From Myxococcales bacterium (GTDB lineage: Bacteria > Myxococcota_A > Polyangia > Polyangiales > Polyangiaceae): 64,000 nt of DNA. The position numbers and the translations under genes are program-made. The notes under the pieces are model-generated. The model searched no databases. It was not told the origin of the DNA and was given only the letters and a program-made list of their open reading frames with translations. Below, piece by piece: positions 1 through 64,000 of this stretch (the stretch's first letter is position 1; each line of letters starts with the position of its first letter). The stretch covers positions 1 to 64,000 of the forward strand of contig CAHJWM010000002.1 in assembly GCA_903642325.1 (NCBI GenBank). The letters run 5' to 3'.

Positions 1-222
1 CGGTTCGGAATCGACGATCACCGGCCGCATGGTCTGCGGCTTCTTCTCACCCGGTTGCAACTCCACAGTGATCTTGCTGCCCAGCTCCAGTGAGCCGTCC
101 AGGCGCCGCACGAACGGGTTCCACTCCGGGTAGGCGGCGGTGTCACTGAGCACCTCCCACACCCGCTCCGGCCGCGCCTCCGCCCGTGCCTCCACCGCCC
201 ACGCCGCCGGCGCCGCTTGCAC
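1..222 (-). CDS. SRPBCC (polyketide cyclase/dehydrase-like) family protein, partial
   Basis: This is the 5' part of a gene that runs off the left window edge. Translating the minus strand gives a typical SRPBCC/START-fold N-terminus: a VEARAEARPERVWEVLSDT strand-helix opening, followed by AYPEWNPF. Proteins of this superfamily bind small hydrophobic ligands in a helix-grip pocket, but no substrate can be named here. The frame is closed by stops at about 265 and 259, so the start must be one of the GTG/TTG codons at 234-193. GTG at 222 is a guess. The reading frame overlaps the end of the upstream LPMO-like gene (stop at 143) by roughly 50-90 nt in a different frame, so the two are probably translationally coupled. 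Confidence 0.65.
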   Translation of the reverse strand, partial: MQAAPAAWAVEARAEARPERVWEVLSDTAAYPEWNPFVRRLDGSLELGSKITVELQPGEKKPQTMRPVIVDSEP

Positions 223-805
223 CGCCCGCACCAAACGCGGGCAGGCTGGGGTCCGCCGTTATCTTCAAATCCGCGCAATGGTGATAAAAGTACGCGCCCC
301 CCGGATTCGGACCGTGATTGCCCATGAACTCGATCACCTGCAGCGTGCACTTGGCGCACGTTACGTTCGGTAATGTGAGCTCGGTGTGAAGCGGGCCCGG
401 ATCGGTCGTGTGAACCCAGAGGTGGTCGGCCAGAACCGGAAACACCGCAGGGCTCTCGAAGTCCGCGGAGGCGGATGTGCCCGAGGGGCTGCCGGTCGGC
501 GACAGCACTTTCCCCTTCGCGTCCTTCACGACGTTATCGACCGGAAACTCCGAGCGCGCATTGATCGCCAGCGCAATACGATAAAAGCCAGGATGGATGA
601 CAGTCTCATCCACGTCGATCTTCAGGATGTGGCCGCCCATCACCGCCATCGGAGCGCTGGACGGGCCGTCAGGCCCACAGGGCGGCGCCCCTTTGCCGGC
701 CGAGTCTCCGCCCGTAGAAGGCGGATTGACCAGTTTGAAATGGGCATGGGCGTTCGTCGACAATGAGAGCAAAGAGACGCTCACGGCCAAGATCAATGTG
801 CGCAT
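143..805 (-). CDS. Secreted LPMO-like (polysaccharide monooxygenase-like) protein
   Basis: A 220-aa protein with a signal peptide (residues 1-21, ending NAHA) whose predicted cleavage leaves His22 as the new N-terminus (HFKLVNPP). An N-terminal His after signal cleavage is the hallmark of the copper histidine brace of lytic polysaccharide monooxygenases. Further His residues lie in the middle (DHLWVHTTDPGPLHTEL) and near the end (YFYHHC), with Cys pairs. It resembles the family named after Sorangium SCE4755, described as polysaccharide monooxygenase-like. The C-terminal 30 residues are a Gly/Ala-rich tail that overlaps the next gene. An upstream in-frame start at 925 exists, but ATG 805 directly precedes the signal peptide. 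Catalytic activity is inferred, not shown. Confidence 0.72.
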   Translation of the reverse strand: MRTLILAVSVSLLSLSTNAHAHFKLVNPPSTGGDSAGKGAPPCGPDGPSSAPMAVMGGHILKIDVDETVIHPGFYRIALAINARSEFPVDNVVKDAKGKVLSPTGSPSGTSASADFESPAVFPVLADHLWVHTTDPGPLHTELTLPNVTCAKCTLQVIEFMGNHGPNPGGAYFYHHCADLKITADPSLPAFGAGGASGAGGVGGGGTGGGAAGAGVGGAQ

Positions 806-878
806 CGAAACCTCCGATAAAACAAACTCAGCTGGCTCTTGCGAAAGATAGCGAGTTTTTCGCCATTTCCAACGAGTG

Positions 879-2558
879 TCAGCCCCCCGTCGGCGATTCT
901 TGGCGAATGGTGGCAGCAGCAGCATCTTTTTTCGCTGGGCCTAGCCCAACTTCGCGCAGGGCGAGCAAGTATTCGCCCAACATGCGCCCTTGGGCAGCCA
1001 ACGCGGAGGGCGTGGAAATGGAAGCCAAGACGGCTTCAGCCCGCGAACGCTGGCCGATATTGCCCGTGGCGTCGGCGAGCGCATGGAGAAAGCGGACCGT
1101 GGTTACGTTGCCATCGAACGGATGACCGCGCACGGCGAAGACGCCGGCCGCATCCGGATCAGCGTCGTGGGCAAAGTACGCGTTGACCCGCGCGTCGAAC
1201 AGAGAGTCGAGCCCGTTCGCGATCCCTTGCGCGGCGGCGAGGTACCGGGCGTCCCGAGTGACTTCGAACAGGGTCACGAGCGAACGGCCAAGAGCGGCGC
1301 CGTCCGCCAAGAAGTGCACGTTGTCGGAGGCCTTCGCATCATGCCGCACGCGCCCATCTGCCTCGACGTGTGAGAGCAAGATGGCGTTGGCCGCGCGGCG
1401 CGCAGACGCGACCGTGGTGTCCTCGCCCGTCGCTTCGAACAAACGGCACAGGGCGGTGATCATCAGGCCGTTCTCCGCCGCGTACACGTGACGGTCCACG
1501 TCGGGCACGCCGCGCGCAAGGCGTTCACTCTCGGTGCTCGAGTAGTAGCGTTGACCGTCGACGAAAGCCGCGTGCTCGTCGTGGGCGCCCACATCCGCGT
1601 CTTGGCTCACGTAAAAAGTGCCGTTCGGCGCGGTCAGGAAACGAGCCACGTAGCTCGCAATGGACTCTGCATCGGAGCGGAGGGCGATGTCTTTCGAAAG
1701 GCGAAAGGCCTGGGCATACGCCGCCAAGTTCGCGGCCTGGAAAGGCATCAGCTTTTCGAAATGCGGCGAGCGCCAGTCACCGTCCGCCGAATATTGATAA
1801 ACGCCCCCCCAAACCGGGTCGATTAATTGTGCTTGTTGCCGCAAAGTAAACAAAGCCCGCGTCCAGGCCTCGCGATCGCCCGCCGCGCCACGCAATAGCT
1901 CGAATTCTGCCTCGGCGCCCAGCGGCGCCTTCTGACGCATCCCCCAACTGCCGTTCTGCTCATCGTAATAGCCATCGAGCTGGAACGTGGCGAGGCGCGA
2001 TAGCCAAGGCAGCGCAGCGACCGGCGCAGACTCCGCGCCAGGCTCGGCGGTGAGCAGCGAGCTGGGGGCGAGGTGCAATGTGCTCACGTGTTCCAGCGCC
2101 GGCAACAGTTCGTCGGGCGGCAAGTAACCGCGGAACTTACCGAGCTCCTCGGCCTCGGGGGAGAACAGAATAGTGGCCGGCCAACCCCACTCTCCATAGC
2201 GTTCGGCCACATCGGGACGCGCATCGATGTCGACGCGGATGGCGATGAAGCGGTCGCGCAGTAGGCGACCCACCGCCGGGTCTCGGTAAGTGATGGCCTC
2301 CATGACGTGGCACCAATGGCACCAGACCGCAGCTCCATGCAGCAGGATGAAGCGATGCTCGGCGCGAGCGCGCGCGAACGTCTCCTTGGACCACGGCGCC
2401 CAGGCGAACAGCTGCGGCTCCCCCGACGCGCGCGCCTTGGCAATATCAACCGCCGCTGGCATCACCGGCGCCGTAGCCCGCGGCGCCGGGGCCGGCGGTG
2501 GGCGTGGGACCGACGCGCATGCCACCGCGCTCAGCAACACCGAAATCGGACCCTGCAT
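879..2558 (-). CDS. Thioredoxin-fold DUF255 (YyaL/SPATA20-like) protein, probable lipoprotein
   Basis: A 559-aa protein from ATG 2558. It begins with a short hydrophobic signal ending in a lipoprotein-like AVAC and a Pro/Ala-rich linker. A thioredoxin-like domain follows with the redox motif CHWCHVME and the cis-Pro region GWPATILFSPEAEE. The second half carries an alpha/alpha-toroid of the kind found C-terminally in the YyaL/SPATA20 family (QDADVGAHDEHAAFVDGQ region). The family is widespread and its exact reaction is unknown; the CxxC motif suggests redox or cofactor chemistry, here on the exported side of the membrane. In-frame starts further upstream (2672) would fall inside an inverted repeat and would hide the signal peptide. 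Confidence 0.8.
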   Translation of the reverse strand: MQGPISVLLSAVACASVPRPPPAPAPRATAPVMPAAVDIAKARASGEPQLFAWAPWSKETFARARAEHRFILLHGAAVWCHWCHVMEAITYRDPAVGRLLRDRFIAIRVDIDARPDVAERYGEWGWPATILFSPEAEELGKFRGYLPPDELLPALEHVSTLHLAPSSLLTAEPGAESAPVAALPWLSRLATFQLDGYYDEQNGSWGMRQKAPLGAEAEFELLRGAAGDREAWTRALFTLRQQAQLIDPVWGGVYQYSADGDWRSPHFEKLMPFQAANLAAYAQAFRLSKDIALRSDAESIASYVARFLTAPNGTFYVSQDADVGAHDEHAAFVDGQRYYSSTESERLARGVPDVDRHVYAAENGLMITALCRLFEATGEDTTVASARRAANAILLSHVEADGRVRHDAKASDNVHFLADGAALGRSLVTLFEVTRDARYLAAAQGIANGLDSLFDARVNAYFAHDADPDAAGVFAVRGHPFDGNVTTVRFLHALADATGNIGQRSRAEAVLASISTPSALAAQGRMLGEYLLALREVGLGPAKKDAAAATIRQESPTGG

Positions 2559-2658
2559 GCGCACGATAGTCGTACGAGCCAAGTTCGGCTTCGGATCGAG
2601 CACGACCCGGGCGGGCTCCGTCCGCGCCGCCGGAGGCTTCGACGAGCCACGAACGCGG

Positions 2659-2712
2659 CGCGTGACCATCAACAGAAGCTAAAAATAGCTGGAATTTAGT
2701 GATGGTCACGCG
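2659..2712. repeat. Perfect 13-bp inverted repeat with nested stem-loop
   Basis: CGCGTGACCATCA (2659-2671) is exactly complementary to TGATGGTCACGCG (2700-2712), with a 28-nt loop. Inside the loop, AGCTA-AAAA-TAGCT (2677-2690) forms a second hairpin. It sits between the end of pgm and the start of the DUF255 gene, both on the minus strand. It could be a factor-independent or attenuating terminator, or a dimeric operator. There is no strong U tract on the outer stem. Confidence 0.7.
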
Positions 2713-2757
2713 AGCGGCTGAGAGCACCGAGCCTTCGGCGGCGCGAACGTTCCGATG

Positions 2758-4401
2758 TCAGCCGCCCAGCGCTGCGCCGACGATGCTCCGCGCTTCGTCC
2801 AAGATGAGCGCTAGGTGCTGGCTGCTTTTGAAGCTCTCCGCGTAAATCTTGTACACGTTCTCCGTACCGGACGGGCGCGCGGCAAACCAACCATTTTCGG
2901 CCACGACTTTCAGTCCGCCAATGGCAGCGTCGTTTGCCGGGGCCCGCGTCAGCTTTTGCGAGATGGGCTCGCCCCCGAGCTCGGTAGCCCTGACCGATTC
3001 GGGCGACAGTTTTTTCAGTAACGCCTTTTGCGCGGGCGTCGCGGGTTGGTCGACGCGTGTGTAGTAGGGCGTACCGAACTGAGCCCGTAGCTCCTCGTAG
3101 TGCTGCCCGGGATCCTTGCCGGTCACCGCGGTGATTTCGGCGGCCAGTAAATTGAGGATGATGCCGTCCTTGTCGGTGGTCCACGCACGGCCATCCTTGC
3201 GCAAGAAGCTGGCGCCCGCGCTCTCTTCTCCGCCGAAGCCAAAGGAGCCATTCACTAGGCCATCGACGAACCATTTGAAACCCACCGGAACTTCCTTTAG
3301 CGGGCGATTGATCGACTTGACGACGCGGTCAATCAACGAGCTGCTCACCAAGGTTTTTCCGACCGCGGCCGAAGCCGGCCAACTCGGTCGATGCGTGAAC
3401 AAGTAGCGGATGGCCACCGCCAAGTAGTGATTCGGATTCAGTAGCCCCGCCGAGGGCGTCACGATCCCGTGTCGATCGGAATCTGGATCGTTACCAAAGG
3501 CGATATCATAATCGTCTTTCAAGCCCACGAGCTTGGCCATCGCGTACGGGCTCGAGCAGTCCATCCGGATTTTCCCGTCATGATCGACGGTCATGAACGA
3601 GAAGCGCGGATCGACGGCGGGATTGACGACGTTGATGTCGAGCCCGTAGTGCTCGGCAATGCGCGACCAGTACGCGATGCTTGCCCCGCCCAGCGGATCG
3701 GCGCCCAAGTGCAGCTTCGCGTTGCGAATTGCACTGATGTCGATCACGTTCTCGAGGTCCGCGATGTAGGCGGCCGTGAAATCGAGCTCGTGTGTGGTAG
3801 AAGCCCGCTTGCTAGCTTCGTAGGTGACCCGCTTGACAGACGAGTTGTGCTCGCGAAGCAGCGCGTTCGCCCGGTCCTGAATCCAACCCGTAGCGTCCGT
3901 ATCGGCGGGCCCGCCGTGCGGTGGGTTGTATTTGAAACCGCCGTCTCTCGGCGGATTGTGCGAAGGCGTAACCACGATACCATCCGCCAAACCCGAAGAG
4001 CGGCCGCGGTTGTGCACGATGATGGCGTGAGAAATACCGGGCGTCGCAGTATAGGCTCCGTGCGCCTGGATGATGGTCTCTACGCCATTGGCCGCCAGCA
4101 CCTCTAGCGCGCTGCGCTCTGCCGGCTCGGACGCACAATGGGTGTCGCGGCCTAAATACAGCGCGCCCGTGATGCCCTGCGTCGCTCGGTATTCGCAGAT
4201 GGCCTGCGTGGTGGCCAGGATATGAGCCTCGTTGAAGCTGCCGTCTTCCGGCGAGCCGCGGTGCCCACTCGTGCCGAAGCTGACTTGCTGCTCGGGATTC
4301 GAGACGTCGGGCGTTACGTCGTAGTAGGCGGCACGGAGCTTTTCGGGATCGATTAAAATCTCTACTGGCGCGAGTTTACCAGCCAAAGGTGAGAGGGACA
4401 T
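2758..4401 (-). CDS. pgm: Phosphoglucomutase (alpha-D-glucose phosphate-specific)
   Basis: A 547-aa cytoplasmic enzyme interconverting glucose-1-phosphate and glucose-6-phosphate, linking glycogen and trehalose metabolism with glycolysis. All family signatures are present: the N-terminal FGTSGHRG, the phosphoserine loop TPSHNPP, the Mg2+ loop [10 protein letters not shown], the sugar-specificity loop GGEESAG, and the phosphate-binding [12 protein letters not shown] near the C-terminus. Length matches bacterial Pgm of the E. coli type. The start is the ATG at 4401, immediately preceded by an in-frame GTG at 4404. It is the nearest metabolic partner in this window for the glgX-treZ-treY operon. 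Confidence 0.95.
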
Positions 4402-4500
4402 CACCCAGTAGAATGCCCTTACTAGCGAGCGTTTGGAAGCGCGCCCGCGCTTCGGCCGCTGAAAACGACCGCAAGCGCGAGCGGCGAGACGCGGCCAAGC

Positions 4501-4836
4501 TCAGGATGCCTGCACCGCGACGCGACGCGGTCGGAACGCGGCACTCTTCGTCAAGTGCACACGCAGCACGCCGTCCTTGTAGTCAGCCTGCACCCGCTCG
4601 GCGTCGATCCGCTCGTCGAGGCGAAAAGTGCGCACGTAGCTGACCGGCGTGTCCGGCGAGCCCTGCACTTTCGCCTCGATGCGAAGCTCCGGCAGCTCGA
4701 CATGCACGCCGATCTCGTTGGGATCGAGGCCGGGCACATCGGCCACGACGAGCAACTCGTGCTCATTTTCGAAAACGTCGACGTTCGGCGAAAGCTTCCG
4801 TAGGGGGCGGTTTTTCTCTTGGGTTTGCTGATCCAT
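4501..4836 (-). CDS. Hsp20/alpha-crystallin small heat shock protein
   Basis: A 111-aa small heat shock protein, an ATP-independent holdase. The alpha-crystallin domain covers most of the chain: ELLVVADVPGLDPNEIGV, the ELRIEA strand, then the FRLDERIDAERVQADYKDGVLRVHL segment that closes the fold. The N-terminal arm is short (about 25 residues). AAGGAAG lies about 7 nt before the ATG. It lies 43 nt downstream of a second Hsp20 gene on the same strand, so the two are probably co-transcribed and may form mixed oligomers. Confidence 0.93.
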   Translation of the reverse strand: MDQQTQEKNRPLRKLSPNVDVFENEHELLVVADVPGLDPNEIGVHVELPELRIEAKVQGSPDTPVSYVRTFRLDERIDAERVQADYKDGVLRVHLTKSAAFRPRRVAVQAS

Positions 4837-4879
4837 GATCTTCCTTCGACTCCTTGAAATGTGGGCGGCGACGACCGGT

Positions 4880-5338
4880 TCAGGCCGCTGCCGTGACCGT
4901 CACCTTCTTCGGCTGAGCCTCCGCAACTTTCGGCAACGTGAGCGTCAGCACTCCCTGCTTCAGAGAAGCCTGCACCCGCTCCGGGTCCACGCGCGCGCCA
5001 AGCTCGTAACTCTGAGCAAAGGTGAAGCTTTGCCGTTCGCGGCGCTGCGCCGTGTATCCTTCGAGCGTCTCCAGCTTTCGCGAAGCTTTGATGGTCACCG
5101 CGTTGGCGGTCACATCGATGTCGATGTCTTTCTCTGCGACACCGGGCAGCTCAGCCCGCAAAACCAACGCCTCAGCCGTATCGACGAAGCTGACCGTGGG
5201 CGCGAAGCTATCCGCGAACGAAGGAGCGCGCTCGAGATCGCCGAATAAACGGTCGAGCTCACGCCGCAAACTCTGGGCGGGGAAAGCGCGTGCGGCGCTG
5301 AACACTGGAAAACTCCTATCATTGAAGCGTACGAGCAT
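4880..5338 (-). CDS. Hsp20/alpha-crystallin small heat shock protein
   Basis: A 152-aa small heat shock protein and the upstream member of the Hsp20 pair. The N-terminal arm (VRFNDRSFPVFSAARAF) is followed by the crystallin domain with AEALVLRAELPGVAEKDIDI and the conserved LKQGVLTLTLPK box (family consensus x-x-GVLxxxxPK). The C-terminal tail is Ala/Thr-rich. A strong ribosome-binding site, GGAGG, lies a few nt before the ATG. It is transcribed divergently from the peroxiredoxin gene, which starts at 5558, so the 219-nt gap should hold both promoters; no CIRCE element or sigma-54 site was seen there. Confidence 0.93.
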   Translation of the reverse strand: MLVRFNDRSFPVFSAARAFPAQSLRRELDRLFGDLERAPSFADSFAPTVSFVDTAEALVLRAELPGVAEKDIDIDVTANAVTIKASRKLETLEGYTAQRRERQSFTFAQSYELGARVDPERVQASLKQGVLTLTLPKVAEAQPKKVTVTAAA

Positions 5339-5557
5339 GGCGAAATCCTCCTAAATTGGAAATTCGTGATCCGCCTTAGAACTGTCACGGCCGCGCCTAC
5401 CTGGCGGAGCAAACCTGCCATCCGCGGTGACCGTGCTCAGCTGGCGACTCAAAGAAGCTGTCCATCTCGCTTCGCGCTGACAAGACCCCTCGGGAAAAAT
5501 CCGAGCCGGTGCAGCGAGGGTTTTGGTCGCCGGCCGTGGCCCGAGTATAACGCCAGC

Positions 5558-6001
5558 ATGCCGATTCTGAGAGAAGGCGACGCCGCCCCGAGTTTCACTT
5601 TGAAAACCGATAGCGGTTCCGATGTCGAGCTGTCGGCGTTGCCAGACAAGCCGGTGGTTCTGTTCTTTTACCCGAAGGACGACACACCCGGCTGCACCGT
5701 CGAGTGCAAAGAATTTCGAGACGCGCGGCAAGCGTTCGAGTCGCGCGCACATGTGTTCGGGGTCAGTCCCGACGACATGCAGAGCCACCAAGCATTCGTG
5801 GCGAAGTACGCGCTCAATTTTCCGCTACTCTCGGACCCCGGTCACTTGGTGGCCGAGCAATTCGGCGTTTGGGGGCCCAAGAAGCAGGGCGGCGAGGGCA
5901 TTCAACGCACCACATTCGTGATTCGAGACGGCAAAATTGTCCGCGTGTTCGAGAACGTGAGGCCCGAAGGGCACGCCGCTGAAGTGCTCTCCGCGCTCTA
6001 G
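5558..6001 (+). CDS. bcp: Peroxiredoxin, Bcp/PrxQ type
   Basis: A 147-aa thiol peroxidase. The start is the ATG at 5558, which opens the canonical MPILREGDAAPSF N-terminus; the open frame upstream has no family similarity. The FFYPKDDTPGCTVECKEF segment carries the peroxidatic Cys (TPGCT) and, five residues later, the resolving Cys of the PrxQ/Bcp type. The enzyme reduces hydrogen peroxide and organic hydroperoxides, with thioredoxin as usual reductant. Its stop codon abuts the TTG start of trmO, so the two are one transcription unit. Confidence 0.93.
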   Translation: MPILREGDAAPSFTLKTDSGSDVELSALPDKPVVLFFYPKDDTPGCTVECKEFRDARQAFESRAHVFGVSPDDMQSHQAFVAKYALNFPLLSDPGHLVAEQFGVWGPKKQGGEGIQRTTFVIRDGKIVRVFENVRPEGHAAEVLSAL

Positions 6002-6793
6002 TTGCCCGTGACGAGCCCAGGCCAGTTGACGCTACAACCCATCGGGGTCGTGCGTTCCCCATTCAAAGAGCGCGTGGACGCGCCGCGGCAGCCGAGCGCC
6101 GCGCGCGGGGTGGAAGGCTCGATCGAGCTCTACTCGGGCCGCAACTTCGAACAAGCGCTGGAGGACATCGCGAGCTTCAACTTCATTTGGGTCGTGTTTT
6201 GGTTTCACCTCAACACGAGTTGGAAGCCAAAGGTGTCGCCCCCGCGCAGTGGTCTCCGGCGCGGCGTCTTTGCGACGCGTTCACCGTATCGACCGAATCC
6301 GATTGGGTTGAGCGTGGTCGAGCTGCTCAAGGTGGACGGCCTCACGCTCTCACTGCGAAGCTTGGACATCTTGGACGGGACACCGGTCCTCGACCTAAAG
6401 CCATATGTTCCCTACGTAGACAGCCTGCCGAACGCGAGCAGCGGTTGGCTCGAGGCGCCGAGCGACCCGCAGCCCGAATTCGCGGTTGAATTTGCTCCTC
6501 TCGCGGTCGAGCAGCTTGCGTTTCTGCGCTCGCGCTTCGATTTGGAGATCGGCCAGAGATTCGTCGCCGCGCTCAAGTTAGGTCCCGAGCCGCAAGCATT
6601 TAGACGCATCCGTCGCGACGGCGCCGGCTATCTCATCGCCGTAAAAGATTGGAAGGCGCGCTTCGTCGCCTTCCAGCGAACGATCACCGTTCTCGATTTC
6701 CAATCCGGGCATCGCGCGCGGGTCTTGGCCACGGGCGAGGACGCTGCGCTCGACGCTCACCGCGCCTTCGTGGCGCAATTTGGGCGAGCGTGA
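6002..6793 (+). CDS. trmO: tRNA (N6-threonylcarbamoyladenosine(37)-N6)-methyltransferase TrmO-like
   Basis: A 263-aa YaeB/VirR-family protein. TrmO uses S-adenosylmethionine to methylate t6A37 in tRNAs. The N-terminal beta-barrel domain is clear: QPIGVVRSPFKERVDAPRQP, FNFIWVVFWFHLN, and the signature RSPYRPNPIGLSVVELL followed by LDILDGTPVLDLKPYVPYVD. The C-terminal 100 residues are less conserved, as is usual. The start is TTG at 6002, directly after the peroxiredoxin stop; GTG at 6008 is an alternative. The stop overlaps the next gene's GTG start by four bases. Confidence 0.88.
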   Translation: MPVTSPGQLTLQPIGVVRSPFKERVDAPRQPSAARGVEGSIELYSGRNFEQALEDIASFNFIWVVFWFHLNTSWKPKVSPPRSGLRRGVFATRSPYRPNPIGLSVVELLKVDGLTLSLRSLDILDGTPVLDLKPYVPYVDSLPNASSGWLEAPSDPQPEFAVEFAPLAVEQLAFLRSRFDLEIGQRFVAALKLGPEPQAFRRIRRDGAGYLIAVKDWKARFVAFQRTITVLDFQSGHRARVLATGEDAALDAHRAFVAQFGRA

Positions 6794-8799
6794 GCCGGGC
6801 GCGCTTTTTCGTGAACCTCGGTGGCGGACGAGCGCCGGAAGGGCCATTCGAGGAGCAACACATCGTGCAGCTGATCGGCGCCGGCAAGATCAGCGGAGGG
6901 CACGTGTGCGCGGAGGGTGGGCCGCGCTTCGTGCCACTTTCGAGTCACCTACCCTTCGCTCGCGCCTTGGCGGCCAAGCGCGCTGGGGCGCCGCCGGGCG
7001 CAGGCGCTGCCCTCGTGTCTACCCGTCGGGGCACGGCGCCCGCCGCGGACAACGGCCGTCGGCTGCTGTTTGCTGGCGTGTTCGCCTTTTTGGCGTTGGC
7101 GCTCGCCGCGATCGGCATAGGCACGCACGTGATGTTCGAGACCAGCGGCACGCCGGCGCACGCAGCGGTGCCCAGCGATACCGAGCTGCTGCTCGAAATC
7201 CCGAGCTTGCACCGTGCGCTGGCACGGCTCGGATCGCTCCATGATTCCGAGGCAAAGCCACCGGAGGGCCGGCTGATCGATGACGTCACGAGCGTGCTCA
7301 GCACGAGCTTCGGAATTGCGCGGCCACGCGCGACGGCGCTCGTGCTGTCCGCGAGCTCCCTGGGCATAGCCGCGCGAAAATTGGCGACTCGGCCCGAAGG
7401 CGGTCTGCTACTCACCTTCGATGCGGCAGCGCCCGTCAATTCTCTACTGACTTCTCGGCGTTTTCGATATGCCGGGCTCGTCGCGCGCAATGGTCGCGTC
7501 TATCGGCTGGCGAAAGCTTCCGATGTCGGCGGCGCACTCGGCGCTCGGCGGTTGCTTTCTAATTTGACGCTGAGTCCTGACCGCGCCGACCTCGTTTGGT
7601 TCGAAACGTCTCGCGTGCTCTTCATCGGCTCTGCGAGCTATGCCGTGGGTCTCGCCCGTTCGCTGGCGTTGGATGCGCCTTCACTTGCGCAAAATCCAGG
7701 CTTTCAACGTGCCGAGCGCGTCTCTCTAGCGACCAAGGACGCCTTCGCTTACCTCGACCTAGCTCGCTTCAACCCCCATGCCGATGCCGGCGTCGCGCGC
7801 CTGATCGGTGACTCGTTCGCAAAGGCGGAGCCCGTGATCGAAAGCTTGGAGCTCGTGCCATACGGCGTGCGTGCCCACGCGGTGGTGCGGGTCGGGGCCG
7901 GCGGAGCGCGAGTTGTCGGGACTCCAGTTGTGCCTACGAGCCCTTTGCCGCTGACGGTGATGGATCGGCTGCCCACTGAAACGTTCGCGTACGTAGCGGG
8001 CGTGTCGAACGATGCTGTCTCGCCAGCGAACCTCCTGCAATTGCTGGAGCAAGCAAGCGCGAGCGCGGATCGCGGTTCCGAGCTCCAGGTACAGGCAAGC
8101 CTCGGGCAAGCCGAGGAGCAGCTACACTTGGCGCTCGCGGACGTCCTCGGCGCCTTCGGTGACCAAGCCGCGCTCGCAGTTCTGAGTGCCGGGGCCTTAC
8201 CGCTCGAGCGCGACGCTCCCGGGCCGCTGTCGAGCAAGTTTGCCGTCGTTTACCTGCAGTCGGTCAGCGACGAAGCGAGCGCGCGAGCCTTGGTGGCGCG
8301 GCTTGCAACACGCACCCTGCCGCGGCTCGACCGGGCGCAGGTACGAGCAGATGCCGAGGGATTGGCCGTGTTTCCTGACGGCAACGCGCTCGGCCTGAGC
8401 GCGCAGCTACGTCTGGCGGGAGGCAACCTTTGCTTCGCCATAGGCCGCGTTGCGCTCGTGCAACGCAGCCTTCAGGCGTTCATTACCGGCGAGGGCACGC
8501 TTGCCGCCTCGCCCGCGCACAAAGCCGTGCGGGCTCTGCTACCGGGCTCAGCGCAGCTGTTCGCTTGGGTCGACGCAGGCCGCATGGCGAGCCGTCTTCT
8601 TCGGAGCCCGTCCGTCGCGGAGCGCGCGGGCGAGCTGGGTCTCGGCAACGTGGAAAGCGCGTGGGCCGTCCCCGAGCGCGTCGACGCCGCCTTGACGGTC
8701 AGCAAACAGCGCCGCGGCGACGCAGACGAGTACGCGATAGACACCTTGAATATGCCGCTCTTCGCCGGTTTCCTTTGGGCGTCCTCGTCGCTGCGGTGA
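6790..8799 (+). CDS. GYF_2-like domain membrane protein with large extracytoplasmic region
   Basis: A 669-aa protein of unknown function. The start is GTG 6790, overlapping the trmO stop (GTGA). Residues 1-55 resemble a GYF_2/DUF4339 domain (an RFFVNLGG strand, then GPFEEQHIVQLIGAGKISG and a terminal FVPLSSH), known as a peptide-binding or localisation module in bacterial membrane proteins. A Pro/Ala linker and one transmembrane helix (about residues 95-118, LLFAGVFAFLALALAAIGIG) follow, then about 550 residues predicted outside the cytoplasm with no motif I recognise. It may be co-expressed with the peroxiredoxin and trmO, which gives no functional hint. Confidence 0.8.
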   Translation: MSRARFFVNLGGGRAPEGPFEEQHIVQLIGAGKISGGHVCAEGGPRFVPLSSHLPFARALAAKRAGAPPGAGAALVSTRRGTAPAADNGRRLLFAGVFAFLALALAAIGIGTHVMFETSGTPAHAAVPSDTELLLEIPSLHRALARLGSLHDSEAKPPEGRLIDDVTSVLSTSFGIARPRATALVLSASSLGIAARKLATRPEGGLLLTFDAAAPVNSLLTSRRFRYAGLVARNGRVYRLAKASDVGGALGARRLLSNLTLSPDRADLVWFETSRVLFIGSASYAVGLARSLALDAPSLAQNPGFQRAERVSLATKDAFAYLDLARFNPHADAGVARLIGDSFAKAEPVIESLELVPYGVRAHAVVRVGAGGARVVGTPVVPTSPLPLTVMDRLPTETFAYVAGVSNDAVSPANLLQLLEQASASADRGSELQVQASLGQAEEQLHLALADVLGAFGDQAALAVLSAGALPLERDAPGPLSSKFAVVYLQSVSDEASARALVARLATRTLPRLDRAQVRADAEGLAVFPDGNALGLSAQLRLAGGNLCFAIGRVALVQRSLQAFITGEGTLAASPAHKAVRALLPGSAQLFAWVDAGRMASRLLRSPSVAERAGELGLGNVESAWAVPERVDAALTVSKQRRGDADEYAIDTLNMPLFAGFLWASSSLR

Positions 8800-8806
8800 A
8801 GCCCGC

Positions 8807-10282
8807 TCAGCGCCAGCCGCGGAGCACGCCGAGCGCCTCGGAATTCAGCTGCACGGCGCGCGCTTCGCTCCCGGCCTCGGTGTAACAGCGGAGCTCCGGA
8901 GCGTTGCCCGACGGGCGCAAATGCACGACCTCACCGGAAGCAAACGTGATGCGCAAGCCGTCTACGTTGGATATGTCGGTAACGTGCCCGAGATTCGGAA
9001 ACTCTTTGGCAATTGCCCCTGGCCCGCCCTGCGCGAGGGCCCCGAGGCGCTCCCTGGAGAGCGCGGTTGGGAAATCCTCTAGGCGATCACTCGCGGTAAA
9101 ACGTTGCGGTAGCCGGCCGAGGAGCACAGAGATCGGAACGCCCGCCTTGCGCGCGCTAAGCAGGACAGCGAGATGAACGAGCAAGGCGTCCCGGGTTGGT
9201 AGGGCCGGCAAGGGGCCCGACAACGTAAAGCTCGTTGCGGTGAGAAACCCGCCATTGGCCTCGTAGCCGACGACTTTTTCCGCGCCACCCAGCGCGCCGT
9301 TCATGGCTTCGATCACGTACGGAGAACCGATTCGGGTTCGCGCGACGCGCGCGAATGCGCCGCATTGCTCGACGGCGGTGTTGCAGCTGACCGGGGTGGC
9401 GACGAACGTCGCGCCCAACATTTGCGCCGTCACGATACCCGCCACGTCGCCGCGCAACCACTTGCCGTGCTCGTCGCTGACGAGCGGGCGGTCACTGTCA
9501 CCGTCGGTGGAGACGATGGTCTCGAAATCATTCTCGCTACTCCAGCGCGCAGCCGATGCGACGTCCTCAGGACGGATCGCTTCGGTGTCGACGGGAATGA
9601 ACGCGTCCGAACGGCCGAGACGCGTAACCTGGGCACCCAAGCCGCGGAAGACGCGAAAACAAATGTCACGGCCGACCGCGGAGTGTTCGAACAAGCCGAT
9701 GCGAGCCCCGTTCAGTGCGCCCTCGCCGAAGGCATCGAAGTAACGCTGGACATAACGCTTTTCTACGGAGCTCTCGACCGGAGGTTCCAGCGCCTGGGCC
9801 GCCGCAAGCGTTGCTCCGTTCGCGTCGAAGTCCGCGGGCAGCTCGACTACTTGCTCTTTCATTCCGGGCTCGTCCCGCTTCAGCAGCTCGCTCTGCGAGC
9901 GGTTGAACTTGATGCCGTTGCGATCGTCCGGGATGTGGCTGCCGGTGACCATGATCGACGGGATGCGCGCGTCGAACCCGTACAAGGCAATGGCGGGCGA
10001 TGGCACCCGCCCGCCGTTGATCGGAACGCCGCCGTGATCGACGACCGCCTTCATCACCGCGCGCATGATACGGGGCGTGCTGGAACGCAGGTCACCCGCG
10101 ACTGCCACCCGCCCCCCGCGCACGATCTCGTTCTCGCGCTCCAGATATTGGAGAAAGCCGCGCGTGTACGCGTAACAGACCTCGTCGGTCATGGCGCTGA
10201 CCAAACCGCGAGCGCCACTCGTGCCAAACGCGACGCCGCTGTGATCCATCACCTCTGCGATCGAGACTTTACGGGCCGGCAT
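8807..10282 (-). CDS. Phosphomannomutase/phosphoglucomutase-family phosphohexomutase
   Basis: A 491-aa alpha-D-phosphohexomutase. Signatures in order: FGTSGARGLV, a phosphoserine loop TGSHIPDDRNGIKF, the metal loop STDGDSDRPL, the sugar loop GYEANGGF and the phosphate-binding RPSGNAPELRCY. The EANGG sugar loop differs from the GGEESAG of the pgm-type enzyme at 2758-4401, and the serine loop has SHIPDD in place of SHNPP, so specificity is probably for mannose-6-P, glucosamine-6-P or both. The start is ATG 10282. It ends 7 nt from the convergent GYF_2-like gene. GDP-mannose supply for the GT4/GH130 pair is a plausible but unproven link. Confidence 0.87.
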   Translation of the reverse strand: MPARKVSIAEVMDHSGVAFGTSGARGLVSAMTDEVCYAYTRGFLQYLERENEIVRGGRVAVAGDLRSSTPRIMRAVMKAVVDHGGVPINGGRVPSPAIALYGFDARIPSIMVTGSHIPDDRNGIKFNRSQSELLKRDEPGMKEQVVELPADFDANGATLAAAQALEPPVESSVEKRYVQRYFDAFGEGALNGARIGLFEHSAVGRDICFRVFRGLGAQVTRLGRSDAFIPVDTEAIRPEDVASAARWSSENDFETIVSTDGDSDRPLVSDEHGKWLRGDVAGIVTAQMLGATFVATPVSCNTAVEQCGAFARVARTRIGSPYVIEAMNGALGGAEKVVGYEANGGFLTATSFTLSGPLPALPTRDALLVHLAVLLSARKAGVPISVLLGRLPQRFTASDRLEDFPTALSRERLGALAQGGPGAIAKEFPNLGHVTDISNVDGLRITFASGEVVHLRPSGNAPELRCYTEAGSEARAVQLNSEALGVLRGWR

Positions 10283-10439
10283 GATGGCCAATCATACACG
10301 AGCGCGCGGCCGCGCACCGGCGAGACCGCGCATCACGAGCTCGCGCGAGGGCCGGGTCGAAGCTCCAAGCTCGACTCGACGGTACCGCGCCGAGTCGTTG
10401 GTTGCGGGGGCGGCCGTGGGGGGCGAGCGCTCGTTCGAG

Positions 10440-11315
10440 TCAGCCCAGCGCTTCGACGTCGACGGACACGGCAATGCTGTGCGCCCCGCCGCCCAGCACG
10501 ACGCCGGTGAGCGGACTCACGTCACTGAAATCGCGACCCCAGCCCACCGTGACGTGGCGCGTAGCGGGCACGATGGCATTGGTCGGGTCGAAGTCGAACC
10601 AGCCGAAGCCAGGAATGTAAACGGACGCCCAAGCATGTGACGCGTCGGAGCCGACGAGACGAGGGCGATCGAGAGGCGGGTCGGTCTCCAGGTAGCCGGA
10701 GACGTAACGGGCGGCGAGGCCGAGCGAGCGGAGTGCGCCGACCGCGACATGCGCGAAGTCCTGACACACGCCGCGTTTATCGCGGAGCACCTGGGCGAGC
10801 GGCGTACTGATGTCGGTCGCGCGTGGGTCGTACGTAAATTCGTCGAAGATCTGTCGATTGAAGGCCAACACCGACTCGAACAGAGAGCGCTTTGGCGCGA
10901 AGGACGGCGCGGCGTATGCAGCGAGCAACGAGTGCGCGCGCACCAACGGGGAGTCGAAGCGGTACTCGCTCACCTCGACCAAACCGCGGTCGGCGGCCAA
11001 GCGCTCGGCGGCATCTTCCCAGCTGACGCGCGCCGCGAGCCCCTCGGGCGTATCGCGCTCTCGAAGCCCGATGTAAGTCTTGGCCGTGACCACGAGCGCG
11101 TCGTGCTCGCTGAGGATTTCGATGAAGTGGGCGCGGTTTCCGAAATAATCGTGTTCCTCGTACAGGCTCGCGGGCTCGGGCGTCACGTCCAAGGAGTAGC
11201 CAGACACGCGCTGGAACTGCAGCGGCCGCGGCGCCAAGTGCGCAATGTGGTGTGCGTGCACGACCGGACTCTCGTATTCGTAGCTGGTCGAGTGGTTGAC
11301 GCTGAACATCCTCAT
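10440..11315 (-). CDS. Transglutaminase-like cysteine peptidase-fold protein (with alpha-E/ATP-grasp partner)
   Basis: A 291-aa protein. The N-terminal domain (FSVNHSTSYEYESPV, then LAPRPLQFQRV) is the beta-sandwich found before this class of transglutaminase-like domain. The catalytic triad is visible: Cys in KRGVCQDFAH, His in SDASHAWASVYIPG and Asp in WFDFDPTN. The ATG at 11315 overlaps the stop of the upstream fused ATP-grasp/alpha-E gene (ATGA), so the two are translationally coupled. Families with this trio have been proposed from genomics (Iyer and Aravind's amidoligase work) to build and cut peptide or amide bonds; the product is unknown. Confidence 0.9.
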   Translation of the reverse strand: MRMFSVNHSTSYEYESPVVHAHHIAHLAPRPLQFQRVSGYSLDVTPEPASLYEEHDYFGNRAHFIEILSEHDALVVTAKTYIGLRERDTPEGLAARVSWEDAAERLAADRGLVEVSEYRFDSPLVRAHSLLAAYAAPSFAPKRSLFESVLAFNRQIFDEFTYDPRATDISTPLAQVLRDKRGVCQDFAHVAVGALRSLGLAARYVSGYLETDPPLDRPRLVGSDASHAWASVYIPGFGWFDFDPTNAIVPATRHVTVGWGRDFSDVSPLTGVVLGGGAHSIAVSVDVEALG

Positions 11316-13864
11316 TTCGCCTCCAGATCCTCGTTGATCCAAACCGGTGGGGAGACCGCACGCGAGGAGGCCAGATGCGAAAAAAAAGTGTGCCCGACCT
11401 CGTCCGAGAATTGCCAGAGCAGCGTCGCGGACTCTTCGAGCAGCTGCCGCAGGCCGGAGCCGTCACCGGCGCAGGCCTGTTCGATATCCGCCGTGAGGAG
11501 CGCGCTCTGTAGGGCAATTAGGCGGCGCTCGGCGCGGCTCCGCGTCACGTCTCCGTCGATGCGCAACCGTTTGAAATGCTCCATCAGCGCCTCGACTTGG
11601 AACGCAACGGAGCGTGGGTTACTGGTGTCGGTCAGCAATAGATCTACGACCGGTGCGACCTGCAGCGTGCTCAAATAGCGGGCGCGGTAGGTCAGCAAGC
11701 TGTCGGCGACCTCCAGCAACGCTTCCATATGCACGCGGGATGCGCCGGCTGGCAGCAGCGCTTGGAGCTGAACGAGTGAAAGCGCGCCGCGCTCTACACG
11801 GCGACCCATGTCGAGGAAAGCCCAGGCGTGACTGCGAACCATATTGTCCAGCGTGGTGCCGCTGACGGCGGCCAGGGTGATCAGTATCTGATCGAGAACA
11901 TCCACCGCATTGCCTAGTTTTTCATGGGCGGGGTGCGTTTCGAGCGAATTCGAAAGCCGCCGCAGGACGTGCCAGGCGTCACGCGATAGACGGCTCCGCA
12001 CGCCGAGCGTCAGCTCGTGCACTCGGCGCAAGATGCCGCGCAGATTGTTGGGTGCGTCCGTGTCGAATAAAACGCCCAGCAGAATGGCCTCCGCCACCGC
12101 GGCGGGCGCGCCGCCACGCACGGGCGTGGGCTTTACCTCTTTCGCTACCGGCGTGACACCCGAGCGCTGGAGGGCGTCTAGGATCGCTCCTAGCGCGAGC
12201 GGCGCATCCGGCGCCGCTTCCAGCGTTGCACGCTCGATTCCAGCGCGGGTGAGGCGCGCGGTGCAATCACAACGCTCCACGTAGCGCCCGAGCCAATAGA
12301 TGTCGTCCAAAAGGCGGCTCGGCAGATCGAGCCCGCCCCGCTTCAAGTCAACGCGGCGGTCAGGCATGGACGGCAGCACCGGCTCCGCGCTTCCCGGGGC
12401 CGAAGGCACCCAGACATCCTTGCTGACGGCATTGCTGCGGATAGCCAAGAACAGGCCGTCGGGTGATTCGTTGATGCGCGCAAGACCGCCCGGCATCACG
12501 TCGTAGTCTTCACCATCGCGACACAAAAATGCGCGCCAGGCGAGGCCGCCCGGATGGACGCCCTGGGTATCCCAGACGGGCACGGTGGATAGGCCCACCC
12601 AGCGCTCGGCAACGTAGTCTTCCGGACGAGCCTTCAACCGCTCGATCAGAGCCGCGCGCCCTTTCTGGTCCATTTGCGCGGGCACGAAGGGATCCCCGCG
12701 GCGGTCGCCGAAAGCAGGCTTGATCACGAGCTCGTCGAGTATGCCAAGCACGAGCGATAGAGATTGAGGATCACCGCACCAAAATGTGGGCACGGACTCG
12801 AGCTGCAACTCCTCACCCAAAACTGCCCGCGCAAGCCCCGGCAGATACGCCTTGAGCGCTGGCATCTCGGTAATCACCGAACCCAGCGGGTTCGCAAGAC
12901 CGATGTTGCCGGCACGGGCGGCGGAGACGAGGCCCGCCACGCCTTGCGTAGACCCGCCGCGCAGCGCCAACGCATCGCACCAGGCATCGCCCACGCGGCG
13001 TAAAAGCACGTCTACCCGGCGCAAACCGGACAAGGTTTTGAGGTAGACGATATTGTCACGAACCGTGAGGTCGCGACCTTCGACCAGCTCGTACCCCAAA
13101 TAGCGCGCCAAGTAGGCGTGCTCGAAAGAGCTTTCGTCACGTGCGCCGGCTGACAACAGAAGCACTCGCGGTTGCCCGCCATTGGTTTTGGGTGCGAGGC
13201 TCTCGATCGTGCGTCGCATCTTGGCGAAGAAGCCTGCGATTCGCTCGACCCGGTACTCTCGGAACAGGTCCGGCAACGTGCGGCCCATGACCAGACGATT
13301 CTCGAGCGCATAACCCGCGCCCGTGGGCGCTTGCGTCCGGTCAGAATAGATCGTGAACTTGCCGTCTGGGTCGCGACCGATATCGGCTGCGTACAGGTGC
13401 AGGCGATGTCTTCCAACGGGCTCCCAGCCGTGGCACGGGCGCAAGAAATCCGGATGTCCGAGGACGAGCTCGGCCGGCAGTAGGCCCTCGCGAACGAGCC
13501 GCTGCGGCCCGTAACAATCGGCGATGATCTCGTTCAGGAGACGAGCCCGCTGACGCAAGCCGCGGCAGAGCGTGAGCCACTCCACCCGGTCCACCAAATA
13601 AGGAAGCACGTCTAGATGCCAAGGCCGGTTCGTCCCCTCAGGTACGCCCAGGATATTGAACGTGACCTCCTGTTCGGTGATCCGCCAACGTACCGACTTT
13701 TGCAGCTGGTCGAGCTCGACCGGCGACCGGTCCGAAAGGAAACGACCCAACAAACTCTGATGCTTGCGAAGCTCACCGCCCGCGTCACGGAATTCGTCGA
13801 ACGCGGTCACGGAGTGCTCGAGCACGTTCGACGATCCGATGTACGGCCAAGAATCGACTGCCAC
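11312..13864 (-). CDS. Fusion of circularly permuted type-2 ATP-grasp and alpha-E domains
   Basis: An 850-aa protein. Residues 1 to about 480 form a circularly permuted ATP-grasp ligase (FTIYSDRTQAPTGAGYALENR, then LVIKPAFGDRRGDPF and VMPGGLARI). Residues from about 505 to 850 form the all-helical alpha-E domain (LDLPSRLLDDIYWLGRYVERC, conserved YW..RY.ER box). In most genomes, and in the second set at 17240-19744, these are separate proteins; the fusion shows that the two act together. The predicted role is ATP-dependent amide or peptide ligation. The start is GTG 13864; the upstream large transglutaminase ends 44 nt away. It overlaps the next gene by ATGA. Confidence 0.9.
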   Translation of the reverse strand: MAVDSWPYIGSSNVLEHSVTAFDEFRDAGGELRKHQSLLGRFLSDRSPVELDQLQKSVRWRITEQEVTFNILGVPEGTNRPWHLDVLPYLVDRVEWLTLCRGLRQRARLLNEIIADCYGPQRLVREGLLPAELVLGHPDFLRPCHGWEPVGRHRLHLYAADIGRDPDGKFTIYSDRTQAPTGAGYALENRLVMGRTLPDLFREYRVERIAGFFAKMRRTIESLAPKTNGGQPRVLLLSAGARDESSFEHAYLARYLGYELVEGRDLTVRDNIVYLKTLSGLRRVDVLLRRVGDAWCDALALRGGSTQGVAGLVSAARAGNIGLANPLGSVITEMPALKAYLPGLARAVLGEELQLESVPTFWCGDPQSLSLVLGILDELVIKPAFGDRRGDPFVPAQMDQKGRAALIERLKARPEDYVAERWVGLSTVPVWDTQGVHPGGLAWRAFLCRDGEDYDVMPGGLARINESPDGLFLAIRSNAVSKDVWVPSAPGSAEPVLPSMPDRRVDLKRGGLDLPSRLLDDIYWLGRYVERCDCTARLTRAGIERATLEAAPDAPLALGAILDALQRSGVTPVAKEVKPTPVRGGAPAAVAEAILLGVLFDTDAPNNLRGILRRVHELTLGVRSRLSRDAWHVLRRLSNSLETHPAHEKLGNAVDVLDQILITLAAVSGTTLDNMVRSHAWAFLDMGRRVERGALSLVQLQALLPAGASRVHMEALLEVADSLLTYRARYLSTLQVAPVVDLLLTDTSNPRSVAFQVEALMEHFKRLRIDGDVTRSRAERRLIALQSALLTADIEQACAGDGSGLRQLLEESATLLWQFSDEVGHTFFSHLASSRAVSPPVWINEDLEAK

Positions 13865-13907
13865 CGCCTGCTGTCATACGCGATACCTGGGCGAAAAGTC
13901 ACGCATC

Positions 13908-16900
13908 TCACGGCATGCGACGCAAATCGAGAGTGAATGGAAAGTGGGGATCGATGCGCGGTGTACGGACCGGAAAACGGCCCGGTACATGCCCCATGTG
14001 ATCGAAGCGGGCGATGCGCCGACTTTCGGCGGCCGCCGCGTTGACCGGGCGAACTTCGTTGGCGCGCCCGCCTGGGTGAACGACGTGATAGGTGCAGCCA
14101 GCGATCGCCCGCTGGTTCCAGCTATCGTAAAGATCGATGTGCAGCGGTCCGTGCACGCCGATGGTTGGATGCAAACAGGACGGCGGCTGCCACGCTCGGA
14201 AGCGCACGCCGGCGACACCCTCGCCCACGACCCCCGTAGGTTGAAGGGGCAATGCATAGCCATTGACCGTGATCAGATGGCGCCCCTCGGTCAGGCCGAT
14301 CGCGCGCACCTGCAAGCGCTCGAGCGACGAGTCGACGTAGCGAGCTTGCCCGCCCGCCGCGCTTTCTTCACCGAGTACGTTCCACGGCTCGAGCGCGCCG
14401 CGGATTTCCATCAGCACGCCATCTTTTGCCATGCGACCATAGAACGGGAAGCGAAACTCGTAATGCGGGCGGAACCACTCCGCATCGAATTCATAGCCGC
14501 GCCCGTTCAGGTCACGAATCACGTCCGCAAAGTCTTGCTGCACGAAGTGCGGCAAAAGGAAGCGATCGTGCAACAACGTACCCCACTTTACGAGGGGCGC
14601 GCGATAGGGCCGCTCCCAAAACGCGGACACCAGTGAGCGCAGCAATAGCTGCTGCGCGCTGGACATCCGATAGTGCGGCGGCATCTCGAACGCGCGCAGC
14701 TCCAGCAGGCCCAGGCGCCCGGTGGGACCATCCGGTGAGTAAAGCTTATCGATGCAAAATTCGGAGCGATGAGTGTTGCCGGTGACGTCCGTCAGCAAGT
14801 GACGGAAGATGCGATCCACGAGCCACGGTGGGCTGTAGCCGCCGACCTCCGGAAGCTCGCGAAACGCCACTTCGAGCTCGTACACGGAGTCGTTGCGGGC
14901 TTCGTCGACGCGCGGTGCCTGCGAGGTGGGCCCGATGAATCGACCAGAGAACAAGTACGACAGAGACGGATGGTTGTTCCAGAAGGCAACCAGGCTCGCC
15001 AGTAAATCCGGGCGCCGCAAGAACGGGCTGTCGGCGGAAGTCGCGCCGCCCATGACCATGTGGTTGCCACCGCCCGAGCCAATGTGCGCGCCGTCGAGCT
15101 CGAATTTTTCGGCGGTGAGGAGCTCTTCGCGCGCCGCGCCGTACAGGCTCTCGGTTTGTGCGACGAGCTCTGCCCAGTTTCTCACCGGTGGGACGTTGAC
15201 CTCGATCACGCCCGGGTCTGGTGTGATGCGAAACACGCCGAGCCGCGGATCGTTCGGCGGCTCGTAACCTTCGATCTGAATCGGCATCTTCAGGTCACGC
15301 GCCGTGGCCTCGACCGCGGCCACGAGCTCGAGGTATTTCTCGAGCTGGGGGATGGGCGGCATGAACACGTGCAAGATGCCATTCCGAGGCTCGACACACA
15401 GCGCCGTGCGGGTGATGCCCGTGGCGGACTCCTGTGATAGCGGCTTGAGCTGCGGGTCGGCGTTCGTGAACGGCTCGTTCAGCGCCCCCGGCCGCTGCGG
15501 GCGGCGAACGGCTGGCCGCACCTCCGCCGGCCTAGGCGGGAAGACGAAGCTCTCTGGTAACGAACCGCGCTCGGCAAATGGATCGAGCGGCTGTTCGAGG
15601 TCCGAGTCGGCGGCTGCCATCCACGGTGCGGAATCGAGCGGTAGACGAAGGCCCATGGCTGAGTCACCCGGAACCAAGAACAACTGTTCTTCGCGCAAGA
15701 ACCACGAACCGGAAACCCAGCCGCCGCTGTACGCGAGCGGCAGCGTGTAACCGACGACGCTGCCCAAGTCTTGCCGGAACACGCGCGCAATGCGGTCGCG
15801 CTCGATGGGATCGGCAAGCTTACTCTTCAGAGGGTCGACGTTCGACGGCAAGCGGCGCTCCCGCCACATGTAGTAATAGGCGTCCTCATAAGCGGGCATC
15901 AGGCCATGCTTTTCGAGACCCAATACTTCGATCAAGCGCTTCACGAAGCGCTCTGCTTCTGGTTGCTTGTGCCCGGGGGGCGCCGACTCTTCCGCGATGA
16001 GCTGAGGATCGGACCACACCGGGACCCCGTCGCGGCGGTAAAAGCAACCGAGCGCCCAGCGGGGCAATTGCTCACCCGGGTACCACTTGCCTTGACCGTG
16101 ATGGAGCATGGCTCCGGGCTGCCAAAGCGCGTGCAAGCGCCGTAACAAGCGATCAGCGATGGGTAGCTTCTGGCCCCCCATCGCCGCCACGTTCCATTCG
16201 GGCTCGTCGGGCTCGAGCGAGCTCACGAAGGTCGGTTCGCCGCCCATGGTGAGCCGAACGTCCTGAGCTTCCAGCTGGAGGTCGACTTCTTCGCCGAGCT
16301 TCAAGATGGCTTGCCACTGGGCTTCCGTGTACGGCTTCGTGACGCGGGGCACGTCTATCACGCGCTCGACCGACATCTCGAAACCAAACTCCGTTTCGAC
16401 CTTTTCGACTCCGCCCTCGATCGGTGCAGCCGACAGCGGATCGGGGCTGACCGCGAGCGGAATGTGACCTTCGGCCGTGAGGAGTCCGGAGGTTGGGTCG
16501 AGACCAATCCAACCAGCCCCTGGAATGTACGCCTCGCACCAGGCGTGCAAATCGGTAAAATCGACGGTCGGGCCGGTGGGGCCGACCACCGGCTTTTCGT
16601 CAGCGACCAATTGAATCAAATAGCCGGACACGAAGCGTGCGGCGATGCCGAGCTCGCGTAGAACGCGCACGAGCAGCCAGCTCGAATCACGACAAGAGCC
16701 CATGCCGAGCTCGAGCGTCTGCTCCGGCGATTGCACCCCGGGCTCCAAGCGGATTACGTATTTGACGGCTTCGTTGACGACGCGGTTCACGTCGATCAAA
16801 AAATCCACGGTACGCCGCTCGGTGCGGTCGATGTTCAGCATGAACTTGTCGAAGCGCTCACCGGCCGCTACTTTGGCAAAGTAGGGCTGGAGCTCGTGCT

Positions 16901-17231
16901 CGAGCGTCTTCTCGTATTCGAATGGCGTTTTCTCCGCGCTCGGCTCCAGAAAGAAGTCGAACGGGTTGTACGACTCGAGGTCCGCGATCAGGTCCACGGT
17001 GACGCTGAAGTGCTTCGTCTTTTCAGGGAAGACGACCCGTGCGAGGTAATTGCCCTGGGGATCCTGCTGCCAATTGAGAAAATGCTCAGGCGGCTGAATA
17101 TCCAGCGAATACGCGTGGATCGGAGTCCGATTGTGCGGTGCCGGCCGCAGGCGGATGACCTGAGGTGAAAGCGTAACCGCGCGCTCGTAATCGTAGCGAG
17201 TCTTGTGGCGAAGAGCGATGCGTATAGACAA
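13908..17231 (-). CDS. Large transglutaminase-like protein with DUF2126 C-terminal region
   Basis: A 1107-aa protein. The N-terminal 300 residues are a transglutaminase-like peptidase with the beta-sandwich opening (RIALRHKTRYDYERAV) and triad Cys (MGSCRDSSWLL), His (DLHAWCEAYIPG) and Asp (WIGLDPTSG). From about residue 330 to the end lies the DUF2126 region, including MGGEPTFVSS, GSGGGNHMVMGG and ELRAFEMPPHYRMS, a segment usually found fused to this transglutaminase class. The start appears to be TTG 17231, giving the family-typical N-terminus 8 nt after the alpha-E stop; there is no ATG near. It is the third gene of a five-gene block. Confidence 0.9.
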   Translation of the reverse strand: MSIRIALRHKTRYDYERAVTLSPQVIRLRPAPHNRTPIHAYSLDIQPPEHFLNWQQDPQGNYLARVVFPEKTKHFSVTVDLIADLESYNPFDFFLEPSAEKTPFEYEKTLEHELQPYFAKVAAGERFDKFMLNIDRTERRTVDFLIDVNRVVNEAVKYVIRLEPGVQSPEQTLELGMGSCRDSSWLLVRVLRELGIAARFVSGYLIQLVADEKPVVGPTGPTVDFTDLHAWCEAYIPGAGWIGLDPTSGLLTAEGHIPLAVSPDPLSAAPIEGGVEKVETEFGFEMSVERVIDVPRVTKPYTEAQWQAILKLGEEVDLQLEAQDVRLTMGGEPTFVSSLEPDEPEWNVAAMGGQKLPIADRLLRRLHALWQPGAMLHHGQGKWYPGEQLPRWALGCFYRRDGVPVWSDPQLIAEESAPPGHKQPEAERFVKRLIEVLGLEKHGLMPAYEDAYYYMWRERRLPSNVDPLKSKLADPIERDRIARVFRQDLGSVVGYTLPLAYSGGWVSGSWFLREEQLFLVPGDSAMGLRLPLDSAPWMAAADSDLEQPLDPFAERGSLPESFVFPPRPAEVRPAVRRPQRPGALNEPFTNADPQLKPLSQESATGITRTALCVEPRNGILHVFMPPIPQLEKYLELVAAVEATARDLKMPIQIEGYEPPNDPRLGVFRITPDPGVIEVNVPPVRNWAELVAQTESLYGAAREELLTAEKFELDGAHIGSGGGNHMVMGGATSADSPFLRRPDLLASLVAFWNNHPSLSYLFSGRFIGPTSQAPRVDEARNDSVYELEVAFRELPEVGGYSPPWLVDRIFRHLLTDVTGNTHRSEFCIDKLYSPDGPTGRLGLLELRAFEMPPHYRMSSAQQLLLRSLVSAFWERPYRAPLVKWGTLLHDRFLLPHFVQQDFADVIRDLNGRGYEFDAEWFRPHYEFRFPFYGRMAKDGVLMEIRGALEPWNVLGEESAAGGQARYVDSSLERLQVRAIGLTEGRHLITVNGYALPLQPTGVVGEGVAGVRFRAWQPPSCLHPTIGVHGPLHIDLYDSWNQRAIAGCTYHVVHPGGRANEVRPVNAAAAESRRIARFDHMGHVPGRFPVRTPRIDPHFPFTLDLRRMP

Positions 17232-17239
17232 CTGGTTAC

Positions 17240-18181
17240 TCAGACCTGGAAAAATTGCTGGTGAATCGCCGTGCCGATGTCATTGAGGGCCCCCTGTAAC
17301 TCGTCCACGTACTCGTGTAGCCCCCCCGCCATGACGTCGTCGATCGTCACGTAGTCGAGCCGTGCTCTGAGCTGGCCGAGCAAGCGTTCGGCTTCGCATT
17401 GGTAAGTTCCGATAGGCGAGCGCATCAGCGCGTGCAGACTCTCTTGCGCTTGTCGCACGCAATATGAGATGGCGCGCGGGAAGTTCTGATTGAGAAGCAA
17501 GAACTGCGACACATTCGAGGGCGACGTGACGTGGTAGAGCTGCCGATACATCTGGAGGGCGCTCGCCGAGTTCAAGAGCGCAGTCCATCCCAGTTGGTCG
17601 ACCGTTGTGCCGATCCCGTTGCCGACGGGGAGCAACAAGAAATATTTTACGTCCAAAATGCGAGAGGTTTTGTCAGCTCGCTCGAGCATCCGGCCGAGTC
17701 GTGCGAAATGCCAGGCCTCGCCGCGCGAGAGGGTGGCGTCGGTCACACCCTCGAAATAGATTCCGGCGCGCTTCACGCGCCCGTAAAAGTCGTTCAGATT
17801 TTCCGGCGCGACGTCGGGGCGCGCGGCCTGCACGACCATCAGGTAGAACTCGTTCAGCTCCTGCCACATTTCTCGCGATATGATGTCACGGACGGTGCGC
17901 GCGTTCTCGCGGGCCGAAGCCACACTGGCCAAGATGGAGCTTGGGTACTCACTGTCGAAGGTTAGAAACTGGGAGACTGCCTGAGGCGTGAACCTACCGA
18001 AGCGCTCGGCGAACAGATCCTGATCCCCGGTGATCATCACCAGGCTTTCCCAACCGCTTTTTTGTTCGATTTGCGAGTCCAGGAGTAAGTTCATGTTCAC
18101 GTCGATGAAGCGCGCCACGTTCTCTGCGCGCTCCACGTAGCGGCTCGACCAGTAAATCGCCTCGGCAACTCGGGACAGCAT
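17240..18181 (-). CDS. Alpha-E domain protein
   Basis: A 313-aa all-helical protein, stand-alone version of the alpha-E module. The N-terminal box MLSRVAEAIYWSSRYVERAE is diagnostic, followed by the long helical bundle (FLTFDSEYPSSI, ENARTVRDIISREMW, HFARLGRMLERADKTSR). The biochemical function is unknown; it always travels with circularly permuted ATP-grasp and transglutaminase-like genes. It lies 81 nt downstream of the ATP-grasp gene and 8 nt upstream of the large transglutaminase, on the same strand. Confidence 0.92.
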   Translation of the reverse strand: MLSRVAEAIYWSSRYVERAENVARFIDVNMNLLLDSQIEQKSGWESLVMITGDQDLFAERFGRFTPQAVSQFLTFDSEYPSSILASVASARENARTVRDIISREMWQELNEFYLMVVQAARPDVAPENLNDFYGRVKRAGIYFEGVTDATLSRGEAWHFARLGRMLERADKTSRILDVKYFLLLPVGNGIGTTVDQLGWTALLNSASALQMYRQLYHVTSPSNVSQFLLLNQNFPRAISYCVRQAQESLHALMRSPIGTYQCEAERLLGQLRARLDYVTIDDVMAGGLHEYVDELQGALNDIGTAIHQQFFQV

Positions 18182-18262
18182 CTTCTTCTTGTTTAATTCG
18201 GCAACGGCAGGCTTGAAATTCGAAAACGACTATTTCGCTCGCAACCCGCTTATCGAAGCAAC

Positions 18263-19744
18263 TCACGACTGCGACTGCGACTGCGACTGCGACTGCGAGA
18301 TCAGTTCGTCTGAGAGCACCCAGGTGTCCTTGCTGCCGCCGCCTTGCGACGAGTTCACGACCAATGAGCCCTTCTTCAGCGCAACGCGCGTCAGGCCTCC
18401 GGGCTGGACGTAAATATCCTGGCCGTAGAGTACGTAGGGCCTGAGGTCCACGTGACGACTTTCAAAGTGCTCGCCGATGATGGTGGGCACTCGGGACAAC
18501 GCGAGCGTCGGCTGAGCGATGTAGCCGCGAGGGTTCTTGTTGATTCGCCCCGCGAAGTCCACCTGCTCTTCGAGCGTAGAGTGCGGGCCGATTAGCATAC
18601 CGTAGCCGCCCGCGCCGTCCGTGGCCTTGATCACGAGCTCCGCCAAGTGCTCGAGCACGTATTTGCGATCGCTCTCGTCGCTGCACACATACGTCGGTAC
18701 GTTCGGCAGGATCGCATCCTCGTTCAGGTAGTATTTGATGATGCGTTCGGCATAACGATAGATCGCCTTGTCGTCCGCCACGCCCGTGCCGGGGGCGTTG
18801 GCCAGGGCGACTCGCCCGTTCAAGTACACGTCCATCACGCCCGGTACACCGAGCAGCGAGTCCGGTCGGAATACCAGTGGATCCAAAAAGTCGTCCCCGA
18901 CGCGGCGATAGATGACGTCCACCCGGCGCAGCCCCTCCGTCGTGCGCATTTGTACATAGCCGTCACGCACGACCAGATCTTGGGGCTCCACCAGCTCGAC
19001 CCCCATTTGTTGAGCCAAAAATGCGTGCTCGTAATAGGCGCTGTTGTATCGGCCTGGGGTTAGCACGACAACTTGTGGGTCGTCACGCCGGTCCGAGGCC
19101 AAATAACGCAGGGTCTCGAGCAAGCGCAGCGGGTAGTCGTCTACCGGCCTGATCGACATCTGCTCCAGCACGCGCGGGAATGTGCGCTTCAAGATCTGGC
19201 GGTTCTCGAGCACGTAACTGACGCCAGACGGGCAGCGAAGATTGTCCTCCAGTACGTAGAACTCGCCGTTCTTGTCGCGCACCAAGTCCGTACCAACGAT
19301 GTGACACCAGATACCCCGTGGCGGCTTCAGACCGAGAAGTTGCGGCCGAAAGTCCGCGCAAGTTTTGACCAAAGCCTCCGGCACGACCTTGTCTTTCAAA
19401 ATCTTCTGTTCGCCGTACACGTCGCACAAGAACAGATTCAAGGCTTCTATGCGCTGCCGCAAACCGCGATCGATGCGCTCCCACTCCTTGGCGCCGACGA
19501 CTCGCGGAATGACGTCGAACGGAAAGATTCGCTCCGAGCTCCCACCATCGCCGTACAGGGTAAAGGTGATGCCCATGCTCAAGAGCGCGCGCTCGGCCGC
19601 CGCCTGACGCATGAGTAACGAGCCTGGTTCGAGGGAATTGATGCCATTCACGAGCGGCTCGAAGCCCGCCCGCGCGACGCCTTGAGCGGCGAACGTTTCG
19701 TCGTAATACGGGCCGTTCTGAGGGTCGTAAGCGTCGAACTTCAT
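18263..19744 (-). CDS. Circularly permuted type-2 ATP-grasp protein
   Basis: A 493-aa predicted ATP-dependent ligase and first gene of the five-gene amidoligase block. Core signatures: GKNGEFYVLEDN-like segment (KNGEFYVLEDNLRCPSGVSY), LVEPQDLVVRDGYVQMRT, VALANAPGTGVADDKAIY and the nucleotide-binding LVIKATDGAGGYGMLIGP. The C-terminus ends in five Ser-Gln repeats encoded by a hexanucleotide microsatellite (18266-18299) just before the stop, an unusual tail. ATG 19744 is the start. Its paralogue is the first half of the fusion at 11312-13864. Confidence 0.92.
   Translation of the reverse strand: MKFDAYDPQNGPYYDETFAAQGVARAGFEPLVNGINSLEPGSLLMRQAAAERALLSMGITFTLYGDGGSSERIFPFDVIPRVVGAKEWERIDRGLRQRIEALNLFLCDVYGEQKILKDKVVPEALVKTCADFRPQLLGLKPPRGIWCHIVGTDLVRDKNGEFYVLEDNLRCPSGVSYVLENRQILKRTFPRVLEQMSIRPVDDYPLRLLETLRYLASDRRDDPQVVVLTPGRYNSAYYEHAFLAQQMGVELVEPQDLVVRDGYVQMRTTEGLRRVDVIYRRVGDDFLDPLVFRPDSLLGVPGVMDVYLNGRVALANAPGTGVADDKAIYRYAERIIKYYLNEDAILPNVPTYVCSDESDRKYVLEHLAELVIKATDGAGGYGMLIGPHSTLEEQVDFAGRINKNPRGYIAQPTLALSRVPTIIGEHFESRHVDLRPYVLYGQDIYVQPGGLTRVALKKGSLVVNSSQGGGSKDTWVLSDELISQSQSQSQSQS
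18266..18299. repeat. GCGACT hexanucleotide microsatellite
   Basis: About 5.5 tandem copies of GCGACT, read on the minus strand as alternating CAG and TCG codons, encode the Ser-Gln tail of the ATP-grasp protein. The stop codon (18265-18263) follows directly. The six-base unit keeps the frame, so slippage would only change tail length. Confidence 0.9.
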
Positions 19745-20143
19745 GAGCTTTCCACAGGCAGCAGATTGGCCGCCGTCTTACCCGGAGCAAAGTCGACCTA
19801 ACGCCGAGCGGGGGGTCGCGACGCTTTCAGTCGTGTTTCCGACCAGTATCGGCAGACTCCTAGCAGGTTTCTTAGGGGGACGGGAGCTCGGCGAAAAACG
19901 GGCGTGGCCGCGTTGACAAGTCCTTCGGGCGAGACGTAGCCTCCCGACGAGAACTAGCGGTGCACTGCTCAACAGCGGCGCGCCCCTTACGGATCTTCGC
20001 ATCGCGAGCACGGCCAGCGCCAAAGGTGCCGCGCCACGCTCTGCTCGTAGCTAGGAGAAATCAGGAATTCGTGCCGTTCGGCTGAGTCGCGACCGCTCCT
20101 GCGGTCAGCGCTGGTCGAGCCAAAGTTCCCTGAGGTGTTGAAA
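19745..20143. other. Intergenic region between divergent ATP-grasp and GH5 genes
   Basis: About 400 nt that must hold the promoters of the minus-strand amidoligase block and of the plus-strand GH5 gene. No open frame with coding character and no convincing -24/-12 site was seen; a GG-N10-GC match on the minus strand at 19752-19767 is too poor to call. GAGGTG at 20132-20137 is the ribosome-binding site of the GH5 gene. Confidence 0.6.
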
Positions 20144-21472
20144 ATGGGCAGCCGCCGAACCGCGATGCTAGGCCTTGTCGCGTGCTGCGCCACTGTGGGG
20201 TGCGCAGCAACACCGCCACGGGCAGCCTCTGCGTTCGACGAAACCGCGCACCCGTCCGCAACGTTCGAGGTCGATGGCGCCCCGCTCTGCTTCGTCGGGG
20301 CCAATAACTATTACTTGGCTTACAAACCGCACCCCATGGTGGACGACGTGCTCGAGTCTGCAGTGGCAATGGGCGCGAAGGTCATGCGCATCTGGAGCTT
20401 CATCGATCGGGGCTCAATCGACGGGCGCGTGGCCAGCGTGGACGGGGACGGCACGAAGGACGGTATGTATTTTCAGGCTTGGGACGCGCTGAATCAGCAC
20501 GCCATTTACAACGACGGACCAAGCGGGCTGCAAGGTTTGGACTACGCGCTTGCGAAGGCGCGGCAGTTGAAACTGAAGGTGGTGCTGGTTCTGACCAACA
20601 ATTGGCACGACCTCGGGGGCATGGACCAGTATCTTGCGTGGTACGGGCGGTCCGCGCACGACGACTTTTACACCGACCCCCGCGTGAAGCAGACGTACCG
20701 GAACTGGCTTTGGCATCTGGCATCACGCGTCAACGGCATCACTGCCGAAGCTTACCGAGACGACCCCACGATTTTCGCCTGGGAATTGGCAAACGAGCCC
20801 CGCGGTGCTCCGGGTACGTCGAATGCCCTGCTGAGCGATTGGGCCGCGGAGATGTCGAGCTATCTAAAATCGATCGATCCCCACCACTTGGTCGCCGTGG
20901 GCGACGAAGGTTTCCTGGAAGGGCCCAGTCAGCACTGGACATATCACGCCAACAACGGCGTCGATCACCGAGCGCTCATTGCCCTGCCCGACATCGACTA
21001 CGGCACATTTCACATGTACCCCGATTTATGGGGTGCGGGCGCCTCTTGGCCCGAGCATTGGATCGATGATCACGTGCGCGTGGCTCGTGAGCTCGGAAAA
21101 CCAACCGTGCTCGAAGAATATGGATCGAGAGTGGCACGCGACACGCTCGGGCGCGTCACTCATGGTCTAGAGGCGCGGCTGGCCAATTACGCGTCTTGGA
21201 ATGATCGCATTCTTTACCGCGGCGGGAACGCCGCAATGTTCTGGATTCTCGCCGGGGCGGACAGCGCTGGGGGTCTGTATCAAGACTACGACCATTTCAG
21301 CGTCTACGCTGGCGACCCGACCGGCGACCTGCTCCGCAATTATGCGCGTCGGTTCGCGGACCAAGCACCGGCGTGCGCTCACCCCGCCAGTCGCATCAGT
21401 GACCCATCGCCGTTCGTGCGCGTGCGAAGCCCGCGCACGAGTGCGCTGGGCTGGCGGGCGAGCAACGGCTGA
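20144..21472 (+). CDS. GH5-family glycoside hydrolase (beta-mannanase/cellulase-like), secreted lipoprotein
   Basis: A 442-aa exported glycosidase. The start is ATG 20144, which has GAGGTG seven nt upstream; an in-frame GTG at 20135 is less likely. The signal peptide runs to a Cys in ATVGC, compatible with lipidation. The (beta/alpha)8 barrel shows the GH5 (clan A) landmarks: VMRIWSF, the acid/base Glu in FAWELANEPRG, FHMYPDLWG, and the nucleophile Glu in KPTVLEEYGS. The overall pattern is close to endo-beta-1,4-mannosidases (GH5_7 type), but cellulase or exo activity cannot be excluded. It would act on plant or microbial polysaccharide, like the LPMO-like protein at the window start. Confidence 0.88.
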   Translation: MGSRRTAMLGLVACCATVGCAATPPRAASAFDETAHPSATFEVDGAPLCFVGANNYYLAYKPHPMVDDVLESAVAMGAKVMRIWSFIDRGSIDGRVASVDGDGTKDGMYFQAWDALNQHAIYNDGPSGLQGLDYALAKARQLKLKVVLVLTNNWHDLGGMDQYLAWYGRSAHDDFYTDPRVKQTYRNWLWHLASRVNGITAEAYRDDPTIFAWELANEPRGAPGTSNALLSDWAAEMSSYLKSIDPHHLVAVGDEGFLEGPSQHWTYHANNGVDHRALIALPDIDYGTFHMYPDLWGAGASWPEHWIDDHVRVARELGKPTVLEEYGSRVARDTLGRVTHGLEARLANYASWNDRILYRGGNAAMFWILAGADSAGGLYQDYDHFSVYAGDPTGDLLRNYARRFADQAPACAHPASRISDPSPFVRVRSPRTSALGWRASNG

Positions 21473-21507
21473 GCGCGTCGCCAGATCATGCTCAGACGGA
21501 GTCCGTA

Positions 21508-24500
21508 CTAGGGCGTCGTGTTGGTGCAGGCCACGTCGCTGACGACCAAACCGTCATAGACGGGATCACCGGGACTGGACGCGTTCGTCGTGACGATATT
21601 GTATGGTGTCGCAACCCCGACCGTTCCGTCAGCGAGGCCGGTGACGGTGATCGTTTGGGGCACGTTCCAGTTGTCGCTAGTGAAGAGAGCCCCCGGCGAC
21701 GAGGTCCCCGCCAACATATTGTCGCTCATCGTCCCGATGCCCACGTTGGCCGCCGGTTGCGAAGTGAGCACGAGCGTGAAGGTCGCGGTGGTGGCGGGCG
21801 TCGTGGCGCACGTGAGTGGGCTCACCTTGACGTCGGCGACATCGTCGTCTTTGTTGATGATTGACACGGATGGCGGCGCCTTGTTGGCATAACCGGCATC
21901 CCCACTCGTCGCCGGCCCAAACTGGATCGCGTACGTCTGCGGGCCGTCGACCTTCTTGTCGTCCGCGCCCGTGACGGTCACCGTCTGAGCGACTGACCAA
22001 GTGTCGGTGGTGAACACGAGAGACGCCGGGGACACGGTCCCTTCCTTGGTGTTGCTACTCGTCAGTGAGAGCGTCACCGTATTCGTGCCCGTTGGTTGAG
22101 TCGCAAGCGCCACGGTGAAGGTGGCCTTGCCGCCGGCTTCGGTCGTCGTAAGCCCGGTGGTGGGCGCGACCTTGAAGCCGGGAGTATCGTCGTCGACGTT
22201 CGTCACGAAGCCGCCGACGCCGAACTGCCCGTTGTATTTTGTGTCGGCGCTGACCGCATTCGCGATATTGACCGAATACACTTGCGGTCCATCTGCGACC
22301 TTGTCATCAACACCGGTTACGGTGACGGTCTGCGGCGTTGCCCAATTGCTGGCCGTGAACAGCAGCGAGGCGGGCGAGACCTTGCCCTCCTTCGTGTTAG
22401 AGCTGCTGATACCTACAGTCACGCTCGCCGTCGGCTGTGAAAAAAGTGCGACGGTGAAGGTGACCGTACCGCCTGCTTCAGTCGTTTGCATGCCAGTGAT
22501 GTTGCTGACCAAATATCCAGGGTGATCATCATCGGTATTGCTGAACGGCAGGTCTACGCCGAACTTACCGCTATAATTCTTGTCGCTACTGACCGCTGCG
22601 CTGATGCGAACTTTGTACGGCTGATCGCCGTCCGCGATCTTGTCGTCCACGCCGGTCACGGTCACGGTCTGCGGCACGTTCCAATTGCTGGCTGTAAACG
22701 CGAGGCTGGCAGGCGAGACCGTGCCTTCCGCCGCGTTCGTGCTGGACACTGAAAACGAGACCGGAGCGGTGGGCTGCGAATTCAGCTGAAGAGTGAACGT
22801 GCTGGCATCACCTTTTTCACTCGTCTTTGCTGGGGTCGCCGTGGGGGTCGGCGAGATTTGTATGTCGGCGCTGTCGTTGTCCAAATTGGTGACGGTCACC
22901 TCGGGCGCGATCATGTTGAAGTAATTAGGATCGATGCTCGACGCGCCGGCAGCGGTGATTTTATAGACCTGGGGCCCGTCTTGCACCGCGTCATCGACGC
23001 CGGTGACGGTAATCGTTTGTTTGGCGTTGTAATTGTCACCGGTGAACTTGAGCGTAGTCGGTGAGATCTTGCCTTCGCTCGGCTTGCTACTGCTAAACAC
23101 GATGTTGACGGTCGCGCCCGCTCCCGCCGGCTTGGACTGGAGATTGACCGTGAATGTGGCGGTGCCGCCCGCTTCGGTGGTCGAGAGGCCCGTCGTCGGC
23201 ATCACCACGATGCCGGCGGTGTCGTCGTCCGAGTTCGTGAGGGTGACGTCCTGCGGATTGATGCCGGCGTATTTGGTGTCTTTGCTCACCGCGGCTGCCG
23301 TCACGATCTTGTAAACTTGTGGCCCGTCGGCGGTGCCGTCGTCCTGCACTCCGGTAACCGTCACGGTTTGGGGCGCATTCCAATTCAGGGCGGTGAAGTT
23401 GAGGGTCGAAACGTTGACCGTGCCCTCCGCCGTGTTGTTGCTGCTGAGGCCGATCGTAACGTCCTGAGTCGGCTGTGATTGAAGCTGCACCGTGAACGTC
23501 GCGGTCCGGCCGCCTTCGGACGTCGTCAAGCCGGTGATTGGGCTCACGATGATGCCCGCCGAATCGTTGTCCCGATTGGTCGCCGTCACCTGCGTTCCGA
23601 ACTTGCCGTTGTAGCTCTGGTCTTTGCTGCTGGTCGCGCCGATAGCAATCACGAACGCCTGATTGCCATCGGCGACCTTGTCATCCACACCAGTTACCGT
23701 GATGCTCTGCGGAGCCGCATAATTGGCCGCAGTGAATTTGAGCGTGGTCGGCGATACCGTGCCCTCCTTGACATTGCTGCTGCCAACCGTGATCGTAACG
23801 TCGTCTGTCGGTTGCGAGGTCAGCGCGATCGTGAAGGTTGCGCTGTCCCCCGCTTCGCTCGTGACCAGCTGTTTGCCATTCGCCGGATCGATGCCGCCCG
23901 TCAGAGCAACCACGACGTTAGCGGTATCGTTATCTCGATTGGTGGCCTGAACGTCGGGCGGGTCTACTCCAGCGTAGCCCTTGTCGTCGCTGGTGGCGGC
24001 GCTAGTCCTTACATAGTACACCGGGCTACCGTCGGCGATCGCGTCGTCCACGCCCTTGACGGTCACGGTCTGCGGCGCGTTCCAATTGTCTTTGGAAAAG
24101 ACGAGTGTGACCGGGCTGACCGTGCCTTCGCTGGGGGCAGTGCTGGCCAAACCGATGCTGACATTGGCAGTGGGCTTCGAATTGAGAGCGACGGTGAACG
24201 TGGCCGTGTCCCCCGACTCGCTCGTCATGAGCTTGCTCGCGTCGTTCGGATCGATGCCGCTCACTAGCGCGATGCTGAAGCCTGGGTGATCGTTGTCCAC
24301 GTTCGTCGCCGGGACGTTGATCGCCGTCAGATTGTCATAGTCGTGGTCATCCGTATGCGGGGCACCGAGTACGACGTTGAACGGCTGGTCCCCGTCGGCA
24401 ACCTTGTCGTCTACGCCCATGACGGTCACGGTTTGTGGCGCGTTCCAATCGAGCGGCGTGAACGTGATTGAAGCCGGATTGACCCCGGCCTCGTCCGGAG

Positions 24501-25503
24501 CATCACTGGACACGGCGATGGTCACCTCAGCGCTGGGCTGGGTGTTCAGTTGCACGGTGAACGTTGCGGTATCGCCGTTTTCACTGGTTCGTAACTTCGT
24601 TTTGTCAGTCGGGCTGATGCCGTTGACGAGCGTGATGGTGATGCCCGCTGTCTCGTTGTCCTCGTTCGTCACCGCCACGTCCGGAACCTCGAGCCCGTTG
24701 TAATTATGGTCAGAGCTGGCCGCGGCCGCAGTAATGATGCTGTACGGCTGCTCACCGTCTTTCTTGGAGTCGTCGACGCCGGTAACGGTAACCAACTGGG
24801 GAGCCATCCAGTTGACACTGGTGAACACCAAGCTCGATGGCATGACCGTGCCTTCGTCTTTGTTGCTGCTCGTCAGCCCAATCGTTACGTCGCGCGACGG
24901 CTTGGAGTTCAGCACCACGGTGAACGTGTCCTGCATTCCCGACTCGCTCGTGACCAGCCCCGACGTGGGCGCCACGGTAACGCCGGCGGTCTCGTTGTCG
25001 ATATTGATCAGCGTGACGTCGATGGCATCGACGCCATTGAATTTGGCATCGTCGCTCTCGGCCTTGGCGGTAACGATTCGATAGGTTTGGTTGCCATCAG
25101 GAAGGGTGTCATCGACCCCGGTCACGGTTACGATCTGCGGCGCATTCCAGTTGTCTTTGGTGAACACGACGCTCGCTGGGCTGACTTTGCCCTCGTTCAG
25201 ATTGCTGCTGGACAGCCCGATCGAGACGTCCGAGCCCGGCTTGCTTTTCAGCACGATGGTGAACGTGGCTTGGCCGCCGGCCTCCGTCGTATAAAGACCC
25301 TCGGTCGGCGTGATGTAGATGGGCCCCTGTTGCACGCTGCCCGAGCCATCACCACCCAGACCGCCGGAGCCAGCGCCCGCACCGCCATCGAACGCCGCAT
25401 CGTCGATCTTGAAGTCGCCAAATACGGCCTGGCAGCTGGCGCTCAGCGCAGCCAAGATTAGACCCGCCCCCAATGCCCGCAGTGACTTGCTGAAAATTGC
25501 CAT
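21508..25503 (-). CDS. Lipoprotein of eleven tandem Calx-beta-like beta-sandwich repeats
   Basis: A 1331-aa surface protein. The lipoprotein signal ends in LSASC (about residue 23). After a Gly/Ser-rich linker there are 11 repeats of about 110-120 residues. Each starts with TTSEAGGTATFTVxLxSQP, continues with EGTVSPASLxFTxxNWNAPQTVTVTG and VDDxxxDGxQxY, and ends in a TNxDNDxA linker. The acidic DxDND linkers suggest Ca2+ binding, as in Calx-beta-like or adhesin repeats. The last repeat lacks the usual TSEAGG opening and is more diverged. The start overlaps the stop of the PEGA-protein gene (TGATG), so it is the last gene of the kinase operon. It is probably a stalk or adhesin. Confidence 0.88.
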   Translation of the reverse strand: MAIFSKSLRALGAGLILAALSASCQAVFGDFKIDDAAFDGGAGAGSGGLGGDGSGSVQQGPIYITPTEGLYTTEAGGQATFTIVLKSKPGSDVSIGLSSSNLNEGKVSPASVVFTKDNWNAPQIVTVTGVDDTLPDGNQTYRIVTAKAESDDAKFNGVDAIDVTLINIDNETAGVTVAPTSGLVTSESGMQDTFTVVLNSKPSRDVTIGLTSSNKDEGTVMPSSLVFTSVNWMAPQLVTVTGVDDSKKDGEQPYSIITAAAASSDHNYNGLEVPDVAVTNEDNETAGITITLVNGISPTDKTKLRTSENGDTATFTVQLNTQPSAEVTIAVSSDAPDEAGVNPASITFTPLDWNAPQTVTVMGVDDKVADGDQPFNVVLGAPHTDDHDYDNLTAINVPATNVDNDHPGFSIALVSGIDPNDASKLMTSESGDTATFTVALNSKPTANVSIGLASTAPSEGTVSPVTLVFSKDNWNAPQTVTVKGVDDAIADGSPVYYVRTSAATSDDKGYAGVDPPDVQATNRDNDTANVVVALTGGIDPANGKQLVTSEAGDSATFTIALTSQPTDDVTITVGSSNVKEGTVSPTTLKFTAANYAAPQSITVTGVDDKVADGNQAFVIAIGATSSKDQSYNGKFGTQVTATNRDNDSAGIIVSPITGLTTSEGGRTATFTVQLQSQPTQDVTIGLSSNNTAEGTVNVSTLNFTALNWNAPQTVTVTGVQDDGTADGPQVYKIVTAAAVSKDTKYAGINPQDVTLTNSDDDTAGIVVMPTTGLSTTEAGGTATFTVNLQSKPAGAGATVNIVFSSSKPSEGKISPTTLKFTGDNYNAKQTITVTGVDDAVQDGPQVYKITAAGASSIDPNYFNMIAPEVTVTNLDNDSADIQISPTPTATPAKTSEKGDASTFTLQLNSQPTAPVSFSVSSTNAAEGTVSPASLAFTASNWNVPQTVTVTGVDDKIADGDQPYKVRISAAVSSDKNYSGKFGVDLPFSNTDDDHPGYLVSNITGMQTTEAGGTVTFTVALFSQPTASVTVGISSSNTKEGKVSPASLLFTASNWATPQTVTVTGVDDKVADGPQVYSVNIANAVSADTKYNGQFGVGGFVTNVDDDTPGFKVAPTTGLTTTEAGGKATFTVALATQPTGTNTVTLSLTSSNTKEGTVSPASLVFTTDTWSVAQTVTVTGADDKKVDGPQTYAIQFGPATSGDAGYANKAPPSVSIINKDDDVADVKVSPLTCATTPATTATFTLVLTSQPAANVGIGTMSDNMLAGTSSPGALFTSDNWNVPQTITVTGLADGTVGVATPYNIVTTNASSPGDPVYDGLVVSDVACTNTTP

Positions 25504-26486
25504 CAAAAACTCCCGCTAGCGCCGACGCTGCCGAGCCCAACGAATGGGCGCAGCACGACGCCCTGCGCTGGCGCCGGACTCGGATTGCGGTGGAGGAGCC
25601 ACAGCGTGACGCCGGCCCCGATGCCCGCGATACCGACCGCAAAGCCAACCCCCGAAACCGTACCGAGGGAATGGTACGAATGAAGCGAGCTATCCTGATC
25701 GGAGCGACATCTCGATGCTGAGTCGCAGGCGTCGGACAGCTCCGAGCGCTTCGATAAAGCCAACGCGCCAGTGACACCACCCAGGACTAACCCCGCTCCG
25801 CCGAGCCCAAAGGCAACGTACGTGAGCGCGGAGCCATGGGCTTCGGGCTGAACAGGCGCTGGCCGCGGCGCTTCAGGGGCGGCCTTCACCAACTGCGCGT
25901 CCGGATCAGGCTCCAGCGTGAAGTCCACCTTGGACTCGCCGCCTTCTGCGAGGGCGATCGCCTGCTTTTGAGGCAGGAAGCCCTTGGCGGTGACGCGCAC
26001 GGTTCGCTCGCCTGGATTCACGGCCCGCCGTACGCCAACCGCTGCCGGAGGAACCGCCACCCCGTCGACGCTGACCCGTGCCTCGCTGCTGCCCGAAACG
26101 ATGATCGTGATCCAAGACAGCCGGGGCTTGATTTGAGCCAGCTCGTTACCGGCGTCATTCAGCGCGCGTTGCCAGGACTTGGGCGACTTTGCATCGACGC
26201 CTTCCCGAATGATCTGCTCGTAGCGCTCTTGGGCTTCGACCAACTTTCCGATGCCGACCAGAGCGCGCGCCCAATCGATCATCAGGGTGGGCGCATGCAC
26301 CAATGCGTCGGCGCGGCTGAATCGATCCGCCGCGGCGGCGAAGTCCTTGGCCTGGAGGGCCTGATAGCCTTCACCAGCGAGCGAGCGCGCGGTCGCGCGG
26401 TCCGCCGCACTCGGCTCAGCCAGGGCCGAGCCGAGCCAGAAAAACGCCCCCGCAAATACCGAACAATGGCTGAGCTTGAATCCCAT
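25503..26486 (-). CDS. PEGA-domain protein with signal peptide and two transmembrane segments
   Basis: A 327-aa envelope protein. The signal peptide (1-23, ending SALA) is followed by a TPR-like helical part (EGYQALQAKDFAAAADRFSRADAL) and a PEGA domain (ARVSVDGVAVPP, NPGERTVRVTAKGFLPQ). Two hydrophobic segments (AFGLGGAGLVLGGVTGAL and VSGVGFAVGIAGIGAGVTLW) flank a Cys-containing loop. This architecture is typically encoded beside Ser/Thr kinases in myxobacteria, where it may be a periplasmic sensor or partner. It follows the kinase gene by 9 nt and overlaps the repeat lipoprotein by TGATG. Confidence 0.87.
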   Translation of the reverse strand: MGFKLSHCSVFAGAFFWLGSALAEPSAADRATARSLAGEGYQALQAKDFAAAADRFSRADALVHAPTLMIDWARALVGIGKLVEAQERYEQIIREGVDAKSPKSWQRALNDAGNELAQIKPRLSWITIIVSGSSEARVSVDGVAVPPAAVGVRRAVNPGERTVRVTAKGFLPQKQAIALAEGGESKVDFTLEPDPDAQLVKAAPEAPRPAPVQPEAHGSALTYVAFGLGGAGLVLGGVTGALALSKRSELSDACDSASRCRSDQDSSLHSYHSLGTVSGVGFAVGIAGIGAGVTLWLLHRNPSPAPAQGVVLRPFVGLGSVGASGSF

Positions 26487-26495
26487 GGCGCTGCG

Positions 26496-27893
26496 CTAGA
26501 TTCCGTAATCCCGCACCGCTTCCGCGCGCGGGACGGGGGCGGGCGAGACAGAGCTAGCTCCGCTCGCGGACTTCTTTTTCTTTTCCGTGTCGGCTTCACG
26601 AGGCAAAGAGGTGGGTCCAAAAATGATGGGGGGGGGCTGCAATCGGCTGCGCGCCTCGGGTGTCACTGGGGTCCCGGCGCGCACCGGACGAGCGGCTGAC
26701 GCACGGGGTTCAGGTGAGCTTTGAAATGCGGCGATCACTAGGAAGCCTAGTACGGCTAGCAGCGCTCCGCCCACGGTCAACACGATCAGCCGCTGTTTCG
26801 CAGGCAGCGACCCGAGATCCGGCAGTACCGAGCGCCGCGTGCGCGCGACCGGGGCGCCCGTGCCATCGAGCGTCTTATCGTTGAACAGAGGGGCGGGATC
26901 GAAGTGCGAGCTGCTGCCCGGAACGGCCAGCCGCGGATATGAGGTTAAAAGCAGCGCTGCGCTGCCCGAGTCCAGCTCGTTGACGCTTTGGAACGGCGCA
27001 CGCGGGGCTATGCTGGGGACCGCCACCTGGCGTGCGAGGATGGCGAGCCCGAAAGCATCGGCGAATTCTTTGGCGGACTGAAACCGCTGCTCGCGGTCCC
27101 GGGCCACTGCCTGTTCCCACCATTTGTCGAGTGCGACCGGCAAGTTGGGATTCTGAGCGGTCAATCTTGGAATCGAGTCATAGAGGATCATGCCCATGAG
27201 CTCCCCGAGAGCATCACTTTCGAAGGGCGGATGCCCGGTAAGACACTGGAACGCGATCACCCCGAGCGCCCATAGATCTGATCGCCAGTCTATATTCTTA
27301 CCTCGAGCTTGCTCCGGGCTCATGTAATACGGCGTTCCCATGAACGAACCGGTCTTGGTCGTTTTCCCTGCCAGCGAGTATTGCTCGTGTTTGGCGATGC
27401 CAAAGTCGAGCACCTTGGCAACCTCGTGCTCATCTCCCGGTACGAGGAAAATGTTTTCCGGTTTCAAGTCGCGGTGCACGATGCCGGCCGCATGCGCTCG
27501 AACCAGAGCTCTCGCGACCTGACCGATGATCTGATAGGTCTCGAGCACATCGAGCCGACCGGCTCGCTCCAAACGCGCGCCCAAATCTTCGCCTTCCAAA
27601 AACTCCATCACGATGAAGGGGGTTCCTTCGCAGACGCCGTGATCGAAAATGTCCACGACGTGAGCTCCGCGGATCTGCGCGGCGGCACGGGCCTCGCGCT
27701 CGAATCGCACACGCACCTCTTCGTTCAAGGCTTTGTCTGGGTCGACCAGCTTGATAGCGCACTGGCTGTCGAGCGATTGGTCGTGCGCAAGCCACACCGA
27801 ACCCATGCCACCAGCCCCTAGCTTTCGAAGCAGGCTGTAGCGGTTCGCTATGATGCTGCCAACGGCGGCTGCTTGCACGGCTTTCGATCCCAA
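26496..27893 (-). CDS. Membrane-anchored Hanks-type Ser/Thr protein kinase
   Basis: A 465-aa kinase. The N-terminal catalytic domain (about 15-280) has the Gly loop GAGGMGSVWL, catalytic Lys in CAIKLV, HRDLKPEN, LDFGIA, the activation segment GTPYYMSPEQARG and the APE-like SPE. A Pro/Ser linker and one transmembrane helix (about 380-400, VLTVGGALLAVLGFLVIAAF) follow, leaving a short Pro/Ala-rich extracytoplasmic tail without a recognised sensor domain. The start is TTG 27893 or GTG 27878. It leads an operon with the PEGA protein and the repeat lipoprotein, so it probably signals about the envelope or surface attachment. Confidence 0.93.
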   Translation of the reverse strand: MGSKAVQAAAVGSIIANRYSLLRKLGAGGMGSVWLAHDQSLDSQCAIKLVDPDKALNEEVRVRFEREARAAAQIRGAHVVDIFDHGVCEGTPFIVMEFLEGEDLGARLERAGRLDVLETYQIIGQVARALVRAHAAGIVHRDLKPENIFLVPGDEHEVAKVLDFGIAKHEQYSLAGKTTKTGSFMGTPYYMSPEQARGKNIDWRSDLWALGVIAFQCLTGHPPFESDALGELMGMILYDSIPRLTAQNPNLPVALDKWWEQAVARDREQRFQSAKEFADAFGLAILARQVAVPSIAPRAPFQSVNELDSGSAALLLTSYPRLAVPGSSSHFDPAPLFNDKTLDGTGAPVARTRRSVLPDLGSLPAKQRLIVLTVGGALLAVLGFLVIAAFQSSPEPRASAARPVRAGTPVTPEARSRLQPPPIIFGPTSLPREADTEKKKKSASGASSVSPAPVPRAEAVRDYGI

Positions 27894-28672
27894 GGTTTAG
27901 GCTGAATCAAATCAGAAGAGCGAACGCCAACGTTCCCCGCGCGCTCGCATATTAAGTAAGCGGATATGCGACAAGGAGCCTAACAGACCTACCTTAGGGC
28001 GGCTCGAAAATCAACGTAGAGTGCATTCCAGAAGGGGCACCCGGGACTTGCCAGGGGCAGCGAAAGTCCGGTGCGTGTGCCTTTCCAGTGGGTGCGAAGA
28101 CGCACACTCAACGGGGTCGAAGCCAGGCGCTTTGGACCGCAAATTACCGCTTGATCCGTCAGGGCATAGGCAATCCTCAAAAACTTGCCGGCAGTATCAC
28201 TTTCCATCGGCAGCGCAAGCGGAGTCGAGCCTCCCTATCTCACCGCCTCACTCACCGCCTCACCGCTTCGATTTTGAATCGGTAGATCGCTTGGACCGAA
28301 GTGCGGGGCCACGGCCACAGCCTTCCGCACGAGAAGCCAGCGCACGGCTGCGGCGCATTTGGGCGCGCGCTCGTAAATCTAGGTCTACAGCCCCCAGGCG
28401 CGATCGAACAATCGCAAGACCGACACGAGGCATGTCGCAAGCGCGACACAGAACCCTGTCGTCCAATTCAAATCAGAGTGCCCTCTGCACGGGTCGCATC
28501 ATTCATCTCGAAGCCGCGAACCGTGCGCCAACCGTTGTGCGATCGCAAGTCGCTGAGCGCTTTCAGTGAACGTTCCGCTGTCACGTGGGTTCTTGGAGAA
28601 AAATTAGAGGCGCAATTGCCTAGAGGACGCTCGAGCTCTGCGCCAAGCGCCAAATGCTAGCCTCATGCGACC
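27894..28672. other. Gene-poor stretch
   Basis: About 780 nt between the kinase operon (minus) and a small lipoprotein-like gene (plus). An open frame at 28021-28569 lacks domain character, a ribosome-binding site and typical codon use, so I do not call it. A short imperfect tandem repeat of CCTCACYCACCG (about 28240-28264) is present. Promoters of the flanking genes must lie here, but none could be recognised. Confidence 0.55.
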
Positions 28673-29209
28673 ATGTGGAAAGTGCGACGGGGTGTCCAGC
28701 GGAAGCTTCGAAGCGCCTACTACGCTTCGATCTGCCTGTTCCTGATTGCTGCACTGAGCGACTGCGCGTCCGTCGTCGGCGGCGGGGTGCTGCTCGGCGC
28801 AGTTGCCATTGGTGCGCTGACCTCCCGCTGTTACGACTATTTGGACGTGACCGTGCTCGATGAACGAGGCCGGAAGACTTGCGCGGCAACGGTAACCGCC
28901 ACGAGCGGGAACAACCACTTGGAGCTCGGTTCTTGTTATTACACACCCCTCACAGATGGGGTGTGGACGTTGCGCGCCACGATGCCCAGCACGCGAGATG
29001 CCGTCAGCGTGGTTCCGGTCGAGCACGCCCATGACTGCACGAGGCATGTGCAGAGCGTCGAGCTGACATTGAAAGCGGAAGGGCCAGCGAACTCGACGCA
29101 ATCAGGCGCGAGCGAAACAATTTCGCCCGCAGCACCAACCGTGAGTCCACCTCGGAGCGTTGCCGCGCCGGTGGGGCCGGCCGGGCTGCCGAGCTCATTG
29201 GGCGAATGA
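28673..29209 (+). CDS. Hypothetical exported protein
   Basis: A 178-aa protein I do not recognise. A basic N-terminus is followed by a hydrophobic stretch ending LSDCASVVGGG, a weak lipoprotein-type signal, and then a second short hydrophobic patch. The central part (YLDVTVLDERGRKTCAATVTA, CYYTPLTDGVWTLRATM) looks like an Ig-like or carboxypeptidase-regulatory-type beta-sandwich with several Cys. The tail is Pro/Ser-rich. It stands alone, with no clear operon. Confidence 0.65.
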   Translation: MWKVRRGVQRKLRSAYYASICLFLIAALSDCASVVGGGVLLGAVAIGALTSRCYDYLDVTVLDERGRKTCAATVTATSGNNHLELGSCYYTPLTDGVWTLRATMPSTRDAVSVVPVEHAHDCTRHVQSVELTLKAEGPANSTQSGASETISPAAPTVSPPRSVAAPVGPAGLPSSLGE

Positions 29210-29350
29210 GAATGCAGTTGGGGCGATTATGCACCGCGCGCCGAACGCGGACGCACTTGCATGTCGCGTTGTAGGTTCAATACTCACGTTGTCATGCAGG
29301 TCGGTCGCGCTGTTCTGTCCTATCCACCTGTCCGGGAGCCCGCGCCCAAT

Positions 29351-29512
29351 ATGCCGCGTTGTACTTCGTGCGGCAGCGGAGACGTGCGGCGCTCCCACTC
29401 GCGCTCCTTGTTGGACGCCATCGTACGAACGGTGGGATTCATGCCGTACCGCTGCCGCAATTGCCGCGCGCGCTTCTTTGCGCGACTACCCGGCGAACGG
29501 TCCGCGCAGTAG
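29351..29512 (+). CDS. Small zinc-ribbon protein
   Basis: A 53-aa protein from ATG 29351. It has two CxxC knuckles, PRCTSCGS and YRCRNCRARFF, spaced by about 27 residues as in a rubredoxin-like zinc ribbon. The chain is rich in Arg, which suggests nucleic-acid or protein binding. Longer starts upstream (29261) would add a non-conserved extension. Partner and role are unknown. Confidence 0.65.
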   Translation: MPRCTSCGSGDVRRSHSRSLLDAIVRTVGFMPYRCRNCRARFFARLPGERSAQ

Positions 29513-29521
29513 AGCAGCGCC

Positions 29522-29839
29522 TCAGCTGGGCGCGTTACGGCCGAGCTTCGCTTCCGCACGCCGTCGCATGTAGCGACGCCAGAAGAACAGCGTCAGGAGC
29601 GCGGCGAAGCCGCCCAGCACGGCACATGTGAGCTGCAAGCGAACGAATTGCCTCAACGCCAGGTTGACGCTGCTCGAGCAAGAAAAGGAGTCCTGTAGAG
29701 GCTTGAACAACAAGCTGACGAGCTCAGGGCCGCGCAAGCTCGCACCAGCAAACCCCAAGATCACGCCCACGCACAGAAAGAGCCAGGTTCGACGGCGTTG
29801 AGTAGTCTTGAGAGCGTCTTCGGTCACGTGGGCAAGCAT
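29522..29839 (-). CDS. Hypothetical membrane protein, two transmembrane helices
   Basis: A 105-aa protein with two predicted transmembrane helices (TWLFLCVGVILGFAGASL and LTCAVLGGFAALLTLFFW) joined by a roughly 40-residue loop, and a basic C-terminus (RRYMRRRAEAKLGR). No family is recognised. It is convergent with the zinc-ribbon gene, 9 nt away. Confidence 0.6.
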   Translation of the reverse strand: MLAHVTEDALKTTQRRRTWLFLCVGVILGFAGASLRGPELVSLLFKPLQDSFSCSSSVNLALRQFVRLQLTCAVLGGFAALLTLFFWRRYMRRRAEAKLGRNAPS

Positions 29840-29865
29840 AGCGACGAGCCCGCTTTTCGTCGAGG

Positions 29866-29945
29866 GAATAGCCCGAGCCTGTCACCGCCCTACGCAGTGC
29901 GCCGAGTGAATAGCCCGAGCCTGCCACCGCCCTCCGCAGTGCGTG
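29866..29945. repeat. Tandem duplication, 42-bp period
   Basis: Two copies of a sequence starting GAATAGCCCGAGCCTG begin at 29866 and 29908 and differ at only a few positions. The repeat lies between the minus-strand membrane-protein gene and the 3' end of the GH130 gene. It is probably a recent local duplication; no function is apparent. Confidence 0.8.
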
Positions 29946-29990
29946 CCGGGCAAGGATGCGAAGGCGTAATCGCAAGAGGGAGGACACACG

Positions 29991-31451
29991 CTATAGAGGA
30001 TTTGCTTTGAGCGCGCTGAGCAATTCGTTCACGTTGCACAGTGCGAAGCTGCTCGCATAGTCGCTCATGGCATACGGGATGATCAGATCGTGGCCGTGGA
30101 TTTGCCCGCCACAGCTGTACACCACGTTCGGTACGTACCCTTCCCGCTCCGTGTGCTCGGGCGAGAGCAGCGGCTCGCGCAGGCGCCCAATGACCTTGGA
30201 TGGGTCATTCAGGTCCAAGAGGAAGGCTCCGATAGAGTACTTGCGCATCGGGCCAACGCCGTGGCTGAGCACTAACCAACCCGCCTCCGTCTCGATGGGC
30301 GATCCACAGTTGCCGAGTTGCACGAACTCCCAGCCGTACGTCGGCTTGAGCAGCGTCTCGCGCGTGAGCCAAAAGTGCAGATCGTCCGAGTACATCAGAA
30401 AGATGTTCTCACCGTCCTGCCGAGAGAGCATGGCGTAGCGCCCGTGGATCTTACGAGGGAATAGCGCCATGCCCTTGTTTTGCACCTGCGGACCATTCAT
30501 CGTGCTGATCTTGAAGCGCAGGAAATCGGTCGTCTCCAAAATTTGAGGGAAGGTAACGCGCCCGTCATAAGCCGTGTACGTCGCAAAGTATTTGGTCGAG
30601 CCGTCTTCCTCGAAGAATTGGACGAAGCGTGCGTCCTCCACGCCGTTGGCCTCCGTCGGCGAATTTGGGAAGATAATCCGTTCCGACATTTGATGAACGG
30701 GCTCGTAAATGACTTCGTAGTTGGCCTCGGCCAGAGCTAGAATGGATCGAGACGTCGCCGGCGGCAGGCTTTTGGACTGGCTCCGAAACTCCAGCTCGAC
30801 GCCACGAACTGCGGTGCGCAACTCTTTCATGTTGAAGGTATCGCCAAGCCTGCCCAACACGCGCTCCGAGAACCCGTCCGCGGTGCCGAGCTCGAACAGG
30901 GTGCGTTGGAAGAGCCACTTGTCGTAAAATGGATCCGGCACCGTCTCGGGGGTGGTAACGAACGGGGTGACCGCGTCCAGCACGATGTCGCTTTGCGAAT
31001 CGATGATTCCAGAGCGGAACGTGATGGACGAAATGTGTCCCTCGCCGGTCGAGCGCAAGCTCAGGACGAAGCGGCGTGAGCCTTCAGGCACGCCGCTTTG
31101 GTCCGGGTGCCAAACCAAAGACGGGTTGAACAGGGCCGCCGACTCCACCGAATATTCCTGAGTGAAGAAGGAGCCGATCAACATTCGCCGCTCTTCGGAG
31201 AGCGGTAAATCCGAGACCATGAAGCGGCGGACCTGCTCGAAACGGGTCATAAAAAACTGCTGCAAGCGATGATGCCGTCCGCGGAACTCGGCCATCACAC
31301 GCTCGAGCAGTTGCGCGACTTCTTCGTCACGGAGTGACATGACGCGGGCAAAGATGCGCACGATGCGCGCCTCGTCCACCTGATTGAACGGGCGAAAGAG
31401 AACCCTCGCCGCATTCGGGCGAATGACGATATTCGTTCGACGAACGATCAT
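29991..31451 (-). CDS. GH130-family glycoside phosphorylase/hydrolase
   Basis: A 486-aa cytoplasmic five-bladed beta-propeller enzyme of GH130, a family of beta-mannoside phosphorylases and hydrolases. Visible landmarks: FNPSLVWHPDQSG, ANGVEDARFVQFFEEDG (the GxEDxR motif containing the catalytic Asp region), NKGMALFPRKIHGRYAML and the late CGGQIHGHDLIIPYAMSD. It lies 23 nt downstream of a GT4 glycosyltransferase, so the pair probably makes and recycles a mannose-containing oligosaccharide. Expression is likely from the candidate sigma-54 promoter in front of the glycosyltransferase. Confidence 0.85.
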   Translation of the reverse strand: MIVRRTNIVIRPNAARVLFRPFNQVDEARIVRIFARVMSLRDEEVAQLLERVMAEFRGRHHRLQQFFMTRFEQVRRFMVSDLPLSEERRMLIGSFFTQEYSVESAALFNPSLVWHPDQSGVPEGSRRFVLSLRSTGEGHISSITFRSGIIDSQSDIVLDAVTPFVTTPETVPDPFYDKWLFQRTLFELGTADGFSERVLGRLGDTFNMKELRTAVRGVELEFRSQSKSLPPATSRSILALAEANYEVIYEPVHQMSERIIFPNSPTEANGVEDARFVQFFEEDGSTKYFATYTAYDGRVTFPQILETTDFLRFKISTMNGPQVQNKGMALFPRKIHGRYAMLSRQDGENIFLMYSDDLHFWLTRETLLKPTYGWEFVQLGNCGSPIETEAGWLVLSHGVGPMRKYSIGAFLLDLNDPSKVIGRLREPLLSPEHTEREGYVPNVVYSCGGQIHGHDLIIPYAMSDYASSFALCNVNELLSALKANPL

Positions 31452-31474
31452 GTCGCAGCTATATCATGCTGCCG

Positions 31475-33802
31475 TCAGTGCGAGCTCTGGTTCGCCGCTC
31501 CCAGCAATGCGGACCGTCCCCGTTCCTCGGTCTGGGGCAGCTCATCGATGCCGATCACGCGGGTCTCCAGCGCTTGGATCTCGACCAGCGCTCCTAGAAA
31601 CGCCAGCGTGGACTCGGCGCCCTCATTGAGATTCACGCGGTCCACGTGCAGCCCGTCGCGACATCCGCCGGAATCGGGATTGTAGACACTCGTATCGAGA
31701 TCGTTCTGACCCAAGAACCAGCCGAACGCGCGGCGCGCCTCGTCCACCCAAAAGCGATCTCCCGTTATCTGGAATGCTTCTGCGCAGGCCGAAACAGTGG
31801 CGTGGGCTTCCAGCGGCTGTTGGTCGAAGCGTGCTCGGGGCTCTCCCCTGCGATAAAAACCGTTCGAGCCAATCGGCCGGAAGTGACCGCGTTCTGCACG
31901 TTGTGCCTCGAGCAACCAGCGGAGTGCCTCGAGCCCAACCTCGCGCGCCCGGCTTAGGTCAGCGTTTTTCCCCGCCGTGGCGATGACCGCCTGAGCCAGG
32001 CGCGCATTGTCGTACGACACAACGTCTTCGAACCAGTTCCAACCTGGCGTTTTCACGTCGTCGTACAGGCGGACGAGCCGGCTCAGCAATTCGATCTGCA
32101 TGGCCGCCACGCGGCGGTCGCCTCGCAGGCGGCGCAAATATTCGCGGATGCCGAGCAGAGCAAATGCCCACGCGCGCGGAGACGTGGAATCACTGACGCC
32201 CGGCAAGGCTCGCATGAAGAGCTCCGCCGCCCACGCCCGGAGCTCACGCCGCTGCGTGTGCGCGACGCAAGTGCCCAGTGACCACAGGGCACGGGCCTGA
32301 CTGTCCTCCGACCCTACCTCTTCTAGCCAGCGCCGATCATAGCCCATGAAATTTCGAAACTTGCACTGCTCGGCGTTGAACGCGTAATCCACGAAGCTTG
32401 CGTAGCGCGTGCCGAGCGCCGCTATCTCTTCACCGCCCACGCCGCGCTTCTCGAGCTGGACCGTGAGCATTAGGGCCCGCGCGTTGTCGTCTATACAGTA
32501 GCCCTCGGCATAATTGGGCAACGTGAAGCGCGCGTGTTGCAGCAGCCCCGTCGAATCGGACATGCGCTTCAGGTGCTGGAAGCCGAGCTCGGGTAGCTGG
32601 AGCTCGCGAGATTCCGTCGTGCGCTTGGGCACGACCTTGAGCGGCCGCTCGCTTCGCGATTTACGGGCAGACTCGAAGGTGGCAAGATAATGTTCAGCCG
32701 TTTTGCTCCACACCATGTCTCGGCTGGAAAGGTAAGCACGCTTGCGCATGGCGTGACGGCGACTTTCATCCCGCAGCAGCCCGCAAATTTCATGCGCCAT
32801 CGCACCGGCGTCTCCGAAGGGAACGAGCACCCCGCGTCCGTCGGCCAACAGCTCTTCGGCATGCCAATAAGGCGTCGAGACCACCGCTTTGCCGCAACCA
32901 AAAGCATAGGCAAGCGTGCCGGAAGTGATTTGCGCCTCGTTCAAGTAAGGCGTTACGTAGATGTCCGCGGCGCCGAGAAAGCGTTTCAGTTCTTCTAGCT
33001 CGACGAATTGGTCGAAGAAGCGCACGTTCTCAGAGACGCCCAACCGCTCGGCGAGCGCTTGTAGGCTCTCGCGATAGACTTCTCCGTGGTCTCGTACCAG
33101 GTTGGGGTGAGTTGCGCCGAGTACGATGTACACGACGTCCGGGAACTCCGTCACGATTTCCGGTAACGCCTCGATGACCTTCTCGATGCCTTTATTGGGC
33201 GACAAGAGACCGAACGTGAGCAGTACGCGGCGCCCCTCTACAGAATACTGATCCTTGAAGAAGTTCGGATCCGCAAATGGCATGTCAGGAATACCGTGCG
33301 GAATCACGTCGATCTTTCGCTCTGGAACAGAGTACGTCTCCTTCAAGATGGCGCGACCGACGTCGGACATCACGACCAAGCGGGACGACAAACTGGTGAG
33401 CTCTTGCATGACCCGGCGTTGCTCGACGCTGGGTTGCTTCAGAATGGTGTGCAGCGTGGTCACGAAGGGCATGCGCAAACGGCGCAGCAGATTGAGGATG
33501 TGACTGCCACTTGGGCCACCATAAATGCCAAATTCATGCTGCAGCGACACGCAGTCGACATTGAGCAGATTCAGATACTCGGCCGCGCGTAGATAATCGT
33601 CCGGTTCCTGCTCGGCGATCTCGAAACGGACCTCGTCCGGATATTCGTAGCCCTCCTTGCTATCGCTGACCGAAATGACCGAGCATTGTCCGCCCGGCAG
33701 CACCTCTTGAACCGCGTTTCGTAGGTCGTGGGTGAACGTTGCAATACCGCACTTGCGCGGCAAGTAATTACCGACGAACGCGAATTTTCGGAAATCACTC
33801 AT
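31475..33802 (-). CDS. GT4 glycosyltransferase with C-terminal alpha/alpha-barrel-like domain
   Basis: A 775-aa two-part protein. Residues 1 to about 400 are a GT4 (GT-B fold) transferase: NYLPRKCGIATFTHDLR, SLQHEFGIYGG, VIPHGIPD, LLTFGLLSPNKGIEKVIEAL and the donor-site YLNEAQITSGTLAYA. Residues 420-760 are helical with repeated W/A-rich pairs (CIDDNARALMLTVQLEKRG, GWNWFEDVVSYDNARLAQA), like an alpha/alpha toroid. The ATG at 33802 is chosen over the GTG two codons earlier because the predicted sigma-54 +1 is at about 33803. The pair with GH130 suggests mannan or mannoside synthesis. Confidence 0.88.
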   Translation of the reverse strand: MSDFRKFAFVGNYLPRKCGIATFTHDLRNAVQEVLPGGQCSVISVSDSKEGYEYPDEVRFEIAEQEPDDYLRAAEYLNLLNVDCVSLQHEFGIYGGPSGSHILNLLRRLRMPFVTTLHTILKQPSVEQRRVMQELTSLSSRLVVMSDVGRAILKETYSVPERKIDVIPHGIPDMPFADPNFFKDQYSVEGRRVLLTFGLLSPNKGIEKVIEALPEIVTEFPDVVYIVLGATHPNLVRDHGEVYRESLQALAERLGVSENVRFFDQFVELEELKRFLGAADIYVTPYLNEAQITSGTLAYAFGCGKAVVSTPYWHAEELLADGRGVLVPFGDAGAMAHEICGLLRDESRRHAMRKRAYLSSRDMVWSKTAEHYLATFESARKSRSERPLKVVPKRTTESRELQLPELGFQHLKRMSDSTGLLQHARFTLPNYAEGYCIDDNARALMLTVQLEKRGVGGEEIAALGTRYASFVDYAFNAEQCKFRNFMGYDRRWLEEVGSEDSQARALWSLGTCVAHTQRRELRAWAAELFMRALPGVSDSTSPRAWAFALLGIREYLRRLRGDRRVAAMQIELLSRLVRLYDDVKTPGWNWFEDVVSYDNARLAQAVIATAGKNADLSRAREVGLEALRWLLEAQRAERGHFRPIGSNGFYRRGEPRARFDQQPLEAHATVSACAEAFQITGDRFWVDEARRAFGWFLGQNDLDTSVYNPDSGGCRDGLHVDRVNLNEGAESTLAFLGALVEIQALETRVIGIDELPQTEERGRSALLGAANQSSH

Positions 33803-33813
33803 GCGCACGCGTC

Positions 33814-33829
33814 TGCAAGGCCCGTTCCC
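33814..33829 (-). promoter_or_regulatory. Candidate sigma-54 promoter of GT4-GH130
   Basis: Minus strand GGGAAC-GGGCC-TTGCA, with GG-N10-GC spacing. The -12 element is perfect; the -24 element has two mismatches to TGGCAC. The predicted +1 (33803) is one base before the ATG at 33802. Confidence 0.55.
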
Positions 33830-34001
33830 GGTGCGTAGAAAGCTTCACCCCTAGATATTCCACACAGATCGCTGGCGCGCGCACGTATTATCCGTGGCGC
33901 TTCGTCACGGAACCTCAGGTGCCGGCTCCTGACGATGCTTTTTGCCGCGACCAGCGCCGCCAAATCCCCGAGACGAAAAGACTGAGCGTCAGCCGCCGAA
34001 T

Positions 34002-34017
34002 TGGCACGGAGGCTGCA
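34002..34017 (+). promoter_or_regulatory. Sigma-54 promoter of the DUF1328 gene
   Basis: TGGCAC-GGAGG-CTGCA, exact -24 hexamer and correct GG-N10-GC spacing. The predicted +1 is about 34028, giving a 31-nt leader with a GGAGG ribosome-binding site. Confidence 0.82.
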
Positions 34018-34058
34018 CAGGGGTCTCACGAAACGTACTCACACCGGAGGATTGCGAC

Positions 34059-34226
34059 ATGTTGTACTGGGCAGCCGTATTTTTCGTAATTGCGTTACTT
34101 GCCGCGATCTTTGGATTTGGCGGCCTAGCTGCGAGTGCCGCAGGCATCGCGAAAATTCTGTTTTTCGTATTCCTGATCTTTGCGGTGGTCTCGTTCCTAT
34201 TTGGCCGCCGCAGCCCCGCTGCGTAA
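34059..34226 (+). CDS. DUF1328 small membrane protein (YtjA family)
   Basis: A 55-aa protein of two transmembrane helices: [20 protein letters not shown] and [17 protein letters not shown], joined by [12 protein letters not shown]. This is the full length of the family, which is common in Proteobacteria and often stress-induced; its molecular role is unknown. The start is ATG 34059, preceded by GGAGG. Longer frames upstream would begin inside the predicted sigma-54 promoter. It is a single-gene unit. Confidence 0.93.
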
Positions 34227-34386
34227 TTGGCGCCAGACCCTCGACGCGCGCCGCGCCACGCCGCGCATGTTGAGCGGTTCAACGGTCGGGGTAGGTCCGA
34301 CAGAATCCCAATCGGACCGGCTCAGCGGAAGACTTAGAGACGCACAGCCAGCATCATCAAGCCTGTCGGGGCGAATCGAAGTCGCG

Positions 34387-34404
34387 GCGATGCGCGCGCA
34401 TCGC
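34387..34404. repeat. Perfect 18-bp palindrome
   Basis: GCGATGCGCGCGCATCGC reads the same on both strands. It lies between the convergent DUF1328 gene and the 34462-34866 gene. There is no T tract, so a terminator role is uncertain; it may be a protein-binding site. Confidence 0.6.
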
Positions 34405-34461
34405 GTTTGCAGGGGGCAAGCCCAAACCACGGCGCGAGGTCAAGCTCTCGGCCGTTTGCCT

Positions 34462-34866
34462 CTAAACCGCGCGCGCATGCGCGGTGCGCGGCTGCTGACC
34501 CGTTGCGGGTGTCACCGCCGGTCTGGGCGCGGTCACCGAGCCGAGCAGGCGCCGCGCGACGCGGCCGGTTAAAATGCTGAGCGCCGATAGAGCCGCGCCT
34601 CGGGCAGCTTCTGCAAGGAACGAGCGTTCTTGAGCGCTCCGACCGCGACCAGTGCGGCTCGTGCCTGATCGACTGGCTAAAATCACGATGCCAATCAGCG
34701 CGACCCCCGCCGCGCCGAGGCCAAGAAGAACTGGAGCCGAATGAATCGCCGTCTCCGTCTTCTTCACCATATTGTCTCCGATCGTCTTGATCTGACGAAT
34801 GTCATTAAGGAGCTGCGCACGCGCTTGATCAGCGCGATGGGTGTCGGCATCAGCTGGGTCGATCAT
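34462..34866 (-). CDS. Hypothetical single-pass membrane protein
   Basis: A 134-aa protein with a helical N-terminus (HRADQARAQLLNDIRQIKTIGDNMVKK), one transmembrane helix (PVLLGLGAAGVALIGIVILAS), a basic linker, a second amphipathic or weakly hydrophobic segment (ARGAALSALSILTGRVARRLLG) and a Pro/Ala-rich tail. The layout resembles DUF3618-type proteins, but I cannot assign it firmly. Its ATG overlaps the stop of the holin-like gene (ATGA), so it is translated from the same sigma-54-driven mRNA. Confidence 0.75.
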   Translation of the reverse strand: MIDPADADTHRADQARAQLLNDIRQIKTIGDNMVKKTETAIHSAPVLLGLGAAGVALIGIVILASRSGTSRTGRGRSAQERSFLAEAARGAALSALSILTGRVARRLLGSVTAPRPAVTPATGQQPRTAHARAV

Positions 34867-35252
34867 TTAACGGTCTCCATGACTTGCTTTGCGTCTGTGG
34901 TCAGGCGTGCGCTCGTGCGTGCCAACTTCCGCCGCGCGAGCAAATGGCGCGCGAATAGTAGCGCGGTCACGCTCACCGCTAGCATGCCAACCACAACTAG
35001 AGCGCCGCCGAAGCCTGCGCCCACAGTCATCACTAGCAGTACCCCAAGGGTCGTCAGCGCGGCTTGCAAGAATAAGAGAGCGACGGCAACGAGTGCCACC
35101 GATACGGCTCCCGACTTCAAGTCAGAAACCAGCTCTCGCTTTGCAAGCGCAAGCTCGGCTTCGAACAGACTCTTGGCCTGATGCAGCACGTCTTCTAGAA
35201 GATCACCAAGGTTGGGCGCGGGCTTTTCGGGAGCCCGGTCGAGCGTGTCCAT
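34863..35252 (-). CDS. Phage-holin superfamily III-like (Holin-X) membrane protein
   Basis: A 129-aa protein. A helical N-terminus (LGDLLEDVLHQAKSLFEAELALAKRELVSDLKSG) leads into two transmembrane helices (VSVALVAVALLFLQAALTTLG and GAGFGGALVVVGMLAVSVTALLFA) and a basic C-terminal helix. This is the layout of the chromosomal Phage_holin_3_6 family found in many non-phage contexts, often near YtxH and DUF3618-type genes. No phage genes surround it, so lysis is unlikely and an envelope-stress role is more plausible. The ATG is two bases from the predicted sigma-54 +1. Confidence 0.85.
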   Translation of the reverse strand: MDTLDRAPEKPAPNLGDLLEDVLHQAKSLFEAELALAKRELVSDLKSGAVSVALVAVALLFLQAALTTLGVLLVMTVGAGFGGALVVVGMLAVSVTALLFARHLLARRKLARTSARLTTDAKQVMETVK

Positions 35253-35264
35253 CTCCGCCGCTAG

Positions 35265-35280
35265 TGCACCGCCCGTGCCA
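35265..35280 (-). promoter_or_regulatory. Sigma-54 promoter of the holin-like operon
   Basis: Minus strand TGGCAC-GGGCG-GTGCA, exact -24 hexamer and GG-N10-GC spacing. The predicted +1 (35254) is two bases before the ATG at 35252, so the mRNA would be leaderless. Confidence 0.75.
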
Positions 35281-35357
35281 GCAACGGACGCACCCGCGCT
35301 GTCCGCCTCTGAGTAAAATCCCCTGCGTCTTCGGAACTGTTGGAACGGGTAGTGGCG

Positions 35358-35397
35358 GGTCGCCTCACGGCGAGGCGAGACGCCTCGCTCGGCGACC
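35358..35397. repeat. Nested inverted repeats between divergent sigma-54 promoters
   Basis: An outer pair GGTCGCC (35358-35364) and GGCGACC (35391-35397) encloses GCGAGGCG-AGA-CGCCTCGC (35370-35388), both perfect. It sits about 80 bp from each of two divergent -24/-12 promoters, the usual place for an enhancer site bound by a Fis-type HTH activator. A structured RNA is the alternative. Confidence 0.6.
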
Positions 35398-35459
35398 GCG
35401 CCGCATCACCGTCGGAGCATCAGGCGTGTCGTTCGCCAGGAACCACCGGGACTGGAAGC

Positions 35460-35475
35460 TGGCACTGCCCTTGCT
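35460..35475 (+). promoter_or_regulatory. Sigma-54 promoter of the YtxH/AI-2E-permease operon
   Basis: TGGCAC-TGCCC-TTGCT, a full match to the -24/-12 consensus. The predicted +1 is about 35486, leaving a 50-nt leader with a purine-rich GAAAGGAAGG ribosome-binding site before ATG 35536. Confidence 0.88.
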
Positions 35476-35535
35476 GACAGCACCGAGAACGCGACGGCGG
35501 ACCTGCTCGGCCGCTGTCCTGAAAGGAAGGCAGAA

Positions 35536-35868
35536 ATGAATTTCAGCAAGGCAGCTCTGGCCGTGGACTCCGTAATCGGCGTTGGCGATCTGCTAAAAGC
35601 GGTCGAAGGGCTTGGGCTCAGCGACATTCTTAATGTCATTGGCCTCGAGCGCAAGCCAGGGTCGCTGGCCCGCCTCCTGCCCGCAGCCGGCTTGATCGCG
35701 TTCAGCGCAGCGGTAGGCGCAGGCGTGGCCTTGCTGCTTGCACCGAGCTCGGGCACGAAGTTGCGTGCGCGCCTATCCGACGAGCTGGATGAGGCGAAGC
35801 ATCGCGTAGAAGAGCGCGTGAGCCCGACCTATCTCGCCACAAAAGATCCTCGACACACCGTTTCGTAA
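35536..35868 (+). CDS. YtxH-like small membrane protein
   Basis: A 110-aa protein. The N-terminal helical half (VGDLLKAVEGLGLSDILNVIGLERKPG) is followed by a transmembrane or glycine-zipper helix (LPAAGLIAFSAAVGAGVALLLAPSSG) and a charged coiled-coil tail (LRARLSDELDEAKHRVEERV), the YtxH layout. It has a clear paralogue at 51780-52139, also behind a sigma-54 promoter. It is the first gene of a three-gene unit with the 35897 protein and the AI-2E-family permease. Confidence 0.85.
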   Translation: MNFSKAALAVDSVIGVGDLLKAVEGLGLSDILNVIGLERKPGSLARLLPAAGLIAFSAAVGAGVALLLAPSSGTKLRARLSDELDEAKHRVEERVSPTYLATKDPRHTVS

Positions 35869-35896
35869 ACCGGTGTTTAGCAGATTGGTAAGAACC

Positions 35897-36256
35897 ATGC
35901 CCGATGCCCAAACCCAAACCGTTGATATTCTTGCTTCGCATGACCGCGCGCAGATTCGCGCCCGAAATGGGCGTGTTGCGAGCGCGGTCGTTGGCCTAAT
36001 CCTCATCAGTGCAGCGTCAACGCCCGGGCGTTCGCTGACACGAGCTCTCTTGGGCTCGGCTGGCGCGCTGCTTGTCGCTCGGGCCGTCACCGGTATGAGC
36101 GTAAAACAGATGGGGGCGTTCGCCGCCGAGCTATTCGCGCGGCGTAGAGACCTCGAAAAACGATTCAACGACGGCGCCCACGATATCGTCGATGCGGCTT
36201 CGTTCGACTCGTTCCCAGCCAGTGATCCTCCAAGCTATTCGCCCGGAGTAGGCTGA
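35897..36256 (+). CDS. Small membrane protein with C-terminal SFPASDPPS motif
   Basis: A 119-aa protein from ATG 35897 (an in-frame GTG at 35873 is less likely). It has two hydrophobic segments (VASAVVGLILISAAS and ALLGSAGALLVARAVTG), an amphipathic helix and the tail FDSFPASDPPSYSPG. The SFPASDPPS tail is recurrent in otherwise different bacterial proteins and its meaning is unknown. It is co-transcribed with the YtxH-like gene (28 nt upstream) and the AI-2E-family permease (25 nt downstream). Confidence 0.8.
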   Translation: MPDAQTQTVDILASHDRAQIRARNGRVASAVVGLILISAASTPGRSLTRALLGSAGALLVARAVTGMSVKQMGAFAAELFARRRDLEKRFNDGAHDIVDAASFDSFPASDPPSYSPGVG

Positions 36257-36281
36257 GCTCACTCGGGCAGCGGCGTTACCA

Positions 36282-37424
36282 ATGGCTGGCAATGAGACCG
36301 GAAAAGGCGCCCAGGCGCTGATCGTACTGGCGGCCGCAGCGATAGTTGCGGCCGCTATAAAGCTAGCGGCTGGGTTCATCGCACCTCTCTTGGTGGCCGC
36401 CTGCATCGCGATTGCGGTGCAGCCTATCTTCCGGCGTGTTCATAGCTCGCGCATTCCTGATGTCAGTGCGATCGTTATTTCATTGCTGGTGGTAATAGGG
36501 CTGTTGGTTGGAGTCGGCGCTCTCATGGTCGTTGCATTGGCCAACCTGAGCGGCTCGGCGGCACAGTATTTGGCGTCGCTGCATCAAGTTCAGCTGCAAG
36601 CTACGGTTTGGTTGGAAGCTCACCATCAGCACGCGATCGCGCAGTCGCTGTACGGGTCGCACGTCGAGCAGCTCATGCAGCAGGCTACCTCTTTCGTGAT
36701 GACTAGTGTCCCTACGGTGCTGTCCACCGTCGTCACGGTTTTGCTGCTGATCGTGTTCATGCTGCTCGAGGTGACGACGATGCCACGCCGCGTTCACGCC
36801 GCGCTCGGCTGGTCCCCGAGCACGTTCACCGAATTCTCGCGGACGATGTCGGAAATTCAGCGGTATCTGAGCGTGAAAACCGCGACCAGTGCGGCTACCG
36901 GGCTGTGCGCGGGGTTGTGGTGCGCCGCGTGCGGGGTGCCAAACCCGGCACTTTGGGGCCTCGTCACCTTCGCGCTTCATTACGTGCCGACAGTGGGTAG
37001 CCTCGTCGCAGCTATGCCTCCCATCTTCATCGCACTGACCGCGTTCGGGATCGGTCGTGCGTCCGCGGTCGCGGCGGGCCTGGCTTTGTTTAGCTTGGTG
37101 ATCGGAAACTTCATCGAGCCCAATGCCCTCGGGCGTTCTCTCAGCGTATCTCCGTTGATTGTACTGCTTTCGATGTTTGCATGGGGCTACTTGCTTGGTC
37201 CCATCGGCGCACTGCTATCCGTCCCGCTCACCCTCATTGCGAAGATCGTTTTATGGAACACGAGTGACCTGCACTGGGTCGCCGTTTTGCTTGGGCCGAC
37301 TCCGCCGGCAACGGCTCGCATCACTGATCTTGGCGCGCCACCAGGTAGAGATTCGCTCTTGCCGCAGCCGAAGGGGACATCGTCTGCCAGCCGGCCGTCG
37401 GTGCCGCGCGCCAAAGTGCTCTGA
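36282..37424 (+). CDS. AI-2E family transporter (permease)
   Basis: A 380-aa polytopic membrane protein with about 8 transmembrane helices. The family core is present: IAPLLVAACIAIAVQPIFRR, a central extracytoplasmic segment (residues 90-150), then YVPTVGSLVAAMPPIFIAL, GNFIEPNALGRSLSVSPLIVLLS and WGYLLGPIGALLSVPLT near the end. The family includes E. coli TqsA (AI-2 export) and Na+/H+ antiporters; substrates are mostly unknown, so no autoinducer role is claimed. It is the last gene of the sigma-54 unit that starts at 35536. Confidence 0.9.
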   Translation: MAGNETGKGAQALIVLAAAAIVAAAIKLAAGFIAPLLVAACIAIAVQPIFRRVHSSRIPDVSAIVISLLVVIGLLVGVGALMVVALANLSGSAAQYLASLHQVQLQATVWLEAHHQHAIAQSLYGSHVEQLMQQATSFVMTSVPTVLSTVVTVLLLIVFMLLEVTTMPRRVHAALGWSPSTFTEFSRTMSEIQRYLSVKTATSAATGLCAGLWCAACGVPNPALWGLVTFALHYVPTVGSLVAAMPPIFIALTAFGIGRASAVAAGLALFSLVIGNFIEPNALGRSLSVSPLIVLLSMFAWGYLLGPIGALLSVPLTLIAKIVLWNTSDLHWVAVLLGPTPPATARITDLGAPPGRDSLLPQPKGTSSASRPSVPRAKVL

Positions 37425-37688
37425 CCGCTACGGTCCACTCCAACTCGATCAGCAAAATCGAGCATGTCTCGAAGCTCTCGAAGCGCTATTCTCGAGATAA
37501 GCCTCCGCCTCGAGCCGCGTGGATCTATATCCCCCGTTAGCACACAGGCTGGGGATTACTTCGGGCCTCTTCACGGAGCCCTCGATATTGCAGATTCGCG
37601 GTGCCGCTAACTCCGCGGCGGTACGAGCAGCAGAGGTCGGGTTCGCGCGGTCACCGGCCGAGGTGCGGCGACGGCGCGTGGTGAGCGC

Positions 37689-39104
37689 TCAGACGGCGAT
37701 CACGACAGAAGCCCCGTCGACCGGCTGAGGCTCGGAATCCGGGACGAGGTCGTCCGAGGCGTACCGTTCGAGCTTGCGATGCAGGGTGCGACGGTCAAGG
37801 CCGAGAGCGTGCGCTGCCCTTGATTTATTGCCTTCCAGAAGTTTTACGACTCGCACGATGTAACGACGTTCAAGCTCGTCTAGGGGTACGATTTCGCCTG
37901 GTTCGTCCGCCGGCAGCACGAGCTTACCGGTACGTTGGGCCCGAAGCCGTGGCGGGAGATCATCGATGCCGAGATGGTCGAAACGAGCCAGGGCCACCGC
38001 ATGCTCCATGCAGTTTTCAAGCTCGCGGACGTTTCCCGGCCAATCGTAGGCCAAGAGACGCTCGGCAACCACGGATGGGAGATACATCTCCCCCTTATGA
38101 CTTCGTTCTGCGGAGCGTCTGAGGAAGTAGCTGGCTAACTTCAGCACGTCGCCTGTTCGGTCCCGAAGCGGCGGTACGTCAATCTGAACCACGTTGATTC
38201 GATTCAACAGATCCTCGCGAAAGCGTCGTGACACAACCTCCTCCTGGAGGTCGCGGTGGCTAGCGGCCACGATTCGTGTCGCGAACGCGATCTCGTCATT
38301 GGAGCCCACGGGGCGCACGGTTCTCTCCTCCAACGCGCGCAGTAACTTGGACTGCATCTCCAATGGCATGTCGCCTATCTCGTCGAGGAACAGCGTGCCC
38401 CCCGAGGCGCGCACGAACAGGCCCTCTTTGGCGGATTTCGCGTCGGTAAAGGCGGACTTTGCGTGCCCAAACAGCTCGCTTTCAAGTAAACCTGCCGGCA
38501 GCGCTGCACAGTTTATAGCTACGAATGGCCCATCCGGACGAGCTCCGGCAGCGTGCAGCGCCCGCGCCACGCGCTCTTTCCCGGTGCCTGTTTCTCCCTG
38601 AATGAGCACAGAAGCTTCGCTTGCCGCGACGCGACGTATAGTGTCGTACACGCGGCGCATCGCGATGCTGTCGCCGATTAGCTGCTTATCGGCCGTGGAG
38701 TCCTTATCAGAACGCAGCTTCTTCACCTCTTGCTGCAATCGTTGGTGCTGGGCAGCGCGCGCGACACACAAGCCGAGCAGCTTCTCATCCACCGGTTTGG
38801 CCAGAAAATCATAGGCACCGGCGCGCAGCGCGTTAACGGCAAACTCCATATTTGCGTGGCCGGTGACAGCGATGATGGGTGCTTCTACGCCGCGCCCGAG
38901 TAGGCGCTCGCACAATTCGAAGCCGTCCATAGGAGACATGCTCAAATCGGTGATGATTACGGAGAAACGCTCGCGAGTGGCGTGGTCTAACGCTTCTTCC
39001 GCCGATGTCGTCGCGGTCACGCCCCAGCCAAGTCGAACCAACATGGCGCGAAGCAGCTCGCAGTGATCTTGATCATCGTCGACTAGCAGGATCGAATTTC
39101 TCAT
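37689..39104 (-). CDS. NtrC-type sigma-54 enhancer-binding response regulator (EBP1)
   Basis: A 471-aa regulator from ATG 39104. Receiver domain (1-120): acidic pocket LVDDDQD, phospho-acceptor Asp in VIITDLSM, VTGH and Lys in FLAKPVD. AAA+ domain (about 140-370): Walker A GETGTGKE, Walker B GGTLFLDEIGDMP and an R-finger region. The sigma-54-contacting loop reads SAFTDA in place of GAFTGA. The C-terminal Fis-type HTH is LEGNKSRAAHALGLDRRTLHRKLERY. It is divergent from its paralogue EBP2; the 466-nt gap holds a sigma-54 promoter for each. No cognate kinase lies next to it. Confidence 0.93.
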   Translation of the reverse strand: MRNSILLVDDDQDHCELLRAMLVRLGWGVTATTSAEEALDHATRERFSVIITDLSMSPMDGFELCERLLGRGVEAPIIAVTGHANMEFAVNALRAGAYDFLAKPVDEKLLGLCVARAAQHQRLQQEVKKLRSDKDSTADKQLIGDSIAMRRVYDTIRRVAASEASVLIQGETGTGKERVARALHAAGARPDGPFVAINCAALPAGLLESELFGHAKSAFTDAKSAKEGLFVRASGGTLFLDEIGDMPLEMQSKLLRALEERTVRPVGSNDEIAFATRIVAASHRDLQEEVVSRRFREDLLNRINVVQIDVPPLRDRTGDVLKLASYFLRRSAERSHKGEMYLPSVVAERLLAYDWPGNVRELENCMEHAVALARFDHLGIDDLPPRLRAQRTGKLVLPADEPGEIVPLDELERRYIVRVVKLLEGNKSRAAHALGLDRRTLHRKLERYASDDLVPDSEPQPVDGASVVIAV

Positions 39105-39155
39105 AATAAACTCGGCAGATTTCACCGGCTTAGGCGGGACCTAAGCGCGCTTGGC

Positions 39156-39171
39156 TGCAAAGGGCGTGCCC
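39156..39171 (-). promoter_or_regulatory. Sigma-54 promoter of EBP1
   Basis: Minus strand GGGCAC-GCCCT-TTGCA, one mismatch in the -24 hexamer, perfect -12 and GG-N10-GC spacing. The predicted +1 is 39145, a 41-nt leader before ATG 39104. Confidence 0.75.
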
Positions 39172-39188
39172 GCATTCCGGCCGGATTT

Positions 39189-39234
39189 GCCGATATAATC
39201 GGCCGTGTCGGCGTTTTTCAGGATGCAAAACGCC
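39189..39234. promoter_or_regulatory. Two inverted repeats, candidate enhancer sites for EBP1
   Basis: GCCGAT-ATA-ATCGGC (39189-39203) and GGCGTTTT-N9-AAAACGCC (39210-39217 and 39227-39234) are both perfect. They lie about 20-65 bp upstream of the EBP1 -24 element. Dimeric Fis-type HTH activators bind such sites. The binding protein is inferred. Confidence 0.55.
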
Positions 39235-39424
39235 ACAACCGCGTTTGCCCTCGAGGCGGACCGCCGCGAACGTCGATAGGCTTTACATGATCATGCGTTT
39301 GAGTAACACAAAGAGAACCGTGCGCAGTGCGCGCGACCATCGAGCGTGCGGCTCTCGATAGGCGTGGCCGTTCGCTACACCGGTCGCAAACTTGTCACGG
39401 ATAGGCTTGAATTATGCCGCATCC

Positions 39425-39473
39425 GTGTGTGCCCGGTGGCGCACACTACTGTAGATCTAAGCGAGCGCACACT
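39425..39473. promoter_or_regulatory. Inverted repeat plus half-site upstream of EBP2 promoter
   Basis: GTGTGTGCC-CGGT-GGCGCACAC (39425-39446) is an 8-of-9 inverted repeat, and its right arm recurs as GCGCACACT at 39465-39473. This lies 10-60 bp upstream of the EBP2 -24 element and is a candidate activator site. Confidence 0.5.
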
Positions 39474-39482
39474 GTGGCATGT

Positions 39483-39498
39483 TGGCACGTCACTTGCT
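39483..39498 (+). promoter_or_regulatory. Sigma-54 promoter of EBP2
   Basis: TGGCAC-GTCAC-TTGCT, a full match to the -24/-12 consensus with GG-N10-GC spacing. The predicted +1 is 39509, a 62-nt leader before ATG 39571. Confidence 0.88.
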
Positions 39499-39570
39499 TA
39501 AGCGCGGCACATCCTTGGCTCCGCAGACTCGCTGGAGTGCTTGCGGCTGAACCCCCCCCCCACAGGTCCC

Positions 39571-40977
39571 ATGAGTAACGGTCGAAAGATCCTGGTCGTA
39601 GACGATGACGAAGCCACCTGTGACCTGCTTCAGATGATGCTGAAGCGGCAGGACTACGAAGCGGTTACCGAGACATCCGCGCGAGCGGCACTTAACCGGA
39701 TTGCCAACGAGGATTTCACCGCCGTGCTCACCGACTTGGACATGGCAGAGCTCGGTGGCATCGAGCTTTGCCAGCGTATCGCTGGGGTGCGCGCCGATAT
39801 CCCCGTGATCGTCGTTACCGGCATGGGCAGTTTGGAAAACGCGATCGCTGCGATGCGCGCAGGCGCTTTCGATTTCGTAACCAAGCCGGTCGATCCGTCC
39901 CTGCTGTCGATCAGTGTCAACCGCGCCGCTCAACATCGCGAGCTACGCGAAGAAGTCCGTCGTTTGAAGGAGAGCGCTTCCAGTCTCAAGGTCGACGGTG
40001 TAATTGGCACCAGCCCCGCCATGGAGCGCGTGTTTGATCTCGTCGCACGGGTCGCCGAGGGCGACGCCTCCGTTCTGATTGCGGGCGAAACCGGAACTGG
40101 CAAAGAGGTCGTCGCTAAAGCTATCCATCAGGCCAGCGGTCGCAAAGGCTCATTCGTGGCCGTGAACTGTGCCGCGATGCCCCCGCACCTTTTGGAGAGC
40201 GAACTGTTCGGCCACGCTCGCGGCGCTTTCACCGACGCGAAGTCACAGCGCACCGGCCTGTTCGCCCTGGCTGATGGCGGCACGCTCTTCCTCGACGAAA
40301 TTGGTGAGATGCCGCTGGAGATGCAGCCTAAATTGCTGCGAGCTTTGCAAGAACGCACTATCCGCCCCGTCGGCGCGAATATCGAGGTGCCTTTCGACGC
40401 TCGGGTGATCACTGCGACCAACCGGGACCTCGAGAGCGAGGTATACGAGAAGCGCTTTCGCGAGGATCTTTATTATCGGATCAATGTCGTCAAGATCGCG
40501 CTCCCGCCGCTCCGCGAGCGCGGGATGGACGTAGTGCATCTGGCCGCGCACTTCCTCGGCAACTTCGCGGCCAAGGGCAACAAAGGTGCGCTTACTTTGT
40601 CCGAAGGCGCGGCCGAAAAATTGTTGGCGTACAATTGGCCGGGCAATGTTCGCCAGCTCGAGAATTGCATGGAGCGCGCAGTCGCACTGGCGCGCTTCAA
40701 TCAGATATCAGTGGACGACCTACCTGAGAACGTCCGCGGCTACACTGCGGATCGCTTCGTGGTCGCGGTCGATGAGATGGCCGAGGTCGTAAGCATGGAT
40801 GAGCTCGAGCGCCGTTATATCCACCGCGTCTTGGCTCTTGTCGAAGGCAACAAGTCGCGCGCCGCGCAGCTTCTAGGATTTGACCGTCGCACCATGTACC
40901 GCAAGCTCGAACGTTATCAATCTCGGCAACAATCGTCGCGTGAGCACGAGGGTCCTAAGCGTGCTCCCGAAGCCTGA
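39571..40977 (+). CDS. NtrC-type sigma-54 enhancer-binding response regulator (EBP2)
   Basis: A 468-aa regulator from ATG 39571, closely similar to EBP1. Receiver: LVVDDDEATC, phospho-acceptor Asp in VLTDLDMAE, VVTGMG and Lys in FVTKPVD. AAA+: GETGTGKEVVAKAIH, sigma-54 loop GAFTDA (Gly to Asp at position 5), Walker B GGTLFLDEIGEMP. HTH: VEGNKSRAAQLLGFDRRTMYRKLERY. A histidine-kinase-like gene overlaps its end. Because it is preceded by a sigma-54 promoter, it may activate itself or be activated by EBP1. It is a strong candidate for master regulator of the surrounding regulon. Confidence 0.94.
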   Translation: MSNGRKILVVDDDEATCDLLQMMLKRQDYEAVTETSARAALNRIANEDFTAVLTDLDMAELGGIELCQRIAGVRADIPVIVVTGMGSLENAIAAMRAGAFDFVTKPVDPSLLSISVNRAAQHRELREEVRRLKESASSLKVDGVIGTSPAMERVFDLVARVAEGDASVLIAGETGTGKEVVAKAIHQASGRKGSFVAVNCAAMPPHLLESELFGHARGAFTDAKSQRTGLFALADGGTLFLDEIGEMPLEMQPKLLRALQERTIRPVGANIEVPFDARVITATNRDLESEVYEKRFREDLYYRINVVKIALPPLRERGMDVVHLAAHFLGNFAAKGNKGALTLSEGAAEKLLAYNWPGNVRQLENCMERAVALARFNQISVDDLPENVRGYTADRFVVAVDEMAEVVSMDELERRYIHRVLALVEGNKSRAAQLLGFDRRTMYRKLERYQSRQQSSREHEGPKRAPEA

Positions 40978-41623
40978 TCCGCGATTTTTAGCGATCACCG
41001 CCCACGATCTTCGAGGCGCTGTCGGGGTGCTCGATGGTGCCCTTAAAGAGCTCACACGTGAGCTTCCCAAAGACAGTCCCGACGCCGGGAAGCTCACTCA
41101 GATGATGGGTAGAAGCAGCCAACGACTGCTGCTCCTGGGCGATCGCCTGTCCTCACTCGCCAAGTTGATGGACGGCTCCGAGCTCGAGATCGGCGAAGCA
41201 GCGGATGTTACCTCGCTAGTCAAGGAAGCCGCCAACCGTGCCTTTTCAGCCCACGCTCGGCGCAGCCTGCAGCTCCGGATCGAAGGCGCGGCCGTTGCGT
41301 TGCCGCTTCATATGCCGAGCTTCGCGGCGGCGGTCTCCGAGCTGACGGCGTTATTTTGCGGCTTCTCGCAGCATGAGCTTCTGATTACCGTCTCGTCGAG
41401 CGCGAGTGCAGCGCGCATCGAGCTGATGAGCGACAACAAGAGTGAAAGCGTGCAGCGCGCGCTTCGCGACCGCTCCGCCATGACGCAGGCAAACGCGGGA
41501 ATCGCTTACGCGGAAGCCGTGCTAAGTCGCCATGGCGGGCGGGTCGAGCTCACCGAGCCCGGCTCCGATGCCGCCATCGCCCTCGTACTACCGCGCTCTC
41601 TACGAGCTTCCGCCGCAGGCTGA
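40940..41623 (+). CDS. Histidine-kinase-like protein with degenerate ATPase domain
   Basis: A 227-aa cytoplasmic protein. The HisKA dimerisation helix with phospho-acceptor His is clear (FLAITAHDLRGAVGVLDG). The C-terminal part ends like a HATPase domain (AYAEAVLSRHGGRVELTEPG then ALVLPRS), but the N-box Asn pattern and the DxGxG loop are not recognisable, so ATP binding is doubtful. There is no sensor or transmembrane domain. The start is GTG 40940 or 40961, within the EBP2 coding end, so translation is coupled. It may act as a phosphatase, phosphotransfer hub or anti-activator for EBP2. Confidence 0.75.
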   Translation: MSTRVLSVLPKPDPRFLAITAHDLRGAVGVLDGALKELTRELPKDSPDAGKLTQMMGRSSQRLLLLGDRLSSLAKLMDGSELEIGEAADVTSLVKEAANRAFSAHARRSLQLRIEGAAVALPLHMPSFAAAVSELTALFCGFSQHELLITVSSSASAARIELMSDNKSESVQRALRDRSAMTQANAGIAYAEAVLSRHGGRVELTEPGSDAAIALVLPRSLRASAAG

Positions 41624-41977
41624 TGCTGAAACTGGCCGGCGGTCGCTGCCGCCGACTCCAGTGTTGCCGCCCGCACCTCCGGAGGCCCCTGCCCTGGGCG
41701 TCGCATCGCCAAACGCGCCATGGTGTTCGACGGGGAGCCCGAACTCTGGACCCGGCACAAGCATGGTCGCCGTTGAAAGCGGCACGTGGTGCGCGCGCGC
41801 TACGGGACCGATCGGCGCTAGGCTCGCGTCAGAATTCCCCGGCGGAGTGGTGGATGCATCACTTCCGCCGACCGGTTCGACAACCCTAGCGTTCGTACGC
41901 GTACAGGAAGCTGCCGCCAACAAGCCAACGCACGTGAGTAGTGACAAGGCGGTGAGAAAGCGCGGCAGCTCGACCAT
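41600..41977 (-). CDS. Hypothetical lipoprotein
   Basis: A 125-aa protein from ATG 41977. The signal peptide (LPRFLTALSLLTCVGLLAAASC) ends in the lipobox AASC. The mature part is Pro/Gly/Ser-rich with no recognisable domain (VVEPVGGSDASTTPPG, GASGGAGGNTGVGGSDRRPV). A perfect sigma-54 promoter lies immediately upstream, with the predicted +1 two bases from the ATG; this is the main reason to accept the gene. Its 3' end overlaps the convergent kinase-like gene by 24 nt. An overlapping plus-strand frame at 41532-42041 is taken as a shadow. Confidence 0.7.
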   Translation of the reverse strand: MVELPRFLTALSLLTCVGLLAAASCTRTNARVVEPVGGSDASTTPPGNSDASLAPIGPVARAHHVPLSTATMLVPGPEFGLPVEHHGAFGDATPRAGASGGAGGNTGVGGSDRRPVSASACGGSS

Positions 41978-41989
41978 AAGGCACGACCG

Positions 41990-42005
41990 TGCAACCCACG
42001 TGCCA
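41990..42005 (-). promoter_or_regulatory. Sigma-54 promoter of the 41600-41977 lipoprotein
   Basis: Minus strand TGGCAC-GTGGG-TTGCA, an exact consensus match. The predicted +1 (41979) is two bases before the ATG. Confidence 0.88.
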
Positions 42006-42089
42006 CAGAGCAACGGTCCGAACACTCGGCAACCCGGTTGAAGGCGCGTACGAGATGCGAGCCCCCAAACTACCCGACACGCCTTGACT

Positions 42090-42281
42090 CTATGGGGCGC
42101 TTTGTTCTTTGCTGCGCGCTCGCGCGGAGGTTCGCATGGTAGCGATACTAACCACGTAGGTCACCGTGACCCCCGTTAGGAGCACGATGACCGCCGCTAT
42201 CAGGGAGTGGAACGCGACACTTGTGATGAAGGCCGCGACGAAGGCGATCGCGAGCGCTGCACCCTTCCATTGACGAGACAT
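42090..42281 (-). CDS. Small two-helix membrane protein
   Basis: A 63-aa protein from ATG 42281. Two hydrophobic helices (ALAIAFVAAFITSVAFHSLI and AAVIVLLTGVTVTYVVSIA) are followed by a basic tail (RTSARARSKEQSAP). No family is recognised. An in-frame GTG at 42302 is rejected because it lies inside the predicted sigma-54 promoter, whose +1 (42282) is one base before the ATG. It sits in the sigma-54 island and resembles DUF1328 in size and topology, though not in sequence. Confidence 0.72.
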   Translation of the reverse strand: MSRQWKGAALAIAFVAAFITSVAFHSLIAAVIVLLTGVTVTYVVSIATMRTSARARSKEQSAP

Positions 42282-42292
42282 AGCGTCGATTG

Positions 42293-42308
42293 AGCAAGCC
42301 ACATGCCA
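42293..42308 (-). promoter_or_regulatory. Sigma-54 promoter of the 42090-42281 gene
   Basis: Minus strand TGGCAT-GTGGC-TTGCT, one mismatch in the -24 hexamer and correct spacing. The predicted +1 (42282) directly precedes the ATG. Confidence 0.8.
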
Positions 42309-42328
42309 AAACCCGAATCACCATTATT

Positions 42329-42341
42329 CGCGTAAAACGCG
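42329..42341. repeat. Short inverted repeat in a divergent sigma-54 region
   Basis: CGCGT-AAA-ACGCG, perfect 5-bp arms, lies between the divergent promoters at 42293-42308 and 42462-42477. AGTTTATTAA also occurs twice in the same gap (42400-42409 and 42441-42450). Candidate activator or accessory-factor sites. Confidence 0.4.
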
Positions 42342-42461
42342 TGAAAATCGTTGCCTGTGTCAGCTTGGTCGCCCCGCTGAGGCGGATAGTCACACGAGAA
42401 GTTTATTAACGAATTACCGCAAATTCCCTATTAAAGCGGCAGTTTATTAAAAGCCCAAACA

Positions 42462-42477
42462 TGGCACGCCGACTGCA
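42462..42477 (+). promoter_or_regulatory. Sigma-54 promoter of the lipoprotein/DUF4398/OmpA operon
   Basis: TGGCAC-GCCGA-CTGCA, exact -24 hexamer with correct spacing. The predicted +1 is 42488, nine bases before ATG 42497. An open frame starting at 42461 would begin inside this promoter. Confidence 0.83.
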
Positions 42478-42496
42478 AAGAGCGCTCGCATTACAA

Positions 42497-42721
42497 ATGA
42501 ATATTTCGAGGGTTCTCGTCACCGCTGTGGCGACCTGCGTGTTCGCGGCCGCCTGTAGCTCAAACAAGCCGGCAAATAGTCCGGGGCCTGCGGAAGAGGC
42601 GGGAGCCAAGGTTGACGAAGGAGCCGCAGACGTTAAAGAGTCTGCGCAAGAGGCCGGCCACAAGGTTGGGGAAACCACAGAAAAAGCCGGTGAGAAGATC
42701 CAAACCAAGACTGGCGACTGA
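42497..42721 (+). CDS. Small lipoprotein with charged helical tail
   Basis: A 74-aa protein from ATG 42497. The signal peptide ends in the lipobox FAAAC (CSSNKPANS after cleavage). The mature part is a charged helix with YtxH/LEA-like repeats (AGAKVDEGAADVKESAQEAGHKVGE TTEKAGEKI). Such proteins are often induced by desiccation or osmotic stress; the function here is inferred only from composition. It is the first gene of a probable three-gene unit driven by the sigma-54 promoter at 42462. Confidence 0.8.
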   Translation: MNISRVLVTAVATCVFAAACSSNKPANSPGPAEEAGAKVDEGAADVKESAQEAGHKVGETTEKAGEKIQTKTGD

Positions 42722-42830
42722 GCGTTCGTCTCGTTGTCAAGTCGGCTAAGGTTCGGCGGCTCTCCGCGCCGCGCCGATAGCGGCAAACCGCACCTAAGAT
42801 TTATCCGTTACCTTCGTATAAGAGGAAAAT

Positions 42831-43190
42831 ATGCAATATTCCAAGTTCGTCATCTCCACGTCTGTATTGTTTGCTTTCGTTACGGCTTGCGGCGGCTCTG
42901 CTGTTCCGTTGGATAAGTTAACGGATGCGAAAGCCACTGTACGCGCTGCTCAAGAAGCTGGCGCCGAGAGCACGCCGCAAGCAGCATTGCACCTAAAAAT
43001 GGCGAATGACGAGCTGGCCTCTGCACAGAAATCGTCGGACGACAAAGACAACGACCGCGCGGTGCTGCTTTTGAACCAAGCGCAGTCTGACGCGGACCTA
43101 AGCCTGGCATTAGCGCGCGGGACCGCGGAGAAGCAACAGGCGCAACAAGCCCAGGCCAAGATTGACGGGCTGCTGAAGCAAGCGCAGTAA
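42831..43190 (+). CDS. DUF4398 lipoprotein
   Basis: A 119-aa lipoprotein. The signal ends FVTACGG, giving a lipid-anchored Cys. The mature domain is the DUF4398 helical hairpin (TDAKATVRAAQEAGAE, HLKMANDELASAQKSSDDKDNDRAVLLLNQAQSDADLSLALA) with a Gln/Ala coiled-coil end. GAGG lies 6 nt before the ATG. DUF4398 proteins are commonly encoded just before an OmpA-type protein with a similar N-terminal region, exactly as here. Confidence 0.87.
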   Translation: MQYSKFVISTSVLFAFVTACGGSAVPLDKLTDAKATVRAAQEAGAESTPQAALHLKMANDELASAQKSSDDKDNDRAVLLLNQAQSDADLSLALARGTAEKQQAQQAQAKIDGLLKQAQ

Positions 43191-43216
43191 CCCACAGGAT
43201 TTAGCAGGAGCATGTC

Positions 43217-44086
43217 ATGAAAATTTCGACGATTGCAGTTCTTACGAGCTTTTTAGCGGCCACCGCTTGCGCGGCGTCGACGCCTACCCCCGAGTTGGTC
43301 AGCGCGCGTCAGGCTTATGACCACGCGCGCACTGATCCATCCGCTTCTCTCGTTCCCGACAGTGTGCTCAGCGCCAAACAAGCGCTCGACAAGGCAGAGT
43401 CTGTGCACTCGAGTGACCCCCAATCGGATTCGGAGCGGAGCTACGCGTACGTGGCTCAACGACGAGCAGAACTCGCAGTAGCGCTGGCAGAGAACGCGAA
43501 GGCGAAACAGGACGCGGACGCCGCCGCCGCCCATTACACCGAGCTGCAGGACAAATTGCGAACTTCCGCGGTTGCCCAACTCGGCGCCGAACGCAATCAA
43601 GTAAACCAGCTCGGCTCTACCCTTGCGGCGGAGACCGACGCGCGGAAGGCTGCAGAAGCGCGCGCCGCTCGCGCCATGGAGAGCCTGGCCAAAATCGCCG
43701 CGGTGAAAGAGGAAGCGCGGGGCATGGTCATCACCTTGTCCGGTCAGGTGCTATTCGTGACGGGCAAGGCGGAGCTGTTGCCGGCGGCTCAGGACCAGCT
43801 CGATCAGGTCGCGAAGGCGCTCAAGGATCAAGGTGAGGTCAAACCGATGGTGGTGGAGGGCTATACGGATTCAGTTGGATCCGATTCGACGAACTTGACC
43901 CTCTCCAAAAACCGCGCGGAGTCGGTACGTACCTACCTCGTTAGCAAGGGCGTACCGAGTGACAAGATCAGCGCCGTTGGCAAGGGTAAGGCAAACCCGG
44001 TTGCGAGCAATGACACCGCCGACGGCCGCGCCAACAACCGTCGCGTCGAGATCGTGATCGGTGGCCCCAAGTCCGACGCGAAGTAA
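43217..44086 (+). CDS. OmpA-family lipoprotein with DUF4398-like N-terminal domain
   Basis: A 289-aa envelope protein. The signal ends TACAAS (lipobox-like). Residues 25-115 form a DUF4398-like helical hairpin, followed by a coiled coil (about 115-165) and a C-terminal OmpA peptidoglycan-binding domain (from about 175). The latter carries VLFVTGKAELLPAAQDQL, VEGYTDSVGSDSTNLTLSKNRAESV and the terminal ADGRANNRRVEIVI, including the Asp and Arg that bind diaminopimelate. It tethers the outer membrane to peptidoglycan. Last gene of its unit, followed by a terminator. Confidence 0.92.
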   Translation: MKISTIAVLTSFLAATACAASTPTPELVSARQAYDHARTDPSASLVPDSVLSAKQALDKAESVHSSDPQSDSERSYAYVAQRRAELAVALAENAKAKQDADAAAAHYTELQDKLRTSAVAQLGAERNQVNQLGSTLAAETDARKAAEARAARAMESLAKIAAVKEEARGMVITLSGQVLFVTGKAELLPAAQDQLDQVAKALKDQGEVKPMVVEGYTDSVGSDSTNLTLSKNRAESVRTYLVSKGVPSDKISAVGKGKANPVASNDTADGRANNRRVEIVIGGPKSDAK

Positions 44087-44118
44087 CGTCGACGCGGCTC
44101 TCTACAGGGGCCGCGCTA

Positions 44119-44157
44119 GGGCGTACCGAACATGTGTCCGGTGCGCCCGTTTCTTTT
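44119..44157 (+). terminator. Rho-independent-type terminator after the OmpA gene
   Basis: GGGCGTACCG (44119-44128) pairs with CGGTGCGCCC (44139-44148), 9 of 10, loop of 10 nt, followed by GTTTCTTTT. It lies 32 nt after the OmpA-family stop codon. Confidence 0.72.
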
Positions 44158-44329
44158 GCGCTGTTGTCATCCACATCAGGTAAGTGGTCGAAGGTCGCAT
44201 CGCCAGGAGACTTCGTCCAACGCGCCGCGCCGCCAACCTTAGCATGACGTTGAGGCGCCTCGCCGGCGAGGGTGGCCTTGGTAAGTTTGACGCCGCTACT
44301 TGCGCTTCACTTCGCGAGCCTGTGCGGCT

Positions 44330-44755
44330 TCAAAAGCCGTGCTGTGACTCGGGGGTCATCTCGTTGGGCGGCGAGAACGCCTCGGTGACCCGTTTTGGCG
44401 TGGCGATTGGCTTCAATGCCGCGTCATACCAGACCTCCTCGGCAAACATCAGGGTGCCGTCTTGCGCGTACCGAATACGCCAGTGCGCAAACCGCGAGCC
44501 AGACGGCGCTACGACCCACCCGCCGCGCTGCCAAACAAAGGTGGAACCCCGCCACGCCCAATGTCCGTCTGTCCAAACGGCTGAAGCACTCGGTGCGGGA
44601 GGAACTGTCTCTGCAAATGCCGCGGGCGGTGGATAGGGGACCGGCAGATACTCGGAGCGGGGTTGCCGCGCGTTGTCGGGCACGGGCAACGACGTCGAAC
44701 ACGCGAGGTTCGCGCACCCAACCAGGCATACCCAATGCAACAAACCGTAACTCAC
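44330..44755 (-). CDS. Lipoprotein with YXWGXW-like Trp-rich repeat
   Basis: A 141-aa protein starting at GTG 44755. A signal peptide ends near ANLACSTS, a lipobox. The mature part has a Pro-rich linker and a Trp-rich region (SAVWTDGHWAWRGSTFVWQRGGWV) like the YXWGXW-repeat lipoproteins common in Deltaproteobacteria. Function is unknown. It is divergent from the TamA-like gene, and the two candidate sigma-54 promoters share the 66-nt gap. Confidence 0.78.
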   Translation of the reverse strand: MSYGLLHWVCLVGCANLACSTSLPVPDNARQPRSEYLPVPYPPPAAFAETVPPAPSASAVWTDGHWAWRGSTFVWQRGGWVVAPSGSRFAHWRIRYAQDGTLMFAEEVWYDAALKPIATPKRVTEAFSPPNEMTPESQHGF

Positions 44756-44775
44756 AGCGTCTGAGTATTTTACGA

Positions 44776-44791
44776 AGCATGAACTGCGCCA
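44776..44791 (-). promoter_or_regulatory. Candidate sigma-54 promoter of the YXWGXW-like lipoprotein
   Basis: Minus strand TGGCGC-AGTTC-ATGCT, GG-N10-GC spacing, one mismatch in each element. The predicted +1 is 44765, ten bases before the GTG start. Confidence 0.55.
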
Positions 44792-44794
44792 CTA

Positions 44795-44810
44795 TGGCGC
44801 ACAGCTTGCA
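44795..44810 (+). promoter_or_regulatory. Sigma-54 promoter of tamA-tamB
   Basis: TGGCGC-ACAGC-TTGCA, one mismatch in the -24 hexamer, perfect -12. The predicted +1 (44821) is one base before the GTG start at 44822. Its -24 element and that of the divergent promoter form the palindrome TGCGCCA-CTA-TGGCGCA. Confidence 0.68.
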
Positions 44811-44821
44811 CGCCGCGTTCC

Positions 44822-46936
44822 GTGCTTCCGCTGAGACTTCGGCCCGCCGTGATCTCGGCTGCGGGCTCGGGCTACGCCTTTTTCTTTGCGCTACTCTCGC
44901 TAACCGCTGTGGCGTGCACTTCGGTTCCTCCGGGCCGCTCGGCCGTCAAGTCCGTCGAGCTCACCGGCAACGACTCGATTGATGCCGACGAGCTTCGCCA
45001 GAAGATTGCGACGGCCGATAGCCCCAAGTTTCTAGGGTTCTTCCAGGGCGTGGTCTACGACTGGAACGTCTTCGATCGCTTCGTGCTCGAGCGGGACCTG
45101 CAGCGAATCGAACGCTATTACAGGGCGCGTGGCTATTACCAAGCGCGCGCACGCGCCGGGCGCGTGTTTTTCATATCGAGCAATAAAGTTCGTGTCGATA
45201 TCATCATCGAGGAGGGCACGCCCGTCGTCGTTGGGCGCGTGGACGTGCACGGCCTGCAAGGTCTGCCCGAGTCAGTGATTGCTGAGGTCACCAAACGACT
45301 GAAACGAAAGCTCAAGGTCGGCAAGCCATTCCAGGAAGAGAAGTTCGACGACGCCGGCAAGATCTTGCAAACTGCGCTCGAGGACAACGGCTACGCCTAC
45401 GCTAAGGTGGAGCGGGCGGCCGACGTGGATCTGCCGAAGGGCAAAGCGGCGGTGGGGTTCTTCGTAACGCTTGGCCCACTGACGCACTTCGGTGAAGTGA
45501 CGATCGCCGGGCTCGGCAAGATACCCGAAGAGCCGGTGCGCCGCGCGCTCGATCTTCACCCGGGCTCGCCGTACTCACGCGCCGAGCTCGAAGCGGCGCA
45601 GCGTGCGCTGCTCGATTTGAATGTGTTCAGCTCGGTCGTCATTGAACCCGACCTGAGTCGAGGTGAAAATCAAGCACGGCCCGAGGTACCGATTCGGGTC
45701 ACGGTCGAGCCAAGTAAGCTCAAGGCGATTCACGTGGGCGGTGGGGCCGAGATCGACTCATTGAAGTCCGAGGTACACCTAGTTGGTGGCTGGGAGCACC
45801 GAAACTTCTTTGGCGGCCTACGCAGTATTTCCTTCGAAGTGAAGCCGGGCGTCGTGCTTTACCCCACACATTTTCCGACGTTTCAAGCGCCTAAGAACTT
45901 CTTCCCGGAAGGTCGATTCAACGCCGCGTTTCGCCAGCCTGGTTTTTTGGAGCCGCGCACAGGCTTGTTCACGCGGCTGGATGGTTCGGTCGCGCCACTC
46001 ATCTTGTCATCAGAACAGACAAAAATTCTGGGCTATCGCGACATCCGCGTTACCGCCGGGTTGGACCGTTCCATGTGGCGGCTGTACGTCGCGCTCTCGC
46101 ATACCGTGCAGTTCGACAGCCCATTCGCTTACCTGGGTGGCTTGGACCGTGATCTGAAGTCGGTGGTTATCTCGTACCCCGAGCTGTTCGTGACGCTGGA
46201 CTTGCGCGATCAGCGAGTTCACCCGCACGAGGGGGCATTTCTAAGCGAGGACCTACAAATTGCCGGCGTTGGCGGCGCGGCCCGCGACGTTCGGACTCAG
46301 GCCGAGGCGCGCGGTTATATTCCACTCAGCCGGAAGTGGACGCTCGCTGCTCGAGTTACAGCTGGCCTGCTATTTCCGCAAAACTATGGGCAAAGCATCG
46401 AGGCGACGGCCCACAACGCGCAGTACGTGGAGGGAACCGATGAACGGCGAAAAGCCGTGCAAGACATCCAATTGATGTTCTTGCGGGGCTTCTTCTCCGG
46501 CGGTGCGGGCTCCAATCGCGGCTACGCTCTGCGTGAGATCGGGCCGCATGGCATCGTCCCGCAGGCGAGTACCGCAGCGGCACAATGTAGAGATCCCGAC
46601 CCGACCAAATGCATCCTAGATCTTCCGCTCGGCGGCTTTACGCTTTGGGAAGCTTCGGTCGAGCTCAGGTATCCGCTCTCCGGGGCTCTCACGGGGGCGT
46701 TCTTCATCGACACCAGCGACGTCTCTGACAAGAAGGTCAACTTTCGCCTCGATCGTCCGCATCTCAGCCCCGGTCTGGGCATCCGCTATGACACGCCGGT
46801 CGGGCCGATTCGGCTCGACGTTGGCTACCGCGTGCCGGGCCTGCAGTCACCTGCTAGCGATTCGGACGAATTGAACCCTGACACGTTGTTCGGAGCCCCG
46901 GTTGCGCTCTCCTTCGGTATCGGTGAGGCCTTCTGA
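44822..46936 (+). CDS. tamA: TamA-like BamA-superfamily outer-membrane assembly protein
   Basis: A 704-aa outer-membrane protein. A hydrophobic signal ends TAVACTS (lipobox-like Cys). POTRA domains follow (residues about 35-290: SVELTGNDSIDADELRQKI, GTPVVVGRVDVHGLQGLP, FGEVTIAGLGKIPEEPVRRAL). The C-terminal 16-stranded Omp85 barrel (from about 300) carries the signature RGFFSGGAGSNRGYALREIGP (the RGF/Y..R lid-lock motif) and ends TPVGPIRLDVGYR. The stop overlaps the tamB start (TGATG). The two form the TAM machine that moves lipids or inserts barrel proteins. GTG 44822 is the start. Confidence 0.9.
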   Translation: MLPLRLRPAVISAAGSGYAFFFALLSLTAVACTSVPPGRSAVKSVELTGNDSIDADELRQKIATADSPKFLGFFQGVVYDWNVFDRFVLERDLQRIERYYRARGYYQARARAGRVFFISSNKVRVDIIIEEGTPVVVGRVDVHGLQGLPESVIAEVTKRLKRKLKVGKPFQEEKFDDAGKILQTALEDNGYAYAKVERAADVDLPKGKAAVGFFVTLGPLTHFGEVTIAGLGKIPEEPVRRALDLHPGSPYSRAELEAAQRALLDLNVFSSVVIEPDLSRGENQARPEVPIRVTVEPSKLKAIHVGGGAEIDSLKSEVHLVGGWEHRNFFGGLRSISFEVKPGVVLYPTHFPTFQAPKNFFPEGRFNAAFRQPGFLEPRTGLFTRLDGSVAPLILSSEQTKILGYRDIRVTAGLDRSMWRLYVALSHTVQFDSPFAYLGGLDRDLKSVVISYPELFVTLDLRDQRVHPHEGAFLSEDLQIAGVGGAARDVRTQAEARGYIPLSRKWTLAARVTAGLLFPQNYGQSIEATAHNAQYVEGTDERRKAVQDIQLMFLRGFFSGGAGSNRGYALREIGPHGIVPQASTAAAQCRDPDPTKCILDLPLGGFTLWEASVELRYPLSGALTGAFFIDTSDVSDKKVNFRLDRPHLSPGLGIRYDTPVGPIRLDVGYRVPGLQSPASDSDELNPDTLFGAPVALSFGIGEAF

Positions 46937-49900
46937 TGCTCATGCCAAATCCTCAAAAACCCAAGACCGGACGCCTGAAACGCTACGCGCAGCGCGCCTT
47001 CGTTGGCGTCGGCGCCTTCCTAGGCTTGGTCGTGCTACTGGTCAGCGGTCTCCTGTTCTCGTTGCGCTTCGCGGGCGTGCGTCAATTCGTAGTCGGGAAG
47101 GTCAATGGCGCCCTAGCCAATGCTTTTCAGGGCAAGATAAAGCTACACAGCTTGCAGAGCATCGGCTTGGGCGGCATCGGCGCAGCCGACGCCGAGATCT
47201 TCGACCCCGCAGGCCGACGCGTTATGGACATTCATGGGCTCGACGTAAAGCTCAGTGTTCCGACGATTGCGTGGGCGGCAATCGCGCATAGCTCACAGCC
47301 GCTGACACTGAAGTTCGACTCGATTGCACTCCAGCACGCGGAGGTGCTGCTAGTCGATGACGGCAAAGGCTCCCCGACGTTGGCCGACGCCTTCCAGGCC
47401 AAGACGCCGAGCCCACCGAGCTCGGGCCCAGGCACGATCGTGATCATCGACGAGGCGCAGATCAGGCACCTTTGGGCGCACGGGTCATTGTCGTCTACCC
47501 CGCCCCTCGACGTCGAGCTCAAGGACGCTCTCGGCTCGCTCCGCATTGACGACGTAGCAACGACCGTCGCGTTCAGTAAAGCCAGCATTCAAGCGCGTGG
47601 TTTGCCTCAGGCCATTGACCCCGTGGGGCAACTGCAAGCAACGCTGCAGATCCCCGCCGCTCCAGCAAAGCCGCTCGGCGCGAAGGCGCACTTCGAAGGC
47701 TCAGCCGCGAACGTGCCGCTCGTGCTCGACGCGAGCTTCCTCGACAACCAGCTCGCGGCCACCATCGACGCCAGTAACATCCCGCCCGAAGCCGCGAACA
47801 AGCAAGTCCCCGGCTTGGCGCTCCGCTCACCCGCTTCGCTGCACGCGGCCGCGCAAGGAAAACTGCCGGACGTACACGGCAATTTCGCGCTTGGCGTGGG
47901 CGCAGGCAAAGTAGACGGCGACTTCCAGTTGTCGCTGAAGAACGAGCTCACGGCCAACACCAGCGTGCGGACGCATGACTTGGACTTGGCGGAGCTCGCT
48001 CCGAACGCGCCCCCTTCGGGCCTCGATATAACGCTGCGCGCGAACTTGCTCGTTCCCGAACACGGTCCTCAAACCGGCAAATTCGCGCTCGATACGGGCC
48101 CCTCCGTCGTAGCCGCCGAGACCGTGCCCGGCGTCGCTCTGAGCGGAACCTTTTCCTTGGATTCCAAGGCTCAGCGCACGCACGTCGAAGCTCATGCGAA
48201 CGTAGCCGAACCGGGCGCGCAGACCACCATCGATGCGACGCTCGAGCAAGCTAAGACCACGCGCGTGGAATTCAAGAGCCGGACCGAGGTTGTCAATCCA
48301 CCGCGGCTAAGGCGGCTGGCGGCCCTGGCGAGCGCGCAGGGTGAGCTGACTGCTCAGGGCACTTACCAGGTCGAGGGAAGCCACCTCGATGCCGACGTTC
48401 GCGCGGACTTACGAAATGTTCAGCAAGGTCAGAACCGCATTGCCCGTGCCAAGGTAACTGCAAACGTCGTCGGCGGGTTGCCTCACCCCGATGCCAAGGT
48501 GCTCGTGGATGTGACCAATGCGGAGCTCGGAGGCCAGCACGTGGCGACGGCGCTGGTCGCCGCACGCGGCTCACTGTCGCACTTGGCGGTCAGCGCGGAG
48601 GTCGCGACGCGCTCGCCTGAGCGACACGTGCAGGTCAGTGCGATCGTATCGAACGATCGTGGCATCGTCATCGATCATCCGAGCATCAACCTGACGCAAG
48701 ACAACACCCACGTTAAGATCGCGGCAGTGGGGATCGAGATGGTGGGCGGGCGCACCCGCGTCAATGCATTGCACGTGGAAGGGGTCGGTAAGGCAGACGC
48801 GTCCATGGTCTACGGGCCCACTCTGGAGAGTGCCAATGTACAGACACAGGCCCTCGATTTGGCGCGCCTGTGGCACTTGATGGATGCGCAAGCGCCGCTC
48901 CGCTCGGGCACGGCCACTATCTCTATGAGCTACGAGCGCCGGGGTGGTAACCCGAGCGCGCATATCAGCGCGCACAGCGATGATCTGACCTTCGATCGCA
49001 TCAAGGACGGTTCGATTGCGGCAAACCTCGAATTGAACGAGCAGCGGCTGAATGGGACTGCGAGCGCGGATCTCAAGCAGCTCGGACATATGAGCTTCGA
49101 CTTTCAGGACCTGCGCGGCATCAACCCCGACAACCTCGACCCCGCGGGCATAACCGGAAAAGTTGCGGTCGAGGGCCAAGTTCAGTTGCGTGATTTGAAC
49201 GATTTGGTGCCCAAGGACTCGAACCTGCCGATCGCCCGCATGCTCGGCACCATCAAGTACGATCTAGCCGTGGACCGGACCCACGCTGGCCCCGGTTTGC
49301 CGATGTTGCACGCGCACGTGAGCACGAAGAACCTTCAACTCGCTGGCGCGCGGACCTCTAAAACGACGATCAACACCAAAGAGGAAGCGATTGCCGCGGC
49401 GCCCGTGGCCGTAAAAGGTCTCGATGTCGACATCGACGTCACCCACGCGGAGACGGGCGAGACCGAGCTCGCCGCGAGCCTGTCGGACGAGCACGGCCGG
49501 CTGTTCGCGTTGAGCGTGGAGGGTAAAGCGACGCCCCATCTAGCGACGATTGCGAGCGAGCTCGGCAGCCAGTGGCAGCAGCTCCCGCTCAAGGTGAAGC
49601 TGACGGTGCCGCCGCGCGAGCTGCAGCAACTGCCGGTCGAGGTGAGACCCGCCGCGCTGAGCGGCGTCGCATCGGCACAGCTCGGTTACGAGGGAACGTT
49701 GAGCGCACCAAAGCTTACCTTCACTGGGAAGATCGACGGCTTCCGGCAGGACGCCACCAGTAAGAGAGCGCTCGATCTCGACTGGAACGCAAGCTACGAC
49801 GGCCTGCGCGGTAAGCTCGGCGCCAGCGCGAAATCAGGCGCAGCGGACGTGGCCAAGGTCGATATAAATCTCGAGACGGCGGTGAGCGGTTGGCTAAATC

Positions 49901-51606
49901 GGTCGGGCAGCACCAACCCGCCCTTGGACGCTAGCGCCCGCCTGTCCTTCGACGCCTTTCCAATCGCGCTCCTACCTGGCACCAGCCAAACCCAGGTCGA
50001 CGGCGCCTTGAGCGGGACGATAGCGCTCGATCACTTTGGCAAAGACGCGGCGGCGGACGCCTCCCTGGACGTCGCCTCTCTACAAATCGGCGCGTCGCCC
50101 TTCGGCCGCATTCACGCCGAGCTGCAAGCAAAAGACGGCAAAGGCAACGTCATGGTGCGCGTAGAGGGCGATCACGGCACGACCACGGCTGATGCCCGCT
50201 CCGGCCTAAATTGGGGCTCGCGTTACGTACCCGAGATCCAGATGCCCGCGGATGCCGCACTCCACGCGAAAGACTTGCGCATCGGCGCCTTTTCGCCATT
50301 CGTGGCTTCTACGTTCGGCGAGCTGGACGGCCGGCTCAACGGTGACTTGAATGCGCACTTCAAAGGCGGCGCCCCCGAGCTCGATGGCCACCTAGACCTA
50401 GACGATGGCGTTGCCCAAGTCGCTTCGCTCGGACAACGTTTCGACCAAATCAAAGCGCGCTTCTCGCTCGCGCCCGGCAAGGCAAAGCTCGAGCAGCTCA
50501 GCGCGCGCGCCACCACTGGGCGCGTCAACGTCACGGGCGAAGCGCGCTTTGCCGGCCTCAATCTGACCGGGGCCGAAGGGCATGTGCGCATGTCGAAATC
50601 GGATGGCGTAGCGATGTCCCTTTCGGGGACCGAAATCGTCGACACGTACGGCGGGATAGACATCAGCCTCACGCCGAACGAGACCACGCACGCGAACCTG
50701 CTCAAAGTGAACATCCCGAACCTGCACGTGGGCATGCCCGACACCGGCAGCCAAGATCTGCAAGACCTCGAGCCGGCCAAAGGCGTTCGCGTGGGCGTGT
50801 ATGAACGTCGGGGCGGCTTCGTAACGTTACCGCTGCAACCGCTCAAAGACACCGACCCGAGCAAGAACGACAACCCGATGGTCGTCGAAGTACACCTGGG
50901 CAGCATCGAGGTCCAGCGCGGGGACATGCTGAAGGCACAAGTGAACGGCGACTTGCACCTCGTGCTCGGTGACCCGATGACGATGAGCGGTCAAATCAAC
51001 CTGCAAGGTGGCAAGCTCGACGTTTCGGGCAAACAGTTCGAGGTGGAAAGCGGGACGGTCACTTTTTCCGGCGAGCCAGCCAATCCGACCATCGTTGCGA
51101 CGGCGCGCTGGGATTCGCCGGACGAAGACAAGCACCGCGTTTACGCGGACTTCACTGGTACGGCAACCAAGGGCAAGATCACGCTGCATTCCGAGCCCCC
51201 ACTAACCCAAGACCAGATCCTCAGCTTGCTTTTGACGGGTTCGGCTGACGGCTCGTTAGGCGGAGGCAGCAGCGGCAGCGGCAGTAGTGCCGCCACTGCG
51301 GTGGGCGCGGTGGGCGGGTCCGCCACACAAGGGTTGAACAAGGTGCTCTCGGGGATCTCGGACCTGGACGTGAGTACGCGCATCGACACCAGCACAGGCA
51401 GCGCGCGTCCCGAGCTCGTGATTCAGATTTCACCACGCGTAGCCGCCCAAATCACCCGCGCCCTGGGCGAGCCGGCACCGGGTCAGCCACCGGACTTGAC
51501 GTTTCTAACGTTCGATTTTCGAATCCGCAGCCATTGGTCTTTAGCTGCGTTGATCGGTGACCGCGGCGAATCAGGGTTGGACCTCGTGTGGCGCAAACGT
51601 TATTGA
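46936..51606 (+). CDS. tamB: TamB-like AsmA-superfamily translocation/lipid-transport protein
   Basis: A 1556-aa protein. One N-terminal transmembrane helix (about 18-42, FVGVGAFLGLVVLLVSGLLFSL) anchors it in the inner membrane. A very long repetitive beta-taco region with many DxxLxLxxG-like strands follows, and the C-terminal DUF490/TamB domain is typical: KGKITLHSEPPLTQDQILSLLLTG, GLNKVLSGISDLDVSTRIDTS and the final DRGESGLDLVWRKRY. TamB bridges the periplasm and carries phospholipids or assists TamA. A Ser/Gly-rich insert (SGSGSSAATAVGAVGG) interrupts the C-terminal domain. Coupled to tamA by TGATG. Confidence 0.92.
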   Translation: MLMPNPQKPKTGRLKRYAQRAFVGVGAFLGLVVLLVSGLLFSLRFAGVRQFVVGKVNGALANAFQGKIKLHSLQSIGLGGIGAADAEIFDPAGRRVMDIHGLDVKLSVPTIAWAAIAHSSQPLTLKFDSIALQHAEVLLVDDGKGSPTLADAFQAKTPSPPSSGPGTIVIIDEAQIRHLWAHGSLSSTPPLDVELKDALGSLRIDDVATTVAFSKASIQARGLPQAIDPVGQLQATLQIPAAPAKPLGAKAHFEGSAANVPLVLDASFLDNQLAATIDASNIPPEAANKQVPGLALRSPASLHAAAQGKLPDVHGNFALGVGAGKVDGDFQLSLKNELTANTSVRTHDLDLAELAPNAPPSGLDITLRANLLVPEHGPQTGKFALDTGPSVVAAETVPGVALSGTFSLDSKAQRTHVEAHANVAEPGAQTTIDATLEQAKTTRVEFKSRTEVVNPPRLRRLAALASAQGELTAQGTYQVEGSHLDADVRADLRNVQQGQNRIARAKVTANVVGGLPHPDAKVLVDVTNAELGGQHVATALVAARGSLSHLAVSAEVATRSPERHVQVSAIVSNDRGIVIDHPSINLTQDNTHVKIAAVGIEMVGGRTRVNALHVEGVGKADASMVYGPTLESANVQTQALDLARLWHLMDAQAPLRSGTATISMSYERRGGNPSAHISAHSDDLTFDRIKDGSIAANLELNEQRLNGTASADLKQLGHMSFDFQDLRGINPDNLDPAGITGKVAVEGQVQLRDLNDLVPKDSNLPIARMLGTIKYDLAVDRTHAGPGLPMLHAHVSTKNLQLAGARTSKTTINTKEEAIAAAPVAVKGLDVDIDVTHAETGETELAASLSDEHGRLFALSVEGKATPHLATIASELGSQWQQLPLKVKLTVPPRELQQLPVEVRPAALSGVASAQLGYEGTLSAPKLTFTGKIDGFRQDATSKRALDLDWNASYDGLRGKLGASAKSGAADVAKVDINLETAVSGWLNRSGSTNPPLDASARLSFDAFPIALLPGTSQTQVDGALSGTIALDHFGKDAAADASLDVASLQIGASPFGRIHAELQAKDGKGNVMVRVEGDHGTTTADARSGLNWGSRYVPEIQMPADAALHAKDLRIGAFSPFVASTFGELDGRLNGDLNAHFKGGAPELDGHLDLDDGVAQVASLGQRFDQIKARFSLAPGKAKLEQLSARATTGRVNVTGEARFAGLNLTGAEGHVRMSKSDGVAMSLSGTEIVDTYGGIDISLTPNETTHANLLKVNIPNLHVGMPDTGSQDLQDLEPAKGVRVGVYERRGGFVTLPLQPLKDTDPSKNDNPMVVEVHLGSIEVQRGDMLKAQVNGDLHLVLGDPMTMSGQINLQGGKLDVSGKQFEVESGTVTFSGEPANPTIVATARWDSPDEDKHRVYADFTGTATKGKITLHSEPPLTQDQILSLLLTGSADGSLGGGSSGSGSSAATAVGAVGGSATQGLNKVLSGISDLDVSTRIDTSTGSARPELVIQISPRVAAQITRALGEPAPGQPPDLTFLTFDFRIRSHWSLAALIGDRGESGLDLVWRKRY

Positions 51607-51710
51607 AAGGGCCGGCGACCCCGTCACACCCGCTTGCCGCAGTGAGGCAGCTTGCGTCATCGGGCGAGCGGTCTAAAGGCAGAAAATGCCGCGGTTTCGT
51701 GCCGACCTCG

Positions 51711-51726
51711 TGGCATGCCACTTGCT
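51711..51726 (+). promoter_or_regulatory. Sigma-54 promoter of the second YtxH-like gene
   Basis: TGGCAT-GCCAC-TTGCT, one mismatch in the -24 hexamer. The predicted +1 is 51737, a 43-nt leader with AGGAGG before ATG 51780. Confidence 0.82.
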
Positions 51727-51779
51727 GAGGGAGCCCCAAGCACATAGTGCATTCAGATGACCGCTAGGAGGATGCTTCA

Positions 51780-52139
51780 ATGAATCTCACGAAAACGTTG
51801 TGGACTTTGGGCTCGATGATCGGCGCTCAACAGGCGGCGAAAGCCGTGCAGGGCGTCGAATGGGACGACGTTCTCGGCGTCGTAGGCCTGGCGCGCCGCC
51901 CGGGGTTCTTCGCCCGAGCGTTGCCCGCGCTAGGGCTCATCGCCGTAAGCGCCGCCGTTGGGGCCGGTGCCGCTCTGCTGTTGGCCCCGAGCTCGGGCGA
52001 GGAGCTGAGGTCGCGGCTCTCTGACGGCCTGGACGGCGTCAAGAATCGCCTCGATGAGGCCAAGGGTCGCGTGAACGAGAAGATCAGCGACAAGATCAGT
52101 ACCTACGAGCAGCAGCACACCAGCAATTCGACTTCGTGA
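51780..52139 (+). CDS. YtxH-like small membrane protein, paralogue of 35536-35868
   Basis: A 119-aa protein. Same layout as its paralogue: helical N-terminus with VVGLARRPGFFARALP, glycine-zipper transmembrane helix LGLIAVSAAVGAGAALLLAPSSG, then a charged coiled coil (LRSRLSDGLDGVKNRLDEAKGRVNEKI) and a short polar tail. The two share the core sequence almost residue for residue, so they arose by duplication. Both have sigma-54 promoters but different partners; this one stands alone between tamB and the convergent brkB-like gene. Confidence 0.86.
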   Translation: MNLTKTLWTLGSMIGAQQAAKAVQGVEWDDVLGVVGLARRPGFFARALPALGLIAVSAAVGAGAALLLAPSSGEELRSRLSDGLDGVKNRLDEAKGRVNEKISDKISTYEQQHTSNSTS

Positions 52140-52162
52140 TAGAACCTCTGAAGTCCGCGAAG

Positions 52163-52206
52163 CCCCGCGAACACGAGCTAGTGTTGCGCGGGGTCGTTCG
52201 TTTGTG
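52163..52206. terminator. Bidirectional terminator between convergent genes
   Basis: CCCCGCGAACAC (52163-52174) pairs with GTGTTGCGCGGGG (52181-52193) with one bulged base and a 6-nt loop, followed by TCGTTCGTTT. It lies between the YtxH-like gene (plus) and the brkB-like gene (minus). Confidence 0.72.
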
Positions 52207-52230
52207 GGGAGGCGCGTGTATTTAAATGCT

Positions 52231-53142
52231 CTAGGTGCTCGGTGCGCATATATCGGCTACGTCCGGTTTGCGGTCGAGCTCGGCATTCAACTCGGCCCCA
52301 TAAACCAAGATCAATGCCGAAATATATAGCCAGAACTCGAGCACGATTATACCTGTCAGCGCTCCGTACGTGGCGCTGAAGCTCGTTAGGTATTGAACGT
52401 ACGCGGAATATACTCCGCACAGTAGTACCCAGCACGTGGCCGCCAGCGTCGCCCCGGGCGCCACCCTTTTCAGGCTGACGACCGGCCGTTTTTCGACGGC
52501 GTAGCGGTAAAGAACCGCGAACGCACACCAGGCGACCACACCCATGGCCGGCCAGCGCAAGACCACGACCGCCGCCCCGACATGAAACAGCGACAATAAC
52601 TTGGGTAGCAGGGCGAGCATCGGAATCAACACGAAGAGCCCGAACATGGCCCCGAGTGTGAAAACGACCGCGATTTGTCGCCGGTGCAAGAAGCTCCGGC
52701 GTTGAGGTAGATCGTAGGCGACATTGATCGCGCGCACGAGCACACTCATTGCCGATGACGAGCTCCAAAGAACAGCAAAGAATGCGAGCACCATACTGAC
52801 GCTCAAGCTCCGCGTCGGACGCGCGACGAACGTCGACAGTTCGTCGATGACGACGTCTCGAGCAGAAGCTGGCAGCGAGCGAGTAATACCGTAAATCGTG
52901 TGCTGGATCGCTGCGGGGTCCGCTACCAAGCCGTACAGCGAAACCATCGCCAAGAGCGCGGGAAAAAGGCCGAGCACCCCGTAGAACGCGAGGCCGGCCG
53001 CGACGATGTCGGCGTCGTCCGCGTCCGCCTCCGCAGACACTCGTCGGATGAGAGCCCAGTAGTGCTTCGCGGTGGCTGTATTCACGTCGCCCCGAGATAG
53101 CATGAAAAACGCCTGCGACGAGACGCCACAGTCGCGAACCAT
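52231..53142 (-). CDS. YihY/BrkB-family membrane protein
   Basis: A 303-aa polytopic membrane protein, about 6 helices. Family landmarks: ADIVAAGLAFYGVLGLFPALLAM (the conserved ALAYY..F...P-like entry), the SSSAMSVLVRAINVAYDLPQRRSFLHRRQIA block, GAVVVLRWPAM and the C-terminal YGALTGIIVLEFWLYISALILVYGAELNAELDR. The function is unresolved; the family was once mis-annotated as RNase BN. The start could be ATG 53142 or 53103. The former is five bases from a weak sigma-54-like +1 and is chosen; longer frames upstream cross the divergent promoter. Confidence 0.85.
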   Translation of the reverse strand: MVRDCGVSSQAFFMLSRGDVNTATAKHYWALIRRVSAEADADDADIVAAGLAFYGVLGLFPALLAMVSLYGLVADPAAIQHTIYGITRSLPASARDVVIDELSTFVARPTRSLSVSMVLAFFAVLWSSSSAMSVLVRAINVAYDLPQRRSFLHRRQIAVVFTLGAMFGLFVLIPMLALLPKLLSLFHVGAAVVVLRWPAMGVVAWCAFAVLYRYAVEKRPVVSLKRVAPGATLAATCWVLLCGVYSAYVQYLTSFSATYGALTGIIVLEFWLYISALILVYGAELNAELDRKPDVADICAPST

Positions 53143-53157
53143 TTGTGTCGGGAATGT

Positions 53158-53173
53158 GGCTAATAGCGTTCCA
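53158..53173 (-). promoter_or_regulatory. Weak sigma-54-like site upstream of the brkB-like gene
   Basis: Minus strand TGGAAC-GCTAT-TAGCC, GG-N10-GC spacing with one mismatch at -24 and two at -12. The predicted +1 is 53147. Listed because of position; it could be chance. Confidence 0.3.
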
Positions 53174-53209
53174 AGACCGCAGTTTACTGCGTATTTAGCC
53201 TGCACATGC

Positions 53210-53225
53210 TGGCACGACCGCTGCA
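53210..53225 (+). promoter_or_regulatory. Sigma-54 promoter of the zinc metallopeptidase gene
   Basis: TGGCAC-GACCG-CTGCA, exact -24 hexamer and correct spacing. The predicted +1 is 53236, 60 nt before ATG 53296. Confidence 0.8.
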
Positions 53226-53295
53226 ACCATGTGCCTGTGCATTGCCTCCGCGCCGTAGGCCGCCCGCAGAACTTTTCGAAGATGAAGACGGGGCG

Positions 53296-54456
53296 ATGAA
53301 GATCTTCACCTGTTCCGCCTGCAAACACGTCGCCTTTTTCGAGAACTCGCAGTGCATTCGTTGCGGCCACACGCTTGCCTATCTCCCCGACCGAAGCGTT
53401 CTCAGCGCTATGGAGCGCGACGAGAACCCGCCGGGCGATAGCGAGCGGCTAGTGTTCGTTGCTTTGGATTCGGCAGCGCACGGCGAGCGTTACCGTTTGT
53501 GTGGCAACTACACTTCGCACGCGGTGTGTAACTGGGCGATACCGGAGCGTGACGCGAACACGTTTTGCCCATCGTGCCAATTGAATGCGATCATCCCCGA
53601 GCTTTCGGACGAGGCCGCCGTGAGCTCATGGCGACGCTTGGAAATAGCAAAGCGGCGTCTCGTCTACACGCTGCTCCAGTTGGGCCTGCCGCTCGAGTCG
53701 AAGGTAGCGCGCCCTGACACCGGGCTCGCGTTCGCGTTCAAACACGATGGCGTCGACGGGGAGCGTGTCTTGACCGGGCACTGTCAGGGGCTCGTCACCA
53801 TCAACGTCGAAGAGGCAGATGCCACGGCGCGCGAGCACACGCGCGAGAGTTTGGGGGAACGCTACCGCACGCTTTTGGGCCACTTTCGCCACGAATCGGG
53901 GCATTACTACTGGGACAGGTTGATTTTGCCTACCCCACTTTTAGCCGAATTTCGTGACTTGTTCTCGAGTGAAGAGCTCGACTATGCGGAAGCGGTCAAG
54001 CGTCACTACTCATTGCCTCGGCTCGACTGGGCGGACGACTTCGTGAGCCCATACGCCACCATGCACCCATGGGAAGATTGGGCCGAGACGTGGGCGCACT
54101 ACCTGCACATGGTCGACACGCTGGAGACGGCGCGCAGCTATGGGCTAGTCATCAAGCCTCGCGCCATCGGCGGCGCGACATCCGAGAGCGTGGCCGCACA
54201 ACGGCTTCACTTCGATGATTTCGACGATCTGATCGCGGCGTGGGTCCCGCTTACCGTGGCCCTGAACAGCCTCAATCGCTCGATGGGGTTGCCCGACATG
54301 TATCCTTTCGTGCTCGGTGAACGCGTCAAGGAGAAGCTCCGGTTCGTGCATCACGTGGTCGAAAAATCCACGACCGGCATCGATCCGACACTGGAGGTAC
54401 CGAAGCAACTCGCTCACGAAACCCCCGGCCTCGAGTTGGCGCCTGCGCCCCCGTGA
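53296..54456 (+). CDS. Putative zinc-binding metallopeptidase with N-terminal zinc ribbon
   Basis: A 386-aa protein from ATG 53296; an ATG at 53206 is rejected because the sigma-54 promoter lies after it. The N-terminus has zinc-ribbon knuckles (FTCSACKH, SQCIRCGH), and more Cys pairs occur at about 80-110 (AVCNW, FCPSCQ). The zinc-peptidase signature HESGHYYWDRL (HExxH) is at about residue 200, with further conserved acids in PWEDWAETWAHYLH (possible third ligand). No signal peptide, so it is cytoplasmic. The substrate is unknown; the family is widespread in Proteobacteria. Single-gene unit divergent from the brkB-like gene. Confidence 0.87.
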   Translation: MKIFTCSACKHVAFFENSQCIRCGHTLAYLPDRSVLSAMERDENPPGDSERLVFVALDSAAHGERYRLCGNYTSHAVCNWAIPERDANTFCPSCQLNAIIPELSDEAAVSSWRRLEIAKRRLVYTLLQLGLPLESKVARPDTGLAFAFKHDGVDGERVLTGHCQGLVTINVEEADATAREHTRESLGERYRTLLGHFRHESGHYYWDRLILPTPLLAEFRDLFSSEELDYAEAVKRHYSLPRLDWADDFVSPYATMHPWEDWAETWAHYLHMVDTLETARSYGLVIKPRAIGGATSESVAAQRLHFDDFDDLIAAWVPLTVALNSLNRSMGLPDMYPFVLGERVKEKLRFVHHVVEKSTTGIDPTLEVPKQLAHETPGLELAPAPP

Positions 54457-54513
54457 CGACGACGGGCCTCGGACGTGCGAAGCGGCGTTTTCACGCCGCT
54501 CGCGCAATGGGTC

Positions 54514-55539
54514 TCAGTCACGCATGAAGTGACAGGTGTAACCGCCGGGATGCTTGTCCAAATACTTCTGGTGGTACTCCTCGGCCGGCGTGAATGGGCC
54601 AGCGTCCACGATTTCAGTGACGATTGAAGCGCGCCAACGGCCGCTTTCTTGAGCATGTTTCTTAGCGAGCTCGGCCGCCTCTCGTTGTTTTTGCGAGGTG
54701 ACGAAGATGACGGAGCGGTACTGACTACCGCGATCGTTGCCCTGCTGATTCTTCGTGGTCGGGTCGTGCATGCGAAAAAACCACTGCTCCAGCAGGTCCT
54801 GAAACGACACGCGCTTGGGATCGAACAGGATCCGAATGGCCTCGGCGTGGCCTGTCTGGCCAGTGCGGACTTGCTCGTACCGAGGGTTCGGCGTGCTGCC
54901 GCCGGCGTAGCCGACCGTGCTTTCAATCACCCCCGGGATCTGGCCGAGGATCTCCTCCATGCCCCAGAAGCAACCGCCGGCCAGGAGCGCCTCTTCCACA
55001 GTTGCCTCGCAGCTGACGGCTTGCCCCGGCGCCGGGACGGCGCAAGCATTTTCGTGGTCCACGAGCTCCGCTTGGGGCGTCGCGCCGGCGTCGCCGAAAA
55101 GCGCGCGGTATTCGCCATAGCCCCGTACGTCGAGCTCGGCGACTGGAATGAAACGGAGCGCTGCGGAGTTGATGCAGTAACGAAGACGGGTCGGTCGCGG
55201 GCCATCCTCGAATACGTGACCTAGGTGTGAATCAGCGTGCTTGGAACGCACTTCCGTGCGCCGCATGCCGTGGCTCACATCGCTGTGGCTCACGACCAAC
55301 TCGGGGTCCGCGGGTTTCGTGAAGCTGGGCCAACCCGTGCCCGAATCGAACTTATCGAGCGAGCTGAACAGCGGCTCACCGCTCACGATGTCCACGTACA
55401 GCCCAACTTCGTGGTTGTCCCAGAATCGATTTCGGAACGGCGGCTCAGTGGCGTCGTGCTGCGTCACTTCGAACTCCAGCGGGCCCAAGCGAGAGCGGAG
55501 CTCGTCGATGGACGGTTTTGCATAAGAGCGCGGTGCCAT
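54514..55539 (-). CDS. msrBA: Bifunctional peptide methionine sulfoxide reductase MsrB-MsrA fusion
   Basis: A 341-aa enzyme. The N-terminal MsrB domain (1-140) reduces Met-R-sulfoxide: [37 protein letters not shown] and the catalytic Cys in [12 protein letters not shown]. It lacks the CxxC zinc pairs of many MsrB proteins. The C-terminal MsrA domain (about 180-341) reduces Met-S-sulfoxide: catalytic Cys in [11 protein letters not shown], then [15 protein letters not shown] and AEEYHQKYL. The order MsrB-MsrA is the reverse of the MsrA-MsrB order of Neisseria PilB. No signal peptide, so cytoplasmic. ATG 55539. Confidence 0.93.
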
Positions 55540-55813
55540 GGTTGAAAATCCTTTCGCGGGCGTCGGAACCCTATTTCAGTATGCGTCGTATCCGAGGTGG
55601 TTACCGCCACGCGAACGCTATGCAAGCGATTTCGCGGACATGCGCCGCGCCACCGCGCTCGTGCAGCAGCGCGCGAATTATGCGGACCGTGTGCGCACTT
55701 AGAGCGGAGAGCGAGCCTAGAATCAGTGCCGAACGCCAGCGCGAGCGGACCGTAAATGTCAGTCGAAAGAGCGGGCGCTTGGCAAGCGGGCCCGACTCGC
55801 TTAGTCCTCGAGG

Positions 55814-56227
55814 GTGCTCTCCGAATCGCACCCTGAAGCGTGGCGCTGCGTGCACAGCGTGCGTTGGCGTTTACTGGAAAGCTACGCCCTGGCGCGCCAG
55901 GAAGGCCTGGCAAGCCCAGTCGGGCTGGTAGCCGACGTGCGACAGCCGCGTGCCGCTCGCCTCCTCTGCCAGCTCCTGCTTGGGTCCGGCGCGACCGGCA
56001 AGGATCCCATCTACGCCGGTTGTGTCGAACGCGGCGCGTTGTGCGCGGCGCTGGTTGCCATCTCGCCCAAGCTGGCCGAGCATCTGTTTGCACGCGGGGA
56101 TGAGCCCGGCAGCTGGACCGCGCTGGTTCTGTACGAGGAAGACGTCGTGCTGAGCGCTACTTGGCAGGAGCTGATCTCCGGAGCCGGCGCTCGCGAGAGC
56201 GTGGCCAAGCGCAGCGAACGCGTCTAA
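55814..56227 (+). CDS. Hypothetical protein
   Basis: A 137-aa open frame from GTG 55814. It is mainly helical with several Trp and Cys (EAWRCVHSVRWRLLESYALA, PIYAGCVERGALCAALVAISPKLAEHLF, SWTALVLYEEDVVLSATWQELI). There is no signal, transmembrane or recognised domain. The amino-acid mix looks like real protein, but there is no clear ribosome-binding site and no neighbour to support it. A minus-strand frame over the same bases (55464-56093) looks like a shadow. Confidence 0.45.
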   Translation: MLSESHPEAWRCVHSVRWRLLESYALARQEGLASPVGLVADVRQPRAARLLCQLLLGSGATGKDPIYAGCVERGALCAALVAISPKLAEHLFARGDEPGSWTALVLYEEDVVLSATWQELISGAGARESVAKRSERV

Positions 56228-56340
56228 TGCTCGTTTGAGTCGTGGAACGAGCGCGAGCCCTCGATCCGCAACGAAATGCCCGCCAGCTTACTTTCAGCCA
56301 CCCCAGAACCACCTCAGGTTTAGACGGATTGGGAGTCGAT

Positions 56341-56818
56341 TCAAATCAGGGGCCGGCACGCGGGAGTCCGACCCTTGGCGGTCGGCGGATTCGGCACGAA
56401 CAGCCGCCTGAGATACGCCTCCGCCACGTCGGACTCATCGAGGAGGCCGAGCAGATGGCCTTCTTTGGACACTACGGGCACTTCACGCAAGCCACTCGCG
56501 ACCATACGCTCGGTGGCGGTACGCAGGTCATCTCTGCTCGCACGGAGACGACCTGTTGCATCAAGTCGACGCCAATGCCCAGCGCGCGTCGGCTAGCTCG
56601 AGCGATATCACGCGCAAGGTCGTCCCGGTAACCAAGCCAACCACGCGCTGGTCGTCATCCAGCACCGGAAACCGTAATTCGAGGCCGGCAAAAAAAGCCG
56701 GCTCCGGCCACGCCCGCGACAATGCTCACCGCCGCCGCATGTAGCAACGTCCGCCCGACGATGCGCAGACCTAGCGGGGCATCGTCGACCATCATTTGAA
56801 AAGGCCGGCCGACGCCAT
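56341..56818 (-). pseudogene. Remnant of a ClC-type chloride channel with CBS domains
   Basis: On the minus strand the three frames together read one decayed protein. From ATG 56818 there is a start like ClC channels (ASAGLFK, then after a shift DAPLGLRIVGRTLLHAAAV and an Ala/Gly-rich helix). A run of seven T (about 56693-56699) shifts the frame into LRFPVLDDDQRVVGLVTGTTLRV, the end of one CBS domain. After another break, ATERMVASGLREVPVVSKEG and LGLLDESDVAEAYLRRL form a second CBS domain, ending at 56341. Nearly the whole channel domain (about 400 residues) is missing. At least two frameshifts and one large deletion make it non-functional. Confidence 0.65.
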
Positions 56819-56952
56819 GCGACTAGCGCGCGGAGGCGCCGCTTCAGCGAGTTTTTCACGAGAGCTCAGCTTATCACGTCGAGCTCGCGGATCGCCCGAT
56901 CGACGCTCCGAGGTTAGGGCTCGACTCCGAGTCAAAGAAGGCGCACCAATCT

Positions 56953-58902
56953 GTGGTGAGCGAGCCGCCGGTCTCCGTGCCGCCCTCTTCGCTGAGTGGC
57001 CGTTACATCGACTCGGACGTGCAGCTCGGGGTCCGGTATGTGCTCGAGCACCAGGTCGGAGAAGGCGGCATGGGCGCTGCGTACCTCGCCCGACGCGAAG
57101 GACCGGAGGGCGCTTCGCCGGTCGTGGTCAAGGTGGTGCGGCGCGCTTTTGGGACGACCGACATTCCGCCCGACCTGGTCGCGCAAAAGGAGGCGGTCGC
57201 CCTCGGACGCTTGAACGAGCGCGTCCCGCCGAGCCCCTTCGTCGTGCGTTTCGTGGACACCGGGAGCACTCACTACTTTGGCTCTCCGCCTACGCCGTGG
57301 ATCGCGATCGAATACGTGCACGGTGGCGTGGAAGGCACGACGCTCGAAGACCGCGTTACGTACTCGATTCATAAGACGGGTTACGCTTTCGATTCCGTAC
57401 GCGCACTACACGCGCTCCGCTGCCTCGCCAGCGGCATCACGGAAATTCACGGCGTGGGCGTGATCCATCGCGATTTGACGCCCGGCAACGTGCTCTGCTG
57501 CGGCTTCGGTTCGACCGAGATCTTCAAGATCTCGGACTTCGGCTTGGCAAGGCCGGTCGGCTTCGGACGCACGTTCGCGGGCGTTGGGTTTGGCACCGTG
57601 GGCTATGCTGCACCCGAACAAGCGCTGGATACCGGCGTCGATATCCGCGCGGACGTCTTCGCCCTGGCCTGCATCACGTACTACGTGCTGACGGCCAACC
57701 ACTATTTCGACGCAACGACACCCTACGAGGCGTATGAGCGGATGCGCTCGAAGGCGCGCAAGAGCATCCTCGACAGCGCCGCGCTGAGCCCGGAGATCCG
57801 TGAACGCGCCGACGCCTGCAGAGCGATTGATGCGGCTCTCGCCTGGGGCACGGCGCTGTCGGTCGAGCACCGCCCGCAGACAGCCGACGCGCTCGCCACC
57901 GCCATCCTACCCTTGCTCACCGAGCGGGTCGCCTCGCCGACTTCGAGCCGGCTCTTGCTGCGCACCATACAAAACTCCGCACCGCCGTCCGACATGACGG
58001 GCTGGCACTGGACGGTGAGGCATCGACCGCACGACGAGATGGTGATTCAAAGCGCGGCCTGGGACACGGACGGACGCTGCTTTGCGCTCACCCCACGAGG
58101 GCCGCTTTTTTGGAGTGGTGAGTCCTGGCTCGGTGCCAAAAGCATTTTAGCGCGCGTGCCGCGTGGCATGACGTTCGCCAAACGCCACGAAGCAGGCGGC
58201 TTCCTGATCGGTGGCGTGCACGGCACGCTCGCCGTGTTCGGAAGCGAGGGCATACGCGAGCTCAGCAGCGCGCCGGACGCCAGCATCGAGCTACAAGACG
58301 CGAGCGGTCTATTCGATGACCTCGTCGTCGCGGTGGGCTGCCGACCCGGTGCGCCTCCAGCGTTGTATGGGCTTTCTGGCCGGCGTTGGCTGAAGCCCTT
58401 TCCACTCGAAGGTATTCAAAACGTGGCGACGGTGTTGCGCCTGGATGACACGCGTTGGGTGGTGTGCGGTCGGCGCGTACAGGGCGGCGCCTTTGCCGCG
58501 ATCTATTCTCCTTTGGATTGGGAGCTGAGCTACCTGCCTACGCCGGCGATCCGCGCGTACGTCAGCGGTGCAAGCAGCGCAGAGCGCTGCTTGGCGCTGC
58601 TCGTTGGTAGCGATGGCACCACGCTTCGCACCGAAGGTGACCGGACCACGGTATCGGTGGTGCCGGGCGCTCCCGACCTGTCGGCCAGCGCGCTCGACGC
58701 GCTCGGCCGAGAATGGGTGGCAAGCCTTGGTACACTTTGGACGCGTGACCCGCGCTTGGCGGAGGCCTGGCGTCCCACGTGGTCGAATTCCACCTGGGAA
58801 GCCCCATTCATCAGTGTGATCGCCGACTCGGGCCGGGTCCTCGCGATGACCGCAAGCGCCGGCATTGTCGAAGGGAGAACGGGTTGCGAAGCACAGCCGT
58901 AG
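56953..58902 (+). CDS. Ser/Thr protein kinase with C-terminal sensor-like half
   Basis: A 649-aa protein from GTG 56953. Kinase domain (about 25-310): Gly loop GEGGMGAAYLARR, catalytic Lys in VVVKVVRR, HRDLTPGN (the usual Lys of HRDLKPEN is Thr, as in tyrosine-kinase-like or atypical cases), DFG in KISDFGLARP and the GYAAPEQ APE box. Residues about 340-640 form strands with repeating W and G (GWHWTVRHRPHDEM, RGPLFWSGESWLG, GRRWLKPFPLEG), suggesting a beta-propeller. No transmembrane helix was seen, so it is a soluble kinase with a fused ligand- or protein-binding domain. Confidence 0.88.
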   Translation: MVSEPPVSVPPSSLSGRYIDSDVQLGVRYVLEHQVGEGGMGAAYLARREGPEGASPVVVKVVRRAFGTTDIPPDLVAQKEAVALGRLNERVPPSPFVVRFVDTGSTHYFGSPPTPWIAIEYVHGGVEGTTLEDRVTYSIHKTGYAFDSVRALHALRCLASGITEIHGVGVIHRDLTPGNVLCCGFGSTEIFKISDFGLARPVGFGRTFAGVGFGTVGYAAPEQALDTGVDIRADVFALACITYYVLTANHYFDATTPYEAYERMRSKARKSILDSAALSPEIRERADACRAIDAALAWGTALSVEHRPQTADALATAILPLLTERVASPTSSRLLLRTIQNSAPPSDMTGWHWTVRHRPHDEMVIQSAAWDTDGRCFALTPRGPLFWSGESWLGAKSILARVPRGMTFAKRHEAGGFLIGGVHGTLAVFGSEGIRELSSAPDASIELQDASGLFDDLVVAVGCRPGAPPALYGLSGRRWLKPFPLEGIQNVATVLRLDDTRWVVCGRRVQGGAFAAIYSPLDWELSYLPTPAIRAYVSGASSAERCLALLVGSDGTTLRTEGDRTTVSVVPGAPDLSASALDALGREWVASLGTLWTRDPRLAEAWRPTWSNSTWEAPFISVIADSGRVLAMTASAGIVEGRTGCEAQP

Positions 58903-58983
58903 TGTCGAACGCCGCTCCCGGTACCGATCTTGCAAACGTCGAAGGATTTTTCCGCGCCACTTCGACGCCTTTGGAGGTGCTTC

Positions 58984-59298
58984 ATGAGTCATTCGAATTC
59001 GCCACGCGTTGTGCGTTTCCTGGTCATCGGTGTCATTGGGCTCGTTCAGGGGGCGGTCGCTTGCGGAAGTGACGACAAAGGGCCGCCCGTTGGTGCGCCC
59101 ACGGGTCCAACCGTTATCCAGGAAGGCGGCGGCGATAACAGCACCGCGGGCAACGGCAGTGGCACCGAACCGGGCGGTGGCTCGAACTCAGGTGGAGGCG
59201 AGTCGCAAGGCACCAACGGTGGTTCGAGTTCATTAGGCACGGGTGGCTCGAACGCATTTGGCTCTGGCGGTTCGAACACCTTCGGTACCGGCGGTTAG
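58984..59298 (+). CDS. Gly/Ser/Thr-rich lipoprotein
   Basis: A 104-aa protein from ATG 58984, preceded by GGAGGTG. The signal peptide (RVVRFLVIGVIGLVQGAVAC) ends in a lipobox. The mature part is low-complexity: Gly, Ser and Asn with near-repeats of GGSNxFGxGGSN at the end. There is no folded domain; it may be a surface linker or tether. Such lipoproteins are frequent in myxobacteria. It follows the kinase gene by 81 nt and could be co-transcribed. Confidence 0.78.
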   Translation: MSHSNSPRVVRFLVIGVIGLVQGAVACGSDDKGPPVGAPTGPTVIQEGGGDNSTAGNGSGTEPGGGSNSGGGESQGTNGGSSSLGTGGSNAFGSGGSNTFGTGG

Positions 59299-59474
59299 TC
59301 GCGATGTGAGGCAATCCGGCGCCTACGCGCAACAACGCCGCGACACGAGCCCTCGGCGCTCGCGGATGGGCGAGCCATTCGCGCGCAACGGCAAAGGACA
59401 AGCGTTACCCGAAACCGAGCCCGTGGCGGCTGAGGTTTTTGGCGCGGGTGCCGCTAGCAAACAAAGGATGATGC

Positions 59475-61586
59475 GTGAGCTACAAGCCGGGCAATCCCTA
59501 CCCGTTGGGGGCGACGTGGGATGGGAAGGGTGTCAATTTTTCTATCTTCTCGGAGCACGCCACCGCGGTAGACCTCTGTCTCGTGAGCTCGGAGGGCGAG
59601 GAGACGCGCGTTTCATTGAAGCGACGGACCGGTTTCGTCTGGCATTGTTACTTAGACGGTATCGCGCCAGGCCAGCGCTATGCGTACCGCGTGCACGGCG
59701 CGTACGATCCGGAGCACGGGCTCCGGTTCAACCCCAGCGTTCGCCTGCTCGACCCGTACGCCAAGGCAGTCTCGGGGTTGCAGGAATGGGGCAAAGGTTC
59801 GTTCGCCTATGATGTGACGAGCGATCAGAAAGATTTGGTGATCGGGACCGCCGATGCCGTGGGAGCGCCGCTGTCGTTGGTGATCGATCCCCGGTACGAG
59901 TGGGGCGAGGAGAAAAGGCCAAACTTGGCGTTTCACGAGCTCATCATTTACGAGGCACACCTCCGCGGGCTAACCATGCAGCACCCGGAGATCCCCGAGA
60001 ACTTGCGCGGCACGTACTTGGGCATGTGTCAGCCCGCGATCATCAATTACCTCAAAGAGCTCGGGATCAATGCCTTGGAACTGATGCCAATTCACGCATT
60101 CGTGGATGACCAGTTTCTATTGGACAAGGGCCTCCGCAATTACTGGGGGTACAACACGATTGGCTTTTTTGCTCCCGACCCCCGTTTCCGCGCGGGCGAC
60201 ATGCCGGGGGGCGAGGTGCAACAGTTCAAGGAACTGGTGAAGGCCATGCACGCAGCGGGCATCGAGGTGATCCTGGACGTGGTTTACAACCACACCGCCG
60301 AGGGCAACCACTTGGGCCCGAGCATGTCTTTTCGCGGCATCGATAATCCGACTTATTATCGATTGGTCGAGGAAACACCGCGTTTCTACATGGATTATAC
60401 GGGCACCGGCAACACCCTCAATGTACGCAGCCCGCAGACGCTGCAGCTGATGATGGACTCACTGCGTTACTGGGTGACGGACATGCATGTCGACGGCTTT
60501 CGCTTCGACCTAGCCGCCTCGCTCGCCCGCTCACTACACGAAGTCGATCAGCTTTCCAGTTTCTTCATGCTCATCCATCAGGATCCCACCCTGAGTCAGA
60601 TGAAGATGATCGCCGAGCCCTGGGACGTTGGGCCGGGGGGCTACCAGGTCGGCAACTTCCCGATCCGTTGGGCGGAGTGGAACGGTCGCTACCGCGACGC
60701 GATGCGTGCCTTCTGGCGCGGCGACGGGGGCTCGGCCTCCGAGCTGGCGTATCGCCTAACGGGCAGTAGTGACATTTACGAAAACGACGGCAGAAACCCG
60801 TACATGAGCATCAACTTCGTGACCTGTCATGACGGATTCACGCTGGCAGACCTGGTGTCCTACGCGCAAAAGCACAACGAAGACAATGGCGAGGAAAACA
60901 AGGACGGCAACGACAGCAACTTGTCGTTCAACTGCGGAACCGAAGGGCCCACAGACGACCCGATGATTCGAGGGTTGCGGGCGAAACAGCAAAGAAATTT
61001 GCTAGCTACGCTGCTGCTATCACAAGGGACACCGATGATTTCTCACGGAGACGAGCGTGGGCGAAGCCAGCGCGGAAACAACAACGGTTACTGTCAAGAC
61101 AACGCGCAGACCTGGTTGGACTGGCAGCTGGACGATTCCCGGCGGAGCTTGCTCGAGTTCACCAAGAAACTGACCGCGCTACGACACGCTCACCCCATCC
61201 TGCGACGGTCTACCTTTTTCAAGGGCCGCCCGCTCCGTGGCTCGGAGGTCAGCGACATCGTCTGGTTCCGTCACGATGGCGTAGGCATGTCAGATGCCGA
61301 TTGGAGCAACTCGGACACTCGCTCTCTCGGCGTGTTTTACGCGGGCGACGGTCTGGACGATGTCGACGAAAGCGGCAACGCACTGCAGGACGACGACATG
61401 CTGCTATTGGTCAACTCTCACAGCGAGCCGATCGACTTCGTGTTACCTTGGGAAATGCACGAAGGCAGCTGGCAGCTACTATTCGACACCGCCGACGACT
61501 TCGCCAAACAGTCAGCAAAGGGCGGAGAAAAAACTACGGTCGCGCCGGTGTCCCTGAAGCTCCTGGTGCGGAGCCGGCTTACATGA
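59475..61586 (+). CDS. glgX: Glycogen debranching enzyme GlgX (isoamylase-type)
   Basis: A 703-aa GH13 enzyme that removes alpha-1,6 branches from glycogen. The N-terminal CBM48 ([22 protein letters not shown]) is followed by the catalytic barrel: [13 protein letters not shown], nucleophile Asp in [12 protein letters not shown], acid Glu in [14 protein letters not shown] and [14 protein letters not shown]. Its linear maltodextrins are the substrate of TreY. GTG 59475 is the start, with AAAGGA 7 nt upstream. The stop overlaps the treZ ATG (ATGA). Length fits the family. Confidence 0.95.
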
Positions 61587-63376
61587 GCGCGTCCGAAGAA
61601 CCCTCCCTGGGCGCGCGGCCCGAGGCCGCGGGGGTACGCTTTACCGTTTGGTCGGACAAAGCGAAAGACGTGTCCGTCGTGCTCTATGACCGGCCGGGCG
61701 AACCGAGCCGAGAGATCGCACTCGGGCGATCCGAGGAGCCCGATACGTACATGGGCTTCGTCGAAGAGTTGCGGCCTGGAGCGCTATACGACTTCAAGCT
61801 AGACGGGCAGGTCGCGGTCGACCCTTACGCGCGCTGCCTACCGTTCGGCGTGCATGGCCCGGCTCGTGTCGCAGCGCCGCTGCCGGACCGCGTCCACCCC
61901 AAACGAGCCATCGAGCTCAGCGTGGGTGAGGTCTTGTATGAGCTCCACATCGGCACCTTCACTGCCGACGGTACCTTCGCGGCCGCGCTTCAGCGCTTGC
62001 CCGAGCTTCGTGAGCTCGGTATCACGGTCGTCGAGGTCATGCCGGTTGCCGCATTCGCGGGCACGCGTGGTTGGGGATATGACGGTGTTGGGCTATTCGC
62101 GCCGTTCGCCGGTTACGGGTCGCCCGAGCAGCTCGGCTTGTTCGTCGACGCGGTGCATGCTCAGGGCATGAGCGTGATTTTGGACGTGGTTTACAACCAT
62201 TTGGGCCCAGACGGAAATGCCCTACCGGCCTTTTCGGATGGCTACTTCGATAGCGAACGTACCAATCCGTGGGGCAAAGCTCCCGCTCTGGAAAAACCTG
62301 CGTTTCGCCGGTTCGTTTGCGACAATGCACGCTATTGGCTGAACACCTTCGGGTTCGATGGGCTGCGTTTAGATGCAACGCACGAGCTCGAGCCCGGGGG
62401 CGAGCCTCACATCCTGGCGTCTATCGCCCGGGTCGCCGAGGGTTGCACGCCACCGGCGGTGCTGATGGCGGAGGACAGCCGCAATCAGCCCAACGTGCTG
62501 CTCGAACACGGGATCGGCGCTGTCTGGAGCGACGACTTCCATCACTCGCTTCACGTCTTGCTGACGCGCGAGCAGGACGGTTATTACGGCGGCTACACGG
62601 GCGAGCTGAAGGAGCTCGCGAGCATCATCGAGCGCGGGCAACTGTACGAAGGCCAGGTCTTTGCTCCAAGCGGAAAGCCGCGCGGCGCGCCGGCGGTGGG
62701 CCTCGGGCCCGAACGTTTCCTGTTTGCGCTGCAGAACCACGATCAGGTAGGCAACCGCGCGCACGGCGATCGCCTGCAGGCGCTGAGCGGTGTCGATGCC
62801 TACCGCGCGGCGTCGCTTTTGCTCTTGTTTCTGCCGGCAACCCCGTTGCTCTTCATGGGCCAGGAGTGGGCTTGCAGCGCTCCGTTCCAGTTTTTCAGCG
62901 ATCACTCGGGCGAGCTCGGACACGCAGTGAGCAAGGGCCGCCGCGAGGAATTCGCGCACTTTGCCGCCTTTCGCGACTCGGATCCAGATTCCCTACCCGA
63001 TCCTCAAGCGGAAGCTACGTTCCTGCGCTGTAAGCTGGACTGGTCGGAGAGGCGGTGGCCCGAGCAGGCCCAGACGTTGTCCTTGTACACTCGCGCGCTC
63101 GCGCTGCGGCGGACAGACCCAGTACTGCAAGCGCGCGGCGAGCTGCGCGCCGGCACGGTCGGGCAAACGCTTTGGATCATTCGCAGCGGCCCGAGCGGCG
63201 AACGCCTGCTGCTGTTCAACCCCGGGCCTGCGACCACGCTGATGGAGGTCGCCGGGCGTTCGGCCGCCGATGCTCGGGCTCTTCTGTCGAGCCATGCCCT
63301 GAATCCGAGCTCGTCGTTCGAGCTTGCGGCTAAGAGCTCGACTATTTACATCTTGGACAATACGGCGAAAGCGTAA
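61583..63376 (+). CDS. treZ: Malto-oligosyltrehalose trehalohydrolase
   Basis: A 597-aa GH13 enzyme that releases trehalose from maltooligosyl-trehalose. The N-terminal domain ([22 protein letters not shown]) leads into the barrel: [42 protein letters not shown], nucleophile Asp in [12 protein letters not shown], acid Glu in [11 protein letters not shown] and the substrate-binding [14 protein letters not shown]. The ATG at 61583 overlaps the glgX stop by four bases. A frame open from 61301 is only the extension into glgX. Confidence 0.95.
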
Positions 63377-63386
63377 GACACACGCG

Positions 63387-64000
63387 ATGCGCATACCGAG
63401 TTCTACTTACCGTTTACAGCTTCACGCGGGCTTCGGTTTTTATGATGCCGCCCGAATCGCCAGCTACTTAGAGCGGCTGGGCGTTTCGGAGGTCTACACA
63501 TCGCCGATCTTCAAAGCCGCCCCCGCTAGCACACACGGCTACGATGTTCTCGACCACGATCAGTTGAATCCCGAGCTCGGCGGCCCGGCTGGCTTCGATG
63601 CCTTGAGCGAGGCCGTCAAGTCACGTGACTTGGGTCTGATCGTCGACTTCGTACCCAATCACATGGGGGTCGGGGCGAACGGGAACCGCTTTTGGGAGGA
63701 TGTACTCGAGCATGGGCAAGCTTCCGAGCGAGCGGACTACTTCGACATTGATTGGCAGCCTCCTAAGGAGACTCTAAGCCGCAAAATTTTGCTGCCCCTC
63801 TTACCCGATCAGTACGGAGTGAGCTTGGAAAGCGGCTACTTCGGATTAGGCTTCGACGGCACGGCGATCCGACTGCACGCGGGCTCGCGCACGCTGCCAC
63901 TCCGGCCCCAAAGCTTGGGCCGAGTGTTGGGCCGGGTCGCGGATCTGTTGGAAGCCAGTGGCGCGCCTGACGGGCTCGAAGAGCTACGTCGGCTAGCACA
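63387..64000 (+). CDS. treY: Malto-oligosyltrehalose synthase, 5' part (cut by window edge)
   Basis: The first 204 codons of a GH13 enzyme that converts the reducing end of maltodextrins to a trehalose unit. The N-terminus is diagnostic: PSSTYRLQLHAGFGFYDAA, LGVSEVYTSPIFKAAPASTHGYDVLDHDQLNPELGG and IVDFVPNHMGVG, followed by NRFWEDVLEHG. ATG 63387 is 10 nt after the treZ stop. glgX, treZ and treY together make trehalose from glycogen, a desiccation and osmotic protectant. The catalytic residues lie beyond the edge. Confidence 0.95.
   Translation, partial: MRIPSSTYRLQLHAGFGFYDAARIASYLERLGVSEVYTSPIFKAAPASTHGYDVLDHDQLNPELGGPAGFDALSEAVKSRDLGLIVDFVPNHMGVGANGNRFWEDVLEHGQASERADYFDIDWQPPKETLSRKILLPLLPDQYGVSLESGYFGLGFDGTAIRLHAGSRTLPLRPQSLGRVLGRVADLLEASGAPDGLEELRRLA

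Follow-up and report, generated by a model that had tools for sequence, protein, structure and literature searches.

Opposed predicted sigma-54 promoters between lipW and tamA-tamB in a Polyangiaceae genome and its relatives

The gap between the divergent genes lipW and tamA in the window (the whole stretch of 64,000 nucleotides that was analysed, from a soil myxobacterium) appears to be a compact sigma-54 divergon, in which the RpoN holoenzyme would bind in either of two opposed orientations. One orientation would serve tamA-tamB and the opposite one lipW. Whichever complex is bound would be opened by an NtrC-type activator, probably RR1 or RR2, which are both encoded in the surrounding island of sigma-54 sites. 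Overlapping by about 13 bp, the two complexes would form one at a time, so that the activator input would be divided between the two directions. Most transcripts of the group would have their 5' end at the start codon or no more than about 3 nt from it, with little or no leader. We assign a probability of roughly 0.78 to this reading, with its exclusive orientations, common activator input and mostly leaderless messages. The predicted promoters, their conservation, the phasing of start codons to them and the island are features of the sequence itself, from which we infer RpoN binding, mutual exclusion, the identity of the activator and leaderless translation.

The promoter pair and its genes

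On the minus strand, lipW (44330-44755) encodes a small Pro/Trp-rich lipoprotein that is weakly like WXXGXW repeat proteins; in relatives, Pfam matches to WXXGXW lay below the cut-off. The GTG at 44755 is the sole in-frame start after the upstream stop. On the plus strand, tamA (44822-46936) begins with a GTG and encodes POTRA repeats and an Omp85 barrel according to Pfam, and it is followed by tamB (46936-51606), which encodes a Pfam TamB domain. The 66 bp between the two GTG codons are nearly all promoter. The same genome contains a second tamA-tamB pair (L047, G000:C24:8437-10467), whose tamA shows 44% identity to the tamA of the window. In the 20 kb covered for this second pair, neither a lipW match nor a sigma-54 site of at least 13.5 bits was found.

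Sigma-54 sites were scored with a matrix whose weights were hand-set from general knowledge, and our conclusions rest on comparisons between scores, not on their absolute values. The predicted promoter of tamA-tamB, TGGCGCACAGCTTGCA, occupies positions 44795-44810 of the plus strand at 15.8 bits and belongs to the top 16 sites by score in the 464 kb of this genome that were scanned. The predicted promoter of lipW, TGGCGCAGTTCATGCT, occupies positions 44791-44776 of the minus strand and is the weaker of the two at 12.6 bits. Both combine TGG and GC elements at the strict spacing of sigma-54 promoters. The -12 element is TTGC (44806-44809) for the plus promoter and ATGC (44780-44777) for the minus promoter, each at the standard distance from its -24, as had been proposed in the initial annotation. 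By the convention that +1 lies 26 nt after the T of TGG, which may be 1-2 nt off the real start, transcription is predicted to begin at 44821 for tamA and at 44765 for lipW. The two promoters stand back to back, and in the window we found no inner core element common to both directions.

Conservation and start-codon phasing

We pooled 98 distinct tamA upstream regions, mostly from one family, among them 54 regions with a divergent lipW and 42 usable regions without it. Most of the genomes were assembled from metagenomes, and their related sequences are not independent of one another. Sites with the native spacer were present in 24 (plus) and 22 (minus) of the 54 regions with lipW, as against 1 and 0, respectively, of the 42 regions without it. 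Altering the spacer to 1-3 or 5-8 nt left 0-5 sites in either set. This native-spacer contrast is the main evidence at the sequence level that both promoter calls are right. Opposed pairs of sites of at least 10 bits were found in 9 of 29 related tamA upstream regions, where 0.03 would be expected from shuffles or local controls. About half of the lipW-bearing regions had no site above the cut-off, and among eight genomes of the same genus this was the case for three (L003, L006 and L007).

The predicted promoters in relatives are also phased to the start codons of the genes they would serve. For 12 of 24 sites on the tamA side, the predicted +1 was followed at 1-3 nt by an in-frame start codon (0.9 expected; P 1e-11), and the same held for 15 of 22 sites on the lipW side (0.8 expected; P 3e-17), both probabilities being calculated as though the sequences shared no ancestry. 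Out-of-frame start codons at the same positions numbered 1 on the tamA side and 0 on the lipW side. Since the starts are phased to +1, most of these mRNAs would be expected to have no leader or almost none. The phasing supports both promoters and would explain the compaction of the locus: without leaders, the gap is little more than promoter, and therefore the promoters overlap. In the window, the tamA GTG sits 1 nt past the predicted +1. The lipW GTG lies 10 nt past its own, which gives a predicted leader of 10 nt and falls off the pattern.

It could be argued from this last point that the tamA promoter alone is functional here, the minus site being either a relic or a match by accident, all the more so as the minus site has the lower score and ATGC at its -12. 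Such a reading would have to accommodate the relatives, where minus sites occur about as often as plus sites and show phasing to the start codon of lipW, and in the window itself no better site than the minus site lies upstream of the sole possible lipW start. We consider it unlikely that only the plus promoter functions. Conservation, strict spacer dependence and start-codon phasing together uphold both sigma-54 promoter calls that had been made from the window, and the observation of an opposed pair of predicted sigma-54 promoters is confirmed.

Strong sites elsewhere showed the same start-codon peak, but a smaller one. Two further starts in the island, ATG 41977 and ATG 35252, each lie 2 nt past the +1 predicted from a minus-strand site (41990-42005 and 35265-35280, respectively), and their fit indicates that the leaderless pattern reaches beyond lipW-tamA. 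With leaders of 40-60 nt in several genes of the island, leaderless genes would form only a subset. The phasing offers a means of correcting gene starts in these genomes.

Palindrome, geometry and competition

Separated by CTA (44792-44794), the two -24 elements of the window make the palindrome TGCGCCA-CTA-TGGCGCA (44785-44801), whose letters and coordinates had been reported exactly. The initial annotation had also raised the alternative that the palindrome is an activator site and the promoter calls are coincidental. An exact 7+3+7 inverted repeat in a regulatory position is indeed what the binding site of a dimeric regulator could look like. However, the window contains 11 such exact repeats, this one among them, and its exact form occurs once in the 5.8-Mb genome, which leaves no regulon for such a regulator. 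Relaxed matches were not commoner than in shuffles. The exact palindrome was absent from all 53 other lipW-tamA gaps, the nearest (L066) differing at 2 positions, although the promoters are conserved with their exact spacer and are phased to start codons. Two identical -24 elements standing back to back make a palindrome inevitable. We rejected it as an operator and regard a reading based on chance promoter matches as highly improbable; the palindrome is a by-product of the two predicted promoters and no separate element.

The arrangement of the promoters varied widely among relatives. At 9.5 bits, 19 promoter pairs were found, and one more (L070) fell slightly under this threshold. Minicystis rosea (L065, L069), a culturable relative, also has the pair. 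The T-to-T distance between the -24 elements is 4 in the window and takes values of 6, 7, 8, 9, 12, 14, 15, 17, 26, 28, 32, 73, 126, 153 and 162 elsewhere. Back-to-back pairs at 3-32 bp numbered 12, as against 0.14 expected. In four regions (L002, L005, L019 and L120) the promoters are face to face at exactly -27 and have a palindromic -12 TGCA in common (about 0.2 expected; P about 7e-5, for a test picked after the data had been seen), and these regions represent four separate changes on the tamA protein tree. The predicted pair thus appears to be kept while its arrangement turns over, and this turnover speaks against any role of the palindrome as such.

We also considered the shared -12 as a widespread genome-wide design and rejected it. 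In 108 family genomes, its pattern gave 12 matches, as against 2 and about 7 independent matches with altered spacers, and a reversed control pattern was equally common. The single strict match in this genome, TGGCGCGGACTATGCAACCGGTGCGCCA at G000:C2:181766-181793 (L138, L153), consists of two face-to-face sigma-54 sites with TGCA in common, and a plausible ATG is situated near the expected start of the minus transcript.

The closed complex of sigma-54 holoenzyme is taken here to have a footprint from -34 to -5. Placed on the window, such footprints would cover 44787-44816 for the plus promoter and 44770-44799 for the minus promoter, with an overlap of 13 bp (44787-44799). This overlap agrees with the steric argument made at the outset, that two RpoN holoenzymes could hardly bind together. 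Mutual exclusion of the polymerases would follow from the geometry, and the two directions would probably compete.

If the overlap had arisen from shrinkage of the gap only, then both promoters could be sigma-54 dependent and the two genes simply co-induced, with no meaningful competition. The T-to-T spacing in relatives, which spans 4 to 162 bp, is consistent with such a history. Because promoter spacing is not conserved, exclusion is no universal feature of the pair and would not everywhere be the selected function. In the window, the overlapping footprints speak against simple co-induction, as does what has been reported for the polymerases involved. When sigma-54 holoenzyme binds a promoter, it does so in a state inactive for transcription (PMC4591121), and competition of this holoenzyme for binding at overlapping sites has been proposed in E. 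coli (PMC4551910). At sigma-70 bidirectional promoters of E. coli, strong activation of one direction brought out competition (PMC12825309). We regard co-induction without competition as possible, at odds clearly below even, and prefer two mutually exclusive orientations for the promoter pair of the window.

The sigma-54 island and known systems

The promoter pair lies in an island of sigma-54 sites around envelope genes (34002-53225, both strands), to which the matrix scan assigned 10 sites of at least 15 bits: 34002+, 35265-, 35460+, 39483+, 41990-, 42293-, 42462+, 44795+, 51711+ and 53210+. Thus, 10 of the 16 sites of this strength in 464 kb fall within 19.3 kb round the locus. The genome has one rpoN and 34 activator-domain matches, not all of them at full strength. 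Two genes for NtrC-type response regulators, RR1 (37689-39125, minus strand; Pfam receiver, sigma-54 activation domain and Fis-type HTH) and RR2 (39541-40977, plus strand; assigned by Pfam), lie about 4-7 kb upstream of the promoter pair and are candidate activators. An RR2-like gene adjoins tamB in two sister genomes. The loop in which GAFTGA is usual reads SAFTDA in RR1 and GAFTDA in RR2.

A search of the island and of relatives for an activator-binding site found none. It gave a weak TGAGGC/GAGGCGGA signal confined to the island of the window, with no enrichment elsewhere in the genome or among relatives. TGAGGC(A/G) lies inside island sigma-54 gaps at 35361, 42378 and 51643 (3 seen, 0.4 expected) and also in three Labilithrix lipW-tamA gaps (L064, L066 and L070). 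It is a possible activator site, without support in other relatives. In four sister genomes (L038, L039, L040 and L041), a small membrane-protein gene whose product ends in SFPASDPP lies beyond lipW, reads towards it and has a strong sigma-54 site of its own; a similar protein is encoded in the window at 35873-36256.

The context of the locus fits the proposal that sigma-54 is a controller of the bacterial exterior (Francke et al. 2011, PMC3162934), and the predicted promoters would place the envelope module tamAB under sigma-54 in myxobacteria. The locus provides an example of a divergon in which the wiring is retained and promoter geometry turns over, and it suggests that mRNAs made with an activator-dependent sigma factor can enter leaderless translation. 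A broader claim would be that sigma-54 in Polyangiaceae makes leaderless mRNAs for many activator-dependent genes, with starts 1-3 nt past +1, and that lipW-tamAB repeatedly evolved overlapping promoters, including the shared -12 TGCA form, that divide one activator's output between two directions. We advance this claim tentatively, at odds just short of even. In the literature covered, most subscription journals being outside its scope, we came across neither an account of leaderless sigma-54 genes as a class nor one of paired sigma-54 promoters with a common -12.

Several known systems share parts of this arrangement. Like the TamA-TamB translocation and assembly module, the locus has a POTRA/Omp85 protein followed by a TamB-domain protein, and it differs in its divergent lipoprotein partner and its predicted sigma-54 promoters. 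With NtrC-activated sigma-54 promoters it has in common the consensus elements, the strict spacer, nearby activator genes and envelope gene content; here, however, two opposed promoters overlap, start codons would lie at +1 to +3 with no leader, and no enhancer site was found. Leaderless genes with a -10 region adjoining the open reading frame are known from Deinococcus-Thermus (PMC12340547), and they likewise combine a fixed, short distance from promoter to start with no room for a ribosome-binding site. Those genes use sigma-70 -10 elements, whereas the genes here have sigma-54 -24/-12 elements and many GTG starts. In Sinorhizobium, every mapped leaderless transcript starts with AUG (PMC3616915). 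The sigma-70 bidirectional promoters with a shared -10 (PMC12825309) are likewise pseudo-symmetric and can take polymerase in two exclusive orientations, as the pair here probably would, and the face-to-face class among our relatives resembles them further in having one common palindromic element, TGCA at -12. The promoters described here differ in being predicted sigma-54 promoters that would depend on an activator, and in the window it is the -24 ends, not the inner elements, that stand back to back.
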